Below are positions 1-64,000 of a stretch of DNA of 64,000 nt, piece by piece. The notes under the pieces are model-generated. The model was not told the origin of the DNA and did no database searches. It was given only the letters and a program-made list of their open reading frames with translations. How positions within the stretch are numbered: position 1 is the stretch's first letter; each line of letters opens with the position of its first letter. Location: assembly GCF_014635665.1 (NCBI RefSeq), contig NZ_BMDG01000004.1, positions 310,001 to 374,000 of the forward strand, read 5' to 3'. Origin of the DNA: Isoptericola cucumis. Its GTDB lineage: Bacteria; Actinomycetota; Actinomycetes; Actinomycetales; Cellulomonadaceae. Position numbers and translations under genes: made by a program.

Positions 1-410
1 CCCTCGAGGACGTGACGGGCGCCGACGGCCTGATCGCCGTCAGCCCGGTGTTCACCACGAGCTACTCGGGGCTGTTCAAGTCGTTCTGGGACGTGGTCGA
101 CCCCGACGCGCTGACCGGGATGCCGGTGCTGCTCGGCGCGACGGGCGGCACCGCCCGCCACTCGCTGGCGCTGGAGTACGCGATGCGGCCGCTGTTCACC
201 TACCTGCGCGCCGACGTCGTACCGACCAGTGTGTTCGCCGCCACCGACGACTGGGCTGCGAGCGCCGACGACCAGGGCGCCGGACTGCCGCGACGGATCG
301 CCCGCGCGGGGCGCGAGCTGGCCCGCCGGGTGTCCGTGCGCGAGAACGACGGGCCGGCCGACCCGTTCGCGGCGACGCCGAGCTTCACGGAGCTCCTCGG
401 CGGCAACTGA
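1..410 (+). CDS. NAD(P)H-dependent FMN reductase, C-terminal part (5' end outside window)
   Basis: The reading frame is open at the window edge (first full codon at base 3) and ends with TGA at 408-410, so only about 135 C-terminal residues are present. The visible part has the flavodoxin-like pattern of NADPH-dependent FMN reductases: a strand followed by SPVFTTSYSGLFKSFWD, then LLGATGG, the loops that normally hold FMN phosphate and the isoalloxazine ring. The family reduces FMN for flavin-dependent monooxygenases, and a luciferase-like monooxygenase is encoded at 7758-8777, although it is not adjacent. The closest match by memory is the reductase type partnered with such monooxygenases; the exact subfamily is inference. 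Confidence 0.8.
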   Translation, partial: LEDVTGADGLIAVSPVFTTSYSGLFKSFWDVVDPDALTGMPVLLGATGGTARHSLALEYAMRPLFTYLRADVVPTSVFAATDDWAASADDQGAGLPRRIARAGRELARRVSVRENDGPADPFAATPSFTELLGGN

Positions 411-487
411 GGCGCGAGACCGGGCCGCGAGACCGGGCCGCGAGACCGGCGGCAAGCGTCAGCGGCGGCACCTCTAGGCTGGGGCCC

Positions 488-1510
488 ATGCGCGTTCTCG
501 TCTCCGGTGGGGCCGGCTACATCGGCTCGCACACCGTCCTCGCCCTGCTCGCCGCCGGTCACGACGTCGTCGTGGTCGACGACTTCTCCAACAGCAAGCC
601 CGCCGTGATCGGGCGCCTGGAGTCGTTGTCGGGCACCCATGTCCCGGTGCACGCGTTCGACCTGACCGACGCCGACAAGACCGAGCGGCTGTTCGCGCAC
701 GAGCAGCTCGACGCGGTGATCCACTTCGCCGGGTTCAAGGCGGTGGGGGAGTCGGTCTCCAAGCCGCTGGAGTACTACCGCAACAACCTGGACTCCACCT
801 TCGCGCTGGTGGACGCGATGAACCGGCACGGCGTGACGAAGTTCGTGTTCTCCTCGTCCGCCACGGTCTACGGCGAGAACGCCCCCGTGCCGTACCAGGA
901 AGACTACGAGCACCTGTCCTCGTCGTCCCCGTACGGGCAGACCAAGGTCATGGTGGAGCGCGTGCTGTCCGACGTCGCACACATCAGCGAGGGCTGGAAG
1001 GTCGCGCTGCTGCGCTACTTCAACCCGGTGGGCGCGCACGCCTCGGGCCGGATCGGGGAGGACCCGCAGGGCATCCCGAACAACCTCATGCCGTTCATCG
1101 CGCAGGTGGCCGTCGGCCGCCGCGAGAAGCTGACCGTGTTCGGAGACGACTACCCGACGGCGGACGGCACCTGCGAGCGCGACTACCTGCACGTCGAGGA
1201 CCTCGCCGCGGGCCACGTCGCGGCGCTGGAGCACCTGGACGCCATGACGCAGCCGGTGCGCGCGTTCAACCTCGGCACCGGCACGGGGACGTCCGTGCTG
1301 CAGATGCTGCACGCGTTCGAGCGGGCCGTGGGCCGCGAGCTGCCGTACGAGGTCGGCCCGCGCCGCGCCGGCGACCTGCCCGCCTTCTGGGCCGACCCGG
1401 CCCGGGCCAACACCGAGCTGGGCTGGCGCGCCACCCGCACCATCGACGACATGTGCGCCGACACGTGGCGCTGGCAGTCCGCCAACCCGCAGGGCTACCC
1501 CGACGCCTGA
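488..1510 (+). CDS. galE: UDP-glucose 4-epimerase
   Basis: A 340-residue short-chain dehydrogenase-type epimerase that interconverts UDP-glucose and UDP-galactose in the cytoplasm, feeding the Leloir pathway and cell-wall or exopolysaccharide synthesis. The NAD-binding GGAGYIG starts at residue 7, and the catalytic set is visible: serine in the SSSATVYG stretch (about residue 124), Tyr149 and Lys153 in YGQTK. Length matches the family (about 330-345). The ATG at 488 is the first start in frame and places the Rossmann motif correctly. It stands alone, with no other Leloir gene nearby. Confidence 0.96.
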   Translation: MRVLVSGGAGYIGSHTVLALLAAGHDVVVVDDFSNSKPAVIGRLESLSGTHVPVHAFDLTDADKTERLFAHEQLDAVIHFAGFKAVGESVSKPLEYYRNNLDSTFALVDAMNRHGVTKFVFSSSATVYGENAPVPYQEDYEHLSSSSPYGQTKVMVERVLSDVAHISEGWKVALLRYFNPVGAHASGRIGEDPQGIPNNLMPFIAQVAVGRREKLTVFGDDYPTADGTCERDYLHVEDLAAGHVAALEHLDAMTQPVRAFNLGTGTGTSVLQMLHAFERAVGRELPYEVGPRRAGDLPAFWADPARANTELGWRATRTIDDMCADTWRWQSANPQGYPDA

Positions 1511-1585
1511 GCGCCGCGGCGCGCGACGCCCGGGAGCGTCGCCGGCCCCCTTGCGGCGCTCGCGGGCCGGGGCCACGATGTGGGC

Positions 1586-1906
1586 ATGTCCCACGACGGT
1601 CGTGCCCACCCCACACAGCGCGGTGACCTGCGGTGGGACCCGGGTGCCCGCTACCGGCCCTCGGTCCTCGCCGGGCGGGTGACGTCGAGCCAGGCCCCCG
1701 CGCCGACGGCGCGGCTCACGGGGCGCCTGCGCCGCGGGCCCGTGCGTCGCACCGCGGTCTTCGACCGTGCCCTGTGGTCGCGCGGGCGGGGCGGCGTGCG
1801 TCCGGGCGTCGCCGAGGCGGTCGCCGCGGCCGCGGCCCGCTACCGGCACGGCGCGCTCGACACCACGGGGCTGGTGCGGGCCGTCGGTCGCGCGCTGGCC
1901 TCCTGA
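1586..1906 (+). CDS. small arginine-rich hypothetical protein
   Basis: An open frame of 106 codons between galE and the ribonuclease Z gene, on the same strand, starting at ATG 1586 (GTG 1580 is two codons upstream). The product is basic and rich in Arg, Ala and Gly with no membrane segment and no motif I recognise. The downstream gene begins only 18 bases after its stop, so it may be its upstream partner. In DNA this GC-rich a spurious frame of this length is possible, so I rate it as only moderately likely to be expressed. Confidence 0.4.
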   Translation: MSHDGRAHPTQRGDLRWDPGARYRPSVLAGRVTSSQAPAPTARLTGRLRRGPVRRTAVFDRALWSRGRGGVRPGVAEAVAAAAARYRHGALDTTGLVRAVGRALAS

Positions 1907-1924
1907 CGTCGCGCGGCGGGCGCC

Positions 1925-2899
1925 GTGTCCCGGCGTGAGCTCGTCGTGCTCGGCACCGCGAGCATGCTGCCCACCCGCGACCGCAACCACAACGGGTACG
2001 TGCTGTTCTTCGACGACGCGGCGATCCTGTTCGACCCCGGCGAGGGCACCCAACGGCAGATGACGCGCGCGGGAGTCTCCGCGACGGACCTGACGCGGAT
2101 CGCGATCACCCACCTGCACGGCGACCACTCGCTCGGGCTGGCGGGCGTCGCCCAGCGCCTGTCCGGCGACCAGGTGCGCCACACCGTGCCGGTGTCGTTC
2201 CCCGCGTCCGGGGAGCCGTGGGTGCGCCACCTGCTGGACGCCAGCGCCTACGACCACCACGAGCGGGTCGTGCTCCAGCCCGTCCCGGCCGTCGCGCCGG
2301 GCGCCGTCGTGCTGCCGCGGGTGCCCGGCGAGCGGGGCGACGAGCCGGGGGCGCCGGTGCTCAGCACCCGGCCGCTGGCGCACCGCATCGACACGATCGG
2401 CTACCGGCTCGACGAGCCGGACGGCGTCTCGCTCGACCCGGCGGCGCTGCGGGCCGCCGGGGTGCCGCACGGGCCGGCCGTGGGCCGCCTGCGCCGCGAC
2501 GGGGTGCTGGCGCTCGACGACGGGCGCACCGTCCGGCTCACCGACGTGAGCGTGCCCCGGCGGGGTCAGTCGGTCGCGTTCGTCATGGACACCGGCCTGT
2601 GCGAGTCCGTGCACGCCCTCGCCGACGGCGTGGACCTGCTCGTCGTCGAGTCGACGTTCCTGCACCGCGACGCCGACCTCGCCGAGCGGTGGGGGCACCT
2701 GACCTGCCGGCAGGCGGCCCTGGTCGCCGCGAGCGCCGGCGTGCGCCACCTGGTGCTGACCCACTTCTCGCAGCGCTACCGGGTGCCCGAGGAGCTGCCG
2801 GAGGCGTTCGAGCGCGAGGCGCGGGAGGTCTTCGACGGCACCCTGACGGTGGCGGCCGACCTCGACCGGGTGCCCGTGCCGCCACGCCGCCGGCCCTGA
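1925..2899 (+). CDS. rnz: ribonuclease Z / metallo-beta-lactamase-fold nuclease
   Basis: 324 residues with the metallo-beta-lactamase zinc motif HLHGDH (His63, His65, Asp67, His68), a further ligand aspartate in VMDTG and a late LTHFSQRY histidine, the arrangement of the tRNase Z family that cuts the 3' trailer from tRNA precursors. The N-terminus begins directly with the LGTAS strand seen in tRNase Z, supporting the GTG start at 1925. A long insertion (about residues 95-200) makes it slightly larger than short-form RNase Z (about 300). A related MBL hydrolase with another substrate cannot be excluded. Confidence 0.82.
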
Positions 2900-2935
2900 C
2901 GCACGAGGCCGCACGGGCATACGAGGCGGGTGGGG

Positions 2936-4045
2936 TCAGACGACCTCGGCGAGGTCGAGCGGGTCCAGGCTGTGCGCCTCGGCGACGCCGGGGTTCGTCA
3001 CCCGTCCCGCGTGCGTGTTCAGGCCGCGCGCCAGGACGGGGTCGCGGCGCAGCGCCTCCTGCCACCCCCCGTCGGCGAGCGCCACCGCGTAGGGCAGCGT
3101 GACGTTCGTCAGCGCGTACGTGGACGTGCGGGGAACGGCGCCGGGCATGTTCGCCACGCAGTAGAAGACGGTGTCGTGGACGGGGTAGGTCGGCTCGGCG
3201 TGCGTGGTGGCGTGGGTGTCCTCGAAGCAGCCGCCCTGGTCGACCGCGACGTCCACCAGGACGGCGCCGGGCTTCATCCGGGCGACGAGCTCGTCCGGCA
3301 CCAGCACGGGCGCCCGGGACCCCGGCACCAGCACCGCGCCGACCACCAGGTCGGCGTCCAGGACGGACTCGGTGACGTTGAGCCGGTTCGACGCGAGCGT
3401 CTGCACCCGGCCGCCGAGCTCGCGGTCCGCGGCCTTGAGCGCGTCGGCGCTGGTGTCCAGCACGGTGACGCGCGCCCCGAGCCCGACCGCGATGCGGGCG
3501 GCGTTCATCCCGGCGACCCCGGCACCGATGACCACCACGTGCCCCGCCTGCACGCCGGGCACCCCGGCGAGCAGCACGCCGCGCCCGCCGGCGGCGCGCA
3601 GCAGCGTCGCGGCACCCACCTGCGGGGCGAGACGCCCGGCGACCTCGGACATGGGGGCGAGCAGCGGCAGTCGCCCGTCGGCGGTCTGCACGGTCTCGTA
3701 CGCGATCGCGGTCACCTCGCGGGCCAACAGCTCCTCGGTGAGGGCCTTGTCGGCCGCGAGGTGCAGGTAGGCGAAGAGCACCTGCCCGGGACGCATCCGC
3801 CCGTACTCCGAGGCGACCGGCTCCTTGACCTTGAGCACGGTCTCCGCCGCCCACACCTCGTCGGCGTCCGCCACGACCACGGCGCCCGCCGCGCGGAACT
3901 CGTCGTCGCCCACCGACGAACCGGCCCCCGCGCCGGCCTGCACCAGCACCTCGTGGCCGTGCGCCGAGAGCTCGTGCACCCCGGCCGGGGTGATCGCCAC
4001 CCGGTACTCGTGGTTCTTGACTTCCTTCGGGACGCCGACGCGCAT
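2936..4045 (-). CDS. ald: alanine dehydrogenase
   Basis: 369 residues, the usual size for NAD-dependent L-alanine dehydrogenase, which interconverts alanine with pyruvate and ammonia. The N-terminus MRVGVPKEVKNHEYRV carries substrate-binding Arg15. Lys74 and His95 fall where the family has its pyruvate-binding and catalytic residues, and VIGAGVAGMN is the NAD-binding loop. The start at 4045 is preceded by an AAGGCGGA ribosome-binding site, and longer in-frame extensions lack family similarity. It faces an Lrp/AsnC regulator across 148 bases, the arrangement of ald with its activator AldR in mycobacteria, so alanine-responsive control is likely. Confidence 0.95.
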   Translation of the reverse strand: MRVGVPKEVKNHEYRVAITPAGVHELSAHGHEVLVQAGAGAGSSVGDDEFRAAGAVVVADADEVWAAETVLKVKEPVASEYGRMRPGQVLFAYLHLAADKALTEELLAREVTAIAYETVQTADGRLPLLAPMSEVAGRLAPQVGAATLLRAAGGRGVLLAGVPGVQAGHVVVIGAGVAGMNAARIAVGLGARVTVLDTSADALKAADRELGGRVQTLASNRLNVTESVLDADLVVGAVLVPGSRAPVLVPDELVARMKPGAVLVDVAVDQGGCFEDTHATTHAEPTYPVHDTVFYCVANMPGAVPRTSTYALTNVTLPYAVALADGGWQEALRRDPVLARGLNTHAGRVTNPGVAEAHSLDPLDLAEVV

Positions 4046-4143
4046 GAGGTCCGCCTTCGTGGGCTCGGGGGCCGCGGCTCGTGGCCCGGCCGGGATCGTC
4101 GCGCGGGAGATGGTGACCCCGCTCACACCCCAGTCTGACGGCG

Positions 4144-4180
4144 CGATTCGATGCGGCACCACAATTCCGCACATCATTCG
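4144..4180. promoter_or_regulatory. candidate Lrp/AsnC operator between ald and its regulator
   Basis: Two copies of ATTCGAT lie at 4144-4150 and 4174-4180, thirty bases apart (about three helical turns). Between them a 5-bp dyad TGCGG (4150-4154) / CCGCA (4165-4169) is centred. Regularly phased repeats are how octameric Lrp/AsnC proteins usually bind. The position just upstream of the regulator start suggests control of both divergent genes. This is pattern only; no consensus was computed. Confidence 0.45.
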
Positions 4181-4193
4181 ATAGATTGACCGG

Positions 4194-4745
4194 ATGCCGA
4201 CCCGAGGCTCTGCTAACCCCGTTCCCGGCCAGCCGCGACCGAAGGATCTTCGCCACGACCGGTCCTGGGGCCTGGACCGACGCGCTGGCACGTCCGAGCG
4301 CCTCGACGACGTCGACCAGCGGCTCCTGACGGCGCTCGCGGAGGACGCCCGCATCCCGAACAACGCGCTCGCGGCCAAGGCGGGCATCGCGCCGTCCACC
4401 TGCCTGACCCGGGTGCAACGCCTGCGCGAGCGGGGCGTGATCCGGGGCTTCCATGCCGACGTCGACCCCGCGCGGGCCGGGCACCCGCTGCAGGCCATGA
4501 TCGCCGTGCAGATGCGTGGCACGGCGCGTACCCGCCTGAGCGCCTACCTGCAGCGCCTGGCCGAGCTGCCCGGCGTGCTCAACGTGTTCCTGCTCGGCGG
4601 GGCCCACGACTTCTTCGTGCACGTCGCCGCCGCGGACAGCGACGCCCTCAACGACTTCGTCATCGAGCACCTGTCCACCGACCCGGACGTGGCGCTCACC
4701 GAGACCAACCTCATCTTCCAGCACGCCCGCGCGGGCTGGTACTGA
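4194..4745 (+). CDS. Lrp/AsnC family transcriptional regulator (AldR-like)
   Basis: 183 residues. After a poorly conserved tail of about 35 residues comes the AsnC winged helix: DDVDQRLLTALAEDARIPNN, then the recognition helix around TCLTRVQRLRERGVIRGF. The RAM effector domain follows (about residues 95-180), with the typical GAHDFFVHV strand. Such proteins form amino-acid-sensing octamers. The divergent neighbour is alanine dehydrogenase, which makes alanine the expected ligand and ald the expected target. The N-terminal tail is longer than usual, so translation could begin later, but the ATG at 4194 is the best-placed codon. Confidence 0.88.
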   Translation: MPTRGSANPVPGQPRPKDLRHDRSWGLDRRAGTSERLDDVDQRLLTALAEDARIPNNALAAKAGIAPSTCLTRVQRLRERGVIRGFHADVDPARAGHPLQAMIAVQMRGTARTRLSAYLQRLAELPGVLNVFLLGGAHDFFVHVAAADSDALNDFVIEHLSTDPDVALTETNLIFQHARAGWY

Positions 4746-4748
4746 GCC

Positions 4749-5234
4749 GTGCCGTCGATGCCGAGGTCGCTCGCCGTCGAGGCGTGCCCGGACGCCGACG
4801 TCATCGACGTCCAGATCGTCCGGCTCCCGGTCCTCGCCACCGGCTCCCGCCTCCCGGCGTCGCCGCGCTGGTGGCTGCACCAGATCTTCGACTTCCGCTC
4901 GGCGCCACCGCCCGTGGTCGCCCTCATGGCGGTGCGGCAGGCGACGGCGTGGGTCGTCGGGGCGAACACCCGCCGCAGTGCGGCCGACGTGTTCGCCGTG
5001 GCGGCCGAGGACGAGCGGGAGGTGCTGTCCCACGAGCACGACCGGCACCTGGAGTTCTGGGTCGGGGTCGCGGTCGACGACGGGATGCTGCAGGTCACCA
5101 CCGTGGTCCGCCTGCACGGCTGGCGCGGGCGGCTGTACTGGCTGCCGGTGGGCGCGCTGCACGGGCCCGTGCTGCGCTCGATGATGCGCCGGGCCGTCGC
5201 GCGGTCCCGACGGGACGCCCCCGACGCTCGCTGA
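4749..5234 (+). CDS. DUF2867 family protein
   Basis: 161 residues, starting with GTG three bases after the regulator's stop, so probably co-transcribed with it. The pattern of short beta strands, WWLHQIFDFR near residue 38, a central LEFWVGVAV strand and the C-terminal LYWLPVGALHGPVLRSMMRRAV helix fits DUF2867, a family of small proteins often fused to or neighbouring SDR enzymes and of unknown activity. No transmembrane segment or catalytic motif stands out. The assignment is from recalled family pattern. Confidence 0.7.
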   Translation: MPSMPRSLAVEACPDADVIDVQIVRLPVLATGSRLPASPRWWLHQIFDFRSAPPPVVALMAVRQATAWVVGANTRRSAADVFAVAAEDEREVLSHEHDRHLEFWVGVAVDDGMLQVTTVVRLHGWRGRLYWLPVGALHGPVLRSMMRRAVARSRRDAPDAR

Positions 5235-5252
5235 CCCGCGCGCGGCCGGTGC

Positions 5253-6140
5253 TCAACGGCGGCCGGCGCCGACCTCGGCGAGCCAGCCACGCAGCTCGGT
5301 GGCGAGCGCGACCGGGGCGTCCAGCTGGATCAGGTGCCCCGCGTCCGGGATCAGTCGCGCCTCGGCGTGCCCGAGGGCCGCGGACAGCCGGCCGGCGCGG
5401 TCCGCGGGGATCCAGGTGTCCTGCTCGCCCCACAGGACGCGGGTGGGGACGTCGAGGTCACCCAGCAGCGGCTCCAGCTCGGCGGTGTACCGCTCGTCGG
5501 CCTGCGCGATCTGCCGGTAGAAGGCCGCCTGCCCGGCGTCGCCGAGCCACGGGACGACCAGCGCCTCGAGCTCGTCGTCACGCAGCCCCCGGTGGCTGGC
5601 CGTGCCGACGTACGCCTCCAGCGCCCCGCGGTGCACGGCCGGCGGCAGCCGGCCGAACACCGGTGCGTGGTCGCGCACCAGCCGGAAGAAGGGGGAGCCC
5701 CAGGGCCGCAGCGCCACCACGTCGACCAGGCACAGCGACGCGTACCGGGCGTCGTGCAGGAGGGCGGCCCGCAACGACACCGCGCCCCCGTAGTCGTGCG
5801 CGACGACGTGCGGCGCCTCGCCCCAGCCGTCGCCCCAGTGCGCCAGCAGCGCGGCGAAGGCCTCGCCCTGCACCCCCAGGTCGACGTCGTGCTCCGGGAG
5901 CATCGACGACGCGCCGTACCCCGGCATGTCCCACAGGTGCACCGTGAACTGCGCCGACAGGGCGCGCGCGTACGGGGCCCACAGCCACGACGACCACGGG
6001 GTGCCATGGCAGAACACCAGCGGCGGGCCGTCGCCGAACGCCGTCCACGCGATCTGGCGACCCCGCCAGGAGAACCGCCGGCCGAGGCCGCCCGGCAGCG
6101 CGTCGGTCGGGGAGGGAGCAGCAGGCCGCGGGGTCGTCAT
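5253..6140 (-). CDS. alpha/beta hydrolase with Asp nucleophile (dehalogenase/epoxide hydrolase-like)
   Basis: 295 residues with the alpha/beta-hydrolase fold: oxyanion motif HGTPW near residue 45, nucleophile elbow VAHDYGG, acid in WGEQDTW and the final histidine in DAGHLIQLD. The elbow carries aspartate rather than serine, which in this superfamily marks haloalkane or fluoroacetate dehalogenases and epoxide hydrolases. The substrate cannot be read from sequence. The start at 6140 (MTTPRP) is preferred to the in-frame codon 30 bases upstream. The stop faces the DUF2867 gene's stop 18 bases away. Confidence 0.85.
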   Translation of the reverse strand: MTTPRPAAPSPTDALPGGLGRRFSWRGRQIAWTAFGDGPPLVFCHGTPWSSWLWAPYARALSAQFTVHLWDMPGYGASSMLPEHDVDLGVQGEAFAALLAHWGDGWGEAPHVVAHDYGGAVSLRAALLHDARYASLCLVDVVALRPWGSPFFRLVRDHAPVFGRLPPAVHRGALEAYVGTASHRGLRDDELEALVVPWLGDAGQAAFYRQIAQADERYTAELEPLLGDLDVPTRVLWGEQDTWIPADRAGRLSAALGHAEARLIPDAGHLIQLDAPVALATELRGWLAEVGAGRR

Positions 6141-6242
6141 GCCAGGGATGCTAGGCGCGGGCTCCCACACCGTGCTCCGTGCGGTGTCGTGCGCGGTGTC
6201 GTGCGCCCGGTCGCGTGCCCTGGTCCGGTCTCACACCGGGTC

Positions 6243-6743
6243 TCACACCGGGTCGCGCCCCGGGAGCGCGAGCGTCATGAAGACGCTGTGCGCGTCGGGC
6301 CCGTACCCGGCGAACGGCCCGCACTCGACGAACCCGTGCCGCGCGTACAACCGCCGGGCAGGGGCGAAGTGCTCCTGCGCCCCCGTCTCGAGGCTCACCC
6401 GCGCGTACCGCCGCTGCGCCGCGAGGTCGACGAGTGCCGCGAGGACGCCACCGCCCACGCCGCGGCCGCGAGCGCCCCGCGACGTCCGCATCGACTTCAG
6501 CTCGCCGTGCCCCCGCCCGCGTGCAGCACCCCGGCCGGTCGAGAGCTCGGCGAGCGCGCCGCAGCCCAGCAGCGCACCGGCGCCGTCCCGAGCGGTCAGA
6601 AAGGTGATCGACGGCGCCAGCAGCGCTCCGTGGTCCAGTGCGTGCACCGACCCGGGCGGGGACGTCGCCCGCATCTCCGCGAGGTGCTCGTCCAACAGCT
6701 CCCGCACGTCGGCACGGTCCGGTGGTTCGGGGGCGATGATCAC
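6243..6743 (-). CDS. GNAT family N-acetyltransferase
   Basis: 166 residues with the acetyl-CoA-binding signature of GNAT enzymes, here RGARGRGVGGGVLAALVD around residues 88-105 (R-x-x-G-x-G/A loop), followed by LETGAQEHFAPARRLYARHGF, the alpha4-beta5 segment typical of the superfamily. Length is normal. The acceptor substrate is unknown; the ELKSMRTS stretch before the pyrophosphate loop resembles the ElaA/YhbS-like small-molecule subgroup. It is transcribed in the same direction as the neighbouring hydrolases but separated from each by about 100 bases. Confidence 0.87.
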   Translation of the reverse strand: MIIAPEPPDRADVRELLDEHLAEMRATSPPGSVHALDHGALLAPSITFLTARDGAGALLGCGALAELSTGRGAARGRGHGELKSMRTSRGARGRGVGGGVLAALVDLAAQRRYARVSLETGAQEHFAPARRLYARHGFVECGPFAGYGPDAHSVFMTLALPGRDPV

Positions 6744-6834
6744 GGCGGCATCCTCGCCCGCCGGTGTTTCACCGGTGTGACACCGGCGAGGGGCGGACGC
6801 CTCCGGCAGGGGGCGCGGACCCTGCCACGGAGCC

Positions 6835-7647
6835 TCAGGGGGCGTGCACGGTCGGGTCGTCGCGCAGGACGTCGAGCAGGAGCGCGCGCACCGCGTCCGG
6901 GCGCTCCAGCACCGGCAGGTGCCCCGCCCACCCCAGGACCGTGTGCTCCGCGCCCGGGACCTGCGCGGCCACGTGCGCGGCGCACGCGCGCAGCAGGTCC
7001 ATGTCGTGGGCCCCCGACACCACGTACGTGGGCACCTTCACCCCCGGCAGGTCGATCTCGACCTCGCGCGGCCCGGGCTCCGGCTCGCCCGCGGCGCTCG
7101 CGGCCGCGTCGGCGGCGAGCTGCACCTCGAACGCCCGACGCTGCATGGCCGCGAGCGCCGTCCGCGTGTCCTCGTCGGCGTCCGGGCCGAGCCACGTGTC
7201 GACGTTGAGCCGCACGGCCCCCTCGACGTCGCCGTCGCTCAGCAGCCGGTGCTCCGCGGCGTCGAAGGCGTCCGACGCCGCGGTGTCCGGGACGCCCGGG
7301 GCCGCGGGGCACAGCAGCACCAGCTCGCGCACCCGTGCGGGGTGCGCCGTCGCGAGCTCGAGGGCCACCTGTCCGCCGAACGACGCGCCCACGACGGCCG
7401 CGTCCTCGATGCCGAGCTCGTCCAGCAGCGCGGCGACGTCGCCCGCGTTCGTGTACCCGCCGCCGTCCGCGTCGTCGAGGGACAGGGGGGACTCGCCGTA
7501 CCCGCGCAGGTCGGGACGCACGACCCGGAACCTGTGCTGCAGCGACGGCACGACGGCGTCCCACATGCGCCGGTCGGCGACGCCGGCGTGCAGGAGGACG
7601 ACGGCAGGGGACTCGGCGGCGCCAACGGCGTCGTGGACGAGGATCAT
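6835..7647 (-). CDS. alpha/beta hydrolase (Ser nucleophile)
   Basis: 270 residues, classical alpha/beta hydrolase: oxyanion HAG near residue 20, RPDLRGYGESP, nucleophile elbow GASFGG, acid in SGAHDMDL and catalytic histidine in GWAGHLP. This is the profile of small esterases or C-C hydrolases such as 3-oxoadipate enol-lactonase-like proteins, but no pathway genes accompany it. The start at 7647 (MILVHD) begins directly at the first beta strand; the longer frame upstream adds only an unlikely 14-residue tail. It is divergent from the luciferase-like monooxygenase gene 110 bases away. Confidence 0.85.
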   Translation of the reverse strand: MILVHDAVGAAESPAVVLLHAGVADRRMWDAVVPSLQHRFRVVRPDLRGYGESPLSLDDADGGGYTNAGDVAALLDELGIEDAAVVGASFGGQVALELATAHPARVRELVLLCPAAPGVPDTAASDAFDAAEHRLLSDGDVEGAVRLNVDTWLGPDADEDTRTALAAMQRRAFEVQLAADAAASAAGEPEPGPREVEIDLPGVKVPTYVVSGAHDMDLLRACAAHVAAQVPGAEHTVLGWAGHLPVLERPDAVRALLLDVLRDDPTVHAP

Positions 7648-7757
7648 GAGGTCACCGTAGAGGGCCCGGAGCGCGGCAGGCACCACCATCTGCGGTCCCT
7701 CGTGCCGCGAGGACGCGCGCGACAGGGCAGGATCGACCGCGAGGAGGTGGGCGCAGC

Positions 7758-8777
7758 ATGAAGCGCATCGGATTCCTGTCGTTCGGCCACTGGACGCCGC
7801 ACCCGCAGTCGGCGACCCGGTCCGCCGCGGACGCGCTGGCGCAGTCGATCGAGCTGGCGGTCGCCGCCGAGGAGCTCGGCGCCGACGGTGCCTACTTCCG
7901 GGTGCACCACTTCGCCCGCCAGCTCGCGTCCCCGTTCCCCCTCCTGGCGGCCGTGGGCGCGCGTACCCACCGGATCGAGGCGGGGACGGCCGTCATCGAC
8001 ATGCGCTACGAGAACCCGCCGTACATGGCCGAGGACGCCGGAGCGGCGGACCTCATCGCGGGCGGGCGCCTGCAGCTCGGCATCTCCCGCGGGTCCCCGG
8101 AACAGGTGATCGACGGGTACCGCCACTTCGGGCACCTGCCCGCGGCCGAGGAGTCGGACGCCGACATGGCGCGCCGGCACACCGCACGTTTCCTCGAGCT
8201 GCTCGACGGCGAGGGCTTCGCCGAACCGAACCCCCGGCCCATGTTCCCCAACCCGCCGGGGCTGCTGCGCCTGGAACCGCACTCGCCCGGTCTGCGCGAA
8301 CGCGTGTGGTGGGGCGCCGGCTCCCGCGCCACCGCGCAGTGGGCGGCCGCGCAGGGGATGAACCTCATGAGCTCCACCCTCCTCACCGAGGACACGGGGG
8401 TGCCGTTCCACCAGCTGCAGGCCGAGCAGATCCAGCTCTTCCGCGACGCGTGGGCGGCCGCGGGGCACCGGCGGGAACCTCGCGTGTCCGTGTCGCGCAG
8501 CGTCTTCCCGATCACCGACGACCGCGACCGCGCCTACTTCGGCGCCGAGGCGGGCAGCACCGACCAGGTGGGGATCCTCGAGGGCGGGCGCGCCCGGTTC
8601 GGCAAGACCTACGCCGGAGAGCTCGAGCAGGTCGTGGCGGACCTCGCCCGGGACGAGGCCGTGGCCGCCGCCGACACCCTGCTGCTCACCGTGCCGAACC
8701 AGCTCGGCGTCGAGTACAACGCCCACGTCCTGGAGAACGTCGTCCGGCACGTCGCACCCGAGCTCGGCTGGCGCTGA
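7758..8777 (+). CDS. LLM class flavin-dependent oxidoreductase
   Basis: 339 residues of the bacterial luciferase-like TIM-barrel family. Landmarks are RIGFLSFGHW at the N-terminus, the RVHHF strand, TAVIDMRYENP, and the LGISRGSPEQVIDGY segment that binds the FMN phosphate. These enzymes use reduced FMN supplied by a separate reductase to oxidise small organic molecules; the truncated FMN reductase at the window start could be such a partner, though it is 7 kb away. The ATG at 7758 is preceded by GAGGAGG eleven bases upstream. The substrate is unknown. Confidence 0.9.
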   Translation: MKRIGFLSFGHWTPHPQSATRSAADALAQSIELAVAAEELGADGAYFRVHHFARQLASPFPLLAAVGARTHRIEAGTAVIDMRYENPPYMAEDAGAADLIAGGRLQLGISRGSPEQVIDGYRHFGHLPAAEESDADMARRHTARFLELLDGEGFAEPNPRPMFPNPPGLLRLEPHSPGLRERVWWGAGSRATAQWAAAQGMNLMSSTLLTEDTGVPFHQLQAEQIQLFRDAWAAAGHRREPRVSVSRSVFPITDDRDRAYFGAEAGSTDQVGILEGGRARFGKTYAGELEQVVADLARDEAVAAADTLLLTVPNQLGVEYNAHVLENVVRHVAPELGWR

Positions 8778-8778
8778 C

Positions 8779-9471
8779 TCACCGCGCCTGGCGGGCAAGT
8801 GCCTCCAGCACCGTCGACGCCGACCGGCGGTCGACCACGTGGACGGCGTCCCAGCCGCCCGCCGGGCGCCGCGTCGTCGACGCCCGCACCAGCCGCGCGC
8901 GCTGCGCCTCCCAGCGGCGCCAGTGCCGCCCGAACGCGCCGCCCCGCACCACGCGACCCCGCTCGTGCTGCCCCCGCCGCGCCTCGTCGAGACCCACGTC
9001 CAGCATCACGAGCACCGGCGACCAGCCCCGCACCCGCGCCAGGAGCGCCAGAGCCCCGCGGCGCAGCCGGCGCGTGCCCGGGTCGTGCACCAGCAGGACC
9101 CACCCGCCGGACGCCTCCCGCACCCCGCCCGGGCCGGCGGCCACCGCACGCAGCACCTGCACGCCGTGCCACGTGTGCACCAGGGGCCGCAGCACCGGGT
9201 ACGGCACCTGCGGGAACCAGCCCCGCAGCCGGCGCCGAGCCGCCTCCGAGTCCAGCACCCGCACCCCCGGCACCGCCGCCGACATCCGGGCCAGGGCGGT
9301 GCTCTTGCCCGCACCCGGCACCCCGCCGACCAGGACGAGCCGCGCACGACCGGCACCCGCCCCGCTCGGCCGCACGCCCGCTACCGCCCCGCTCACCGGG
9401 GCAGGAGGAACGAGCAGGGCAACACCCTCGGCGGGGGCCGCGGACGCAGGGGTGCGGGTACGGCGGGTCAT
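8779..9471 (-). CDS. P-loop ATPase/kinase (zeta-toxin-like AAA protein)
   Basis: 230 residues. The Walker A motif GGVPGAGKST sits near residue 50 after a Pro/Ala-rich stretch, followed by VLDSEAARRRLRGWFPQVPY and later VMLDVGLDEARRGQHERGR, the lid-type arrangement of small P-loop kinases of the AAA_33 (zeta toxin/chloramphenicol phosphotransferase) group. It probably phosphorylates a small molecule or nucleotide sugar; no antitoxin is adjacent, so a toxin role is unlikely. The stop is directly next to the convergent monooxygenase stop. The start at 9471 (MTRRTR) is the first codon that gives a compact protein. Confidence 0.75.
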   Translation of the reverse strand: MTRRTRTPASAAPAEGVALLVPPAPVSGAVAGVRPSGAGAGRARLVLVGGVPGAGKSTALARMSAAVPGVRVLDSEAARRRLRGWFPQVPYPVLRPLVHTWHGVQVLRAVAAGPGGVREASGGWVLLVHDPGTRRLRRGALALLARVRGWSPVLVMLDVGLDEARRGQHERGRVVRGGAFGRHWRRWEAQRARLVRASTTRRPAGGWDAVHVVDRRSASTVLEALARQAR

Positions 9472-9577
9472 CCTGTCCTCTCGCTCGGTCGTCGGCGGGC
9501 ACAGGATGCCATCCCCGCATGAGGGCCCCCTGCACGACGACCTGCACGACGACCTGCGCACCCGGCCGAGGCGGCCC

Positions 9578-10048
9578 TCAGGACAGCTCGGCCCCCGCCG
9601 CCTCCCGCACCAGCGGGGGAGCGGACCGGTAGTCCCCGAACCGCGCCCACGACAGCCGCACCCGCACCACCACGACCCCCGGGTCCCGCAACGACCCCGC
9701 GAACTGCGGGAACGCCGACCGGTACGCCGCAGCACACCGCTCCCGCTCCGCACCCTCCGGCACGTCCGCGACGCCCTCGCACTGCAGCGTGCGCCCGTCA
9801 CGACCCCCGACGACCACCGCCACCCGCGACTCACCGACCAGGTTCGCCACCTTCCGCGACGACGCACGCGCGTCCAGCACCAGCACGCCGTCGTCCGTGA
9901 CCGCCAACGCCAGGTACGCCGCCTGCGGCCCACCGTCCGGCCCCACCGTCGACAGCACGCCGTCCCCGTGCTCACGCACGAACGCCACCAGCACACCCCG
10001 GCCCAGCCGGTCGGTGTCCTCTCCAGTGTCCCCGCCAGGTCCCGTCAT
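9578..10048 (-). CDS. pyridoxamine 5'-phosphate oxidase family protein
   Basis: 156 residues of the split-barrel flavin-binding fold: GVLSTVGPDGGPQAAYLALAV is the opening hairpin of PNPOx-like proteins, followed by LDARASSRKVANLVGESRVAVVVGG, the FMN/F420-binding strand-turn, and a C-terminal strand ending ARFGDYR. True PdxH proteins are longer, so this is a general FMN- or F420-binding oxidoreductase or a putative heme-utilisation relative. The start at 10048 is 23 bases from the divergent nitronate monooxygenase start, so the two genes share a promoter region. Confidence 0.8.
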   Translation of the reverse strand: MTGPGGDTGEDTDRLGRGVLVAFVREHGDGVLSTVGPDGGPQAAYLALAVTDDGVLVLDARASSRKVANLVGESRVAVVVGGRDGRTLQCEGVADVPEGAERERCAAAYRSAFPQFAGSLRDPGVVVVRVRLSWARFGDYRSAPPLVREAAGAELS

Positions 10049-10071
10049 GCCCCGGATCCTAGGGTGGGGGA

Positions 10072-11112
10072 GTGACCACCCGCCGCCCCCTCCTCGACAC
10101 ACCTCTGCCGATCGTCGCCGCCCCCATGGCCGGCGGGACCACCACCCTCGCTCTCGCCTCCGCCGTCACCCACGCCGGCGGCCTCGCCTTCCTGGCCGGC
10201 GGCTACCAGACCACCGACGCCCTCGCCGACCAGGTCGCCGCCGCCACCCGCTGGGACCGCCCCTTCGGCGTCAACCTCTTCGTCCCCGGCCCCGACGACG
10301 CCGACCCCGCGGCGCTCGCGGCCTACGCGGCGCGGATCGCGCCCGACGCCGCCACGCACGGGGTCGAGCTCGCCGGCGCCCCGGACGCGCTGGCCGCGTA
10401 CGACGACGACGGGTTCGCGGCGAAGGTGGCGCTCCTGCTCGAGCGGCCGGTGCCCGTGGTCTCGTTCACGTTCGGCCCGCCGCCGGCCCGCGACGTCGAC
10501 GCTCTCCGCGCGGCCGGCTCCGTGGTCCTCGTGACCGTCACGACGCCGGACGAGGCCCGGGCCGCGGAGGCGGTCGGCGCCGACGGGCTCGTCGTCCAGG
10601 GCCCGGCCGCAGGCGGCCACAGCGGCACCTGGGACCCGGCGCGGAGCGTCGTCGACGCCGACACGGCGGACGTCGTGGCGGCCGTGGCGGCCACCACCCG
10701 TCTGCCGCTCGTCGCGGCCGGCGGGGTCGACGGGCCGGCGTCCGTCGCACGCCTGCGGACGGCAGGGGCGCAGGCCGTCGCCGTCGGGACGCTCCTGCTG
10801 CGCACCGACGAGTCCGGGGCGTCCGCGACGCACCGTGACGCGCTGGCGTCCCCGCGGTTCACCGGTACGGTCGTGACGCGCGCGTTCACCGGCCGGCCGG
10901 CCAGGGCCCTGCGCAACGACTTCGCCGCGCGGCACGACGCCCTCGCACCCGCCGGCTACCCGCAGGTGCACCACCTCACGCGCGAGCTGCGCCGTCGCGC
11001 GGGCGCCGCCGGCGACGCGGACCGCCTCCACCTGTGGGCCGGCACCGGCTTCCGTGCGGCCGAGGCCGTGCCGGCCGCCGACGTCGTCACGTCGCTGGCC
11101 ACGCGATGGTGA
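10072..11112 (+). CDS. nitronate monooxygenase (NPD family)
   Basis: 346-residue FMN-dependent TIM barrel that oxidatively denitrifies alkyl nitronates such as propionate-3-nitronate. Family landmarks are PIVAAPMAGGTTT at residue 10, FGVNLF near 64, VSFTFGPP, the GLVVQGPAAGGHSGTW active-site loop and LPLVAAGGVDGPASVARL, which binds the FMN phosphate. The GTG start at 10072 follows a GGTGGGGG stretch and leaves the first strand intact. It ends in a strong hairpin that overlaps its stop codon. Confidence 0.9.
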   Translation: MTTRRPLLDTPLPIVAAPMAGGTTTLALASAVTHAGGLAFLAGGYQTTDALADQVAAATRWDRPFGVNLFVPGPDDADPAALAAYAARIAPDAATHGVELAGAPDALAAYDDDGFAAKVALLLERPVPVVSFTFGPPPARDVDALRAAGSVVLVTVTTPDEARAAEAVGADGLVVQGPAAGGHSGTWDPARSVVDADTADVVAAVAATTRLPLVAAGGVDGPASVARLRTAGAQAVAVGTLLLRTDESGASATHRDALASPRFTGTVVTRAFTGRPARALRNDFAARHDALAPAGYPQVHHLTRELRRRAGAAGDADRLHLWAGTGFRAAEAVPAADVVTSLATRW

Positions 11113-11141
11113 CGACCCGGCCGCGCCAGGTCGTCACCATC
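11105..11141. terminator. bidirectional hairpin terminator between nitronate monooxygenase and namZ
   Basis: Perfect 13-bp inverted repeat, arms 11105-11117 and 11129-11141, with an 11-base loop, placed between convergent genes. The left arm includes the stop codon of the monooxygenase. There is no long T-tract, as is common in actinobacteria. Confidence 0.75.
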
Positions 11142-11167
11142 ACGTGGCCCGTGCCCTGCCGTGACGA

Positions 11168-12472
11168 TCAGCGGCGGTAGAGCCGGTACGGCTCCGCACC
11201 CTCCTCGAACTCCTCGAGCCCGTCCTCCCAACCCGCGACGATCGTGTCGGGGTCGACACCGGCCTCGAGCTGGGCGCGGACGTCCTTCGACCCGCTCAGC
11301 AGGTCGATCCAGCACTCGTCCTGCGCGGTGCGGCAGGCCGTCCCTTCCCGCCAGTCCACCTCGTCGATCTGCGTGAACAAGGCGTCCAGGACGTGCAGGC
11401 CCACCCGCAGCGACTCGTACTCCTCGGCGTCGGTGATGTGGATCTCCAGACCGCCGGAGAACTTCCCGGCGTGCTTGCTGGCCGACGGGGTCGCCGACGC
11501 CGGACGGAAGGTCACGCCATCCAGCCCGCGCGCGTTGAGGTCCTGCGCGAGCGCGTACGACTCCGTCTCGTCGATGTACGGCGCCCCGAACCACAGGAAG
11601 GGCTTCGTGGTCCCGCGGCCCTCCGACACGTTGATCGACTCGATGAGACCCGTCCCCGGGTACACCAGCGCCGTCTCCCGGGTGGGGATGTTCGGCGAGG
11701 GCAGCACCCAGGGCATGTCCCAGTCGGTGCGGATGTCACCCGAGCGGTAGCCGGACATCCGCACGACCTCGAGGTCCGCCGGCGTCTCCAGCAGCTCACC
11801 GTTGAAGTACTGCGCGAGCTCCCCGACGGTCAGGCCGTGCTCCAGCGGGATCTCCCGCAGCCCGACGAACGAGCTCAGCTCGGGGTAGTCGAGGATCGGG
11901 CCGTCCGCCTCGTCGCCCAGCGGGTTCGGCCGGTCGAGGACGACGAACTCCTTGCCGTTCTCCGCCGCGGCCTCCATCGCGTAGTACATCGTCCAGATGT
12001 ACGTGTAGAAGCGGGCGCCGATGTCCTGGATGTCGAAGACGAGCACGTCCACGTCCTCCAGCATCTCCGGCGACGGCTTCCGCGTCGGCCCGTACAGCGA
12101 GTACACCGGCAGGCCGGTGCGCTCGTCGACGTAGCTCTCCACGTAGGCGCCCGCCGGCACGCCGCCACGCACCCCGTGCTCCGGACCGTAGAGGGCCGTC
12201 ACGTCGTAGCCGCCCGCCTCCTCACCCGCCACGAGCGCGTCGATGGTGGACGTCAGGTCCTGCGTCACGCCCGTGGGGTTGGTGACGAGACCCACCCGCT
12301 GCCCCTCCAGCAACCCCGGGTCGTCCAGGAGCCGCTCAACCCCGAGCTCGAGCTGCCCGCGTCCCTTCGAGGGCCATCCGCGGTCTGCCGGCTCACCCAC
12401 CGCGAGCGGGGCGGTGACCCCCACCGCGAGCGCGGCCCCCACGGCCACGCTCTTCCAGTTGCGTCGATTCAT
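11168..12472 (-). CDS. namZ: secreted exo-beta-N-acetylmuramidase (DUF1343/GH171)
   Basis: 434 residues with an N-terminal signal peptide (MNRRNWK followed by a hydrophobic run to about residue 25), so exported. The mature part shows DUF1343 landmarks: QRVGLVTNPTGV, YGPEHGVRG, DVLVFDIQDIGARFYTYI, LDRPNPLG and GTGLIESINVSEGRGT. NamZ of Bacillus subtilis, the characterised family member, removes terminal MurNAc from peptidoglycan fragments. The upstream gene is a secreted NagZ, as in the B. subtilis ybbC-ybbD pair, which strongly supports a joint role in releasing amino sugars from cell-wall debris. Confidence 0.9.
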   Translation of the reverse strand: MNRRNWKSVAVGAALAVGVTAPLAVGEPADRGWPSKGRGQLELGVERLLDDPGLLEGQRVGLVTNPTGVTQDLTSTIDALVAGEEAGGYDVTALYGPEHGVRGGVPAGAYVESYVDERTGLPVYSLYGPTRKPSPEMLEDVDVLVFDIQDIGARFYTYIWTMYYAMEAAAENGKEFVVLDRPNPLGDEADGPILDYPELSSFVGLREIPLEHGLTVGELAQYFNGELLETPADLEVVRMSGYRSGDIRTDWDMPWVLPSPNIPTRETALVYPGTGLIESINVSEGRGTTKPFLWFGAPYIDETESYALAQDLNARGLDGVTFRPASATPSASKHAGKFSGGLEIHITDAEEYESLRVGLHVLDALFTQIDEVDWREGTACRTAQDECWIDLLSGSKDVRAQLEAGVDPDTIVAGWEDGLEEFEEGAEPYRLYRR

Positions 12473-12561
12473 GTCAGCTGCCTTCCACGAGGTCGTGCGA
12501 GAGGGAGTCGGCGGGCGCGGCGCTCGCTGCGCCCGCCGACACTGTGACCGTCCGCGGCCCG

Positions 12562-14370
12562 TCAGCCCCGGCCGTGGCCCGGGCCGCCGTAGCGCAGCCC
12601 GTACCCGAGCGGCAGCAGCTCACCGCTGCCGTCCGCCGTGGGCACCGCGACCGGGAGCGTGCCCCGCAGGTTCATGTCGCCCGCCAGCGCCCGCACCACT
12701 GCGGCGTAGTTGACGACGTTGTACCCGTAGCTGTTCAGCACCGCGTCGGCGTCGTCGAACACGTTGACGTCGTACGGGTTGCGAGCCGCGACCACGATCA
12801 CGGGCTTGCCGGTCGCGGCCAGCGCTTCGACCATCTGCTGCTGCGCCGTGTTGCCGCTGGCGTTGTACGACGCGAAGACGACCGCGTCGGCGTCGGCCGC
12901 GGCGGCCACGGCGCGGGCGCGGTAGGCCGCGGACGGCGAGCTGCCGTTCTCGTAGTCCTCGCTCACGTCGAACCCACGGTCGGCGAGCATCGGGCCGAGC
13001 CGTTCCGGCCATGCGGCGCCGGCGCCGACCATGAGGACGGTGTCGTCGTCGGCGTCCAGCGGGAGGGTCCGCTGCTCGTTGCGCAGCAGCGTGATCGAGC
13101 GGTCCGCGATCTTCGCCGCCTGCTCCAGGTGCTCGTCGTTCCCGACGACGGCGTCGACCTCGGCGGGGTCGGCGAACGGGTCGTCGAGGACGCCGCGCTC
13201 GGCCTTCCACTCGAGGATGCGGGTGACCGACTCGTCCAGCCGCTCCTCGGTGATCGCCCCGTCGGCCACCGCCTGCTTGACGCCGGCGATGGAGGCGTCG
13301 ACGTCGGGGGAGTTGAGCAGGATGTCGGAGCCGGCCTGGATCGCCATGACCGACATCTCCGCCTGCGACCAGTTGTCGGTCATCGCGGCCATGTCGAGGG
13401 CGTCGGTGGTGATGATCCCGTCGTAGCCCATCTCCTCGCGCAGCAGCCCGGTGAGGACGGCGGGGGAGAGGGTGCCGGGCAGGTCGGGGTCGATCGCCTC
13501 GACGATGATGTGCGCCGTCATGATCATGTCGACGTCGGCGGCGATCGCGGCCCGGAACGGCGCGAGGTGGTCGTCGAGCGTCTCCCGGTCGTAGGTGACG
13601 ACCGGCAGCCCGTAGTGGGAGTCGGTCTCGGTGTCGCCGTGACCCGGGAAGTGCTTCGCCGTCGCGCCGATGTGCTTCTGGATGCCGGCGATCTGAGCGA
13701 CGCCGAGCGCGCTGACCGCGGCCGGGTCCGCACCCATCGACCGGATGCCGATGACCGGGTTCTCCGGGTTGGTGTTGACGTCGAGCACGGGCGCGAAGTC
13801 GACGTTCACGCCCATGGCGTCCAGCTCGGAGCCCAGGATCTTGCCCTGCTTGAACGCGAGCTTCGGGTCGAACGTGGCGCCGAGGGCCATGTTGCCGGGC
13901 AGCTGGGTGGCCGGCGGCCCGATGCGTGCGACGAGGCCGCCCTCCTGGTCGATCGTCACGGCCAGAGGGATGCCCGGCCCGTCGTCGCCGAGGGCCGCCT
14001 CCTGCAACCCGTTCGACAGCCCGTTGACCTGCTGCGGGTCGGCGGTGTTGCCCGACCAGGCGAAGTAGAGCACGCCGCCGAGGTCGTACTTCTCGACCAC
14101 CTCGGCGGGCGTGTCCACGCCGTAGCGTGCCTGGTTGCTGGCGGACATGGACGTGTCGTCGGCGGACGAGCCGTAGACGTGCGTCCACGTCATCTGGCCG
14201 ATCTTCTCGTCCAGCGTCATGGCGTCGACCATCGCGGGGATGTCCGCGGCGTCGCCGCTCGACGCGTCGTGGGTGCTGGCCTGCGCGGGCGTGACGGCCG
14301 CGAGCAGCAGGCCGGCGCCCGCCACCATCGCCGTCGAGCGCACGAGGCGCCGGTTTCCTGGATCCTTCAC
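12562..14370 (-). CDS. nagZ: secreted beta-N-acetylglucosaminidase (GH3, NagZ type)
   Basis: 602 residues: signal peptide (to about residue 32, ending near AQAST), a GH3 catalytic barrel and a C-terminal GH3 domain (about 400-590), the two-domain form found in Gram-positive bacteria. KHFPGHGDTETDSH contains the His-Asp acid/base pair specific to NagZ-type GH3 enzymes, and the nucleophile aspartate lies in GIITTDALDMAAM. It cleaves GlcNAc from peptidoglycan fragments. It ends 89 bases before namZ on the same strand, so the two are probably one transcript. No murQ or muropeptide importer is visible here. Confidence 0.93.
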   Translation of the reverse strand: MKDPGNRRLVRSTAMVAGAGLLLAAVTPAQASTHDASSGDAADIPAMVDAMTLDEKIGQMTWTHVYGSSADDTSMSASNQARYGVDTPAEVVEKYDLGGVLYFAWSGNTADPQQVNGLSNGLQEAALGDDGPGIPLAVTIDQEGGLVARIGPPATQLPGNMALGATFDPKLAFKQGKILGSELDAMGVNVDFAPVLDVNTNPENPVIGIRSMGADPAAVSALGVAQIAGIQKHIGATAKHFPGHGDTETDSHYGLPVVTYDRETLDDHLAPFRAAIAADVDMIMTAHIIVEAIDPDLPGTLSPAVLTGLLREEMGYDGIITTDALDMAAMTDNWSQAEMSVMAIQAGSDILLNSPDVDASIAGVKQAVADGAITEERLDESVTRILEWKAERGVLDDPFADPAEVDAVVGNDEHLEQAAKIADRSITLLRNEQRTLPLDADDDTVLMVGAGAAWPERLGPMLADRGFDVSEDYENGSSPSAAYRARAVAAAADADAVVFASYNASGNTAQQQMVEALAATGKPVIVVAARNPYDVNVFDDADAVLNSYGYNVVNYAAVVRALAGDMNLRGTLPVAVPTADGSGELLPLGYGLRYGGPGHGRG

Positions 14371-14555
14371 GAGATCCTCCTGTGTCGGACGGCGCGACGG
14401 TGGTGACCGCTGGACGTCGTTGTCCAGGTGCGCCTGTGCTGGACGTTAGGAGCCGGGCGGGTCGACGTCAAGAGTTTCCCCATGTGGATCCAACTGATGA
14501 AGGAAGTTTCATACCGTTGTCGGCGTGGGCAGGGCGGGGGAGCGGCGGCGATCCC

Positions 14556-14584
14556 TTGACATGCAAGTGTCCGCTTACCTATCG
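14556..14584 (+). promoter_or_regulatory. sigma70-type promoter of the ArsR-VOC pair
   Basis: TTGACA at 14556-14561, then CTATCG seventeen bases further at 14579-14584. The predicted transcript start would fall about at the ATG (14593), so the mRNA may be leaderless, which is common in actinobacteria. The spacer contains an imperfect AAG/CTT dyad that the ArsR product could bind. Confidence 0.45.
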
Positions 14585-14592
14585 TCGTCGGC

Positions 14593-14883
14593 ATGGCGGA
14601 CGAACTCTTCAAGGCGTTGGCCGACGCCACGCGCCGGACCATCCTCGACGAGCTCGCCGAGCGGTCCGGGCAGACACTGTTCGAGATCTGCACGCGCCTG
14701 AGCCAGAAGCACGGGCTCGCCATCTCGCGTCAGGCCGTGTCGCAGCACCTCGCCGTGCTCGAGGCGGCCGGGCTCGTCGTGAGCCGGCGCGAGGGCCGCT
14801 ACAAGTTCCACGACCTGGACGCCGCGCCGCTCGAGCACCTCGCCGAGCGCTGGACCCGACCCCACCGGGAGGACACCGCATGA
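14593..14883 (+). CDS. ArsR family transcriptional regulator (non-metal type)
   Basis: 96 residues forming a winged helix: ELFKALADATRRTILDEL, then the recognition region AISRQAVSQHLAVLEAAGLV and the wing REGRYKFHDL. It lacks the CxC and C-x3-C metal sites seen in the other ArsR proteins of this window, so it is probably not a metal sensor; it resembles the SdpR-like group paired with glyoxalase or SRPBCC proteins. The stop overlaps the ATG of the next gene (ATGA), indicating translational coupling. Repression of its own operon is the usual scheme. Confidence 0.88.
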   Translation: MADELFKALADATRRTILDELAERSGQTLFEICTRLSQKHGLAISRQAVSQHLAVLEAAGLVVSRREGRYKFHDLDAAPLEHLAERWTRPHREDTA

Positions 14884-15263
14884 GAATCCACCTGACGAGC
14901 GTCTTCGTCGACGACCAGGAGCAGGCCCTGCACTTCTACACGGACGTGCTGGGCTTCACCACGAAGCACGACGTGCCGGTCGGGACGGACCGGTGGCTCA
15001 CCGTCGTCTCGCCGGAGGAGCCGGACGGCGTCGAGCTGCTGCTGGAACCGTCCAGCCACCCGGCGGTCGGCCCGTACAAGGAGGCCCTGGTGGCCGACGG
15101 CATCCCGGCCGCGTCCTTCGCCGTCGACGACGTGCACGCCGAGTACGACCGGCTGCGCCTGTTCGGCGTGGAGTTCACCCAGGAGCCCCTGGATGCGGGC
15201 CCGGTCACCACGGCGGTCTTCGACGACACCTGCGGCAACCTCATCCAGATCCAGTCGACCTGA
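14880..15263 (+). CDS. VOC (glyoxalase/bleomycin-resistance fold) family protein
   Basis: 127 residues with the paired beta-alpha-beta-beta-beta modules of the vicinal-oxygen-chelate fold: VFVDDQEQALHFYTDVLGF opens module one, and AASFAVDDVHAEYDRLRLFG opens module two, ending in DDTCGNLIQIQ. Such proteins are lyases, dioxygenases or antibiotic-binding proteins; the subgroup is not decided by sequence. It overlaps the ArsR gene by four bases, so the regulator most likely responds to, or controls, whatever this protein handles. Confidence 0.87.
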   Translation: MRIHLTSVFVDDQEQALHFYTDVLGFTTKHDVPVGTDRWLTVVSPEEPDGVELLLEPSSHPAVGPYKEALVADGIPAASFAVDDVHAEYDRLRLFGVEFTQEPLDAGPVTTAVFDDTCGNLIQIQST

Positions 15264-15360
15264 GCCGGCCCGGCGGGCACGCGCCGACCGGGGGGAGCGA
15301 TGACTCCTTCGCCCTGGCGGGGTCGACAGGACGACACCGACCACGACGAAGGGTTTCGCC

Positions 15361-15789
15361 ATGGACATGACTCTGGAGGTCGTCATCCTCCCGGTGAGCG
15401 ACATCGACCGCGCGGTCGCTTTCTACCGCGACCAGGTCGGGTTCCATCTCGACCACGACACCCGCACCGAGCACATGCACGTCGTGCAGCTGACGCCCGA
15501 GGGCTCGGGATGCTCGGTCGTGGTGGGCGACCTGCCGGCCCAGCGGGAGATGGCGCCGGGGTCGATGCACGGGCTGCAGCTGGTCGTCGCCGACGCGGCG
15601 GCCGCCAGGGCCGAGCTCGTGGCGAGGGGCGTCGACGCGTCGGAGGTGCGGCAGGTCGCACCCGGTGACGGCGGCACGTTCTTCGGGTTCACCGACCCGG
15701 ACGGCAACACGTGGGCGGTCCAGGAGATCGCGGCTCGCGGCAGGACGCCGTTGATCCCGCTCGAGGCGCGCGGAGCCTCCGGCTCCTAG
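15361..15789 (+). CDS. VOC family protein (second copy)
   Basis: 142 residues, again a glyoxalase-fold protein: LPVSDIDRAVAFYRDQVGF, then LQLVVADAAAARAELVARGV and the C-terminal FFGFTDPDGNTWAVQE, the usual metal-ligand strand with glutamate. An AAGGG motif precedes the ATG. It lies 97 bases downstream of the first VOC gene on the same strand and may belong to the same transcript, but the two proteins are not close copies. Substrate unknown. Confidence 0.87.
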   Translation: MDMTLEVVILPVSDIDRAVAFYRDQVGFHLDHDTRTEHMHVVQLTPEGSGCSVVVGDLPAQREMAPGSMHGLQLVVADAAAARAELVARGVDASEVRQVAPGDGGTFFGFTDPDGNTWAVQEIAARGRTPLIPLEARGASGS

Positions 15790-15847
15790 AGCACGTTCCG
15801 ACCTCGGGACGGCCGGCAGAACGGCCCTGCTGCACACCTCCTGCAAA

Positions 15848-15881
15848 CTGGTAGGGGTGCGTGCTCGTGAGGTGCGAGTTC
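15848..15881 (+). repeat. 34-bp imperfect direct repeat, left copy
   Basis: Begins CTGGTAGGGG and matches 29681-29714 at 29 of 34 positions in the same orientation. It lies 50 bases downstream of the resolvase stop codon. It is a candidate island boundary or attachment remnant. Confidence 0.5.
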
Positions 15882-15930
15882 CTGGGCCGACCGAGCCTCG
15901 CGCAGCGGTTCGGCGGCGATGCCTTGAACA

Positions 15931-16494
15931 TCACGCATGGCCGGCGAGGTGTCGGCGGACCGTGGATACCGACACTCCGAGCGCCCGCGCGACGGCGGCC
16001 ACAGACTGTCCGCCGGCGACGGATGCTCGCGCCGTGGCGAGTCGTTCCGGCGACATCACGGTCGGGCGCCCGCCGACCCGTCCGCGCGAGCGCGCGGCCG
16101 CCAGGCCGTCGAGGGTGCGTTCCCGGATGAGGTCGGCCTCCATCTGGGCGAGCGCGGCGAGCATGTGCACCATGAACCGGCCGGCCGACGTGCTGGTGTC
16201 GATCTGCTCGGACAGCGACCGCAGGGCGACTCCGCGGCGCTCCAGCTCGTCGACGACGCGCACGAGGTGGGACACGCTTCGCCCGAGGCGGTCGAGCTTC
16301 GTCACGACGACGGAGTCGTCCTCGTCGAGCTCGGCCATGAGCGCTGCAAGGACCGGTCGGTCGTCGTGGCGGCCGGACGCGGTTTCGACCCGCAGATGCC
16401 GCGCGTCGACGCCGGCCGCGAGGAGCGCGTCGCGCTGTCCGTCGAGGTTCTGCGTCGACGTCGAGACCCGCGCGTAGCCGAAGGTGATCGCCAT
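15931..16494 (-). CDS. serine recombinase/resolvase
   Basis: 187 residues. The N-terminal resolvase domain has the catalytic serine in YARVST (Ser11), the arginine-bearing segment KLDRLGRSVSHL and the dimer helix MVHMLAALAQMEADLIRERT. A C-terminal Hin-like helix-turn-helix (about residues 150-185) would bind the recombination site. The size fits Tn3-family resolvases and invertases, not large serine integrases. It is the only DDE-free recombinase of the island and presumably acts on the dyads just upstream (16510-16624). No tnpA transposase is next to it. The start at 16494 is fixed by the family N-terminus. Confidence 0.93.
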   Translation of the reverse strand: MAITFGYARVSTSTQNLDGQRDALLAAGVDARHLRVETASGRHDDRPVLAALMAELDEDDSVVVTKLDRLGRSVSHLVRVVDELERRGVALRSLSEQIDTSTSAGRFMVHMLAALAQMEADLIRERTLDGLAAARSRGRVGGRPTVMSPERLATARASVAGGQSVAAVARALGVSVSTVRRHLAGHA

Positions 16495-16509
16495 GCCACG
16501 ACCGTAGCG

Positions 16510-16547
16510 AAAACCCCCGCCGGAGGTTCTGAACCGGCGGGGGTTTT
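16510..16547. repeat. 14-bp inverted repeat upstream of the resolvase
   Basis: Arms 16510-16523 and 16534-16547 are perfectly complementary (A4C5-rich and G5T4-rich) around a 10-base loop. It could be a terminator on either strand because both sides end in T4, or part of the resolvase res site, since it lies 16 bases upstream of the gene. Confidence 0.55.
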
Positions 16548-16603
16548 GAACGGGGTTTTTGAGCGGCGTGTCGTCGGCGCGTCGAGCGCGCGGTCCGGCC
16601 GCG

Positions 16604-16624
16604 TCAGAAACGGTCAGTTTTGAC
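16604..16624 (+). repeat. partial copy of the island dyad repeat (res-like)
   Basis: Matches 26115-26135 at 19 of 21 positions and 29616-29636 more loosely. It lies in the 230-base region between the resolvase and the divergent membrane protein gene, where a res site is expected. Confidence 0.55.
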
Positions 16625-16724
16625 TGGGTGGGCGCGCTTGTTGGAGTTCGCCAACGCTGGGACCAGCGGAGCTGATCGGTGAGACTCTGGAGCCGGGGCG
16701 GCAGCGGAGCCTTCGGAGGCAATC

Positions 16725-17252
16725 GTGGTCGACATTCCCGGTCTTCCTGTGCCGGACGCGGGGCCGGTGTTCGCGTTCGCCCTCCTTGTGCACATCGCGG
16801 CCGGGGTCACGGCGGTTCTCGCGGGCCTGGTCGCGATGCTGACTCGCAAGGGTGGCGCCTGGCACATGGGTGCAGGACGCGTCTTCCTCGTCGGAATCGT
16901 CGCGTTGTTTGCCACGATGGCCGTCATGACGGTGATCCGTTGGCCCGCGACTGCGCATCTGGCGGCGCTTGGTGCGAGCGCGCTATCGGCCGCAGCGCTC
17001 GGGTGGCGCAACCGGCGCCGTGGTGGGAGCGACGGCGCGCATATCGCGTGGATGAGCCTGGCGTACGTCGCGATGCTGACGGCGTTCTACGTCGACAACG
17101 GGCCACATCTGCCGGTGTGGGAACGGTTGCCGGACTGGTCGTTCTGGTTCCTGCCCGCGGCCGTTGGCGCTCCGCTGACGATCCGAGCGATCCGGCGTCA
17201 CCAGGGGGGTAGTCCTGCTTCTCCGGCTGTGAGGGGCCGTTCCGAAACGTGA
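16725..17252 (+). CDS. integral membrane protein, DUF2306-like
   Basis: 175 residues with about five hydrophobic segments (roughly 15-37, 50-70, 75-92, 105-122, 138-155) and a basic C-terminal tail. The N-terminal HIAAGVTAVLAGLVAMLTRKGG and the following HMGAGRVFLVGI resemble predicted membrane proteins of the DUF2306 type, whose role is unknown. GGAGG at 16715-16719 sets the GTG start at 16725. It sits between the resolvase and the arsenic genes, on the opposite strand from the resolvase, and may be cargo. No metal-binding motif is evident. Confidence 0.7.
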   Translation: MVDIPGLPVPDAGPVFAFALLVHIAAGVTAVLAGLVAMLTRKGGAWHMGAGRVFLVGIVALFATMAVMTVIRWPATAHLAALGASALSAAALGWRNRRRGGSDGAHIAWMSLAYVAMLTAFYVDNGPHLPVWERLPDWSFWFLPAAVGAPLTIRAIRRHQGGSPASPAVRGRSET

Positions 17253-17282
17253 GCAGCGTTGGGGTGACGGTCGGTTGGGGCG

Positions 17283-17597
17283 TCAGTGCGCGGCGTGCTC
17301 TTCGAGCGCTGCCGTCAGCTCATGGTCGGCAGGCACGCCGCGCAACCCTCCCGCGGGCGAGGGGTAGACGCGGCAGGCAACCCCTGGGTGCGCTTGGGGC
17401 GCAGGAAAGAGGTCCCGGCCGTCGATGTAGAACGACGGCGACCCGACGAAGCCGCGCGCCTGGGCCTGGTCCGCGTCGCCGATCATCACAGTGGCGATCG
17501 GCGCGTTGATCCCGGCGTGATCCAGGGCGCGTTGTAGTGCGGCGCGGGCGGGTGCCTCGTTGGGGCAGGAATCGACGACCAGGAGCTCAACCTTCAC
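17283..17597 (-). CDS. small thioredoxin-fold protein
   Basis: 104 residues starting with GTG. MKVELLVVDSCPNEAPAR is a thioredoxin-type first strand with a single cysteine (SCPNE) instead of CxxC, followed by VGSPSFYIDGRDLF, where the cis-proline and a beta strand of the fold belong. Proteins of this pattern are often found beside mercury and arsenic genes and are thought to be thiol carriers; that role is inference. It faces the flavin monooxygenase gene across 143 bases and could be controlled from the same region. Confidence 0.7.
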   Translation of the reverse strand: MKVELLVVDSCPNEAPARAALQRALDHAGINAPIATVMIGDADQAQARGFVGSPSFYIDGRDLFPAPQAHPGVACRVYPSPAGGLRGVPADHELTAALEEHAAH

Positions 17598-17721
17598 CGC
17601 TCAATTGTCCCTCGGGCTCCAGTCGCGCGCTGGCGGGCTGCGATGCCACCGCTTGATCGAGGAGGCTGCAGGCAGCGACGATCCGGGCCGTCGCTACCCG
17701 TCCCATTGATATATTTACAGA

Positions 17722-17729
17722 TGTCGATA
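17722..17729 (+). promoter_or_regulatory. ArsR-type half-site upstream of the flavin monooxygenase
   Basis: TGTCGATA, identical to the inner part of the perfect trxB operator arm (20120-20127), lies in an AT-rich stretch 11 bases before the GTG start. No matching left arm was found at the same distance, so it is at best a weak or half operator. Confidence 0.35.
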
Positions 17730-17740
17730 GGTTGTCCCGT

Positions 17741-18823
17741 GTGACTACGTCTTCAACGCATCGGGTGATCATCGTCGGCGCCGGGCAGTCTGGTCTTGCG
17801 GCAGCGCGGGCTGTGCAAGTTCGCGGCTTGGAACCGCTCGTGCTGGAGGCTGAGGACAGGCCGGTGGGCTCGTGGCCGTCGTACTACGACAGTCTGCGGC
17901 TGTTTTCCCGGGCGAAGTACAGCGGCTTCCCCGGGTTCGTGTTCGGCGGCGATCCTGACCGCTACCCGCACCGGGACGAGGTGGTCGACCATCTGGCGCG
18001 GTACGCCGACCACCTCGGCGTGGAGATCCGCACCCGCACCCGTGTGGACACGGTCTCGGCGACCGGGGCCGGGTACGCGATCCGCACGGAGACGGGTGAC
18101 GAGCTCGAGGCCGATGGGGTGATCGCAGCGACAGGCTCGTTCCCTAATCCCGTGTACCCCAAGCTGCCCGGCCTGGAGTCCTTCACCGGCGACGTGGTCC
18201 ACGCCGCCGACTATCGCAACCCGGAGCCGTTCGCCGGGCGACGGGTGGTCGTGGTGGGTGGCGGGAACTCCGGGGTGCAGATCGCCCACGAGCTGGCGGC
18301 GGTGAGTGATCTGACCCTCGCCACGCGTGCTCCGGTCGCGTTCCTCGGACAGCGGCCGTTGGGCCGAGACGTGCACTTCTGGTTCGGCGCGTTGGGCTTC
18401 GACCGGCTGCCGCCGGCTGTGCTGCGGCGCTTGGTGCGCGGGCCGTTGGTGCTGGACACCGGCTCCTACCGGGCCGCGCTCGAGAGCGGCTCGGTGCGCC
18501 GTCGACCGATGTTCGCTGCTCTGGACGGTGACGAGGTGGTGTGGAGCGACGGGACGCGGGAGCACCTGGATGCGCTTGTCCTGGCGACCGGGTATCGGCC
18601 CGCCGTGGGGTATCTGCGCGACCTGGGCGCCGTGGACGAGCAGGGCGCACCGCACCATCGTGGCGGGATCTCCCTCACGCATCGCGGCCTGGGATACGTC
18701 GGCCTCGAGCTGCAGCGCTCGTTCGCGTCCAACACGCTGCGCGGGGTGCACCGCGACGCCGCCCATGTCGCGGCCGCGGTGACGGCGCAGGCCCGCAGCG
18801 CGCCCACCTTGGTCGGCTCGTGA
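17741..18823 (+). CDS. flavin-dependent monooxygenase of the ars operon (ArsO-like)
   Basis: 360 residues with two Rossmann dinucleotide motifs: GAGQSG at residue 13 for FAD and GGGNSG near residue 170 for NADPH, plus the late ATGYRP motif. This is the layout of flavin-containing monooxygenases. Genes of this type called arsO recur in arsenic operons; their reaction is not settled, with oxidation of organic or trivalent arsenicals proposed. The stop overlaps the GTG of the MFS carrier gene (GTGA). The GTG at 17741 is preferred over TTG 17732 by spacing from TAGG; the difference is three residues. Confidence 0.8.
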   Translation: MTTSSTHRVIIVGAGQSGLAAARAVQVRGLEPLVLEAEDRPVGSWPSYYDSLRLFSRAKYSGFPGFVFGGDPDRYPHRDEVVDHLARYADHLGVEIRTRTRVDTVSATGAGYAIRTETGDELEADGVIAATGSFPNPVYPKLPGLESFTGDVVHAADYRNPEPFAGRRVVVVGGGNSGVQIAHELAAVSDLTLATRAPVAFLGQRPLGRDVHFWFGALGFDRLPPAVLRRLVRGPLVLDTGSYRAALESGSVRRRPMFAALDGDEVVWSDGTREHLDALVLATGYRPAVGYLRDLGAVDEQGAPHHRGGISLTHRGLGYVGLELQRSFASNTLRGVHRDAAHVAAAVTAQARSAPTLVGS

Positions 18824-20085
18824 GCGCGACCGCGACTGTGGCCGGACAACCACCTCGCGGGCCGCTGGTGACGCTGTGCCTGACGCAGGTCGTGGGTTGG
18901 GGCGTGCTCTACTACACCTTCCCGGTCGCCCTGCCGGCCATCACCGCCGACACGGGATGGACTCAGGCCAGCACCATGGCTGCGTTCTCCGCGGCACTGG
19001 TCGCCGCGGCGGCTTTCGGGCTCGTGGTGGGCCGGCGCATCGACCGGGTCGGGCCCCGTGCGGTGATGACTGCCGGATCGGTGCTCGGGACCCTCGCCAT
19101 GCTCGGCGTCGCGCTCGCCCCCACCTTGGCGTGGTTCGTTGCCGCTTGGGTGCTGGCCGGGGTGGCGCAGTCGATGGTGCTGTACGCGCCGGCGTTCACC
19201 GCGATCACCCATTGGTACGGCGCCGGGCGAGCTCGGGCGCTGCTCGTGCTGACCTTGGTCGGTGGGCTGGCCAGCACGATCTTCGCGCCGGTGACCACGG
19301 CCCTGATCGAGCACGTTGGCTGGCGCCAGACCTACCTCGTCATGGCCGCGGCCTTGGCGATCGTCACCGTCCCGGCCCATGCGATCGGGCTGCGCGCCCC
19401 CTGGCCACCGCGCGAGCCTGCCGAGCCCCGGTCCCTAGGCGGGTGGCGACCCATCGCCCGGTCCCGGGCGTTCGTCTGCCTGACCGTCGCCACCTCGCTG
19501 GGAGCGTTCGCGATGTATGCCGCCACGATCCATCTGGTTCCGATGCTGACCTGGCGTGGCATGAGCGCCGCCGCCGCGGCCTGGGCGCTCGGGCTGTCCG
19601 GCGCGGGGCAGCTGCTCGGGCGTCTGGCCTATGGTCCTATCGCGACCCGCACCACGCCTGCACCGCGCGCGAGCATCATCCTGGCCGCCGTCGGCCTCGC
19701 GATCGCGGCCGTGGGACTGCTGGGAGGGCCGCCCGTCGCGTTGATCGCGGTCGCGGTCGTCCTCGGCCTCGGTCGCGGCGCCTACACGCTCCTGCAGTCC
19801 ACCGCCATCAGCGACCGGTGGGGCACCGCCGGGTTCGGTGCCCTGTTCGGCATCCTCAACGCCCCCACGACCCTCGCGATGGCACTCGCTCCATGGGCTG
19901 CCGCAGCCCTCGAGGAAGCCACCGCCTCCTACCCCGTGACCTTCGTCTTCCTGGCCGCCGTCGCCGGCCTTGCCGCCCTTGCCGCCCTCGCTACCGGTGT
20001 GAGACCGCTGGCCAGGCCATCGGCCGACGGGGCCCGGCTGAGCGAGGCGCGACGATCGGTCGCGCCCGCCGGTTGGCGCGAGTAG
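18820..20085 (+). CDS. MFS transporter in the ars operon
   Basis: 421 residues with twelve predicted membrane helices in two halves and the MFS loop motif GRRIDRVGPRAVM between helices 2 and 3. The pattern resembles monocarboxylate-porter-like MFS proteins. Translation is coupled to the flavin monooxygenase by a four-base overlap, so the carrier probably exports or imports that enzyme's product or substrate, perhaps an oxidised or organic arsenical; this is inference. It is not ArsJ by context, because no GAPDH-like gene is present. It ends 33 bases before trxB. Confidence 0.85.
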   Translation: MSATATVAGQPPRGPLVTLCLTQVVGWGVLYYTFPVALPAITADTGWTQASTMAAFSAALVAAAAFGLVVGRRIDRVGPRAVMTAGSVLGTLAMLGVALAPTLAWFVAAWVLAGVAQSMVLYAPAFTAITHWYGAGRARALLVLTLVGGLASTIFAPVTTALIEHVGWRQTYLVMAAALAIVTVPAHAIGLRAPWPPREPAEPRSLGGWRPIARSRAFVCLTVATSLGAFAMYAATIHLVPMLTWRGMSAAAAAWALGLSGAGQLLGRLAYGPIATRTTPAPRASIILAAVGLAIAAVGLLGGPPVALIAVAVVLGLGRGAYTLLQSTAISDRWGTAGFGALFGILNAPTTLAMALAPWAAAALEEATASYPVTFVFLAAVAGLAALAALATGVRPLARPSADGARLSEARRSVAPAGWRE

Positions 20086-20090
20086 ACAAA

Positions 20091-20130
20091 CTGTATCGAC
20101 AAGTCTCAATATAGAGGTATGTCGATACAG
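20091..20130. promoter_or_regulatory. perfect 11-bp ArsR-type operator overlapping the trxB start
   Basis: Arms CTGTATCGACA (20091-20101) and TGTCGATACAG (20120-20130) are exact reverse complements separated by 18 bases, which hold an inner CTC/GAG dyad around AATATA. The right arm contains the TG of the trxB ATG (20119-20121), so a bound repressor would cover both the promoter and the start codon. The TATCGACA/TGTCGATA core fits operators of metal-sensing ArsR proteins. Confidence 0.7.
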
Positions 20131-21129
20131 CAGGTGGAAGAGTTGGTCATCGTCGGGTCGGGTCCCGCCGGGTACACGGCGGCCGTCTATGCCGCGCGGG
20201 CGGGTCTGGCGCCGGTCGTCATCGCCGGCTCCGTGACCGCGGGCGGCGCGCTGATGAACACCACCGAGGTGGAGAACTTTCCCGGCTTCCCGACCGGCAT
20301 CCAGGGCCCCGACCTCATGGAAGCCATGCGTGAGCAGGCCGAGAGCTTCGGCGCCACGGTGCTGTGGGACGACGCCGAACAGGTCGAGCTCACCGGCGAC
20401 CTCAAGACCATCGTCACCGGCGGCGGCGAGACCTTCAAGGCCCGCGCCGTCATCCTCGCCACCGGCTCCGCCTACCGCGAGCTCGGCCTGCCCGAGGAGA
20501 AGCAGCTCTCCGGACGCGGCGTCTCCTGGTGCGCCACCTGCGACGGCTTCTTCTTCCGCGACCAGCACATCGCCGTGGTCGGCGGCGGCGACTCCGCGAT
20601 GGAGGAGGCCACCTTCCTCACCCGCTTCGCGTCCAAGGTCACCGTCGTACACCGCCGAGACTCCCTGCGCGCCTCCAAGATCATGGCCGACCGCGCCCAG
20701 GCGAACCCGAAGATCGAGTTCGCCTGGAACAGCGAGGTCGCCGCGATCGGCGGCGAGAACAAGGTCACCGGCGTCACCCTGCGCGACACCGTCACGGGCG
20801 AGACGCGCGAGCTCGACGCGACCGGCCTGTTCGTCGCCATCGGGCACGACCCGCGTACCGACCTCGTCAAGGGCCAGATCGACCTCGACGACGAGGGCTA
20901 CATCCTCGTCGAGGGCCGCTCCACCCGCACCAACCTGCCCGGCGTCTTCGCCTGCGGCGACGCCGTCGACCACACCTACCGCCAGGCCATCACCGCCGCC
21001 GGCTCCGGCTGCGCCGCCGCCATCGACGCCCAGTCGTACCTCAGCGCATTTCTCGACATCGAAGGCCACGACGATCTCGAGGGCGCGCCCACGGACGCGC
21101 TCCCCGCGGCGCTGGAGGAGGTCCGATGA
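20119..21129 (+). CDS. trxB: thioredoxin reductase of the ars operon
   Basis: 336 residues: FAD motif [15 protein letters not shown] from residue 13, redox-active CATC at Cys138-Cys141, NADPH motif GGGDSA at 155-160 with HRRD downstream, and the FAD motif [10 protein letters not shown] near the end. It passes electrons from NADPH to thioredoxin, which would re-reduce arsenate reductase. Its coupling to acr3 by an ATGA overlap marks it as a dedicated copy for arsenic resistance rather than the housekeeping enzyme. A perfect operator overlaps its start. GTG 20134 is an alternative start. Confidence 0.93.
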
Positions 21130-22259
21130 GCAAGGCGCCGACCACACAGGCCGCCGCGCGGCGACTGTCCACCCTCGACCGGTGGCTGCCGGCCTGGATC
21201 GGGCTGGCGATGATCGCGGGCCTGCTGCTGGGCCGGTTCGTCCCGGCGCTGTCGGACGTGCTGGCCTCGATGGAGGTCGGCGGCATCTCGGTGCCGATCG
21301 CGCTCGGCCTGCTGGTGATGATGTACCCGGTGCTGGCCAAGGTCCGCTACGACAAGGTCGCCACCGTCACCGGGGACAAGAAGCTGCTGGCCAGCTCGCT
21401 GATGCTGAACTGGATCGTCGGGCCGGCGCTGATGTTCGCCCTGGCCTGGACGTTCCTGCCCGACCTGCCGGAGTACCGCACCGGGCTGATCATCGTCGGG
21501 CTCGCCCGCTGCATCGCGATGGTGGTCATCTGGAACGACCTCGCGTGCGGGGACCGGGAGGCCGCCGCCGTGCTGGTGGCGATCAACTCCGTGTTCCAGG
21601 TCGTCGCGTTCTCCCTGCTCGGGTACTTCTACCTGACCGTGCTGCCCGGCTGGCTCGGCCTGGACACCCAGGGCCTGGACATCTCGATCGGGCAGATCGC
21701 GCTCAACGTCCTGGTCTTCCTCGGCATCCCGCTCGTCGCGGGCTTCGCCTCCCGCCGGCTCGGCGAACGCGCCAAGGGGCGCGACTGGTACGAGGAGAAG
21801 TTCGTCCCACGCATCGGCCCGTGGGCCCTGTACGGGCTGCTGTTCACGATCGCGCTGCTGTTCGCCCTGCAGGGTGAGCAGGTGACGTCCCACCCGCTCG
21901 ACGTCGCCCGCATCGCGCTGCCGCTGCTGGTCTACTTCGCCGTCATGTGGGGCCTCGGGATGGTCCTCGGGCGAGCGCTGCGGCTCGGGTACGCACGCTC
22001 GGCCACGCTGGCGTTCACCGCGGCGGGCAACAACTTCGAGCTCGCCATCGCGGTCGCGATAGGGACCTTCGGCGCCGCCTCCGGGCAGGCGCTGGCCGGG
22101 GTCGTCGGGCCGCTCATCGAGGTCCCCGTCCTGGTGGGCCTGGTCTACGTGTCCCTGTGGGCCGCCCGCCGTTGGTTCGGCGTCGACCCCTGCGCCACCC
22201 CCGACACCACCGGCGCCGCCGACGGTGCCAAGCAAGAGCTGGACGAGGTGAGGTCATGA
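21126..22259 (+). CDS. acr3: Acr3-type arsenite exporter
   Basis: 377 residues with ten hydrophobic helices of the BASS/Acr3 fold. Landmarks include [18 protein letters not shown], the conserved [14 protein letters not shown] helix with the cysteine essential for arsenite transport, and [19 protein letters not shown]. It expels As(III) across the cytoplasmic membrane by proton antiport. ATGA overlaps at both ends couple it to trxB before it and to the arsR-arsC fusion after it, so exporter, reductant and regulator are made together. Confidence 0.95.
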
Positions 22260-23323
22260 CCACCACCGATGGGACCGACACGAAGCGGGCGGACCTGCCG
22301 CTGACCGTGCGCGACCCGGACTGCGGGCCCAGCATCGAGACGCACGCGATCGGCACCGAGGCCGCCGGCGTCGTCGCGAGCACGCTCAAGGCCCTGGCCG
22401 AGCCGCTGCGGCTGCGGATGCTGTCCTTCCTGGCCACCGCTCCGGGCGGGGAGGCATGCGTGTGCGACCTGGCCGAGCTGACCGACGTGTCCCAGCCGAC
22501 GGTGTCCCACCACCTCAAGGTGCTGCGCGACGTCGGCGTGCTCGCCTCCGAGCGTCGCGGCACCTGGGTCTGGTACCGCATCACCCCCGGCTACAAGGCC
22601 GCGATCAGCACCCTGCTGGAGTCCTTCGCCCCGGCCGCCTTGGACGCCCTCGGCCCGCACCCACACCTGACCGGGCTCGAGGACGCCGACGGCGCCCTGG
22701 ACCGGCTCGCCCGCGAGCTCACGATGGCGCACTCCGACCTGGGTGCCGACGTCATCCTGCGCACCGTGCGCGAGTCCTACACCGCGCTGGCGCGCTCGGC
22801 CAAGGTCTCCGCCCACCTGCTGACGCTCACCGAGCGGTTCGCCCTCCAGCGCCTCGCCGACCTGACCCGCGACGCCTCTCGCGGCGACTCCACCGGCGGC
22901 GCCGAGCATGCCGGTCCGCCCCAGGTGCTGTTCGTGTGCGTCGCCAACGCCGGCCGCTCCCAGCTCGCCGCCGCGCTCGTGCGGCACTACGCCGGCGACC
23001 GGGTCGTCGTCCGCTCCGCCGGCTCCACCCCGGCCGCCGACGTCCACCCGGCCGTGCGGCCCGAGCTCGCCGCCCTCGGCGCCGACGAGCCGTTCCCCAA
23101 GCCGCTGACCGACGACGCGGTCCGCGCCGCCGACGTCGTGATCACCATGGGCTGCGGCGACGTCTGCCCGATCCTGCCCGGCAAGCGGTACGAGGACTGG
23201 CTCGTGGGCGACCCCGCCCTGGCCTCGCCCGCGGGCGTCGCAGCCATCCGCGACGAGCTCGACACCCACGTGCGAGCCCTGCTCGTCGACCTGCTGCCCG
23301 ACCTCGGCCTGCCCACCCCCTGA
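22256..23323 (+). CDS. ArsR-ArsC fusion: arsenic-sensing repressor joined to arsenate reductase
   Basis: 355 residues in three parts. Residues 40-130 are an ArsR winged helix with the metal-site pair Cys68-Val-Cys70 and recognition helix SQPTVSHHLKVL. Residues 140-210 are a helical segment like the N-terminal domain found in some tyrosine-phosphatase-type ArsC proteins. Residues 222-355 are a low-molecular-weight phosphatase-fold arsenate reductase with Cys228-x5-Arg234 (CVANAGRS) and MGCGDVCP. One chain could thus sense arsenite and reduce arsenate. It overlaps acr3 by four bases and is followed 15 bases later by a separate arsC. Confidence 0.9.
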   Translation: MTTTDGTDTKRADLPLTVRDPDCGPSIETHAIGTEAAGVVASTLKALAEPLRLRMLSFLATAPGGEACVCDLAELTDVSQPTVSHHLKVLRDVGVLASERRGTWVWYRITPGYKAAISTLLESFAPAALDALGPHPHLTGLEDADGALDRLARELTMAHSDLGADVILRTVRESYTALARSAKVSAHLLTLTERFALQRLADLTRDASRGDSTGGAEHAGPPQVLFVCVANAGRSQLAAALVRHYAGDRVVVRSAGSTPAADVHPAVRPELAALGADEPFPKPLTDDAVRAADVVITMGCGDVCPILPGKRYEDWLVGDPALASPAGVAAIRDELDTHVRALLVDLLPDLGLPTP

Positions 23324-23338
23324 CCTGACGGAGCCACC

Positions 23339-23767
23339 ATGACCGACACCACCACCACGAAGCCGTCCGCCCTGTTCGTCTGCGTGCACAACGCCGGCCG
23401 CTCCCAGATGGCCGCGGGCTTCCTGCGCGCCCTGTCCGGCGGCGCCGTCGAGGTGCGGTCGGCCGGCTCGATGCCCGCCGACCGCATCAACCCCGTCGCC
23501 GTCGAGGCCATGGCCGAGGCCGGCATCGACATCACCGCCGAGCAGCCCAAGGTGCTCACCACCGACGCCGTGCAGGCCTCCGACGTCGTCATCACCATGG
23601 GCTGCGGCGACGCCTGCCCGATCTTCCCCGGCAAGCGGTACGAGGACTGGGAGCTCGACGACCCCGCCGGGCAGGGCCTCGACGCCGTCCGACCCATCCG
23701 CGACGACATCGAGCGTCGCGTCCGCGGCCTGCTGGCCTCGCTGGACATCACGCCCGTCGCGCACTGA
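23339..23767 (+). CDS. arsC: arsenate reductase (LMW phosphatase fold)
   Basis: 142 residues with the P-loop Cys15-x5-Arg21 (CVHNAGRS) and a second cysteine pair Cys89/Cys93 in TMGCGDACP. It reduces As(V) to As(III) for export by Acr3. The spacing of the later cysteines (four) is shorter than in the thioredoxin-coupled enzyme of staphylococcal pI258 and looks like actinobacterial enzymes that use mycothiol/mycoredoxin; which reductant applies is inference, and the operon also encodes a thioredoxin reductase. ACGGAG before the ATG is a good ribosome-binding site. Confidence 0.93.
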   Translation: MTDTTTTKPSALFVCVHNAGRSQMAAGFLRALSGGAVEVRSAGSMPADRINPVAVEAMAEAGIDITAEQPKVLTTDAVQASDVVITMGCGDACPIFPGKRYEDWELDDPAGQGLDAVRPIRDDIERRVRGLLASLDITPVAH

Positions 23768-23800
23768 CGCGGCATCTGGCCGGCCCGCCCGCCCTGGAGC

Positions 23801-23839
23801 GACGACGGGGCCACACCCTCAGGGTGCGGCCCCGTCGTC
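23801..23839. terminator. strong hairpin terminator after arsC
   Basis: Outer arms 23801-23812 and 23828-23839 (12 bp) and inner arms 23814-23819 and 23821-23826 (6 bp) form one long stem with a single mismatch and a one-base loop, 33 bases after the arsC stop. It ends the arsenic operon. Confidence 0.8.
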
Positions 23840-23866
23840 ATGTCCTGCTCGAGGTGAGGATCGACG

Positions 23867-24097
23867 TCAAGCCGTCGCGCAGCACGGCGCCGGCTCAGCG
23901 CTGCGCGGCGCGAGACGGGCAGCGGCACCCGAAAGCCGATCGGCCCCCCATCCTCGCAGCCGGATCCACCCAGCCACAGCCCGCGTCGCTCGCACCTCCA
24001 TGTCGCCGCGTTCACGTGCGACACGCAGATACTCACGTTGCCGTTCCTGCTCGCGTTCCTCCTGCTCGAAGACGAACTTCGCCAGTTCAGGGTCCAT
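23867..24097 (-). CDS. small charged hypothetical protein
   Basis: A 76-residue frame in the 418-base gap between arsC and the second flavoprotein gene. AGGAGG lies about ten bases before the ATG at 24097, a better ribosome-binding site than chance would give. Residues 1-33 form a highly charged predicted helix (FVFEQEEREQERQREYL), while the C-terminal half is Arg/Ala-rich with a CC pair near the end. It lies downstream of the flavoprotein gene on the same strand. I recognise no family; it may be a small accessory protein or a remnant. Confidence 0.4.
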   Translation of the reverse strand: MDPELAKFVFEQEEREQERQREYLRVARERGDMEVRATRAVAGWIRLRGWGADRLSGAAARLAPRSAEPAPCCATA

Positions 24098-24185
24098 GGG
24101 CTCGATCTCCTCCTCGATCCACGCGGCGCGTCAGCGGCGCACCGCACACCTCAGCGACATGGCCATCGGGGCATGCCCGACGGAT

Positions 24186-25601
24186 TCAGTCCTCGCCGTC
24201 GCCCGAACGCCCGTGCACGATGCCGGACGCGAAGCCAACCCCGGCCGGTACGCCTACGCCGAGCGTGACGAGCTGCGGCTCGGCCGGTGCGGTGCCGCAG
24301 CACGACCCGGCTGCGGACTCGCCGTCAGCCTCCAGGGCGAGGTCGCTAGAGCAGACGCCGGTGGCGGGCAGGTTCAGCTCGACGGCGTCGGCCGCGGCCC
24401 GGTCGCCGGCCAGCGCCGCGGCGACGGACCGGACCTGCTCGTACCCCGTCGCGAGTAGGAACGTCGGCGCGCGGCCGTAGGACTTCATGCCGACGAGGTA
24501 GAAGCCGTCGTCCGGGTGGGACAGCACCTGCTCGCCGTGCGGGGGCACGGTGCCGCAGGAGTGCTGGTTCGGGTCGATGAGCGGCGCCAGAGCGCTCGGG
24601 GCCTCGACGACGGGGTCGAGGTCGAGGCGCACCTCGCGCAGCATGCTCAGGTCGGGCCGGAAGCCGGTGGCGTTGACGATCGCGTGCACGTCCAGGGCCA
24701 GCGGCTCGTCCTTCGCGGTGCCGAGCACCTGCACGGACTCGGCCCCCGGGACCAGCTGCTCGACCGAGACCCGGGTGAGCAGGCGCAGGCGGCCGGCGTC
24801 GACGGCCTCGCGCAGGCGGGTGCCGAGGAGCCCACGGGCGGGCAGCTCGTCGTCGGTGCCGCCGCCGAACAGGCGGCGCGCGGACCCTCCGCGGATCGCC
24901 CACGTGATCGTGGTGCCCGGCGACGTCTCGGACAGCTCGACCAGGCTCAGCAGGGTGTTCGCCGCGGAATGCCCCATGCCCACGACCAGGGTGTGCCGGC
25001 CGGCGAAGCGGTCACGCTGCGCGCCGAGGACGTCGGGCAGCGGCCCGGTGACGAACGGCGCAGCCTCGGACTCGCCCGCGGCCGGCAGACCGGAGACCCC
25101 GAGCGGGTTGGAGGTGTCGTACGTCCCGGAGGCGTCGACCACCGCGCGGGCCAGGACGTCGGCGACGCGACCGGCAGCGTCGACCGTGCGGACCCGGTAG
25201 CCGCGTCGCTCACGCCCGAGCGAGCGGGTCTTGTCTGCACCGTCGCGGGCGACGGCGAGCACGCGGGTGCCGGTGCGCAGCCTGGACGCGATCTGCGGGG
25301 TCGCGGCCAGCGGAGCGAGGTAGCCCTCGACGAGCTCTCGCCCGGTCGGCAGGGCGTCGGCGTCGGGCGCCGTCCAGCCGGTCGGCTCGAGCAGGCGACG
25401 GGCCGCGGCGTCGACGTCGTACCGCCACGGCGAGAAGAGCCGCACGTGACCCCAAGACGCGACGGCCGCGCCGGCGCTCTCGCCCGCTTCCAGCACCAGC
25501 GGTTCCAGGCCGCGCTCCAGCAGGTGTGCCGCCGCGGCCAGCCCTACCGGGCCGCCGCCGATCACGACCACGGGCAGGTCGTTCCGAGCAACCTCGCTCA
25601 T
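24186..25601 (-). CDS. FAD/NAD(P)-binding oxidoreductase with cysteine-rich tail
   Basis: 471 residues. GGGPVGLAAAAHLLERG is the FAD motif at residue 14, GMGHSAAN near 215 the NAD(P) motif and NATGFRPDL the late FMO-type motif, so it resembles flavin monooxygenases or flavoprotein reductases. The last 55 residues are unusual, with Cys417 and a vicinal pair Cys434-Cys435 (GSCCGTAP) able to bind soft metals or As(III). It is divergent from an arsR gene across 83 bases, so it is very probably arsenic-regulated. GGAGTGGTG precedes the ATG at 25601. The reaction is unknown. Confidence 0.8.
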   Translation of the reverse strand: MSEVARNDLPVVVIGGGPVGLAAAAHLLERGLEPLVLEAGESAGAAVASWGHVRLFSPWRYDVDAAARRLLEPTGWTAPDADALPTGRELVEGYLAPLAATPQIASRLRTGTRVLAVARDGADKTRSLGRERRGYRVRTVDAAGRVADVLARAVVDASGTYDTSNPLGVSGLPAAGESEAAPFVTGPLPDVLGAQRDRFAGRHTLVVGMGHSAANTLLSLVELSETSPGTTITWAIRGGSARRLFGGGTDDELPARGLLGTRLREAVDAGRLRLLTRVSVEQLVPGAESVQVLGTAKDEPLALDVHAIVNATGFRPDLSMLREVRLDLDPVVEAPSALAPLIDPNQHSCGTVPPHGEQVLSHPDDGFYLVGMKSYGRAPTFLLATGYEQVRSVAAALAGDRAAADAVELNLPATGVCSSDLALEADGESAAGSCCGTAPAEPQLVTLGVGVPAGVGFASGIVHGRSGDGED

Positions 25602-25624
25602 CACCACTCCTCACATCGAGAACC

Positions 25625-25666
25625 ATCGATACGGCGATCCTGAACCACCCATCGACGAATGTCAAT
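25625..25666. promoter_or_regulatory. candidate ArsR operators in the arsR/flavoprotein divergent region
   Basis: ATCGAC (25651-25656) and GTCAAT (25661-25666) form a near-dyad around GAAT, and ATCGATAC at 25625-25632 repeats the outer half of the trxB operator arm. The region is 83 bases and must hold both divergent promoters. Confidence 0.5.
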
Positions 25667-25684
25667 CTATGCGAGAATAGGGTC

Positions 25685-26062
25685 ATGACCACGACCGCGC
25701 CCGCTCTCTTGCCCCTCGCCGCATCTGCGGACGGCGGCTGCTGTGCTCCCGCGCTCACCCAGGCAGTCGAGCCCGAGGTCGCCCAGGAACTCGCCCGGTC
25801 GTTCAAGGCACTCGCCGACCCCGCCCGCGTCCAGCTGCTAGCCATCGTCGCCACCCAGCCCGGCGCCGAGGCCTGCGTCTGCGACCTCACCGAACCCGTC
25901 GGCCTCTCGCAGCCGACCGTCAGCCACCACCTCAAGATCCTCACCGAGGCCGGCCTCCTCAAGCGCGAGCAGCGCGGCCGCTGGGCCTACTTCTCCCTCG
26001 CATCCGGCGCCCTCCCCGCACTCGTCGGCTCCCTGTCGTCGGTGACGCAGGTCGACGCCTAG
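25685..26062 (+). CDS. arsR: ArsR family arsenic-responsive repressor
   Basis: 125 residues. The winged helix runs from ELARSFKALADPARVQLLAI to the wing GRWAYFSL; recognition helix SQPTVSHHLKIL. Cys64-Val-Cys66 in EACVCDL is the helix-alpha3 site that binds As(III) or Sb(III) in ArsR proteins. A second vicinal pair, Cys19-Cys20 (GGCCAP), lies in a flexible N-terminal extension and may add a third thiol. ATG 25685 is fixed by the family start. It faces the cysteine-tailed flavoprotein and is closely followed by a hairpin. Confidence 0.92.
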   Translation: MTTTAPALLPLAASADGGCCAPALTQAVEPEVAQELARSFKALADPARVQLLAIVATQPGAEACVCDLTEPVGLSQPTVSHHLKILTEAGLLKREQRGRWAYFSLASGALPALVGSLSSVTQVDA

Positions 26063-26075
26063 CCTCCGGGCGGCC

Positions 26076-26094
26076 CGAGGTTTTTGAAACCTCG
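26076..26094. terminator. hairpin after arsR
   Basis: Arms 26076-26083 and 26087-26094 are perfect 8-bp complements with a three-base loop, 13 bases after the arsR stop, immediately before the island dyad repeat. Confidence 0.55.
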
Positions 26095-26096
26095 AA

Positions 26097-26132
26097 ACCC
26101 GATTCTGACGCGCCTCAGAATCGGTCAGTTCT
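26097..26132 (+). repeat. island dyad repeat, copy after the arsenic block
   Basis: About 36 bases matching 29598-29633 with two differences. It contains the inverted arms GATTCTGA (26101-26108) and TCAGAATC (26115-26122), followed by CGGTCAG. The right half also occurs at 16604-16624 near the resolvase. It may be a resolvase-binding site or the scar of cassette joining. Confidence 0.7.
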
Positions 26133-26183
26133 GACGCGGGCGAAACCCTTGGCGAGTTACGACAAGCGGGTCGCGTTGTGGCG

Positions 26184-26795
26184 TCACAGAAGGCTCCCGA
26201 TGTGCGCCAGGGTCCCGGACTCGATCAGGATGAACACGCCGAGGCCAATGAAGACCGCAGGCACGAGCCAGTGCTCGACTTTCTCCAGCGCCTCGGTGAC
26301 CTTCTCGTTGGTGCCGATCGTGCGTGCGAGCAGGCACCACAGGGCGAGCAGGACGAGGAAGACGACGATCGTGACTAGGGCGTCGGTGGTCGACATTGTG
26401 CGGAACACCGGGGTGTAGATCGCGATGTTGTCGCCGCCGTTGGCGATCGTGATCCCGGCAACGCCGAGGAGACCGACGGCCTTGAGCGCGGACTCCGCCT
26501 CGTCGTCATCGTCGTTCCCGCGCAGGGTGCGCACCAGCGCCAGGACGCCGATAGCCAGCGGGATTAGGCCCAGCAGGCCAACCCACTCGTCCGGGACGAT
26601 CGTCAGGCCGAGAGCGGCGAGGAAGCTGACCGCGATTAGCGTGACGAGACCGAGGTACTGCCCGGCGACGATCTGCCACCCGCGTAGCCGTGAGGTCCCG
26701 CGCGCGGCGACGGCGAACAGGACGGTCAGTACCACGATGTCGTCGATGTTGGTCGCGACGAACAGCCCGGCCGCGGCCGCGATCGTGCTCAGCAT
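26184..26795 (-). CDS. cadD: CadD family cadmium resistance permease
   Basis: 203 residues, five or six membrane helices. The family signatures NIDDIVVL (residues 16-23) and NGGDNIAIYTPVF are present, with acidic residues inside membrane helices that are thought to handle the metal. CadD proteins confer Cd(II) resistance, with some variants linked to amine export. The start at 26795 overlaps the stop of the cmtR-like gene by seven bases, so sensor and permease are translated together and the sensor presumably represses both. Confidence 0.87.
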   Translation of the reverse strand: MLSTIAAAAGLFVATNIDDIVVLTVLFAVAARGTSRLRGWQIVAGQYLGLVTLIAVSFLAALGLTIVPDEWVGLLGLIPLAIGVLALVRTLRGNDDDDEAESALKAVGLLGVAGITIANGGDNIAIYTPVFRTMSTTDALVTIVVFLVLLALWCLLARTIGTNEKVTEALEKVEHWLVPAVFIGLGVFILIESGTLAHIGSLL

Positions 26796-27160
26796 GCGGA
26801 GTCCTGCCCGTCCATGCCGTAGGTCGGGCACAGCGCGACGGCACTGCCCGTCGCAGCGAGCAGCGTCTCTGCCGCAGCGAGCATGTCCAGCAGCTCGGGG
26901 CGCGCCAGGGAGTAGTAGACCCGACGGCCCTCCATGCGCCCGTCGACCAGCCCGCAGTCCTTCAAGCAACCCACGTGCGAGGACACCGTCGACTGCGCCA
27001 GGCCAAGGTCTCGCGTCAGCTCTGCTACCCGAGCCTCGCCGACCGCCAGTCGTCGCACGATCGCCAGCCGCGCCGGGTCACCCAGTGACCGGAACAGCGC
27101 AACCGCCGGCTCCGCGTCCGCCCTGCTCGCAACCTGCGCCTCGCGCTCTATGATCGACAT
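26789..27160 (-). CDS. cmtR: CmtR-like ArsR/SmtB sensor of Cd(II)/Pb(II)
   Basis: 123 residues with an ArsR winged helix and the CmtR metal site: Cys65-x3-Cys69 in the recognition helix (VGCLKDCGLV), plus a C-terminal Cys111 where Mycobacterium tuberculosis CmtR has its third ligand, and an extra final Cys123. CmtR releases DNA when Cd(II) or Pb(II) binds. It is translationally coupled to cadD. A second CmtR-type gene starts 225 bases away on the other strand, so this intergenic region serves two metal-controlled promoters. Confidence 0.88.
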   Translation of the reverse strand: MSIIEREAQVASRADAEPAVALFRSLGDPARLAIVRRLAVGEARVAELTRDLGLAQSTVSSHVGCLKDCGLVDGRMEGRRVYYSLARPELLDMLAAAETLLAATGSAVALCPTYGMDGQDSAC

Positions 27161-27353
27161 GAAACGATGATAGCCGGGTTATATCGATGGGTCGTCCAGT
27201 GAGAGCGCCCAGAGCTCCGGATGCCCTGCCCCGAATCCCCGCGCGCCAGTCGCGCAGAATGGGCCGTTCGTGGTGGATGCAGAACCTTCATTTTTGCGGG
27301 CTACAAGCGGTCGGGTTCTGACCGAGGTGATCCCACCGGGGATACAGGCTGTT

Positions 27354-27374
27354 GTGTATACACGATTCCGTGTA
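27354..27374. promoter_or_regulatory. operator dyads upstream of the second CmtR-like gene
   Basis: GTGTATACAC (27354-27363) is a perfect palindrome and overlaps a second dyad, TACACG (27359-27364) / CGTGTA (27369-27374), ending 11 bases before the ATG. Such nested sites fit an ArsR/CmtR-type autorepressor. Confidence 0.6.
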
Positions 27375-27385
27375 CCGTCGCGCTC

Positions 27386-27718
27386 ATGGAGACGGTCACG
27401 CTCACCCACACCGCCGCGCTCGCTCGGCTCGGGCATGCGCTGTCGGACGAGACCCGCACTCGGATCATGCTCACGCTGCGGGAGGCGCCTGCCTACCCGG
27501 CGGACCTTGCCGACGCCCTCGGGGTCTCGCGGCAAGTGATGTCGAACCAGCTCGCATGCCTGCGCGGTTGCGGCCTCGTCGAGGCGATCCCGGACGGGCG
27601 GCGAACCTGGTACCGGCTGGCCGACTCGCACCTTGCCCCGGCTCTCGACGACCTGCTTCGCCTGGTCGTGACCGTCGATCCGACCTGCTGCTCGCCCGAA
27701 GGGTGCACCTGCTCATGA
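27386..27718 (+). CDS. second CmtR-like ArsR/SmtB metal sensor
   Basis: 110 residues: winged helix with Cys58-x3-Cys62 (ACLRGCGLV) in the DNA-recognition helix as in CmtR, and a C-terminal cysteine cluster Cys101, Cys102, Cys107, Cys109 that could complete a thiolate site. Cd(II), Pb(II) or Zn(II) are plausible ligands. Its stop overlaps the start of the CDF exporter gene (ATGA), so it most likely represses that exporter. The nested palindromes upstream are candidate operators. It is clearly different in sequence from the neighbouring CmtR copy. Confidence 0.87.
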   Translation: METVTLTHTAALARLGHALSDETRTRIMLTLREAPAYPADLADALGVSRQVMSNQLACLRGCGLVEAIPDGRRTWYRLADSHLAPALDDLLRLVVTVDPTCCSPEGCTCS

Positions 27719-28425
27719 CCTCGATCTCGCTCGGCCCTCGCCCGCTGCCGGCCGCCCGTCGCGCGCTCCTCGAACGCCGGGTGCGGTGGATCGTCGCCGC
27801 GACGATCACCTATAACGTGATCGAGGCCGTCGTCGCGATCACCGCCGGCCGCATCGCGTCGTCCGCGGCCCTGGTCGGGTTCGGGCTCGACTCCGTCGTC
27901 GAGGTACTGTCCGCGGCCGCGGTCGCCTGGCAGTTCGCCGCCCCCGACCCGCATCGGCGCGAGCGGGTCGCGATGCGGCTGATCGCGGTGTCGTTCTTCG
28001 GCCTGGCCTTGTTCGTCACCGTCGATGCCGTTCGCACGCTGTTCGGCGCCTCGGAGCCGGACCACTCCACTGTCGGCATCGTCCTGGCCGCCGTCAGTCT
28101 CGCGATCATGCCGTTCCTGTCCTGGTTCGAGCGCCGCACCGGCCGCGAGCTGGGCTCAGCCTCCGCGGTGGCGGACTCCAAGCAGACCCTGCTGTGCACC
28201 TATCTGTCAGCGGTCCTGCTCGTCGGTCTCGTGCTCAACTCCACGCTCGGCTGGTCCTGGGCCGACCCGCTCGCTGCGCTCGTGATCGCCGGGTTCGCGG
28301 TCAAGGAAGGCGTCGAGGCGTGGCGCGGCGACGCTTGCTGCACGCCGGTCGGTGCGCTTCTCGCCCACGACGACGAGGACGGCGACGGCTGCACCGATGG
28401 GTGCTGCGCGCCTAACGCGAAGTAG
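27715..28425 (+). CDS. cation diffusion facilitator-like metal exporter with cysteine tail
   Basis: 236 residues with five or six membrane helices. GFGLDSVVEVLSAA in helix 2 and AVADSKQTLLCTYLSA in helix 5 are where CDF transporters place the aspartates that bind the transported metal. The usual cytoplasmic C-terminal domain is replaced by a short tail with CCTP (208-211), Cys226 and CCAP (230-233), probably a metal-docking site. It is coupled to the preceding CmtR-like sensor, so Cd, Zn or Co export under that sensor is expected. The metal is not decided by sequence. Confidence 0.85.
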   Translation: MTSISLGPRPLPAARRALLERRVRWIVAATITYNVIEAVVAITAGRIASSAALVGFGLDSVVEVLSAAAVAWQFAAPDPHRRERVAMRLIAVSFFGLALFVTVDAVRTLFGASEPDHSTVGIVLAAVSLAIMPFLSWFERRTGRELGSASAVADSKQTLLCTYLSAVLLVGLVLNSTLGWSWADPLAALVIAGFAVKEGVEAWRGDACCTPVGALLAHDDEDGDGCTDGCCAPNAK

Positions 28426-28469
28426 CCGCGTCGGGCGCGGCCGTCGGAGAGTTTCCCGGACCCGAGGGC

Positions 28470-28501
28470 TTGACCTTCAAGCCAAGTCGAAGGTTTACGG
28501 T
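28470..28501 (+). promoter_or_regulatory. MerR-type promoter with 20-bp spacer and operator dyad
   Basis: TTGACC (28470-28475) and TACGGT (28496-28501) are separated by 20 bases, longer than the usual 17, which is the hallmark of promoters that MerR proteins activate by twisting DNA. The dyad ACCTTC (28473-28478) / GAAGGT (28489-28494) sits inside the spacer as expected. The ATG follows at 28508. Confidence 0.75.
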
Positions 28502-28507
28502 CGCGTC

Positions 28508-29233
28508 ATGAGGATCTCCGAGCTGTCGACGCGCACCGGTGTGCCGGCGTCGACGTTGCGCTTCTACGAGTCCGAGGGCCTGCTGCCAGCCGACCGCGCG
28601 GAGAACGGGTACCGCGTCTACGGCGAGGCCGCCGTCGACCGGCTCGCGTTCATCGCCCAGGCCAAGCACCTCGACCTCCCGCTGCCCGCGGTGCGCGAGC
28701 TCGTCACGGCATGGGAGTCCGAGCCGTGTCACAGCGTGCGCGCGAAGTACCGGCCGATGCTCGTCGAGCACGCGGCCCAGGTCGACGAGCGCATCGTCTC
28801 GCTCGAAGGGCTCCGCTCGACCCTGGCGACGGCGGTCGAGCGGCTGGACGCGCTACCCGACCGCGACGAGCCCTGCGACGCCGGCTGCACCTTCCTCGAC
28901 CGCGCACGGCCCGCCCTGCCGATCGCCACCGCACCGCGCACACCAGTGGCCTGCACCCTCGAAGGGGAGGACTACGGCACCCGCGTCTCCGACTGGCGCG
29001 ACCTGCTCGGCGGGGCGCCGCGGGCCGACGTCGCCGGCGGGGTCCGCGTGACGCTTCCGACGAGCGAGCTCGGGCGCGCCGCCACCCTCGCGCAGGCAGA
29101 ACAGAGCTGCTGCGCGTTCTACACGTTCCGGATCGACCTGCACGGCCTGACTTTCGATCTGACGATCACCGCGCCTCCCGAGGCGCGGCCCATGCTCGAC
29201 GACCTGCTCCCCGCCGAGGAGGCCGCCCGATGA
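28508..29233 (+). CDS. MerR family regulator with C-terminal cysteine domain
   Basis: 241 residues, longer than typical MerR (about 140). Residues 1-70 are the MerR DNA-binding domain ([20 protein letters not shown]). A dimer helix follows, with Cys74 before it and Cys123/Cys127 after it, reminiscent of the three-cysteine site of MerR-type heavy-metal sensors. Residues 145-235 form an extra domain with Cys149 and a vicinal pair Cys201-Cys202 in [15 protein letters not shown], a motif I have seen attached to metal-related regulators but whose function is unknown to me. It is coupled to ynfA by ATGA. Confidence 0.85.
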
Positions 29234-29565
29234 ACCTCGCTCGCTCGATCCTGCTGTTCGGCGCCGCCGCGATCTTCGAGATTGGCGGCGCTTGGCTCGT
29301 GTGGCAGGGGGTACGCGAGCACAAGGGTTGGGCCTGGATCGGCGCCGGCGCCATCGCGCTCGGGCTATACGGCTTCTTCGCCACCCTCCAGCCCGACGCC
29401 CACTTCGGCCGCATCCTCGCCGCCTACGGCGGCATCTTCGTCGCCGGCTCCCTCGCCTGGGGCATGGTCGTCGACGGCTTCAAACCCGATCGGTGGGACG
29501 TCACCGGCGCCCTCATCTGCCTCGCCGGCGTCGCCGTCATCATGTACGCCCCGCGACCCACCTGA
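29230..29565 (+). CDS. ynfA: YnfA family small membrane protein
   Basis: 111 residues with four membrane helices, the size and pattern of the YnfA/UPF0060 family ([18 protein letters not shown] at the first helix, [18 protein letters not shown] in the middle, [20 protein letters not shown] at the end). The family is related to small multidrug exporters. Here it overlaps the MerR gene by four bases and lies behind a MerR-type promoter inside a metal island, suggesting a metal or metal-organic substrate; this is inference. Confidence 0.9.
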
Positions 29566-29597
29566 GCCGCAGCACTGGACTTTTCGAGACGTCCAGA

Positions 29598-29633
29598 ACC
29601 CGATTCTGACGTGCCTCAGAATCGGTCATTTCT
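29598..29633 (+). repeat. island dyad repeat, copy after the cadmium/MerR block
   Basis: Matches 26097-26132 except at two positions; arms GATTCTGA (29602-29609) and TCAGAATC (29616-29623). It begins 33 bases after the ynfA stop, so it could also act as a terminator. Confidence 0.7.
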
Positions 29634-29680
29634 AGCGCATCTGGCCCGGCAGCCGGCCCAAGGCAACTCGAACGCGTTAG

Positions 29681-29714
29681 CTGGTAGAGGTGCGTGTTGC
29701 TGAGGTGCGTGTTC
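29681..29714 (+). repeat. 34-bp imperfect direct repeat, right copy
   Basis: Begins CTGGTAGAGG and matches 15848-15881 at 29 of 34 positions in the same orientation. Together the pair encloses the resolvase and all metal genes. Confidence 0.5.
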
Positions 29715-29940
29715 GAGCGGCGCTCCTGCCGCCGCGGCCGAATGGGGACTCGACTGATCAACTCACCCTGGCGCATGGGGCAGGTCCGGCGTCGCGGCGG
29801 GTGATGAGTGGCGCTGTCTCTCTGCAACGATGGGCCCGGGGACGGATCCTTGATCCTTCTGGACGGTCGATGATTGCGGCAACCGCCAGTAGGACGACGC
29901 TCCCGATGAATCGTCATGACAGGGCCAGAAGGACGTGTTG

Positions 29941-30237
29941 ATGGAGCTCAGGGTCAGCGTTCTGCTGTCGCTTCAGCGGGCACTGTGGGATCTCGTGGGT
30001 CCGAACCTGCGTGGTGTCACCGCGACGTTCGACTATCCCGTGGTGACGGCAAGGTTCCTCTTCGAGAACGATCCCACGGAGGATGACCTCGAGGACGTCT
30101 CGCTGGCGGAGACCCATGTGATTGCGGACTTCCTCGAAGACGTAACGGTTGACTTCACGCCCGTATGGGCCCCGGTCTCGGGATCTCGAGAACTGCTTCC
30201 GGGTGAGCACTGGGTCTTCCTTCGGAAGGAGCCGTAG
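29941..30237 (+). CDS. small acidic hypothetical protein (immunity-like)
   Basis: 98 residues; AAGGA seven bases before the ATG at 29941 sets the start. The sequence opens MELRVSVLLSLQRALWDLV and continues through a strand-rich middle with the acidic stretch DPTEDDLEDVSLAE and ends WVFLRKEP. Small acidic proteins of this look are common as orphan immunity proteins in polymorphic-toxin regions, but no toxin is adjacent and I cannot name a family. It lies between the metal island and the tyrosine-recombinase trio and may be cargo of either. Confidence 0.6.
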   Translation: MELRVSVLLSLQRALWDLVGPNLRGVTATFDYPVVTARFLFENDPTEDDLEDVSLAETHVIADFLEDVTVDFTPVWAPVSGSRELLPGEHWVFLRKEP

Positions 30238-30291
30238 GAGAGGAAGGTCGGTTCGTCAGGTGGCTGACCGGCTGACCTCAACGAGCAGGAG

Positions 30292-30304
30292 GCCCCTCGG
30301 GGGC
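30292..30304. terminator. short hairpin between convergent genes
   Basis: GCCCC (30292-30296) and GGGGC (30300-30304) with a three-base loop, 55 bases after the hypothetical gene and overlapping the stop of the recombinase-like gene on the other strand. Confidence 0.35.
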
Positions 30305-31761
30305 TATGCCTGCGCGATGTCGGAGACGTACTTCCCGTAGTCGGCTCCCGAGACGGCGGCGTGCTTCTCAAGTGTGGCGGCCGTGTAGCCGAGTGTCTCG
30401 GCGAGGATCGCGACGGGGTTCTGTCTGCTGAGTTCGGTGAGTGTGCCCAGGCGCGCGGCGAGGGAGGAGAACAGTGGACGCAGTTGCTGCCGCAGGTGCA
30501 TTGCGGTGATGTGGTTGCCGGGCATGGCGCCGCGGAAGATCCACGGCGAGTCGCGGTGTGCCGCCGTGTTCGCTTGTCCTGGGTTGGCTGCGAGGTCGCG
30601 CACCGGGGCATCGAGCGGGTGGTCGAACAGGATCGGCATGCCGGAGACGTTCACGGTCACGCTGTCGGGCGCGATCGTGACGTCGTCCCAGCGCAGCTGC
30701 ACGATGCGTGCGATGGGCTGTGCGAAGACGAGGACGAGGAGTGCCGCGAGCTGGTTGCGGGCGGACCAGTCCGACGATGTCAGGACGTGGTCGAGCGCTT
30801 CTGCCTGGTCGTCATGGGGCAGTCGGGCGGCGGTTCCGCGACGATGCCTCGGGACGGTCAGGGCGGGGTCGGTGATCCGCGCCGTGCGCGTCCAGGTGAG
30901 GAACCAGGCGACCATGAGTCGCGTCGTGGCGCCTTCCGCGAGCCAGGTGTCGAGGTCGCCCTGGGTGGCTGATGGGAGCGTCTTGCTGTTGTCGGTCAGC
31001 CAGTTGCAGAACTCGATTGCGACCGTCGTGACCTGCTTGGCGCGCAGGAACGTGCCGTTGCTGATGGGGGACTCTGCGCGCATGTGCCGCAGGTGCTTCC
31101 AGCGGAGGTAGCGGTGGATGATCGCGCGGTGCTCGGTGTCGGTGAGCCGGTCTTCGGCGTCGTCGGCCCACTCGGTGAAGCGGGCGATGAGCTCGTCGCG
31201 CGGCTCGAGGACGCCGTGCTCGACGAGGAGGCCTCGGATGTAATCGCGGGTGCGGCCGCGGTCGAGCCGGTCCATCGACGCGTGTGTCACGGGGCTGGTC
31301 GCGGCGATCTTGCGCAGCATCGCGAGAACGTGTTTCTGGCGAATCCAGGTGAGCCCGGAGTTCGCCCGTTCCATCGACTTGATCGCGTCGGTGACCGGTC
31401 TGAGCTGCGCTGACACCTTGCCTGTGCGGGGGTCGGCGAACGCCGCATCGACGAGGTCGGCCAAGACGCACCGCAGGCACATCTGGTTGCGGTAGAGCTC
31501 CGTCTCGGCGCCGCAGTGTTGGCAGTCGATGTTGACGCGGACTCCGGAGCAGGCGCGGCAAGCGGGGCGTCCGTCGACGATGCCTGGTAGGACGCCCTCG
31601 TGCCCGCAGGCGCAGGTCCCGGTCGTACGCATGGCGTTCATCCGGCACGAGACGCAGAGGCGCCCGTCGGGCCAGGTGACGCTGAGCGGGTAGTGGCCGC
31701 CGCACCGGGCGCAGGGCGTGGGGTAGGCCTCTGGGTCCTCAGGCTTGCGCGGGCGGGCCAT
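30304..31761 (-). CDS. cysteine-rich protein with degenerate tyrosine recombinase domain (third gene of trio)
   Basis: 485 residues (a second ATG is one codon upstream at 31764). The first 100 residues carry twelve cysteines in CxxC or CxC pairs (17/20, 36/39, 50/52, 68/71, 80/83, 95/98), predicting three zinc-ribbon modules. Residues 310-485 resemble the tyrosine-recombinase catalytic domain (FAQPIARIVQLRWDDV, a late tyrosine in ADYGKYV), but the H-x-x-R box reads MHLRQQLRPL and several catalytic residues are missing. This fits the helper protein of three-gene recombinase elements such as the TnpB partner of Tn554. It overlaps the HTH gene by 23 bases or more. Confidence 0.75.
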   Translation of the reverse strand: MARPRKPEDPEAYPTPCARCGGHYPLSVTWPDGRLCVSCRMNAMRTTGTCACGHEGVLPGIVDGRPACRACSGVRVNIDCQHCGAETELYRNQMCLRCVLADLVDAAFADPRTGKVSAQLRPVTDAIKSMERANSGLTWIRQKHVLAMLRKIAATSPVTHASMDRLDRGRTRDYIRGLLVEHGVLEPRDELIARFTEWADDAEDRLTDTEHRAIIHRYLRWKHLRHMRAESPISNGTFLRAKQVTTVAIEFCNWLTDNSKTLPSATQGDLDTWLAEGATTRLMVAWFLTWTRTARITDPALTVPRHRRGTAARLPHDDQAEALDHVLTSSDWSARNQLAALLVLVFAQPIARIVQLRWDDVTIAPDSVTVNVSGMPILFDHPLDAPVRDLAANPGQANTAAHRDSPWIFRGAMPGNHITAMHLRQQLRPLFSSLAARLGTLTELSRQNPVAILAETLGYTAATLEKHAAVSGADYGKYVSDIAQA

Positions 31762-32098
31762 CATCGCCCTTCACGAGTCGGATGCGGTGCGCGACGGGTG
31801 CCGTGGTGTCGCCGTCGAGGGGGAGTCGCGGTGCGTTCGCGGTCTTCGCGGCGCGCAGCTCGACCTTCGTTTCGATGAGGTCGGCGGGGGAGCAGTCGAA
31901 GATGTCGCAGAGCGCGACGAGGACGCTCAGGGAGATCCGCTCCGGTGTGCCCGTCACGAGACGGTAGATCTGCGTATCGGACAGGTTGATGCCGCGGTCG
32001 CGCAGGAGCGGGCGCAGCTCGGTCGACTTCCAGAGGTTGTGCTGGGCCATGATCTGCCGCAGGTGCCAGGTGTAGCCGAGGCGCTTGATCTCATTCAT
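31739..32098 (-). CDS. XRE-type helix-turn-helix protein (middle gene of trio)
   Basis: 119 residues. Residues 10-75 are a Cro/XRE-like domain: HLRQIMAQHNLWKSTELRPLL, then the recognition segment LSDTQIYRLVTGTPERISLSVL and LCDIFDCSPADLIE. The C-terminal tail is Pro/Ala-rich and variable. It overlaps the recombinase gene by eight bases upstream and the zinc-ribbon gene downstream, so all three products are made from one message. It probably directs or regulates the recombinase at its sites; its own operator may be the palindromes at 33240 and 33365. Confidence 0.82.
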   Translation of the reverse strand: MNEIKRLGYTWHLRQIMAQHNLWKSTELRPLLRDRGINLSDTQIYRLVTGTPERISLSVLVALCDIFDCSPADLIETKVELRAAKTANAPRLPLDGDTTAPVAHRIRLVKGDDGPPAQA

Positions 32099-33218
32099 CG
32101 GGTTCTCCGGTCCGGGTGCGCATCCGCTGGGCGATCATCCGCTGCACGACCTTCTGCTTGTAGTCCGACGAGACCGAGGTGTAGAGCGCCGTGGTCGACG
32201 AGTACGAGTGCCCGACCTGCTGCTGGACGAACAGCGGGTCATAGCCGGCCTCGATCAGGTGGGTCACATAGGAGTGTCGCAGCGCGTGCAGGCTGAGTTC
32301 CTCCGGAAGGCCCGCGAGATCGCGAAACCGCGCGAACGAGCGACCCAGGCCGCTCATAGTGATGCGATCGCCGCGTTCGGACGGCCACAGCGCGTCGGAG
32401 CGGGCGGCGGTGGCGAACTGGTCGCGGCCGCCGGGGGAGTGCCAGGTCTGGAGCACGCTGGTGACCCAGTCGAACTGCGGAGTGGTCAGGACCGTTCTTC
32501 GACGTGGGCCGGTTCCGGCCATTCCCTTGGCCCAGCGCACGGTGATGGCGCCGAAGCGCCCGTAGTCCGGCACATGAGGGTTGGGGCCAAAGTCGGTCAC
32601 GTCGAGCATGACCAGCTCCCGTCGGCGCAGCCCGTAGGCGTAGCAGACCTTGAATGCCATGGAGTCACGCATCGCCGTCAACCAGGTCTTGGACCGGGCG
32701 TGGTGATGGGCATCGACGAAGTCATCGACGGTGTCGAAGAAGCGCTGCAGCTCGTCGATCACGAAGGCGCGTCGGCCCGGGCCGACGGCGTCGTCGGTCT
32801 TGTGCCGCGGGGTGTTCCACTCGAAGACGATCTGAGACGGCAGGTCGCCGAAGCGCTGCTCGCACAACGTCGCCCAGCCGTAGCGGCCGTCGCAGATGAA
32901 CGAGCAGAACATCGCGATCGCGTTCGACTCCGCACGCAAGGTGGTTAACGCCAGCGTCCGGCCGCCCGAGCGGCGCTCGGCAAAGTACTCGTCCAGGTCT
33001 GAGGCCTGCCAGGACCACGGAAAGTCGTTCGTGAACTCCTGGAAGCGTTCGACCACCCGGTTGCGGCTCTTGATCGTCGCGACCGTCAGACCTCGCGCCA
33101 GCATCTGGTTGCGCCATCCAGCCAGCATCGCCTCGAACACCTGCAGCTCTGCGCGCAGGAGAGGGACGTTCGCCGCGCCTGTGAGGCGCATCGGAACCGA
33201 CCCGGGAGTCTCGAGCAC
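32091..33218 (-). CDS. tyrosine-type site-specific recombinase (first gene of trio)
   Basis: 375 residues with an N-terminal SAM-like core-binding domain (about 25-125) and a full catalytic set: Arg198 (YGLRRRE), Lys231, His311 and Arg314 (HALRHSY), His337 (VGHSYSSTT) and nucleophile Tyr346. It should cut and rejoin DNA at specific sites. The GTG start at 33218 follows AAGGA about nine bases upstream. It leads an operon with an HTH gene and a degenerate recombinase. Codon use is less extreme in GC than in flanking core genes, consistent with acquisition. Confidence 0.9.
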   Translation of the reverse strand: MLETPGSVPMRLTGAANVPLLRAELQVFEAMLAGWRNQMLARGLTVATIKSRNRVVERFQEFTNDFPWSWQASDLDEYFAERRSGGRTLALTTLRAESNAIAMFCSFICDGRYGWATLCEQRFGDLPSQIVFEWNTPRHKTDDAVGPGRRAFVIDELQRFFDTVDDFVDAHHHARSKTWLTAMRDSMAFKVCYAYGLRRRELVMLDVTDFGPNPHVPDYGRFGAITVRWAKGMAGTGPRRRTVLTTPQFDWVTSVLQTWHSPGGRDQFATAARSDALWPSERGDRITMSGLGRSFARFRDLAGLPEELSLHALRHSYVTHLIEAGYDPLFVQQQVGHSYSSTTALYTSVSSDYKQKVVQRMIAQRMRTRTGEPDE

Positions 33219-33239
33219 GCGACCATCCTTCCGAGGAAT

Positions 33240-33256
33240 CGTGCATCTGATGCACG
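33240..33256. repeat. 17-bp perfect palindrome upstream of the recombinase trio
   Basis: CGTGCATC-T-GATGCACG. The core TGCATCTGATGCA recurs exactly at 33376-33388. It lies 21 bases before the recombinase start, a position suited to an operator or a recombination core. Confidence 0.75.
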
Positions 33257-33364
33257 AAACCTAGGGTGACCTGCGGCGAGGCGGCAAGAGTCGACCGGTG
33301 TCGGCACACCCACGACGGCGGAGATGTGCCTGCTGACCTGCAGCGACGATGTCATCGCACCGAG

Positions 33365-33396
33365 GTGCGAGTTCTTGCATCTGATGCAACTCGCAC
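33365..33396. repeat. interrupted palindrome sharing the TGCATCTGATGCA core
   Basis: GTGCGAG (33365-33371), three unpaired bases, TTGCATC (33375-33381), T, GATGCAA (33383-33389), CTCGCAC (33390-33396). Fourteen base pairs with one three-base bulge. The shared core with 33240-33256 suggests one protein binds both. Confidence 0.7.
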
Positions 33397-33905
33397 TAGT
33401 CCCGCGCCGATAATGCACATTATGTCATTACGCGCGGAACGTGGGCCCGGAGAACCTCCCCTCCGGCTCGCGCTCCAGCGGCACGATCGGTCCTGATCGA
33501 CCCTGATCGACCCTGGTCGGCCCTGTCGAGCGCCGTCCCCGCGACATCGCCCCGGACCGCACTCGTGCAGCTCGACGCCGCGGCGCATCGTGGGCGTCGA
33601 CCTGCCACGGCGTCACTGTTCTCTGGCGCGTGTCGACCGCCGGGCGCTGGCGTCCGGCGACGCCGTGTCGACCATGTCGGCGACGCGTGTCGCCCGTCGA
33701 TGCTGTCCAGGCCGGCGATTCGACCTGACAACGCACGTCTCCGCCCGTGATCCCCCGCCTGGCAGCCAAGCTGACACCCAGCCTCGACGCTCGGGGTCGC
33801 CCGCAGGCCGGCGCCGGCTGCGCCCAGGATGCCTCGTGGCCACCCGGCCCGACAGGCGCACCCAGGTCTCGCCACGAGGCCCGGGGCGCGCTATCCTGAA
33901 ACGGA

Positions 33906-33930
33906 CATACACTTCAAACCATTGTGTATG
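33906..33930. promoter_or_regulatory. 7-bp dyad, candidate operator
   Basis: CATACAC (33906-33912) and GTGTATG (33924-33930) are exact complements with an 11-base spacer, 117 bases before the alkyltransferase start. It resembles the GTGTATACAC palindrome at 27354. Which gene it serves is unclear. Confidence 0.4.
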
Positions 33931-34046
33931 CCACAACACAGTGGTGTGACGACGGAAGCTCGGGCCGCTCCTCCGCACCTGAGGCCGGCCTGGTCTGGCA
34001 TGCGTCGCCCCCCGGCCGCGTGGGTGTCTCGCTCTACCGTGAGCAC

Positions 34047-34604
34047 ATGGACGCCAGCGCCAGCCCACTCGCCTTCGCGCTCTTCCCCACCGCGATCGGC
34101 ACCTGCGCGGTCGTCTGGCGGCCGGACGGCGCGATCGTGGGCTCCGCACTCCCCCACGACTCGCCGTACGGGCTGCGTCGCACGGTCACCCGGTGGTACC
34201 GCGGAGCCGTCGAGGCGAATCCCCCACCTCCCGTCGCCCGCGCCACCGACGGCGTCCGCGAGCTGTTGACCGCCGGCACCGGAGACCTCGCCGACGTCGA
34301 GCTCGACCTGCGCACCGTGCCCGACTTCGACCGGCGCGTGTACGAGGTCGTGCGCACGATCCCCCCGGGCGACACCCTCACGTACGGCGAGGTGGCGCAC
34401 CGGCTCGGAGCGCCCGGCGCAGCCCAGGCCGTCGGGCAGGCGCTCGGGCGCAACCCGTTTCCCCCGATCATCCCCTGCCACCGCGTGCTCGCCGCAGGCC
34501 GCCAGGTCGGCGGCTTCTCGGCGCGCGGCGGGCGGCGCACCAAGCTCCGTCTGCTCGCCACCGAGGGCGTGCACCTCGAGCAGCCCACGCTCTTCGACCT
34601 CTGA
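34047..34604 (+). CDS. ogt: methylated-DNA-protein cysteine methyltransferase
   Basis: 185 residues. The C-terminal domain has the suicide active site IPCHRV with Cys144, preceded by LTYGEVAHRLGAPGAAQAVGQALGRNP, the winged helix that flips the damaged base. It repairs O6-alkylguanine by transferring the alkyl group to its own cysteine. The N-terminal domain is degenerate, as in many Ogt proteins. The start at 34047 gives the usual family length. It stands alone next to the recombinase element, with no alkA or ada partner. Confidence 0.93.
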   Translation: MDASASPLAFALFPTAIGTCAVVWRPDGAIVGSALPHDSPYGLRRTVTRWYRGAVEANPPPPVARATDGVRELLTAGTGDLADVELDLRTVPDFDRRVYEVVRTIPPGDTLTYGEVAHRLGAPGAAQAVGQALGRNPFPPIIPCHRVLAAGRQVGGFSARGGRRTKLRLLATEGVHLEQPTLFDL

Positions 34605-34719
34605 GCGCCCCCGCACCGGCGGTGTCGGTGGCGCAACTTAGTCTGTGCACGGCGTCGCCGCAGGTCATCACTGTGCACCGCCGCGGCGAACCCGGCGCCG
34701 CACCGACAGGAGGGACACG

Positions 34720-35877
34720 ATGGTCGCACCGCCCCGGCTCAACCGCGTCACCGTCGCCGAGGCCACCGACCGCTACCTCGCCTCCGTGCGGGTCGAGACC
34801 GTGCGGGGTGTCCTCTCCCCCGCCACCGCCCGCAGCTACGAGCGCGACATCACCGAGCTGAGGGCGCTCCTGGGCGCCGCCCGCGTCCTCGACGACGTGA
34901 CCGGCGACGACGTCGACGACGCCCTGGTGCGCTACCAGACCAGTCCCGACGGGCGGTATGCCGAGCCCGCCCGCAAGGGCGCCCCGGGCCGGTCCACGGC
35001 GACCGTCAACAGGTTCCGCCAGTCCGTGACCCGGTTCTTCACCCACGCGGCGCGGGAGTGCTGGGTGCAGGCGGACCCGATGCAGTGGGCGTCGCCACCC
35101 GCCCGGGTGCGCGGCGGCCTGCGCGTGGCCCGTACGGCGTTGTCCGCGTCCGCCGCCGAGGCGCTCCTGCGCACCGCGAGCACCCCACCGTCCCCCGTGC
35201 GCGCCGTCCCGACCACCGGCGCCCGCGCGCCGCGGACGGACCAGGCGCTCGCGGTGCGCGACCGGCTCGTCATCGCCCTGCTCCTCGTGCTCGGCCCGCG
35301 GGTCTCGGAGCTGGCGCGGGCCGACGTCGCCGACTTCACGCGCGAGCCCGACGAGACCCGGTGGCGGATCGTCGGCAAGGGGGGCACCACCCGCACCGTG
35401 CTGCTCTCCGGCCCGCTCGCCGACGCGCTCGAGGAGTACCTCGCCGAGCTGCGGCCCCGGCTGGCGGCTCGCAGGAGCGACGACGCCGACGCCCGGCGCG
35501 CGCTGCTCCTGACCTGGCGGGGTCGCCGGATCGACACGCAGGCGATCCGCGCGCTGCTGGCGCGCGCCGTCGACCGCATGCCTTCGCCGTACCGGCGCCC
35601 CACCACGCCGCACGCCCTGCGGCACACGACGGCCACGCTGCTCGTGGCCGAGGGCTGGGACGTCAAGGTGGTGGCCGAGCTCCTCGGGCACCGCTCGATC
35701 GCCACCACGGGCGTGTACCTGGACCGGATCGAGGGCGAGCTCGGTGCCGCGATCCGGTCGCACCCCCTGTCGGCGGGCCTGCTGCGGAGTGAGGAAGCCG
35801 ACTCGCGCAGCGAACCGCCGGATTCGGGCGAACACGACAGGTCGGCGCGCGCGGAGCCGGACCCGTCGGTACGGTGA
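34720..35877 (+). CDS. XerC/XerD-like tyrosine recombinase
   Basis: 385 residues, start set by AGGAGG at 34708-34713. Core-binding domain about 12-125, catalytic domain 140-345 with Arg194 (GPRVSEL), Lys220, His298 and Arg301 (HALRHT), His324 (LLGHRS) and Tyr333. It is longer than XerC/D (about 300) through an insertion near 150-175 and a charged 45-residue tail. It may resolve chromosome dimers or be an integrase-like paralogue. Its stop overlaps the GTG of a cardiolipin synthase-like gene, an unusual partner. Confidence 0.9.
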   Translation: MVAPPRLNRVTVAEATDRYLASVRVETVRGVLSPATARSYERDITELRALLGAARVLDDVTGDDVDDALVRYQTSPDGRYAEPARKGAPGRSTATVNRFRQSVTRFFTHAARECWVQADPMQWASPPARVRGGLRVARTALSASAAEALLRTASTPPSPVRAVPTTGARAPRTDQALAVRDRLVIALLLVLGPRVSELARADVADFTREPDETRWRIVGKGGTTRTVLLSGPLADALEEYLAELRPRLAARRSDDADARRALLLTWRGRRIDTQAIRALLARAVDRMPSPYRRPTTPHALRHTTATLLVAEGWDVKVVAELLGHRSIATTGVYLDRIEGELGAAIRSHPLSAGLLRSEEADSRSEPPDSGEHDRSARAEPDPSVR

Positions 35878-37163
35878 GCACCGTGCCGTTCCGCTCCATG
35901 AAAGATGCCAGCCCCGTGCGGGTCCAGGTCGACTGGCGACGCGTGCGGCGCTTCGCCGCACGGACCGCCCTGCTCGCAGCGGCGGCCCCCGTCGCTGCCG
36001 CCGGCGTCGTCATGGGCCTGGAGCGGGTCCGGCGCCACCAGTACCCCCTGGACTCCCCGTTCCCCACGGCGCCGCCGTCCTCGACCGACGTCGACGACAC
36101 CCAGGCCACCGTGTACACCTTCGGGGCCGACCTGTACGCGGCGATGCTCGACGCGATCCGCGGCGCTCGTCACCAGGTGTTCCTCGAGACGTACATCTGG
36201 AAGGACGACGAGGTCGGCCGCGAGTTCAAGCAGGCGCTCGTGGAGGCCGCCGACCGCGGCGTCGAGGTCTTCGTCGTGTACGACGGCTTCGCGAACCTCG
36301 TCATCCCCCGCAGCTTCTACGACATGCCGCCCGGCGTGCACGTGCTGCGGTTCCCCGCGATGCGTCCCGGGCTGCTCATGCTGGACGTCCGCCGCTCGGG
36401 CCGGGACCACCGCAAGATCCTCGTGGTGGACGACGAGGTGTCGTTCGTCGGCGGGTACAACATCGGCACCCTGTACGCCACGAAGTGGCGCGACACGCAC
36501 CTGCGCCTCGTCGGCCCCTCCACGTGGGAGCTGCGCAACGCGTTCGTCGACATGTGGAACCGCTGGCGCAGCCCGCACCAGCCCCTGCTGCAGGACGTCG
36601 GCTCCCAGCTGTGGATGCCCCGCCTGCGGGCGGCGCGCAACGCGCCGTCGGAGCTCGTCTTCCCGATCCGCGGCATCTACCTCGACGCCATCGACCGCGC
36701 GTGCTCCCACATCTACATCACGCAGGCGTACTTCATCCCCGACGAGGACATCCAGGCGGCGCTCCTGGCCGCGGCGGCCCGCGGGGTCGACGTGCGGGTG
36801 CTCGTGCCGGAACGCTCCAACCACGTCGTCGCCGACTGGCTGGCCCGGGGGCACTACGACACGCTGCTGCGCGGTGGCGTGCGGATCTTCCTCTACCAAG
36901 GGGCGATGATCCACGCGAAGACGGCGACCATCGACGCGCAGTGGTCCACCGTGGGAACCGCGAACATCGACCGGCTCAGCCTCACCGGCAACTACGAGAT
37001 CAACCTCGAGGTCGTGGACGAGGGGCTCGCCGCCCAGCTCGAGTCCGCATTCCGCATGGACGAGTCCAACTCGCGCGAGCTCACGCGCGACGAGTGGCTG
37101 CGCCGGCACCCGCTGACGAAGGTCGCCGAGCGCGTCATGGCCCCGCTGCGCCCGTTCCTCTGA
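35874..37163 (+). CDS. phospholipase D-family cardiolipin synthase-like protein
   Basis: 429 residues: a short N-terminal membrane segment (about 27-47), then two HKD motifs typical of phospholipase D enzymes, RDHRKILVVD with FVGGYNIG downstream and MIHAKTATID with VGTANIDRLSL downstream. Bacterial cardiolipin synthases of this type join two phosphatidylglycerol molecules. The first HKD is D-H-x-K rather than H-x-K preceded by other residues, within family variation. The GTG start overlaps the recombinase stop (GTGA); ATG 35898 is a possible alternative. Confidence 0.87.
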   Translation: MSTVPFRSMKDASPVRVQVDWRRVRRFAARTALLAAAAPVAAAGVVMGLERVRRHQYPLDSPFPTAPPSSTDVDDTQATVYTFGADLYAAMLDAIRGARHQVFLETYIWKDDEVGREFKQALVEAADRGVEVFVVYDGFANLVIPRSFYDMPPGVHVLRFPAMRPGLLMLDVRRSGRDHRKILVVDDEVSFVGGYNIGTLYATKWRDTHLRLVGPSTWELRNAFVDMWNRWRSPHQPLLQDVGSQLWMPRLRAARNAPSELVFPIRGIYLDAIDRACSHIYITQAYFIPDEDIQAALLAAAARGVDVRVLVPERSNHVVADWLARGHYDTLLRGGVRIFLYQGAMIHAKTATIDAQWSTVGTANIDRLSLTGNYEINLEVVDEGLAAQLESAFRMDESNSRELTRDEWLRRHPLTKVAERVMAPLRPFL

Positions 37164-37219
37164 GCGTCAGCGGGGTGCGGGTGTGGGACCGCGCGTGTCG
37201 GGACCTCGAGGCCGGCGGG

Positions 37220-37810
37220 TCAGCCGGCGGTCCGGGCGGCCCGCCGCGCGGCGAGCTCGTCGCCCTCGTGCGCGGCCGGCTCGTCCACGTCCTCGAGCGA
37301 CTCGGTCGGCATCGACGACAGCGTGCCCTCGATGTCGCGCCAGACGCGACCCACGGCGATCCCGAACACGCCCTGTCCGCCCTGGACCAGGTCGACCACC
37401 TCGTCCGGCGACGTGCACTCGTAGACCGACGCCCCGTCGCTCATCAGCGTGATCTGCGCCAGGTCGTCGACGCCGCGCTCGCGCAGGTGCGTGACCGCGC
37501 TGCGGATCTGGTGCAGCGAGACACCCGTGTCCAGGAGCCGCTTGACGACCTTCAGCACGAGGATGTCGCGGAAGCTGTACAGCCGGTGGGTCCCTGATCC
37601 CGTCGCCGGGCGGATCGACGGTTCGACGAGGCCGGTCCGCGCCCAGTAGTCGAGCTGGCGGTACGTGATCCCCGCGACGCGGCACGCCGTCGTGCCGCGG
37701 TAGCCGGTCCCGGCGTCCTGCTCCGTGAGGTCCTCACCGAAGAGGAGCCCCTGAGCGCCGTGCGGCACGGACGCACCCGTGGGGACGCTTGCCTCACCGC
37801 TGCTGTTCAC
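37220..37810 (-). CDS. MerR family regulator of the garA-ftsR cluster (Rv1830-like)
   Basis: 196 residues. The MerR domain starts unusually far in (about residue 40): CRVAGITYRQLDYWARTGLVEPSIRPATGSGTHRLYSFRDILVLKVVKRLLDTGVSL. A C-terminal region with SDGASVYECTSPDEVVDLVQGGQGVFGIAVG follows, shared with the mycobacterial Rv1830 group, which has been tied to cell-cycle or stress control. It is the last gene of the conserved block and has its own upstream region with two dyads. Length and order match the cluster in other actinobacteria. Confidence 0.88.
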   Translation of the reverse strand: MNSSGEASVPTGASVPHGAQGLLFGEDLTEQDAGTGYRGTTACRVAGITYRQLDYWARTGLVEPSIRPATGSGTHRLYSFRDILVLKVVKRLLDTGVSLHQIRSAVTHLRERGVDDLAQITLMSDGASVYECTSPDEVVDLVQGGQGVFGIAVGRVWRDIEGTLSSMPTESLEDVDEPAAHEGDELAARRAARTAG

Positions 37811-37945
37811 TGTGCCTCCTGAGATGTCTTCTCCACGCTAGGTCGACCTCGTAGGGCCGTCAACGACGTGCGGCCTGAGCAGTTCGGCGTGTCGCGCCTC
37901 GCGACCGCCTGGCCGTGACCTGCCGGGCCGCCCTGCAGGCCGGTA

Positions 37946-38019
37946 AACCTTCGACCTCGACCTGAAGGTTCTGGGGTCCACGTTATCCGAGACGGACCCT
38001 CGACCGAAGGTTGAGGGTC
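37946..38019. promoter_or_regulatory. two 7-bp dyads upstream of the Rv1830-like merR
   Basis: AACCTTC (37946-37952) / GAAGGTT (37964-37970) and GACCCTC (37995-38001) / GAGGGTC (38013-38019). Both have 11-base spacers and their centres are 49 bases apart. The second spacer itself contains GAAGGTT. The regular geometry suggests paired binding of a MerR dimer (this gene's product or FtsR). Confidence 0.6.
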
Positions 38020-38058
38020 ACGTCGGCGTGGCGCCGACGTGCGCGGCGCGGCGGAGGG

Positions 38059-38622
38059 CTAGGGCGGGGCGTCGTCGGGGCGGTCCCCGCCGTCCGGCCG
38101 GGCGCCGGGCTCGCTCGGCCCCCCGGGGGCGGTGAAGTCCGCGGCCGTGACGTGGTCGAGGAAGTCACGGAACCGCTCGACCTCCCGCTGCTGCTCCACG
38201 TCCACCACCTCGACCCCTGCGACCGCGACGATCTCCGCCGAGCACAGCACCGGGCTCTCGGTCCGCACCGCCAGGGCGATGGCGTCCGACGCCCGGGAGT
38301 CGAGCCGCGTCCCGTTGGACAGCACGAGCTCGGCGAAGAAGATGCCGCCGTCGAGGGCGACGATCTCCACCCGCTCCAGCTCGACACCGACCGCACCGAG
38401 CAGGTCGCGCAGCAGGTCGTGCGTCATGGGTCGGGGGGTGACGAGGCCCGCCTGCGCCATGGCGATGGCGGACGCCTCGCGCGCGCCGATGACGATCGGC
38501 ACGGCCAGGTTGGCGGCGGCGTCCAGCAGCAGCACGACGATCTCCTGGTCGCGCTGCTGCTGCCTCACACCCATGACCTCGACCGGGACCATCGGGGCGT
38601 CGCTCGGCTCGTTGCCGTCCAC
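38059..38622 (-). CDS. bifunctional nuclease family protein (DUF151)
   Basis: 187 residues from GTG 38622 (ATG 38592 is possible and begins right at the domain, MVPVEVMGVRQQ). The DUF151 fold is visible: VVLLLDAAANLAVPIVIGAREASAIAMAQAG, then PRPMTHDLLRDLLGAVGVELERVEI and LDSRASDAIALAVRTESPV. Plant and bacterial members show DNase/RNase activity; the mycobacterial homologue Rv1829 lies in the same cluster. The C-terminal 40 residues are Gly/Pro/Asp-rich and probably disordered. Confidence 0.88.
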   Translation of the reverse strand: MDGNEPSDAPMVPVEVMGVRQQQRDQEIVVLLLDAAANLAVPIVIGAREASAIAMAQAGLVTPRPMTHDLLRDLLGAVGVELERVEIVALDGGIFFAELVLSNGTRLDSRASDAIALAVRTESPVLCSAEIVAVAGVEVVDVEQQREVERFRDFLDHVTAADFTAPGGPSEPGARPDGGDRPDDAPP

Positions 38623-38763
38623 CCGATCCACGGTACGACGCCCGCCGCCCACCCGTCGTGCGGGGGCGCGCACCGATTCGTGCAGACACCGTGACGGGGT
38701 GCGTCCCGGCGAGGATGCTCCGGGTCTCGGCGTTCGTGCCCGCCCGGTGCCGCCGTCAGGACG

Positions 38764-39510
38764 TCACATGAGGTCGCCGGTGCCGCGCCGCACCCACGCC
38801 GTGTGCAGCCGGGCGAGCAGCTCACCGATCTCGGCGGCGAGCTCGGCGCCCTGCGCCCGCGCCGACGGGGTCTGCTGGCTGCGGTACGGGGCGACGAGCT
38901 GGTCCACGAGCCCGACGTGCCGGTCGGCCGACGTGCGCAGCGACCGCAGGTGACGCGGCTCGATGCCGTGCTCCGCCAGCCGTGACGCGATCCGCACCAC
39001 GTCGGGGGCCCCGGCGTCGAGCTGACCGCCCGCGCCCTCCCGCAGCACACCGGCCGACACGAGCTGCTGCACGAAGCCCGTCGAGGTCCCGGTCGCCTCC
39101 GCCACCGACTCCGCCGTCCACCGGCGACGGGCGGGAGAGTCCGCCGAGGTCGCCTCCGCGAGGCGCGGGGCCGGCCCGGGCGCGGGCTCCCCCGCGTCCA
39201 TCTCCGCCAGCCGCTCCTTGATGACCTTCAGCGGCAGGTAGGAGTCGCGCTGCTCGGTGAGGACGAACCGCAGCCGCTCGACGTCTGCGGCGCTGTACTG
39301 CCGGTACCCGGACGGGGTGCGCACCGGCTCGATCAGGCCCTGGTCCTCCAGGAACCGCAGCTTCGAGTGCGACACCGACGGGAACTCCGGGCCGAGCAGG
39401 GCCAGGACGTCCGAGATGCGCATTGTCGCCTGACGCGAGATGCCACGCGGCCAGGCCTCGGGGGTGTCGTCCGCCGGCGGCTCGCCCTGCGCCGCCCGCG
39501 CCACCGTCAC
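38764..39510 (-). CDS. ftsR: MerR family cell-division regulator FtsR (Rv1828-like)
   Basis: 248 residues. RISDVLALLGPEFPSVSHSKLRFLEDQGLIEPVRTPSGYRQY is very characteristic of FtsR/Rv1828, with the long recognition insert and YLPLKVIKERLAEMD afterwards. A second winged-helix-like segment follows (about 130-190: ESVAEATGTSTGFVQQLVSAGVL). In corynebacteria FtsR activates ftsZ. The GTG at 39510 overlaps the stop of garA by four bases, giving coupled translation. Its sites may include the dyads at 37946-38019. Confidence 0.92.
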   Translation of the reverse strand: MTVARAAQGEPPADDTPEAWPRGISRQATMRISDVLALLGPEFPSVSHSKLRFLEDQGLIEPVRTPSGYRQYSAADVERLRFVLTEQRDSYLPLKVIKERLAEMDAGEPAPGPAPRLAEATSADSPARRRWTAESVAEATGTSTGFVQQLVSAGVLREGAGGQLDAGAPDVVRIASRLAEHGIEPRHLRSLRTSADRHVGLVDQLVAPYRSQQTPSARAQGAELAAEIGELLARLHTAWVRRGTGDLM

Positions 39511-39983
39511 GACGCCGGCGCCTGCGGGTCCCGCGGCGCCTGCGGGCTGGCGTGGAACGACATGCGGAACTTGCCGATCTGGACCTCGTCGCCCGTGGTG
39601 AGCGGGGCCGCGTCGATCCGCTCGCGGTTGACGTACGTGCCGTTGAGGGAGCCGATGTCGCGGACCACGAACCGGTCCCCCTCACGGACGAACTCCGCGT
39701 GCTTGCGCGACACCGTGACGTCGTCCAGGAAGATGTCCGCCCGCTCGCTGCGCCCGGCGACCGACCGGTCCGTGTCCAGCAGGAACCGCTCGCCCACGGC
39801 CCCCGAGCCGTACTGCACGACCAGCAGGGCCGAGTGTCGCGGAAGAGCGGCGACCGCGGCCGCCTCCTCCGCCGTCAGCGGGATGCGGAACGCCTGCTCC
39901 TCCGCGGGCGCACCGACACGGCCCAGGTGAGCCGTCGTGTCGGCTGCAGCCTGGTGCGGCGGAAGAGCGCGGGGGTCGGTCAT
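39507..39983 (-). CDS. garA: FHA-domain protein GarA
   Basis: 158 residues. The FHA domain (about 60-145) shows VAGRSERADIFLDDVTVSRKHAEF and GSLNGTYVN, the phosphothreonine-binding loops. GarA (OdhI in corynebacteria) inhibits 2-oxoglutarate dehydrogenase and activates glutamate synthesis, and is switched off when PknB/PknG phosphorylates an N-terminal Thr-Thr pair. Here the only such pair is Thr16-Thr17 in ADTTAHLG; the usual acidic ETTS context is not present, so regulation may differ. GGAGG precedes the ATG at 39983. Confidence 0.9.
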   Translation of the reverse strand: MTDPRALPPHQAAADTTAHLGRVGAPAEEQAFRIPLTAEEAAAVAALPRHSALLVVQYGSGAVGERFLLDTDRSVAGRSERADIFLDDVTVSRKHAEFVREGDRFVVRDIGSLNGTYVNRERIDAAPLTTGDEVQIGKFRMSFHASPQAPRDPQAPAS

Positions 39984-40137
39984 CAGTCCTCCATCAAGGT
40001 AGGGCCGGGTGGTCGGGCGACGCTGCTGCCGAGGCGGTCCCGGTGCGCGGTGCCCCACGGAAGGTTGTGCGTCCGACGTGCGCCGTCGTCCGCCCAACCT
40101 ACCCCGTGACGCCCGCAGGCGGGAAGCCCGCCCGGCG

Positions 40138-41409
40138 TCACTCGGTGGGCTCCTGCGGCGTCGCGAACTGCGGTTCGGCCGGTTCGCGCACCGCGGTGAT
40201 CTCCACGCGGTCGCGCGTGGTCGTGGTGGCCTCGGCCCCCGCGGTGCGCACCGTGGCGAGCGCGCCACCGGGGATCTCCAGCGCACGGTCCATCGTCTGC
40301 GGGTCACCGATCACCGTCCACACGTACGGGGACTCGAGCGGCTCGTCGTCGACGACGATCGCCCCGTCCTCGTCGCGGAACCAGGTCGAGGTCACCAGCC
40401 GCACGCCGTTGACCTCCACGACCTCCGCGCCCGCGTTGCGCAGCTCCTCGAGCACGTTGAACAGCTGTGCCGCCTCCAGGACACCGCCCGGGTCGGCGAT
40501 CTCGATCCGCACGCCGGGCCCCTCGGCAGGCAGGCGCCCCGACAAGATGCCTTCCGACTCGGCCCGCTGCTGCGCGAGCTCGAGCGCGGACTGCGCCTGA
40601 CCGGACCCCGACTCCAGGTCGTCCCGCGTGTCCTCCAGGCCGGCGACCTCCGCAGAGAGCTGCTCCGCCCGGTTCGTCACCTCGTCCAGGAGGCGTACCA
40701 GGTCCTCCTGACGTGCCGACGAGAGCTGGTCCGACGCCGACTGCTGCACCTGGACGACGAGGGCGAACCCCAGGGCCGCGCACAGCACGCCCGCGAGGAT
40801 CTGCGACCGCGCCGCCCGGGGGCGCAGCGCCGCACCCAGACGCCGCCACCCGCTCGTGGGCCCACCCTCCGCAGGCGTGCCGGCGCTCGCGGCCGCCGCC
40901 TGCTCGTCGGCGGCGGGGCGGACAGGCTCGCCGTCGGGGTCGGGTTCCGTGTCGTCGTGCGTGTCGTCGCGCCGCCCGGCTCGGTCGTCGTCCTCGGGTG
41001 CCGGCTCCGCCGTCCCCGGCGCGACCGGGGCGTGCGTGCCGTCCGGTTCCGCATCCTCGTCGGCGGCGCGCTCCGTCGGCGGCGCGTCGACGACCTCCGG
41101 CTCGGTCTCCGGCTCGTCCGCGGTGCCGTCGCGGTCGGAGTCGTCCGCCGTGACGTCGGGGGGCGACGGGAGGTCCTCCTCGGGGACGGGGTCCTCCGCC
41201 GGATCCTCGACGTCGTCGCCGGCCTCCTCGTCGGGGCCGTCGGTCTCCGGCTCGACGTCGTCGCCACGGGGGTCGACGTCCTCCGTGGCGGACGCGCCGT
41301 CGCCGTGCTCGGTCGCTTCGTCGGGCGTTCCGTCGGTCGCGGGTCCGGCCTCGTCCTGCTGCGGCTCGTCCGGCTCGTCGCCGGGACGCCCCGGGGTGCC
41401 GCTGCTCAT
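40138..41409 (-). CDS. DUF881 membrane protein with long acidic N-terminus
   Basis: 423 residues. Residues 1-175 are low-complexity, dominated by Asp, Glu, Pro and Thr, and must be disordered. One membrane helix (about 200-218: ILAGVLCAALGFALVV) precedes a coiled coil (about 228-275) and the DUF881 domain, with LEELRNAGAEVVEVNGVRLVTST and IGDPQTMDRALEIPGG. It is the Rv1825-like member of the block; the homologues of mycobacteria are linked to division-site assembly. ATGA overlap with sbp. The acidic extension is much longer than in the second DUF881 protein here. Confidence 0.85.
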   Translation of the reverse strand: MSSGTPGRPGDEPDEPQQDEAGPATDGTPDEATEHGDGASATEDVDPRGDDVEPETDGPDEEAGDDVEDPAEDPVPEEDLPSPPDVTADDSDRDGTADEPETEPEVVDAPPTERAADEDAEPDGTHAPVAPGTAEPAPEDDDRAGRRDDTHDDTEPDPDGEPVRPAADEQAAAASAGTPAEGGPTSGWRRLGAALRPRAARSQILAGVLCAALGFALVVQVQQSASDQLSSARQEDLVRLLDEVTNRAEQLSAEVAGLEDTRDDLESGSGQAQSALELAQQRAESEGILSGRLPAEGPGVRIEIADPGGVLEAAQLFNVLEELRNAGAEVVEVNGVRLVTSTWFRDEDGAIVVDDEPLESPYVWTVIGDPQTMDRALEIPGGALATVRTAGAEATTTTRDRVEITAVREPAEPQFATPQEPTE

Positions 41410-41738
41410 GCCTTGAACAGGTGCCGGCGGATGGCGGCGGCGTTGGAGAAGATCCGGATGCCGAGCACCACGACCACGGCGGTCGACAGCTGCGAGCCCA
41501 CGCCGAGCTGGTCGCCGAGGAACACGATGAACGCCGCGACGACGACGTTCGACAGGAACGACACCAGGAAGACCTTGTCGTCGAACAGCCCGTCGAGCTT
41601 GGCGCGCAACCCGCCGAAGAGGGCGTCGAGCGCCGCCACCACCGCGATAGGGAGATACGGCTGCAGCGCGACAGGCACGGTGGGCTGCAGCACCAGGCCG
41701 GCGACCACGCCGACCACGAGCCCGACCACGGCGATCAT
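41406..41738 (-). CDS. sbp: small basic family membrane protein (DUF1290)
   Basis: 110 residues with three membrane helices. IAVVGLVVGVVAGLVLQPTVPVALQPYLPIAVVAALDALFGGLRAKLDG is the family signature; a third helix and a basic tail (IRIFSNAAAIRRHLFKA) follow. It always sits between two DUF881 genes in this cluster and overlaps both by four bases here. A role with the DUF881 proteins at the membrane is likely but its molecular activity is unknown. Confidence 0.93.
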   Translation of the reverse strand: MIAVVGLVVGVVAGLVLQPTVPVALQPYLPIAVVAALDALFGGLRAKLDGLFDDKVFLVSFLSNVVVAAFIVFLGDQLGVGSQLSTAVVVVLGIRIFSNAAAIRRHLFKA

Positions 41739-42679
41739 GGGCGTTCCTCCTGCGTCTCTTCCTCGGTCTCATCCTCGGTACCGGTCACGCTGTCGTCGCC
41801 GCTGCCGCCCACCGGGCTCGCGTGACGCAGAGTCTGCGTCCCGACCCCCGGCAGCTCGAGCTCGCTCTGCGGGACCACGCTGGAGGAGATCCCGTAGCGC
41901 GACCCGAGGAGCTGCAGGTACGCCGGAGCGCCGGTCCGAGCGTACGCGGTCTGCATCGAGTCCTGGTCACCCACCGCGTGGATGACGTAGGTGGGCCCGG
42001 ACAGCGGCACGAGGTCCACGAGGATCGCGTCCCCGGCGTTGCGGATCGCCGACATCGACGTGAGCCGCTGGCCGTCCACCGCGATCGCCTCCGCACCCGA
42101 CGCCCACAGCGCGTTGACGACGGTCTGCACGTCGGCGTCGCGCACGCGCGAGCTCGGGTCGGTCTCCGCGTCCTCGAGCCCGCCGCCCCCGTCGGAGACC
42201 GTCACGACCAGCCCCGGCCCCGTCACCGGCGTGGACCCGTTCACGACGCCGTCGAGACGGAGGGTCTCCAGCAGCGCCGGGTCCTGACTCTCCAGCGCCG
42301 TGTGCTGCAGGGCCTCGATCTCGGCGCTGAGCCGCACCGACCGCGCCCGCAGGTCGTCGCCCGTCTCCCGCCGCTCCACGATCTGGTCCTCGAGCACCTG
42401 ACGGGCCTCGGAGACCCCGGCCTCGGGCGCTCGCAGCTCGCGCGCGGCAGAGACGGTCAGCAGGCCCAGCAGAACGCCGAGCAGGAGGAGCAGGACCACA
42501 CCCGAACCGCGCCGGCGGCGAGGCACGTCGTCGCCTCGGGCCGCGCGACGGGCGGCAGCCTCCGCGTAGCCCGGGTCGAGCGGCTTCTCCATGACCTCGA
42601 CGAGGAGCGTCATCGACTCGTCGGGGCGGCGCGCCCGCGGGCCGGCCGCCCCGGGCCGCGTCGGGGTCGGTGCGGTCAT
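41735..42679 (-). CDS. DUF881 membrane protein
   Basis: 314 residues: a basic N-terminal tail, one membrane helix (about 60-80: VVLLLLLGVLLGLLTV), a coiled coil (about 90-130: DQIVERRETGDDLRARSVRL) and the DUF881 domain containing TGPGLVVTVSDGG, VNALWASGAEAIAVDGQRLTS and IHAVGDQDSMQTAYARTG. It corresponds to Rv1823 in the mycobacterial order. Translation is coupled to sbp and to the phosphatidyltransferase gene by ATGA-type overlaps. Confidence 0.9.
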   Translation of the reverse strand: MTAPTPTRPGAAGPRARRPDESMTLLVEVMEKPLDPGYAEAAARRAARGDDVPRRRRGSGVVLLLLLGVLLGLLTVSAARELRAPEAGVSEARQVLEDQIVERRETGDDLRARSVRLSAEIEALQHTALESQDPALLETLRLDGVVNGSTPVTGPGLVVTVSDGGGGLEDAETDPSSRVRDADVQTVVNALWASGAEAIAVDGQRLTSMSAIRNAGDAILVDLVPLSGPTYVIHAVGDQDSMQTAYARTGAPAYLQLLGSRYGISSSVVPQSELELPGVGTQTLRHASPVGGSGDDSVTGTEDETEEETQEERP

Positions 42680-43278
42680 GCCTGTGCCTCCCCCGGGGCG
42701 TCGTCCGCGACGACGAGATCACGCGTCTGCCGCGCGTACTGGACCCCGGCCACCCAGTACAGTCCCACGCCCCACCACGTGAACGCCCAGCCGACGACGC
42801 TCGCCACCGCCCCGAGCGCCCCGGGCGCCGTCGCGAGCAGCAGGAGCGGGAACGCGTACAGCAGGGCGAACGTCGCCGCCTTGCCCACGAAGCTGACCTC
42901 CAGCGGCCCGTACCCGCGGCGCGCCAGCACCGGCGCCAGGCAGGCAAGCATGACGTCACGCGCCAGGATCACCACCACGAGCCACAGCGGGACGATGTCC
43001 CGCCACGCCAGGCCCACGAGGCTCACGAGGATGAACAGGCGGTCGGCGGCGGGATCGAGCACCTGCCCGAGCCGCGTGACCTGGTTCAGCCGCCGCGCCA
43101 GCACGCCGTCAAGCCAGTCCGAGAAGCCGGAGAACGCCAGCACGGCGAGGGCCCACACGTCCTGACCGACCACGATGAGCACCGCGAAGACCGGCACCAG
43201 CGCCAGACGCACCAGGCTCACCAGGTTCGGGACCGTGAGGACCGCACTGCTGATCTCCTGGCCTGGCTGCACGCGCAC
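42676..43278 (-). CDS. CDP-alcohol phosphatidyltransferase (PgsA-like)
   Basis: 200 residues with five or six membrane helices. The CDP-alcohol signature D-G-x2-A-R-x8-G-x3-D-x3-D is complete in DWLDGVLARRLNQVTRLGQ followed by VLDPAADR (about residues 57-85). It transfers a phosphatidyl group from CDP-diacylglycerol to an alcohol, probably glycerol 3-phosphate, in the membrane. It occupies the pgsA2 (Rv1822) position of the block. The start is a GTG at 43278; GTG 43272 is possible. It overlaps the DUF881 gene downstream by four bases. Confidence 0.9.
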   Translation of the reverse strand: MRVQPGQEISSAVLTVPNLVSLVRLALVPVFAVLIVVGQDVWALAVLAFSGFSDWLDGVLARRLNQVTRLGQVLDPAADRLFILVSLVGLAWRDIVPLWLVVVILARDVMLACLAPVLARRGYGPLEVSFVGKAATFALLYAFPLLLLATAPGALGAVASVVGWAFTWWGVGLYWVAGVQYARQTRDLVVADDAPGEAQA

Positions 43279-43280
43279 AT

Positions 43281-43528
43281 CCTACGCAGCGGGGACAAGC
43301 CGATTCCGCACCGCAACGACCGAGCAGTGGCCGAACTCACCGAGCCTCGCCGACCGGCCGGGCCGCCGACCGCGTACGATGGGAGCACCTTCGGAGTTCG
43401 TCGTGCCTCCCGTGTGTTCGTGCGACCTCGGCCCAAGAGCCAGGTCTGGTGTGTGTCCGGGAACCAGCGACCGCCTCGCCCCTCCGGCGTCGCAGGACTC
43501 CTCCCACCACCGAACGAACGGCATCTTC
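43281..43528 (+). other. 248-base leader region of the DEAD-box helicase gene
   Basis: Lies between the divergent phosphatidyltransferase start and the helicase TTG start. No gene supported. It may hold a long 5' untranslated leader, as cold-inducible RNA helicase genes often have; the stretch 43400-43528 is pyrimidine-rich before the start and no strong Shine-Dalgarno sequence is visible. Confidence 0.35.
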
Positions 43529-45394
43529 TTGAGCACTGACTCGACCCTGCCCACCGACGCCCCCACGGCGACGACCGACTCCACCGACTCCCCCGCCGGC
43601 CCCACGTTCAGCGACCTGAACCTGCCGGCCCCCCTGCAGGCCGCCGTCGACGACCTCGGCTTCGCCACCCCCTCCCCGATCCAGGCCCGCGCCATCCCCG
43701 CGCTGCTGGACGGCCGCGACATCACCGGCGTCGCGCAGACCGGCACCGGCAAGACCGCCGCCTTCGCACTCCCCCTGCTCGCGGCCGTCGACCCCGACGC
43801 CAGCGTCGCCCGCGGTCACGTGCAGGCCCTCGTCCTCACCCCGACCCGCGAGCTCGCCATCCAGGTCGCGGAGGCCGTCGAGTCGTTCGCCACGCACCTG
43901 CCCGGCCTGCACGTCCTGCCCGTGTACGGCGGGTCGCCGTACCCCCCGCAGCAGCGCGCCCTGCGCGACGGCGTCCACGTCGTCGTCGGCACCCCCGGCC
44001 GTGTCATGGACCACCTCGAGCGGGGCGTGCTCTCCCTCGAGGACGTCAAGTTCCTCGTGCTCGACGAGGCCGACGAGATGCTCCGCATGGGGTTCGCCGA
44101 GGACGTCGAGACGATCTTCAGCCAGGCTCCCGCCAAGCGCCAGGTCGCCCTCTTCTCCGCGACCATGCCGCCCGCGATCCGCGCCGTCGCCGACCACCAC
44201 ATGACCGACCCGGTGCAGATCACCGTGGACCGGCAGTCGAGCACCACCAGCACGGTCGAGCAGACCTACGCCGTGGTGCCCTTCCGTCACAAGGTCGGCT
44301 CCCTGGTGCGGGTCCTCGCCACCTCCGACGCCGACGCCACCATCGTCTTCACGCGCACCCGCAAGGACGCCGAGGAGGTCGGCGCCGCCCTGGTGGAGCG
44401 CGGCACCTCCGCCGCCACCATCTCCGGCGACGTCGCCCAGAAGGAGCGCGAGAAGATCGTCGAGCGCCTGCGCTCCGGCGCGCTCGACGTCCTGGTCGCG
44501 ACCGACGTCGCCGCCCGCGGGCTCGACGTCGACCGCATCGGCCTCGTCGTCAACTTCGACATCCCCCGCGAGCCCGAGGCGTACGTGCACCGCATCGGCC
44601 GCACCGGCCGCGCCGGGCGCAAGGGCCGCGCGATGTCCTTCGTCACGCCCCACGAGCGGGGCAAGCTCAAGCACATCGAGCGGACCATCCGCACCCAGCT
44701 CACCGAGGTGGAGATCCCCTCCCCCCGCGACGTCTCGCAGCACCGCGCACGGCGCCTCCTGGACGCCGTCGGCACTCGTGTCGAGGCGGGCCGCCTCGAC
44801 CTCTACACGCAGATGCTCCGTGAGCGGGCCGCGGCGACCGGGACCGACGCTCCCGTGGGCGATGCACCCTCCGACGCACCCTCCGACGGGCAGGACGTCC
44901 TGCAGGTCGCGGCCGCCCTCCTGGCGCTCGCGGTCGGCGACGACGGCCCCCAGCAGCGGGCCGCACAGGAGGAGCACGACCGTGAGCGCGCCGAGGCCAA
45001 GGGCGGTCGCAACCGCGAGACGCACCGTGCGGAGCGCGACGGCGACCGCGCCGTCCGGCACCCGCGTGCCGACGGCGACCGGGGCCGGCCCGTCCGGCGC
45101 TCGCCCGACGGCACCCGGTACCGCATCTCGGTCGGTCACACGCACGGCGCGCAGCCGCGCGGCATCGTCGGCGCCCTCACCCACGAGGGCGGCCTGTCCG
45201 GCAGCGACATCGGGAAGATCGACATCTTCGGGAACTTCTCGCTGGTGGACATCTCCCGGCCGCTCGACGACGCGACGATGAGCCGCATCGGCCGGGCGCA
45301 CGTCGCCGGCAAGGCCCTGCGGATCTCCCTCGACAAGGGGGCGCCGGAGCGTCGCGCCCCGCGCTCCGAGCGCCGGCCCGCCGCGGCCCGCTGA
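43529..45394 (+). CDS. deaD: DEAD-box RNA helicase with DbpA-type RNA-binding domain
   Basis: 621 residues from a TTG start (MSTDSTLP), chosen because no ATG or GTG precedes the Q motif in a sensible place. Motifs in order: FSDLNLPAPLQAAVDDLGF (Q region), AQTGTGKT, PTRELA, TPGR, DEAD (VLDEADEMLRMG), SAT, VATDVAARGLD and HRIGRTGRAG. After a charged, repeat-like linker (about 450-530) comes a DbpA-like RRM (YRISVGHTHGAQPRGIVGAL to FSLVDI) that binds structured RNA. It probably helps ribosome assembly and mRNA decay, especially in the cold. Confidence 0.93.
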   Translation: MSTDSTLPTDAPTATTDSTDSPAGPTFSDLNLPAPLQAAVDDLGFATPSPIQARAIPALLDGRDITGVAQTGTGKTAAFALPLLAAVDPDASVARGHVQALVLTPTRELAIQVAEAVESFATHLPGLHVLPVYGGSPYPPQQRALRDGVHVVVGTPGRVMDHLERGVLSLEDVKFLVLDEADEMLRMGFAEDVETIFSQAPAKRQVALFSATMPPAIRAVADHHMTDPVQITVDRQSSTTSTVEQTYAVVPFRHKVGSLVRVLATSDADATIVFTRTRKDAEEVGAALVERGTSAATISGDVAQKEREKIVERLRSGALDVLVATDVAARGLDVDRIGLVVNFDIPREPEAYVHRIGRTGRAGRKGRAMSFVTPHERGKLKHIERTIRTQLTEVEIPSPRDVSQHRARRLLDAVGTRVEAGRLDLYTQMLRERAAATGTDAPVGDAPSDAPSDGQDVLQVAAALLALAVGDDGPQQRAAQEEHDRERAEAKGGRNRETHRAERDGDRAVRHPRADGDRGRPVRRSPDGTRYRISVGHTHGAQPRGIVGALTHEGGLSGSDIGKIDIFGNFSLVDISRPLDDATMSRIGRAHVAGKALRISLDKGAPERRAPRSERRPAAAR

Positions 45395-45409
45395 CGCGGC
45401 CGCACCACC

Positions 45410-45457
45410 GACGCACGAGGCCCGCCCCGGGATCACCCGGGGCGGGCCTCGTGCGTC
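45410..45457. terminator. very strong bidirectional hairpin terminator
   Basis: Perfect 22-bp arms, 45410-45431 and 45436-45457, with a four-base ATCA loop, between the convergent helicase and PH-domain genes. No T-tract is needed at this stability. Confidence 0.9.
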
Positions 45458-45482
45458 TGGGGAGCTGCGTCAGACCGGTCGG

Positions 45483-45980
45483 TCAGGCGGGGTCGGTCGC
45501 CTCGCCGAGCTCGGTGACCAGCCCGCGCAGGCGGCGCGCCTCGCCCATCCCTCGCTCGCCGTCGGCCCGCTGGACCGCCATCACGGCGAGGGTGCCGCCG
45601 TCGGCCAGGTCGAGCCGGACCCACGGGTCACCTGGCCCGAGCCGGACCTCGACGATCTCCGGCCAGGCGAGCCGGCGGGTGTAGATGAGGTTGCGGACCG
45701 TGAGCACCTCCGGCGCCGGGACGGCGTGGACTCCCCCCAGCCGCCACAGCAGCCAGGTCACCGCCAGGGCGAAGGCGACGAAGGAGATCTTGGTGGCCGC
45801 CGAGGCGCCGAGCGGGCCGTTCGCCGTCAGGCCGACGACGACGCTGCCGCCCGCGGCCACCACCCACACGAACCATGCCGACACCCGGCCCCAGAGCGGT
45901 CGGAAGGTGCGCCAACGCTCGTCGTCACGCCCCGGGCCGACGGGGCCGGGCCCCGAACCGTCGCGATCGGTCGTGCGCAT
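45483..45980 (-). CDS. membrane protein with PH-like domain
   Basis: 165 residues from ATG 45980. Two membrane helices (about 35-55 and 65-82) are followed by a bacterial PH-like domain (about 95-160: VLTVRNLIYTRRLAWPEIVEVRLGPGDPWVRLDLADGGTL). Such proteins are membrane-bound and of unknown role, but in actinobacteria one commonly follows hisG, as here (58 bases downstream of hisG on the same strand). No catalytic residues are evident. Confidence 0.82.
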   Translation of the reverse strand: MRTTDRDGSGPGPVGPGRDDERWRTFRPLWGRVSAWFVWVVAAGGSVVVGLTANGPLGASAATKISFVAFALAVTWLLWRLGGVHAVPAPEVLTVRNLIYTRRLAWPEIVEVRLGPGDPWVRLDLADGGTLAVMAVQRADGERGMGEARRLRGLVTELGEATDPA

Positions 45981-46038
45981 GCTCACCACGCTGCCACCAC
46001 GGCCAGGTGCTCGACACCCGGCCACCCCGGCAGGCGCG

Positions 46039-46887
46039 TCACAGCCTGCTGGCGTGGATCGACGTCACGATGATCCCGCGCGCCCCGACCTCGTACAGCG
46101 CGTCCATGACGCGGTTGGTGTCGCCCCGGCGGACCATCGACCGCACCGCGGCCGACTCCCCGTTGTGCAGCGGGGACACCGTGGGCGACTCGAACCCGGG
46201 CGTCACGGCCACGGCGGCGTCGACGAGCTCGATCGGCACGTCGTAGTCCATGAGCACGTACTCGTGGGCGGTGATGACGCCCTGCAGCCGGCGGGTCACG
46301 ACCTGGAGCCCCTCGGGCTCGACGGCGTCCGCGTGCCGGATCAGCACGGCCTCGGAGCGCAGGATCGGCTCGCCGAAGATCTCCAGGCCCGCGGCCCGCA
46401 GCGTCGTGCCCGTCTCGACGACGTCGGCGATGACGTCGGCGACGCCGAGCTGCACCGAGCTCTCCACGGCGCCGTCGAGGTGCACGACGGCGGCGGGCTC
46501 GATGCCCTGCTCGGCCAGGTGCGCCCGGACGAGCGTCGTGTACGACGACGCCACCCGCTTGCCGGCGATCTGCGCCACCTCGGTGACGGTGCCGGCCGGG
46601 GCGGCGAACCGGAAGGTCGACGACGCGAAGCCGAGCGGCAGGTGCTCGACGGCGTCCGCCCCGGAGTCGAGGAGCAGGTCGCGGCCGGTGATCCCGGCGT
46701 CGACCGTCCCCGCCCCGACGTACACGGCGACGTCGCGGGGCCGCAGGAAGAAGAACTCGACCCCGTTGTCGGGGTCGGTGAGGACCAGCTCGCGGGTGTC
46801 GCGGCGCTGGCGGTAGCCGGCCTCCCGCAGCATCTCGCTGGCGGGGACGGACAGGGAACCCTTGTTGGGGACGGCGATACGGAGCAC
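46039..46887 (-). CDS. hisG: ATP phosphoribosyltransferase (long form)
   Basis: 282 residues, first enzyme of histidine synthesis, joining ATP and [28 protein letters not shown] opens the catalytic part, [20 protein letters not shown] holds the PRPP-binding signature, and residues 205-282 are the ACT-like regulatory domain that gives feedback inhibition by histidine, so this is the long HisG that works without HisZ. The GTG start at 46887 follows AAGAGG. hisE lies 116 bases upstream in the same direction, as usual in actinobacteria. Confidence 0.96.
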
Positions 46888-47003
46888 GGAAACCTCTTCG
46901 GTCGGATCAGGTCGGCGGGACGGAGGCGGGTCGGCGGGCTGCGAGGCGCGCTCGGTGGTCGCGTGGACGGGCTCGTGGTGTGCGAGCGTCACGCGCCGGG
47001 CGC

Positions 47004-47267
47004 TCACAGATGCGCGTACACGTCCTCCAGGGTCATCCCCTTGGCCAGCATCAGCACCTGAAGGTGGTACAGCAGCTGCGAGATCTCCTCGGCCGCTGCC
47101 TCGTCGCTCTCGTGCTCGGCGGCCATCCAGACCTCGGCGGCCTCCTCGACGATCTTCTTGCCGATCGCATGCACGCCGGCGTCCAGCTCTGCGACGGTCC
47201 CCGATCCTGCGGGGCGGGTCGCGGCCTTCTCGGACAGCTCGGCGAACAGGGAGTCGAAGGTCTTCAC
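47004..47267 (-). CDS. hisE: phosphoribosyl-ATP pyrophosphatase
   Basis: 87 residues from GTG 47267, the standard length. [30 protein letters not shown] and [14 protein letters not shown] carry the acidic helix residues of the MazG-like all-alpha fold that bind magnesium, and [20 protein letters not shown] ends it. It removes pyrophosphate from phosphoribosyl-ATP, the second histidine step. It precedes hisG in the same transcript direction. The 140-base region upstream contains an AT-rich stretch (47355-47370), a likely promoter for the his pair. Confidence 0.95.
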
Positions 47268-47411
47268 CGGACCAGCGTAGACGCCGGACCGGGCCCGTCC
47301 GGGCTTCCGTTCGTTCTCCGGGACGGAGGTCACAGGGGTTTCTCGGCGCTTGGCACACTATTTATTTCGGAGAAGCGAGGAGTGGTGTGCCCTCACCCCG
47401 CCTGGCGCCGG

Positions 47412-48074
47412 TCAGTGCGTGTGCCGGCTCGCCAGCCCGCGCAGCGTGGCGATCTCCTCGGGCACGCTCTCCGCCCCGTACACGGCCGAGCCCGCCACGA
47501 AGACGTCCGCCCCCGCCTCCGCGGCGCGCTCGATCGTCTGCCGCGACACTCCCCCGTCGACCTGGATCCACACGTCGAGGCCCGCGGCGCTCACGGCCTG
47601 CCGGGCGCGGCGGATCTTCGGCAGCGTCCCGTCGATGAAGGACTGGCCCCCGAAGCCCGGCTCGACCGTCATCACCAGGATCATGTCCACCTCGGCCAGC
47701 AGGTCGAGGAAGGGCTCGACGGGGGTCGCCGGGCGCAGGGCGACCCCGGCCCGCGCCCCCAGCCGCCGCAGCTCCCGCGCGAGCCGCACCGGCGCTGCCG
47801 CGGCCTCCGCGTGGAACGTCACGGACGCGGCCCCGGCCTCGGCGTACTGCGGCGCCCAGCGGTCAGGGTCGTCGATCATCAGGTGCGCGTCCAGCGGGAC
47901 CGGGGAGACCTGCGCCAGGCGCTCGAAGACCGGCAGCCCGAGCGTGAGGTTCGGCACGAAGTGGTTGTCCATGACGTCGACATGCGCGTAGTCCGCGGTC
48001 GCGATCGCGCCCAGGTCGCGCTCGAGGTTGGCGAAGTCGGCCGACAGGATGCTCGGGTTGATCAGCGCAGGCAT
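47412..48074 (-). CDS. rpe: ribulose-phosphate 3-epimerase
   Basis: 220-residue TIM barrel of the pentose phosphate pathway, interconverting ribulose 5-phosphate and xylulose 5-phosphate. [33 protein letters not shown] (metal and catalytic Asp), [20 protein letters not shown] and the phosphate loop VDGGVS to VAGSAVYG are all present. ATG 48074 is preferred; GTG 48080 adds two residues. In related genomes rpe follows rsmB directly; here a GNAT gene and hipBA lie between them. Confidence 0.96.
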
Positions 48075-48112
48075 GGACACAGCGTAGGCGTGCGATCCAC
48101 TACGCTCGCTCC

Positions 48113-48697
48113 GTGCTTCCGCTCCACTCCCCCGCCGGACCCCCGGCCGGCACGCCCGACGACGACGTCGACGCGCCGCAGGCGGCCGCCCCGGCCCGGC
48201 CCGCGGTGCGCGCAGCCGAGGCCGGCGACCTGCCGGCCGTGGCAGCCATCCTCGAGCCGTACGCCACCCGCACCGCCGTGACCTTCGACGAGGAACCGCC
48301 GTCCCTCGACGCCTGGTCCGCGCGGTTCGCCGACCTCGCCGCGCGCGGGCTCCCGTTCCTCGTGGCCGAGCTCGACGGCGAGGTCGTCGGCTACGCGTAC
48401 GCGTCGCCCTGGCGGCCGAAGACCGCGTACCGCTACACGGTGGAGGACTCCATCTACCTCTCCCCCGCGGCGCAGGGCCGCGGGGTCGGCACCCGGCTGA
48501 TGTCGGCGCTGCTCGACGCGTGCTCGCTCGCCGGGGTGCGCCAGGTGGTGGCCGTCGTCGCGGACGACCCGGCCGCCGCAGGCTCGCTGCCGCTGCACCG
48601 GCGGTTCGGCTTCGAGGTGGCCGGCGTGCTGCGCGACGTCGGCGTCAAGCACGGCCGCAGCGTCAGCACGATGCTGCTGCAGCGTTCCCTCGGCTGA
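48113..48697 (+). CDS. GNAT acetyltransferase, phosphinothricin/L-amino acid acetyltransferase-like
   Basis: 194 residues from GTG 48113. After a Pro/Ala-rich 35-residue leader the domain starts [32 protein letters not shown], characteristic of the PAT/MnaT group, with the acetyl-CoA loop [10 protein letters not shown] near residue 123 and the [22 protein letters not shown] end. It probably acetylates methionine sulfoximine-like or ordinary amino acids, protecting against toxic analogues. It is divergent from rpe by 38 bases and points at hipA's stop. Confidence 0.87.
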
Positions 48698-48773
48698 GAC
48701 GGAGGCGGAGCGCAGGGTGGGGGCCGAGGGACGAGGCACGCGCCCGTGGCGGAGCCGCAGTCTCGGCTGACCC

Positions 48774-50063
48774 CTACGCGGGCAGCCCGGCGCGCAGGGC
48801 GTCGGTGCGCTCCACGACGGTGCGCCACGCGAGCGGCCCGACGCCCGGGTGGGCGTCGCGGTCGATCTCCCCGAGGGCCGAGCGCAGGTCGTCGAGCGTG
48901 CGTGCGACGACCCGGGCCGCACGACGCGCCGGCAGCCCCCACGACTCCCCCTCCGCGACGAGGTGCCCCGCGGTGATCCGGTCCATGTCCCGCTCGCCGG
49001 CGACGTCCATCGCGAACACCCGCGAGGCGTACTCGTGGTGCAGGTGCATCGACACGTCGTAGGCCGGGGCGAGCACAACCGTGCCGTCCTGGCGGCGCAG
49101 CATCGAGATGTTCTTCGCGTGCGCGTCCGTGTTGCCGACGGCGAGGTTCAGGACGGTGAGCGCCAGCAGCGGGTCGGGCCGGGCGCCGTCGTCGCGCAGG
49201 ACGCGTGCGACCCGCTCCAGGGACGGCAGGGTGCGCCCGTGCTGGAACTTGCGCTCCGGGTCGCGGGTGTTGATGCCGAGGGCCTGTGCCGCGTCCTCCT
49301 GGTGCACGCGGCGCTGGCCGCCGGGCGCGCCCGGGTCGGGCACCCGGTCGTAGCGGGAGACGACGATGCAGCGCACGTCGTCGAACGTCTCGACGCGTGC
49401 GTCGACGGTCGTCAGCCCGACCCTGCGGGCGAGGTCGATCGCCGCAGCCTCGGTGTCGACCAGGTCGGCCGTGGGCGAGCCTGGATCCCGCGCGACCTTG
49501 AGGATGTGCGTCGTGGGCTGCTCGTCGGAGGCCCGCGACCACCCCTCGCCGTCGTGCACGAGCCCGATCTTGGGCTCCATCCCCGGCAGGGAGCTGGTGA
49601 GGCGCTGCGCCCGGCCCTGGCCGCCGGCGCGGGCGATGCTCTCGCGCAGGAGCGCGGCCACGCCGGCGTCGTCGAGCCGTGTGCCCGGCCGGCGGTCGGC
49701 CGCCGGCTCGGCGCCGGGGGCGACGAAGACGAGCGCGCCGACCGTGTCGCCCCCGTACGCGCGGAAGAAGGCGACCGGGTCGTCCGGGTCGACGCCGGCG
49801 TCGATCGCCATGTGCTCCCGGATCCGGCCTTCCGGCATGAGCCCGTCGAGCCATGCAGCCACGCGCGCGGGCGCGGGCGGCTCGTCGGGGTCGATCGGCA
49901 GGAGGTGGGACAGCAGCCGCGACCGGTAGCCCCACCTGCGCAGCGCGCCGTCGTCCCACTCGAGCTCCACCCGGCGCGCGTCACGGCCGACGTCGCGCGA
50001 GGAGAACCGCGCGACCCTGCTCCCGTAGAGCCAGGCGTCGAGCTCGGTCGCCCGCTCAGTCAT
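48774..50063 (-). CDS. hipA: HipA-type serine/threonine kinase toxin
   Basis: 429 residues with all HipA landmarks: N-terminal subdomain ending FFRAYGGDTVGALVFV, ATP-pocket region SSLPGMEPKIGLVHDGEGW and THILKV, SRYDR, VHQEDAAQALG, catalytic Asp313 with Asn318 in GNTDAHAKN, and the metal-binding Asp336 in APAYDVSM. E. coli HipA phosphorylates glutamyl-tRNA synthetase and causes persistence. No key residue is missing, so it should be active. The start overlaps the stop of hipB by eight bases. Confidence 0.93.
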   Translation of the reverse strand: MTERATELDAWLYGSRVARFSSRDVGRDARRVELEWDDGALRRWGYRSRLLSHLLPIDPDEPPAPARVAAWLDGLMPEGRIREHMAIDAGVDPDDPVAFFRAYGGDTVGALVFVAPGAEPAADRRPGTRLDDAGVAALLRESIARAGGQGRAQRLTSSLPGMEPKIGLVHDGEGWSRASDEQPTTHILKVARDPGSPTADLVDTEAAAIDLARRVGLTTVDARVETFDDVRCIVVSRYDRVPDPGAPGGQRRVHQEDAAQALGINTRDPERKFQHGRTLPSLERVARVLRDDGARPDPLLALTVLNLAVGNTDAHAKNISMLRRQDGTVVLAPAYDVSMHLHHEYASRVFAMDVAGERDMDRITAGHLVAEGESWGLPARRAARVVARTLDDLRSALGEIDRDAHPGVGPLAWRTVVERTDALRAGLPA

Positions 50064-50301
50064 CCGACCCTCCCCGCTCGACGAGGCGGACGTCGACGTC
50101 CAGGTCGTCGAGGATCTCGAAGAGCCGGGTGATGTAGAGGTTGCCGGCTCCCGACTCGACCTCGGACACGTACTGCCGGGTGAGGCCGAGCTCGTCCGCG
50201 AGCGCCGCCTGGCTCAGTCCGCGGCGGCGGCGCGCCTGGCTGACGAAGCGTCCGAGGTCGCGGGCGCTGCGTGCGGTGGTCCAGCGTTCGGTGTCGGGCA
50301 T
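50056..50301 (-). CDS. hipB: HipB-type XRE antitoxin
   Basis: 81 residues. The HTH domain SQARRRRGLSQAALADELGLTRQYVSEVESGAGNLYITRLFEIL fills most of it, followed by a short C-terminal tail ending VERGGSDD. It neutralises HipA by binding it on operator DNA and represses the pair. Translation is coupled to hipA. The candidate operator lies directly upstream (50314-50356). Confidence 0.93.
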   Translation of the reverse strand: MPDTERWTTARSARDLGRFVSQARRRRGLSQAALADELGLTRQYVSEVESGAGNLYITRLFEILDDLDVDVRLVERGGSDD

Positions 50302-50313
50302 GCCACTCCTGGT

Positions 50314-50356
50314 GTCAGGTTTTCCTTGCCGGCAATAGTGGTCAGGTTATCCTGAC
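50314..50356. promoter_or_regulatory. candidate HipB operators
   Basis: GTCAGG (50341-50346) / CCTGAC (50351-50356) is a perfect dyad around TTAT. A second GTCAGG with a TTTTCC follow-up lies at 50314-50323. Repeated sites upstream of hipB fit cooperative HipB binding. Confidence 0.6.
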
Positions 50357-50423
50357 ATCCACTCACGTGCAAGGATTTTGCGACAAGAGGTGGTGGCCCG
50401 CCAGGCCCCCAATGGACGACGGG

Positions 50424-52007
50424 TCAACGGGTACGGCGCAGCAGGGTCAGGTGCATCGCGTCCGTGCCGTGCACGTGGGGCCACAGCTGTGCGTCGAGGC
50501 CCCCCGCCCCGCCGTCGGGGGCCCCGAGGTCGAGGTCGGCCCCGGAGACGGTCACGGCCCGCAGGGCGCCGCGGGCGTCGAGGCGCTCGACGTCGTCACG
50601 ACGGCGCAGCACGTCGTCGACCACGAGCCGGGTCTCGGCCAGGTGCGGCGAGCACGTCACGTAGGCGACCACTCCCCCGACCCGGACGGCCTCCAGCGCG
50701 GAGGCGAGCAGCTCGCGCTGCAGCACCGTGAGCTCGCCGAGGTCCGACGGCGTGCGCCGCCAGCGCGACTCGGGGCGCCGGCGCAGCGCACCGAGGCCGG
50801 TGCAGGGCGCGTCGACGAGCACCCGGTCGTACGCGCCGGGCTCCTCGGCGCCGAGCTCCCTGCCGTCCCCCGTGCGCACCTGCTCGAGGACCCCGGGCGG
50901 GACGGCGCGCAGGGCGCGCTCCACCAGGCGGGCACGGTGCGGCTGCACCTCGTTGGCGACGAGGGTGGCGCCCCGGGAGGCCGCGAGCGCCGCGAGGAGC
51001 GCGGCCTTGCCCCCGGGCCCGGCGCAGAGGTCGAGCCAGCGGGCGTCGTCCCCCTCCAGGGGGGCGTCCGCGAGCGCCAGGGTGACGAGCTGGGAGCCCT
51101 CGTCCTGCACGCCGGCGCGGGCGTCGGCGACGGCGGGCAGCCCGGCCGGGTCGGAGCCGCCGGCGAGCACGAGCGCGGTCGGGGCGAGGCGGCCGGGCTC
51201 GAGGCGCACGTCGGCGTCGGACGCCTCGCGGCGCAGCACGTCCGGGTCCGCGAGCCCGGGGCGTGCGACGAGGGTGACCCGTGGTGCGGTGTTGTCGGCG
51301 TCCAGCAGGTCGCCGACCTCGTCGGGGCCGCGTCCGTGGCCGGCGAGGGCCTCGCGCAGGGCGCGCACGATCCACACGGGGTGCGAGCCCGTGACCGCGA
51401 GCGCGCTCACGGCGTCGGGGGCCTCGTCGGTGAGGCGGGCGAGCCACCCGTCGAGGGGGGTGCGCCCGACGGCGCGCAGGACGGCGTTGACCATCTGCGC
51501 CGGCCCGGCGCCCACACGGTCGCGCGCGAGGGCCACCGTCTCCGAGACGGCCGCGTGCGCGGGCACCCGCATGCCGAGGACCTGGTGGGCGCCGAGGCGC
51601 AGCACGTCGAGCACCTCGGGCTCCACCTGGTCGAGCGGCCGGGTGACGCACCGGGCGAGGATCGCGTCGTACCTCCCCTGCAGGCGCAGCGTCCCGTACG
51701 CGAGCTCGGTGGCGAAGGCCGCGTCGCGCCCGGAGATCCGGCGCTCGCGCAGCAGGGGCGGGAGCACCAGGTTGGCGTAGGCGTCGGACCCGTCGACCTG
51801 ACGCAGGACGTCGTACGCGGCCGTGCGGGCGGGGTCGGTGCGCCGGCGACGTGCGGACGGCGCCTGCGACGTGCGGTGCTGCGCCCCGCGCGACCGGGCG
51901 GCCCCCCGCTGGCGTCCGCGGGAGTCGCGGCGGTCCCCGCCCTGGTCCCTGCCCTGGTCCCCACCACGACCCTCGCCGCGGTTCGTCCCGTGCGTGCGGT
52001 CGTTCAT
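50424..52007 (-). CDS. rsmB: 16S rRNA (cytosine-967-C5) methyltransferase RsmB
   Basis: 527 residues. An Arg/Gly-rich N-terminal tail (about 60 residues) precedes a NusB-like RNA-binding domain ([21 protein letters not shown] to about 200) and the SAM-dependent methyltransferase domain: [15 protein letters not shown] (motif I), [16 protein letters not shown] and [10 protein letters not shown], the two cysteines of the m5C mechanism. The Arg/Gly tail is longer than usual. The start at 52007 overlaps fmt's stop (ATGA). It methylates ribosomal RNA during 30S assembly. Confidence 0.95.
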
Positions 52008-52981
52008 CGTGCCTCCTGCCCGAGGACGGCGCCGCCGGCGGCGTCGAGGACCCCGCGGAGCCCGCGGGCCCAGTCGGCGGCCACCATGGGCTTCTTGCCC
52101 TCCGGGCGCACCTGCCCGAGCTCGACGGCGTGGCTGGAGGTGCCGACGAGCACCTCCCGCTTGCCGGCCCGCACCTGCCCGGGGGCGAGGTCGGTGACGT
52201 CGGGGCGCGGGGTCACCGGGCCGAGGCCCAGGCGCACACCGGGCGCGGCGTCCACCCCCGGCGTGGCGGGCAACGTGGTCCACGCTCCCGGGGCCGGGGT
52301 GACCGCCCGCACGCGGCGGTCGACGGCGTGCGCCGGGTCGTCCCAGCGCACGCGGGCGTCGTCGGTCGTGATCTTGGGCGCGACGCTCACGCCGTCGGCG
52401 GGCTGCGGCTGGGGCGCCAGGGTCCCGTCCTCGAGCGCGTCGAGGGTGGCGACGAGGAGGCCCGCCCCGCTGGTCGCGAGCCGCTCCAGCAGGTCGCCGG
52501 AGGTGTCGCGGGGCCGGACGGTCTCGGTGGCCGTGCCCAGGACCGGGCCGGTGTCCATGCCCTCGTCGAGGAGGAACGTCGTGGCGCCGGTGACCTCGTC
52601 GCCCGCGAGCACCGCGTGCTGCACCGGGGCTGCGCCGCGCCAGGCGGGCAGCACGGAGAAGTGCAGGTTCACCCAGCCCAGCCGGGGCACGGCCAGCACG
52701 TCGGGGCGCAGCAGGTGGCCGTAGGCGACCACGGGGGCGGCGTCGACCTCGAGCTCGCGCAGCCGGGCGACGAAGTCCTCCCCCCGGGGGACGTCGGTGA
52801 GCACGGGCACCCCCGCCTCCTCGGCCGCGGCCCGCACCGGGCTGGGCACCAGCCGGCGACCGCGTCCGGCGCGCGCGTCGGCGCGGGTCAGGACGGCGAC
52901 GACCTCGTGGCGGGACGCGAGCAGCGCTCGCAGGGAGGGGACGGCAGGTTCCGGGGTACCGGCGAAGAGCAGACGCACCAC
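52004..52981 (-). CDS. fmt: methionyl-tRNA formyltransferase
   Basis: 325 residues. [19 protein letters not shown] opens the formyltransferase domain; [18 protein letters not shown] has the catalytic Asn and His and the SLLPxxRG signature, and [10 protein letters not shown] the catalytic Asp. The C-terminal domain (about 210-310) binds the tRNA acceptor. It formylates initiator Met-tRNA. Start is one of two adjacent GTG codons (52981 or 52978). It is coupled to rsmB downstream, the standard actinobacterial order. Confidence 0.96.
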
Positions 52982-53062
52982 CCGATCGTAGTCGGGCCGG
53001 CGACGCACGCCGTCAGCGGCACGTGGCCCGGGCCGGCGCCCGCGGTGCGTGCGGCGCGTGGC

Positions 53063-53680
53063 TCAGCCGACGCCGACCGGGACCCCCATGGCGTGCAGCC
53101 GCGAGCGCAGGGCGTCGGTGCCCGTGAAGAGGACGGCGTGGAACCCGAGCTCGCGGGCCGTCGCGACGTTGGCCGCGCTGTCGTCGACGAAGACGGCGCG
53201 GGCGGGGTCGACGTCGTGCACGCGCGTCAGGTGGTCGAAGATCGCCGGGTCCGGCTTCGCGAGCCCCACGCGCCCGGAGACGACGACGGCGTCCATCAGC
53301 GCGGTCGCCGGGGCGGCGGGCGCGGCGTGCTCGAACAGCTCCGCCGACCAGTTGGTGAGCCCGATCAGCCGCAGCCCGAGGTCGCGCAGCTCCTCCACCA
53401 GGGCCGCCGATCCCGGCATCGGGCCGGTGAGGGTGCCGGCGAAGCCCGCCACATATTCGTCGAGCATCGGCACCAGGTGCCGGCGGTCCGCGAGCGCCTC
53501 CCGGGCCTGTGCCCAGGTGCGGCCCGCGTCCTGGGCGCGGTTGAACGACGGGAAGTCGATCTCGGCCATCCAGGCGTCGACCTCGTCCCGGTGCCGGCCC
53601 GGGAACGCGCCGTAGGGGTCCCAGCCCACGAGCACGTTGCCGAAGTCCAGCACGACGGTGTCGATCGGGTCGTCACCCAT
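53063..53680 (-). CDS. HAD superfamily hydrolase (YihX-like)
   Basis: 205 residues. HAD motif I is VVLDFGNVL with the nucleophile Asp and a glycine two residues on, as in YihX/HAD-IA sugar phosphatases; motif II lies in LIGLTNWS, motif III lysine in GLAKPDPAIF and motif IV in VFVDDSAANV. It probably dephosphorylates a sugar or nucleotide phosphate. The ATG at 53680 is two bases from the priA stop, so it is co-transcribed between priA and fmt, an insertion in the usual order. Confidence 0.9.
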   Translation of the reverse strand: MGDDPIDTVVLDFGNVLVGWDPYGAFPGRHRDEVDAWMAEIDFPSFNRAQDAGRTWAQAREALADRRHLVPMLDEYVAGFAGTLTGPMPGSAALVEELRDLGLRLIGLTNWSAELFEHAAPAAPATALMDAVVVSGRVGLAKPDPAIFDHLTRVHDVDPARAVFVDDSAANVATARELGFHAVLFTGTDALRSRLHAMGVPVGVG

Positions 53681-53681
53681 C

Positions 53682-55916
53682 TCAGAGCATCTCCTTCGGG
53701 TCGAGCTGCACGCGCACGCTGCCACCCTCTCTCCGGGCGGACCGGACCGCGAGCGAGGCGCGCAGCTGGCGGGCCAGCTCCGCCCCCGACGCCAACGGCA
53801 CGCGCAGGACGACCCGCACCGACGGTTCCAGGGCAGCGGCGCGACCGCCCGGGTCCGGGGGCAGCTCGACAGGGCCGAGGAGGGCCTCGCCCGACGCGAG
53901 CCCGACGCGTCCCACGAGCGCCGACACGGCCCCGCGGTCGCCGGTGACCGCGGCGATCCGGACCGCCGGGGGCAGGGCGAGCTCGCGCCGCTCGGCGAGC
54001 TCCCGCTCGGCCAGCGCGGCCGGGTCGAAGCGCACGAGCGCGCCGGTGGGCGCCGGGGCCGCGTCGCCGACCAGCAGCACCTGCCCGCCGTGGGCGGCAG
54101 GTCGCACGAGGCCGGCGGCCGCGAGCCACCGGTGCAGCGCCTCGGTCGCCGTCGCGAGCCCGGTGCCGGACGTGGCGACCGCCGCGTCGAGGAGCAGCGC
54201 GGCCGCGTACCCGCCGTCGGCGACCGGCTCTGCGCCCGGGGTGCACACGACCAGCGCCGGCGCGGCGGCGACCCGGTCGAGCACGCCGCCGGGGGCCGTG
54301 GACGCCGACACCCGCACCGGGACGCCGGGGAAGGCCCGCCCGAGCTCCTCGGCGGTGCGGTCGGAGCCCACGCGCACGGCGCGCAGCCGGGTGTCCCCGC
54401 ACTCGTCGCAGCGCCATCCCCCCGCGAGGCGACCGCACCAGGTGCACTGCGGGGCGGACGTGGCGCGCGGCAGCCCCAGCGGGCCGTGGCAGTGACCGCA
54501 GCGCGCGGCGGTGCGGCACCGGCCGCACGCCACGACGGGCAGGTACCCGGTACGGGGCACCTGGACGAGGACCGGCCCGACCTCCAGCGCGCCACGGGCG
54601 GCCCGCCAGGCCGCGGTCGGCAGCCGGGCGGCCGCTCCCGGCCCCTCGGCGGCCAGCTCCACCGACGTCAGGGCACGCACCCGCGGGGCGCGGGCACGCA
54701 GGACGTCGCGCGGTGCCGCGATCTCGCGCGCCCACCCGGACGCGAGCATCGCCTGCGCCTGCACCGTCCGGCCCGGCGACCCGACCAGCGACGCCGCACC
54801 CTCCAGCTCGCTGCGCAGGGCCAGGACCTCGCGGGCGTGCGGGTACGGCGCGTGCGGCTCGGCGAGCGTGTCCTCCCCGTCCCCCCACAGCACGACGAGG
54901 CCCAGGTCCGGCACGGGCGCGAACATCGCCGCCCGCGTGCCCACCACCACCGACGCGAGCCCGTGCCGGGCGCGCAGGAACGCCCGGTACCGGGGCGCCG
55001 GCCCGTCGTCGGCCAGGAGGCGCACGTGGTCCTCGACGCCCGCCGCCTCCAGGGCCGTGCACACCCGGTCCGCGTCCCGCGCGTCCGGCACGACGACGAG
55101 GCCGCGGCGCCCGCCCGCGACGGTGGCCCGGACCGCGAGGGCGATCGCATCGGCCCAGTGCGGCACCGTGCCCGCCGCCGCGCCCGTCCCTCCCGGGTCG
55201 CCCGGGCCGGCCTGCCCTGAGGGCGGCGCCAGGCCCGGCAGGGGAGTCCACACGGCCCGCGGAGCGCCGCCGGCCAGCAGGTGTCGGCAGAACGCCTCCC
55301 CGCCGCGGTAGGGGGCCCAGGCGTCGCCGTGCGCCCCTTCAGACGCCGGCGCGCCCGTCCCCGGCCCGCCCGGGTCACCCGCAGGGTCACCTGTCACGGG
55401 GCTCGCCGCGGGGCTCGCGGGCGGCTCGGCGTCCGCGGCCAGCGACGCCAGCACCTCCTTCTCCACCCGCGCGTGCCGGGGCGGTACCGCCAGGCGCAGG
55501 ACGTCGGACAAGGTGCCGGCGTACCGGTCGGCGACGGCGCGGGCCAGGCGCAGCACGGGCTCGCTGAGCACCGGGTCGGCCGAGACCACGCGCTTCAGGG
55601 GCATCAGGCGGCCGGTGTGGTCGGACGTCGCGGCGCGGGCGACGACGTACCCGGACACCTCCTGCGGCCCGAACCGGGCGCGCACCCGCACGCCGGGCCA
55701 TGCCTGGTCGGCCATCGACGCGGGCACCAGGTAGTCGTACTCGCGGTCCAGGTGCGCGGGCTGCAGGTCGAGCACGACCCGCGCCACGGGCAGCTCGTCG
55801 GCGATCTCCTGCGCGCCGAGCGCGGCCTTGCGCCGGGACCGCCCGCCCCGGGACGGCCCCTGGACGTCGTCGAGCCCGAGCAGCGCGGGCTGCTCGGGCT
55901 CAGGGGTGTCGCTCAC
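53682..55916 (-). CDS. priA: primosomal protein N' (actinobacterial PriA, helicase motifs degenerate)
   Basis: 744 residues from GTG 55916. The N-terminal DNA-binding domain (about 40-145: VARVVLDLQPAHLDREYDYLVP) and eight zinc-binding cysteines (CGRCRTAARCGHC and CTWCGRLAGGWRCDECG) are clear. The expected Walker A lysine loop and DEAD/H box are absent, the central region reading RRGLVVVPDARDADR and VLWGDGEDTLAEPH, as in other actinobacterial PriA proteins annotated as lacking helicase activity. It would guide replication restart through protein and DNA contacts. Confidence 0.9.
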   Translation of the reverse strand: MSDTPEPEQPALLGLDDVQGPSRGGRSRRKAALGAQEIADELPVARVVLDLQPAHLDREYDYLVPASMADQAWPGVRVRARFGPQEVSGYVVARAATSDHTGRLMPLKRVVSADPVLSEPVLRLARAVADRYAGTLSDVLRLAVPPRHARVEKEVLASLAADAEPPASPAASPVTGDPAGDPGGPGTGAPASEGAHGDAWAPYRGGEAFCRHLLAGGAPRAVWTPLPGLAPPSGQAGPGDPGGTGAAAGTVPHWADAIALAVRATVAGGRRGLVVVPDARDADRVCTALEAAGVEDHVRLLADDGPAPRYRAFLRARHGLASVVVGTRAAMFAPVPDLGLVVLWGDGEDTLAEPHAPYPHAREVLALRSELEGAASLVGSPGRTVQAQAMLASGWAREIAAPRDVLRARAPRVRALTSVELAAEGPGAAARLPTAAWRAARGALEVGPVLVQVPRTGYLPVVACGRCRTAARCGHCHGPLGLPRATSAPQCTWCGRLAGGWRCDECGDTRLRAVRVGSDRTAEELGRAFPGVPVRVSASTAPGGVLDRVAAAPALVVCTPGAEPVADGGYAAALLLDAAVATSGTGLATATEALHRWLAAAGLVRPAAHGGQVLLVGDAAPAPTGALVRFDPAALAERELAERRELALPPAVRIAAVTGDRGAVSALVGRVGLASGEALLGPVELPPDPGGRAAALEPSVRVVLRVPLASGAELARQLRASLAVRSARREGGSVRVQLDPKEML

Positions 55917-55968
55917 GGGGCTATCTCATCACGCCCCGCCGACCACGAGCCGCAGGTCCCCACGCAGC

Positions 55969-57186
55969 TCAGACGGCGGCGCGCAGCGCGTCGACGCGGT
56001 CGGTGCGCTCCCAGGTGAACCCGGGCAGCTCCCGCCCGAAGTGCCCGTAGGTGGCGGTCGCCGCGTACACCGGGCGCAGCAGGTCCAGGTCGCGGATGAT
56101 CGCGGCCGGGCGCAGGTCGAAGACCTCGCTGATCGCCGCGGTGATGCGCTCCACCGGCACCGTCTGGGTGCCGAAGGTCTCGACGTACAGGCCCACCGGG
56201 TGCGCCTTGCCGATCGCGTACGCGACCTGCACCTCGCAGCGCCGTGCGAGGCCGGCGGCGACGACGTTCTTCGCCACCCAGCGCATCGCGTACGCGGCGG
56301 AGCGGTCGACCTTCGACGGGTCCTTGCCCGAGAACGCGCCGCCGCCGTGCCGCGCCATGCCGCCGTAGGTGTCCACGATGATCTTGCGGCCCGTGAGGCC
56401 GGCGTCGCCCTGCGGGCCGCCCACCACGAACTTGCCGGTCGGGTTGACGATCAGCCGCGCACCGGCGGTCTCGATGTCCACCTGCTCGGCGACCTCCGCC
56501 AGCACCGGGCCGATGACCCGCTCGGCGACCTCGCGCTGTAGCTTCTCCTGCACGATGTCGGCGTCGTGCTGGGTGGACAGGACCACCGTGTCGACCGCCA
56601 CGGGGCGGTCGCCGTCGTACCCGATCGTCACCTGCGTCTTGCCGTCGGGGCGCAGGCCGGGCAGCTCGCCGGTGCGGCGCACGGTCGCGAGCCGCTCGGA
56701 CAGGCGGTGCGCCAGCCAGATCGGCAGCGGCATCAGGGCCGGGGTCTCGTCGCTCGCGTACCCGAACATCAGGCCCTGGTCGCCCGCGCCCTGGGCGTCC
56801 AGCGGGTCGCGGGTCTGCTGGGGCCCGGAGGCGTCGTCACGGCCCTCGAGGCTCTTGTCGACGCCCTGCGCGATGTCCGGCGACTGCTGGCCGATCGACA
56901 CGGACACGCCGCACGAGTCACCGTCGAACCCGATCGCGGACGAGGTGTAGCCGATGCGGCGCACCACCTCCCGCACGAGCTGCGGGATCTCGACGTACGC
57001 GTCCGTGGTGACCTCCCCCGCCACGTGCACGAGGCCCGTCGTGACCATCGTCTCGACCGCCACGCGCGAGTGCGGGTCCTGCGCCAGCAGGGCGTCCAGG
57101 ATGGCGTCGGAGATCTGGTCGCACACCTTGTCCGGGTGGCCCTCGGTCACGGACTCGGACGTGAAGAGGCGCAGCGCATCGCTCAT
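55969..57186 (-). CDS. metK: S-adenosylmethionine synthetase
   Basis: 405 residues, the family's normal length. [25 protein letters not shown] carries the metal and ATP residues; GACDQG-like loop appears as [31 protein letters not shown] is the second signature. It makes AdoMet from methionine and ATP. The start at 57186 (MSDALRLF) matches the family; longer frames upstream do not. No SAM riboswitch-like structure was noticed in the 76-base gap to coaBC. Confidence 0.97.
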
Positions 57187-57262
57187 GGCGGACAGCCTAC
57201 GGGCACGAGCCGCGAGGGTCACCGTCCCCGGAGGGTCAAACCGCCCACACCCTGAGAACGTC

Positions 57263-58540
57263 TCACATGCTGGGCAGGAGCTTCGTCACGACGCCCCAGA
57301 TCGCGTCCGCGACCTCGCGCTTGGTGCCGGCCGCCTCCGCCACGACGTCGCCCTGCGCGTCCAGGACCGTGACGTCGTTCGTCTCGGCACCGAACCCGCG
57401 GCCGCCGCCCACCGCGTTCACCGCCAGCAGGTCGGCGCCCTTGCGCCGCGCCTTCGCCTTCCCGTGCTCCAGCACCGACCCGTGGGCGTCCCCCGTCTCG
57501 GCGCCGAACCCGACGACGAGCTGCCCCGGCCGGAGCCGGTCACGGACCAGCTCGGCCAGCACGTCCGGGTTCTCGACCAGCGCGATCGGGGCGGGCCCGC
57601 TGCCCGGCACCTTCTTGATCTTCGCGTCCACCACGGACGCGGGCCGGAAGTCGGCGACCGCCGCGGCCATGACCACGACGTCGGCGCCGCCCGCCGCGCG
57701 GCGGACCGCGTCGCGCAGCTGCATGGTCGTCTCCACCGGCTCGACCTCCACGCCCGCGCCGCGCGCCGCGGCGACGAGCGTCTCGTCGAGGTTCGCGGCG
57801 ACCAAAGTGACCCGCGCGCCGCGCGCCCGGGCCGCGTGCGCCAGGGCGACCCCCTGGCGCCCGCTGGACCGGTTGCCGATGAAGCGCACCGGGTCCAGCG
57901 GCTCACGCGTGCCCCCGGCCGAGACCACGACGGTCCGTCCCGCCAGGTCGCCCGCCTCCTCGCCAGCAACGGCGGGAGCGCCACCAGCGGCAGCGCCGGC
58001 GGCCGGCCCACCGGCGGCCGTGACGGCCGCGAGGGCCACCCGGGCGATCTCCTCCGGCTCGGGCAGCCGGCCGGGGCCGGTGTCGACGCCGGTGAGGCGG
58101 CCGCTTGCCGGGTCGATCACGACGACACCGCGCTCGCGAAGGGTCGCGACGTTGGCGCGGGTCGCGGGGTGCTCCCACATCTCCGTGTGCATCGCGGGGG
58201 CCATCACCACGGGACAGCGGGCCGTGAGCAGCGTGGAGGTCAGGAGGTCGTCGGCACGACCGGTGGCCGCGCGGGCGAGCAGGTCGGCCGTCGCCGGGGC
58301 GACGACGACGAGGTCGGCGCCCTGGCCGAGCGCCACGTGCGGCACGTGGGCGACGTCCTCGAAGACCTCGGGGGTCACGGGCTCGCCCGACAGCGCCTCG
58401 AACGTCGGGGCGCCCACGAAGCGCAGCGCGGACGCCGTCGGCAGCACGCGCACGGCGTGCCCCTGCTCACGCAGCAGGCGCAGCAGGAGGATCGCCTTGT
58501 ACGCGGCGATGCCCCCGCTGACGCCGAGCAGGATCCTCAT
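57263..58540 (-). CDS. coaBC: bifunctional phosphopantothenoylcysteine decarboxylase/phosphopantothenate-cysteine ligase
   Basis: 425 residues. CoaC half (1-190): [20 protein letters not shown] binds FMN, and [20 protein letters not shown] is the substrate-recognition segment with the conserved Asn. CoaB half (210-425): [27 protein letters not shown] and the KIKK loop that binds CTP. It performs two consecutive coenzyme A steps. An Ala/Gly-rich linker (about 175-205) joins the halves. It starts 16 bases after rpoZ's stop, in the conserved gmk-rpoZ-coaBC-metK order. Confidence 0.96.
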
Positions 58541-58556
58541 GCGGGACCTGCGGGAC

Positions 58557-58907
58557 TCAGAGGGCCGGCTCGTCGCCGAGGCCGGTGATGCCCGCGTCGC
58601 CGAAGTCGATGACGGGCTCGGCGGCGGCGGTCGCGTCGGCCGGCTTCTCCTCGACCGGCGTCGAGACGAGGAGGCCCTCGTTGATCTCGCGCATGGCGAT
58701 GGACAGCGGCTTCTCCTGGTTGCGCGTCTCCACGAGGGGGCCGACGTTCTCCAGCAGGCCCTCGTTCAGCTGCGAGTAGTACGCGTTGATCTGGCGCGCG
58801 CGCTGCGCGGCGTACAGCACCAGGCCGTACTTCGAGTCGGTGCGCTGCAGCAGCTCGTCGATGGGCGGGTCGGTGATGCCGATGGGCTGGGCCACGGTTC
58901 CGGCCAT
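58557..58907 (-). CDS. rpoZ: RNA polymerase omega subunit
   Basis: 116 residues. [38 protein letters not shown] is the conserved omega core that latches the beta' subunit, and [16 protein letters not shown] completes it; the C-terminal 30 residues are a variable acidic tail. The ATG at 58907 gives the usual actinobacterial length. It lies between gmk and coaBC as in most actinobacteria. Confidence 0.96.
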
Positions 58908-58976
58908 GGGTCACTCTCCAATGAACACGTCGGAGCGGGAAAAGTTCTCGGGGTCAGCGACCCATCCTACCCGCCT

Positions 58977-59666
58977 TCAGCGGGCGACCTGCGGTGCGGT
59001 GGAGGTCACGCCCATCACGCACGCGAGCTCGTCGGTGGCACGCGTGACGTCGTCGTTGACGATCGTCACGTCGAACTCCTGCTCGGCCGCGAGCTCCTCG
59101 CGTGCCGTCGCGAGCCGCCGCTCGCGCTCCTCGGCGCTCTCCGTGCCGCGGCCCACGAGCCGACGCACCAGCTCCTCGTAGCTCGGCGGCGACAGGAAGA
59201 CGAACTGGGCGTCCAGGCCCAGGGCGTCCACCGCCGCACGCACCTGGCGCGCGCCCTGCAGGTCGATCTCCAGCAGCGTCGGCGTGCCGGCCGCGAGCCG
59301 CTCCGCGACGGGGCCCCGCGGGGTCCCGTACCGGTGCCGGCCGTGCACGACCGCCCACTCGAGCATCTCCCCGGCCGCGACCATGCGGTCGAACTCCTCC
59401 GGGGAGACGAAGAGGTAGTGCACGCCGTCGACCTCGCCGGGGCGCGGGGGGCGTGTGGTGGCGGACACGGACAGCCACACCTGCGGGTAGCGCGCCCGGA
59501 TGTCCGCCGACACCGTGCCCTTGCCGACCGCGGTCGGCCCCGCGAGCACGGTGAGGCGCACCGGGTCGGGCCCGTGCCCGCCGGCGTCCGGTCCGCTGGG
59601 CACGTGGGTGCCCTGATGATCACGCGGTGCCGGGCGTCCGGCGGGTGGTGCGGAAATGTCAGCCAA
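58977..59666 (-). CDS. gmk: guanylate kinase
   Basis: 229 residues from TTG 59666, which overlaps the mihF stop; a GTG at 59603 with AGGG upstream would give 208 residues, nearer the family norm, so the first 21 residues are doubtful. [14 protein letters not shown] is the P-loop, [19 protein letters not shown] the GMP-binding loop, [11 protein letters not shown] the Walker B region and [20 protein letters not shown] the lid. It phosphorylates GMP to GDP. Confidence 0.94.
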
Positions 59667-59970
59667 ACCTCTCGATGAGGGCGTCCCTCTGGTGCGGCCC
59701 GAGGCCGCGGACGCGACGAGTCTCGGCGATCCCGATCTCCTCCATGATCGCCCGGGCCTTCACCTTACCGACTCCCGGCAGCGACTCGAGCAGCGAGACC
59801 ACCTTGAGCTTGCCGACGACGTCGTCGGACTGCCCCTGGGTGATCACGTCCTTGAGGGAGCCCTGGGAGTACTTCAACCGGTTCTTGATCTCCGCGCGAA
59901 CGCGTCGAGCCTCGGCCGCCTTCTCGAGTGCCGCCGCACGCTGTTCCGGGGTCAGAGGGGGGAGAGCCAC
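59659..59970 (-). CDS. mihF: actinobacterial integration host factor
   Basis: 103 residues from GTG 59970, preceded by [41 protein letters not shown] forms the long N-terminal helices, and [32 protein letters not shown] is the helix-two-turn-helix DNA-binding part. mIHF/sIHF is a nucleoid protein unique to actinobacteria, unrelated to the alpha/beta IHF of proteobacteria, and aids DNA bending, phage integration and global regulation. It sits between pyrF and gmk, its conserved place. Confidence 0.96.
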
Positions 59971-60121
59971 GCAAGTCACCTACTCAAGTCGAGCCGCTGG
60001 AAGTGTGAACTGCACCCCTCGAAAGTAGCCACGACCTGCAGGGTCGGCAATCGGGCGCGCGGTTCTCGCGCCGCGGGCCGGGGCGCGAACGGGCCATACC
60101 GCCCGAAGCCGGGCACGAGAA

Positions 60122-60156
60122 CGCCCGGCACCCGCCCTTCGGGGGTGCCGGGCGTC
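60122..60156. terminator. hairpin terminator after pyrF
   Basis: Arms 60122-60134 and 60144-60156 (13 bp, perfect) around a nine-base loop that can itself fold as CCC/GGG. It lies 15 bases past the pyrF stop and separates the carB-pyrF transcript from mihF. Confidence 0.8.
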
Positions 60157-60170
60157 CTGCGACGGTGCGC

Positions 60171-61036
60171 TCAGCCGCGCAGCGCGGCGCTGGCCTCGTC
60201 GGCCGCACGACGTGCGGCCGACCGCAGCGCCGCCGTGTCCGGGCCGGCGGCGAGCACGCCGCGCGACGACGACGCGAGCACCTGGCGTCGCGCCCGGCCG
60301 AAGACGGCGGTCAGCTCGCGCTCCCCCGCCCCCTGCGCGCCGACGCCCGGCGCGAGCAGCGGCCCGTGCACGGCCTGCAGGTCCGTGCCCGTCGCCCGGG
60401 CGGCGTCGCCCACCGTGGCCCCCACGACCAGCCCGACCGAGCCCATCGGCAGCCCGTCGTCCACCGCCCCCGCGTTGAGGAGGGCGGCCTGCGCGGCGAT
60501 CGAGGCGGCCACGCTCACACCGTCCGGCCCGAGCGCGTGCTGCACCTGCGAGCCCTCCTTGTTCGAGGTGAGGCACAGCACGAAGATGCCCCGGCCCGTG
60601 CGCGCGGCGAGCTCGGCCGCCGGCGTGAGCGAGCCGAACCCGAGGTACGGCGACAGCGTGACCGCGTCGCCCGCCAGCGGCGAGCCGTCCGCGAGGAACG
60701 CGTCGGCGTAGCCCGCCATCGTCGAGCCGATGTCGCCCCGCTTCGCGTCGACGACGCAGAGCGTGCCCGCCGCGCGGGCGGCGGCGATCACCTCCTCCAG
60801 CGCCGCGACGCCGGCGGAGCCGTGCCGCTCGAAGAACGCCGCCTGCGGCTTGACCGCCGCGACGTGGCCGCCGACGGCGTCCATCACCCGCAGGCCGAAC
60901 TCGCGCAGCCCGGCCGCGTCGTCGGGCAGGCCCCAGTCGTCGAGCAGCGACACGTGGGGGTCGATGCCCACGCACAGCGGGCCGGCCTCGTCCATCGCGG
61001 CCGCGAGCCGGGCGCCGAACGGCACCGGCGCGCCGG

Positions 61037-61040
<4 letters not shown>
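60171..61040 (-). CDS. pyrF: orotidine 5'-phosphate decarboxylase (type 2)
   Basis: 289 residues, the longer type found in actinobacteria. [18 protein letters not shown] opens the barrel, [11 protein letters not shown] follows, and [21 protein letters not shown] holds the catalytic Asp-Lys-Asp set; [11 protein letters not shown] and [11 protein letters not shown] line the phosphate site. It makes UMP from OMP, the last step of the pathway that CarB begins. The GTG at 61040 overlaps the carB stop by four bases (GTGA). Confidence 0.96.

Positions 61041-64000
<2,960 letters not shown>

Follow-up and report, generated by a model that had tools for sequence, protein, structure and literature searches.

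The 64-kb window analysed here, a stretch of the Isoptericola cucumis genome, carries a small serine resolvase gene and two blocks of metal-resistance genes, with copies of one repeat beside the former and at the ends of the latter, and raises the question of how such blocks come to be stacked. A sequence-only reading of this DNA had proposed that the resolvase accretes cassettes at a shared site. Having compared the locus with its relatives, we consider it an integron-like gene-cassette capture platform run by a small Tn3-type serine resolvase, with a probability of about 80%.

Sites and cassettes in the window

The layout that we propose for the window is as follows.

15931..16494, minus strand: serine resolvase of 187 aa, Tn3/invertase type, the proposed cassette recombinase (PF00239, E 2.3e-42, and HTH_7)
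16495..16603, no strand: proposed res accessory boxes II and III, in the interval between crossover site and gene, with repeats such as GGTTTTTGA and CGGCGTGTCG
16604..16623, plus strand: attI-like site with TCAGAAACGG^TCAGTTTTGA as crossover dyad, 109 bases upstream of the start codon of the resolvase
16614..26124, plus strand: cassette 1, 9.5 kb (domain scans; sub-blocks compared with relatives)
26079..26134, plus strand: attC-like site 1, 56 bp, left dyads followed by the core TCAGAATCGG^TCAGTTCTGA
26125..29625, plus strand: cassette 2, 3.5 kb (domain scans)
29580..29635, plus strand: attC-like site 2, the last of the array, its right arm decayed (TCATTTCTAG)

Direct reading of the window confirmed two full copies of the repeat, 26097-26132 and 29598-29633, with 2 differences over 36 positions, as well as the recurrence of the right half at 16604-16624, which differs from 26115-26135 at 2 of 21. 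The inverted arms described for the full copies are also present, since GATTCTGA occurs four times in the 64 kb, as two inverted pairs (0.33 expected; four reached in 0 of 100 shuffles). The dyad found in every copy is, however, TCAGAA...TTCTGA (26115-26134) rather than GATTCTGA/TCAGAATC, and the 20-bp dyad common to the cassette-end sites and the resolvase-side site is TCAGAANCGGTCNGTTCTGA. Likewise, the 36-nt unit is a real repeat, but the conserved cassette-end unit is longer, ~56 bp (26079-26134 and 29580-29635). The copies lie where the earlier reading placed them, ~110 bp off the resolvase start codon, at the arsenic-cadmium boundary and directly after the last metal gene, ynfA, which ends at 29565. 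Beside the resolvase, what had been called a partial copy belongs to another site class and is not a broken copy. Cassette sites and the attI-like site differ outside the 20-bp core; the former are without attI-type boxes and have a conserved left part of their own with other dyads.

The core, TCAGAATCGGTCAGTTCTGA, is rare. With up to 3 mismatches it gave 3 matches in the window, where 0.00 were expected; across the 4.46-Mb genome there were four matches, the three in the window and one on contig C8, and the reversed-sequence control of the core gave none in the same genome. A site model, R1, built from 25 rows of which attC-like site 1 is one, by construction recovers attC-like sites 1 and 2 with E values of 1.8e-14 and 3.4e-15.

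Cassette 1 encodes a DUF2306-like protein (below cut-off), a 104-aa ORF without a Pfam match (minus strand), ArsO-like flavoproteins and an ArsK-like MFS protein, both under NCBIfam cut-offs, and TrxB-like, ACR3, ArsR-ArsC fusion, ArsC-type LMWPc and ArsR proteins. It is probably a fusion of smaller cassettes, and its sub-blocks are found separately in relatives (loci L038, L047 and L081). Cassette 2 encodes CadD and an ArsR-type regulator (minus strand), a CmtR-like protein (below cut-off), a CDF efflux protein, MerR and YnfA; at locus L041 the CadD-ArsR part stands alone between two sites. The window cassettes hold their sub-blocks without internal sites. Homology on the resolvase side stops at the attI-like site when the window is compared with L034 and L037, extends ~35 bp past it with L041 and runs on into a common first cassette with L047. 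The right side of the window carries phage-integrase-family genes, with recombinases encoded at 32091-33218 and 34645-35877.

Site arrays and shared cassettes in relatives

Arrays of such sites occur in Isoptericola, Krasilnikoviella, Xylanimonas and Cellulosimicrobium. We counted 62 sites in 20 arrays, spaced 0.4-9.5 kb apart and uniform in orientation in 20/20; the genes between them are unrelated to one another and lie in either orientation, so that the restriction to resistance modules suggested earlier does not hold. Left out of the count are isolated sites, those separated from their neighbour by more than ~10 kb and the twin matches that the dyad gives on the opposite strand, together with two places where both strands show weaker matches, L042 of genome G149 (4555 plus, 3181 minus) and L052 of G137 (7304 plus, 7611 better on minus). 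These two places would oppose uniform orientation if every match there is a real site. Two of the 20 arrays (G142, contigs C1 and C3) are near copies, a few coordinates may be 1-2 bases out, and ORFs between sites were called with a simple script rather than a published gene finder. Site pairs found later, outside the count (G169:C25, G170 and G125:C5), are each uniform. Two types of site, A and B, have little in common beyond the core, and two arrays contain both.

A pattern scan of genome contigs gave 11 stretches, nine of them in five named species (Isoptericola luteus, Isoptericola sp. QY 916, Isoptericola sp. 4D.3, Krasilnikoviella flava and Xylanimonas oleitrophica); the other two, on single MAG contigs, were taken for chance. 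The same kind of scan gave 0 matches in viral contigs, and blastn of the window repeat against plasmids gave no match. The order-wide search with the site model covered 396 genomes, of which 13 matched at E<=0.01; among the 11 that lie outside the genus itself, one match is strong (G396, 1.7e-10) and ten are marginal.

Movement of a cassette is most directly seen in C. cellulans pTL2A, where a 2,202-bp two-gene cassette, with one recombination site per cassette, fills precisely a site that has no insert in the relative G120. The left flank (2,008 bp, 99.8% identity) ends at the attI core and the right flank (2,163 bp, 98.2%) begins at the core, the junctions show the expected hybrid half-sites, and the resolvase alongside is near-identical. 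This sole clean presence/absence pair could reflect excision instead of capture. The pTL2A cassette is also found in another genus (G169, 97.7% over 2,130 bp), with homology that begins at the central GT of the dyad and, in G169, stops short of the cassette's 3' site. In addition, K. flava and Isoptericola sp. QY 916 have a whole cassette in common, bounded by sites at both ends (L035 9668-11404 = L036 11462-9727, 90%). Of 26 blocks of inter-array homology, 16 have a site at their end in each of the two loci compared, 2 in one locus and 8 in neither. At the sequence level, such comparison shows the site classes, their orientation, the cassette boundaries, one presence/absence pair and exchange between genera.

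These data bear on two other explanations of the repeats. Both full window copies lie just 3' of operons and could form hairpins, as would suit transcription terminators or regulatory palindromes ending metal operons; a genome-wide scatter of terminators, which the sequence-only reading had named as its own refutation, is at odds with a core found just four times in 4.46 Mb. This explanation leaves unaccounted for the copies beside unrelated genes in both orientations, the uniform arrays and insertion exactly within a site. Given the count of the core and the pTL2A cassette inside the core, we reject it as a sole explanation and consider it wholly improbable. Alternatively, RecA-dependent homologous recombination between short repeats might have built the array without site-specific recombination. 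The repeats reach 56 bp, and rare deletions between direct copies are conceivable; but type B-ended cassettes lie beside type A sites with little common sequence beyond the core, clean junctions fall inside the core, and the identity with G169 starts only at the central GT, making this origin very unlikely.

Strand exchange and the candidate recombinase

The attC site of integrons works as a folded single strand, with exchange at G^TT. At the sites described here, two clean junctions place the exchange to the right of dyad position 7 and to the left of position 13 (positions 8-12); in the clean pair L080/L081 it lies to the left of position 13, the equivalent of G^TT being 14/15. Judged from these few clean junctions, exchange apparently occurs within CGGTC, as for a serine recombinase; their small number gives moderate weight to the case against integron-style exchange at G^TT. 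Three of the four pairs that have the right-hand cassette in common retain 33-56% ungapped identity over the 45 bp after the core, and are hence uninformative about the point of exchange. A folded single-strand attC was also considered and rejected: a hairpin can be drawn for the cassette site, yet compensatory change was seen in 0 of 14 of its pairs. Rival internal dyads gave 5 compensatory cells, a value reached in 202 of 500 shuffles, so that covariation supports neither structure.

The resolvase has an N-terminal domain with catalytic motifs, including both YARVS and KLDRLGR, and a C-terminal HTH, as in Tn3-type enzymes; its PDB relatives are the DNA invertase 4m6f, gamma-delta 1gdt and Tn3 5cy1. 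The tree places it in a 20-row clade supported at 100/99. In 18 aligned resolvase loci the block upstream of the gene is partly conserved, including repeats between core and gene, and boxes II and III at 16495-16603 are predicted from the Tn3 layout (PMC12217951). The attI-like site resembles a res crossover site belonging to the resolvase itself. Transposons with Tni genes adjoin clade resolvases (one bears merA and merB), as is expected of res hunters that target res sites. At its expected place in the 18 clade loci the full core is missing from 7 (5 absent, 2 partial, by reading of the alignment). A de novo repeat test found the core repeated in 5 of 14 clade loci and no repeated core in the other 9; in the five array loci of this test, 109-111 bases separate the start codon of the resolvase from the shared core. 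The outgroup (15 loci in 13 genomes) gave 1-3 matches with 3-4 mismatches to other 20-mers, which we read as chance. Across 220 genomes, the clade is listed in 19 and sites in 22, with both in 11, that is, in 11/22 genomes with sites against 8/198 others, a statistic that ignores relatedness. For the other 11 of the 22 genomes with sites, no clade member is listed; K. flava, for example, has four arrays, no listed clade member and a best E of 6.5e-12.

The sites might instead be recombined by another host enzyme, for instance a tyrosine recombinase (XerC/D, an IntI that escaped recognition, or one of those encoded at 32091-33218 and 34645-35877), with the resolvase a bystander that has a look-alike res. 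We regard this as unlikely, though the least improbable of the alternatives. Consistent with it are the half of site genomes without a listed clade resolvase, the 9/14 clade loci without a repeated core and the phage-integrase-family genes to the right. It fits poorly with the Tn3-like layout of core and resolvase in the five array loci, with clean junctions at the dyad centre and not at 14/15, with the absence of compensatory support for a folded attC and with the co-occurrence of the clade and the sites.

The repeats could also be what is left of a Tn3-family transposon that multiplied its res through repeated transposition, which would account for a Tn3-type resolvase and for the res-hunting transposons beside its relatives. 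No Tn3 transposase was found among the ORFs scanned in the array loci and the window, however; the cassette ends have their own conserved left part in place of attI boxes, and homology stops at the core. This origin is highly improbable.

For capture by the resolvase we propose the following route. The dyad at 16604-16623, in the res-like region upstream of the resolvase gene, would be the insertion point, and each mobile cassette would carry one 3' site, in which a left part of ~36 bp, containing two more dyads, precedes the 20-bp crossover dyad. Recombination between the resolvase-side dyad and that of a presumably circular cassette would exchange strands at the central GT and place the cassette beside the resolvase, the product being attI-left, the cassette, and attC-left with the old right half; recombination between direct repeats would lead to cassette loss. 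Repeated capture by such exchange would build an array of same-oriented sites directed away from the resolvase. We infer that the resolvase catalyses the reaction, that the mobile form of a cassette is a circle and that the accessory dyads have roles in the exchange. Against this route, canonical Tn3 resolvase requires boxes II and III, and attI-type boxes are absent from the cassette sites. The first proposal, in which a small resolvase adds cassettes one by one at a common site, is supported by the arrays, the inter-genus cassettes, the presence/absence pair and clade co-occurrence, but the process is not specific to resistance genes, and no clade member is listed for half of the genomes with sites.

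Relation to known recombination systems

Integrons are the textbook gene-capture platform, with one recombinase family and an unusual single-strand chemistry; their site types vary between taxa, and clusters of sites occur without an integrase. The platform resembles them in its recombinase gene with an adjoining insertion site, its uniform tandem arrays with one 3' site per cassette (20/20 arrays) and its diverse cargo, and taxon-differing site types and site clusters with no listed clade resolvase appear here in similar form. It differs in that exchange is apparently at a double-stranded dyad centre (GT), cassettes are often multi-gene with genes in both orientations, and the attI resembles a Tn3 res. 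Moreover, a PF00239 resolvase adjoins the insertion site here, whereas integrons use the tyrosine recombinase IntI in attI x attC recombination (PMC8618304). The platform is integron-like, apparently with a recombinase of a different, unrelated kind. It probably represents a second, independently evolved integron class, in which a dedicated serine resolvase would use the res-like attI beside its gene to capture circular, double-stranded cassettes, and site types A and B, each specific to certain taxa, would mark a cassette pool of several genera in one actinobacterial family. We found no description of such a system among the best-ranked matches in the open-licence PMC literature, a scope outside which preprints and most subscription journals fall. 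If true, cassette capture evolved more than once, and the stacking of metal-resistance and other adaptive genes in these soil actinobacteria is explained. The sites would then offer a signature for locating their mobile cassettes, the resolvase could serve as a compact enzyme for stacking genes step by step, and how a normally excision-biased resolvase can insert becomes testable.

In Tn3-family co-integrate resolution the resolvase acts on a three-box res and needs boxes II and III (PMC12217951). The enzyme family, the apparent crossover site ~110 bp upstream with partly conserved repeats nearer the gene, and Tn402/Tn5053-like transposons alongside are common to both systems. Unlike two identical full res sites, the partners here are an attI-like and an attC-like site, the latter with different accessory sequences, and they form arrays; a transposase was not found in the scanned ORFs.

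The pdif modules of Acinetobacter plasmids are flanked by XerC/D and XerD/C sites and use the host tyrosine recombinases XerC/XerD (PMC6449649). There too, short recombination sites bound adaptive modules, including metal resistance, with genus-restricted spread, but the modules are not known to have a recombinase gene dedicated to them and an insertion site beside it. Compared by site layout, the present sites are direct repeats of one dyad and not inverse-order sites.

Kholodii reportedly described resolvase-mediated shuffling of mosaic transposons in 2001. In TIME elements with res, resolvase/res recombination shuffles genes (PMC4133298). Such recombination is a source of gene shuffling there and, as proposed, here; the partners there are transposon res sites, whereas here they are dedicated cassettes with their own class of site, in ordered arrays.

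The platform in the window

The sequence-only reading had described a dyad repeat beside a serine resolvase and at the ends of two metal-resistance blocks, and the repeat is real, its copies being confirmed by direct reading of the window sequence:

15931-16494, minus strand: serine resolvase, 187 aa (PF00239, E 2.3e-42)
16604-16623: 20-bp dyad TCAGAAACGGTCAGTTTTGA (the core), 109 bases past the resolvase start codon
26079-26134 and 29580-29635: longer sites ending in the same dyad as 16604-16623

The arsenic block and the cadmium/cation block occupy the gaps between the three copies. Four copies of the core exist across the I. cucumis genome (4.46 Mb); the fourth is on contig C8, with part of a cassette-type site after it (15970-16012, model positions 1-43). 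The chromosomal flanks are ~19 kb apart in the window, and in 5 of 18 genus genomes (G134, G138, G140, G142 and G147), those with a good match to both flanks, the distance is 2.4-4.6 kb; the left chromosomal flank had no strong match in the other 12 relatives of the genus. By this flank comparison the whole platform is an island.

The window's genome carries a second, degraded resolvase copy elsewhere (L053, G000:C17, 5887-6336; 89% over residues 35-184). Within the window, an ArsR-type regulator and an LMWPc (arsenate-reductase-type) domain are fused in one 355-aa protein (22256-23323). Right of the array, a minus-strand group (30304-33218) of a phage-integrase-family gene (32091-33218), a Cro-type HTH gene and a 486-aa ORF without a Pfam match is perhaps another mobile element.

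Site classes, arrays and their link to the resolvase

Cassette-end (attC-like) sites (n=25) can be aligned across 56 bp at a mean identity of 86%, and read GGTTTCGAAACnTCCAGAACCCGATTCTGGCGCGCC followed by the core. No invariant run is longer than TCGGT, which occupies the dyad centre (25/25 per base; 24/25 for the following C). Resolvase-side (attI-like) sites differ in their left flank, which reads TTGAGCGGCGTGTCG... for the window's group, and core position 7 is mostly A instead of T. In our reading of 18 aligned resolvases of the clade to which the window's enzyme belongs, the core stands at the expected place clearly in 11, partially in 2 and not at all in 5. A second cassette-site type, B (core YGACAAACGGTCGGTTCTGC), is found chiefly in Cellulosimicrobium (at E<=1e-6, nine genomes of g6, three of g15 and one of g1), and is intermixed with type A in genomes G119 and G145, as expected for cassettes taken from another genus. 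By eye, many cores have a second dyad near TTGTCGAGANTCGACAA 10-14 bp to their right, at the 5' end of the cassette (examples after L035 9669 and L036 11443); this dyad is possibly a further accessory site.

With up to 2 mismatches the core is present in 23 of 221 family genomes, where a reversed control pattern gave 1 match in 1 genome. Site-bearing genomes include Isoptericola luteus, Isoptericola sp. QY 916 and 4D.3, Krasilnikoviella flava, Xylanimonas oleitrophica, Cellulosimicrobium protaetiae and Paraoerskovia sediminicola. Counting arrays of at least 2 sites, 62 sites form 20 arrays, 2 of them near copies, and orientation is uniform in 20/20, a count that omits two places where weaker matches occur on each strand. 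The 42 spacings range from 385 to 9,511 bp (median 1,552). Inter-site ORFs are varied: 9 of 30 scanned (including three transposon Tni genes and one ORF past the last site) had no Pfam match at E<=0.01, and among the others are sigma factors, an aminoglycoside-phosphotransferase-like protein, GNAT acetyltransferases, HIT, formyltransferase, DoxX, MerR and a cation efflux protein. In I. luteus, two contigs of the same genome carry almost identical arrays (L039 and L040), through duplication, plasmid copy or an assembly effect. Locus L042 (G149:C238, 2600-4574), outside the orientation count, shows matches resembling the core on each strand, but no cassette-type left part. In a different family of the same order, L154 (G396:C16) has a cassette-type site (E 1.7e-10, core near 10626); the sole resolvase listed for that genome is 50% identical.

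Among 220 family genomes, clade resolvases (at least 60% identity, whole or partial) were found in at least 19 among the matches listed, sites in 22 at E<=1e-6, and both together in at least 11 among the matches listed (Fisher p 3e-8, an overstated significance, as related genomes do not count independently). The tree of 35 rows separates 20 clade resolvases from 15 others with support 100/99. A de novo repeat test found the core repeated in 5 of the 14 clade loci; the 15 outgroup loci yielded no more than scattered matches, and these were to other 20-mers. The remaining 11 site genomes have no clade resolvase among the matches listed, which is the main argument that another enzyme recombines the sites. 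Cassette clusters without integrase occur among integrons, and these genomes may resemble them.

Cassette movement and the point of strand exchange

Cassettes travel as units. Comparing the arrays by blastn gave 26 blocks. For 16 of them a block end falls in a site zone in both loci; for 2 this holds in one locus only, and for the remaining 8 in neither. Five of those 8 are short matches (68-73% identity). K. flava and Isoptericola sp. QY 916 have a whole cassette in common (L035 9668-11404 / L036 11462-9727, 90%), and other cassettes are shared at one end, in the pairs L035/L037, L037/L043 (across genera), L041/window and L038/window. Resolvase-side flanks match among six loci, mostly up to the core, where different first cassettes start; homology continues ~35 bp further in L041/window and across a common first cassette in L047/window.

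The window's own cassettes are large and seem fused, with an apparent loss of internal sites. The DUF2306-like part is found again beside attI in L047 and L081, together with the 104-aa ORF. The trxB-acr3-arsR-arsC part is enclosed by two sites in X. oleitrophica (L038 7557-14381), as is the CadD-ArsR part in L041.

The decisive pair is the C. cellulans plasmid pTL2A (NZ_CP101476) versus genome G120. The left 2,008 bp (99.8%), with resolvase and res, match up to the attI core, and the right flank (2,163 bp, 98.2%) starts at the core; between them pTL2A carries 2,202 bp encoding a histidine kinase and a response regulator. Its half-sites run attI-left plus cassette-right, then cassette-left plus the empty site's right half, as in a conservative insertion. 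The cassette recurs in G169, of another genus (97.7% over 2,130 bp), with an unrelated left flank and identity starting at the dyad's central GT; the 3' site of this copy is missing, homology ending before it.

In L035/L036 core position 7 differs and 8 to the core end is identical; in L080/L081 the left side matches at 98% and the core agrees through 12, differing at 13 and 14. Together with G169, these junctions point to exchange at the central GT (positions 10-11), a mapping that rests on few junctions, part of whose pattern single mutations could imitate. Serine resolvases cut at the central two bases (excerpts of PMC12217951), which these junctions fit, and not the G^TT equivalent at 14/15. 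Three more pairs with a common right cassette (33-56% ungapped identity over the first 45 bp) are uninformative for the exchange point.

Proposed mechanism, related systems and neighbouring transposons

Comparison of loci shows that the sites have a crossover dyad in common, fall into two classes and are uniformly oriented, and that cassettes are bounded at the dyad. It also shows one exact case of presence/absence, and exchange between genera. A resolvase normally excises. In the mechanism we propose, the resolvase would catalyse cassette recombination, cassettes would pass through circular intermediates, and attI boxes II/III with the cassette left dyads would set direction; for Tn3, box I by itself is reported unable to recombine (excerpts of PMC12217951). 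The cassette system works like that of integrons, yet it uses a different recombinase and, on present evidence, a different exchange point, which places it outside that class. Neither is it a canonical resolution system, because the partner sites are unlike each other, nor a pdif system. We found no account of such a system among the best-ranked open-licence PMC papers, and rate the resolvase-linked cassette platform as new in kind; on a stricter view it could count as a variant of the known, as resolvases and cassette arrays are each already known separately.

Tn402/Tn5053-like gene sets adjoin clade resolvases, except that of L039, which adjoins an array site; one set carries merA and merB. 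A block of Tn402-like genes stops ~90 bp before the resolvase start in both G143 and G172. The second resolvase copy of G120 closes a 10-kb stretch that matches a C. cellulans plasmid at 99.3% identity, annotated there with Mu-type transposase, TniB, TniQ, recombinase, merA and merB. Res sites are preferred targets of Tn402-like transposons (excerpts of PMC12217951), and these gene sets represent res hunting in actinobacteria. Sets of this type lie at L171 (NZ_CP072388) 2741-12802, L036 15334-18190 and L039 4635-7423.
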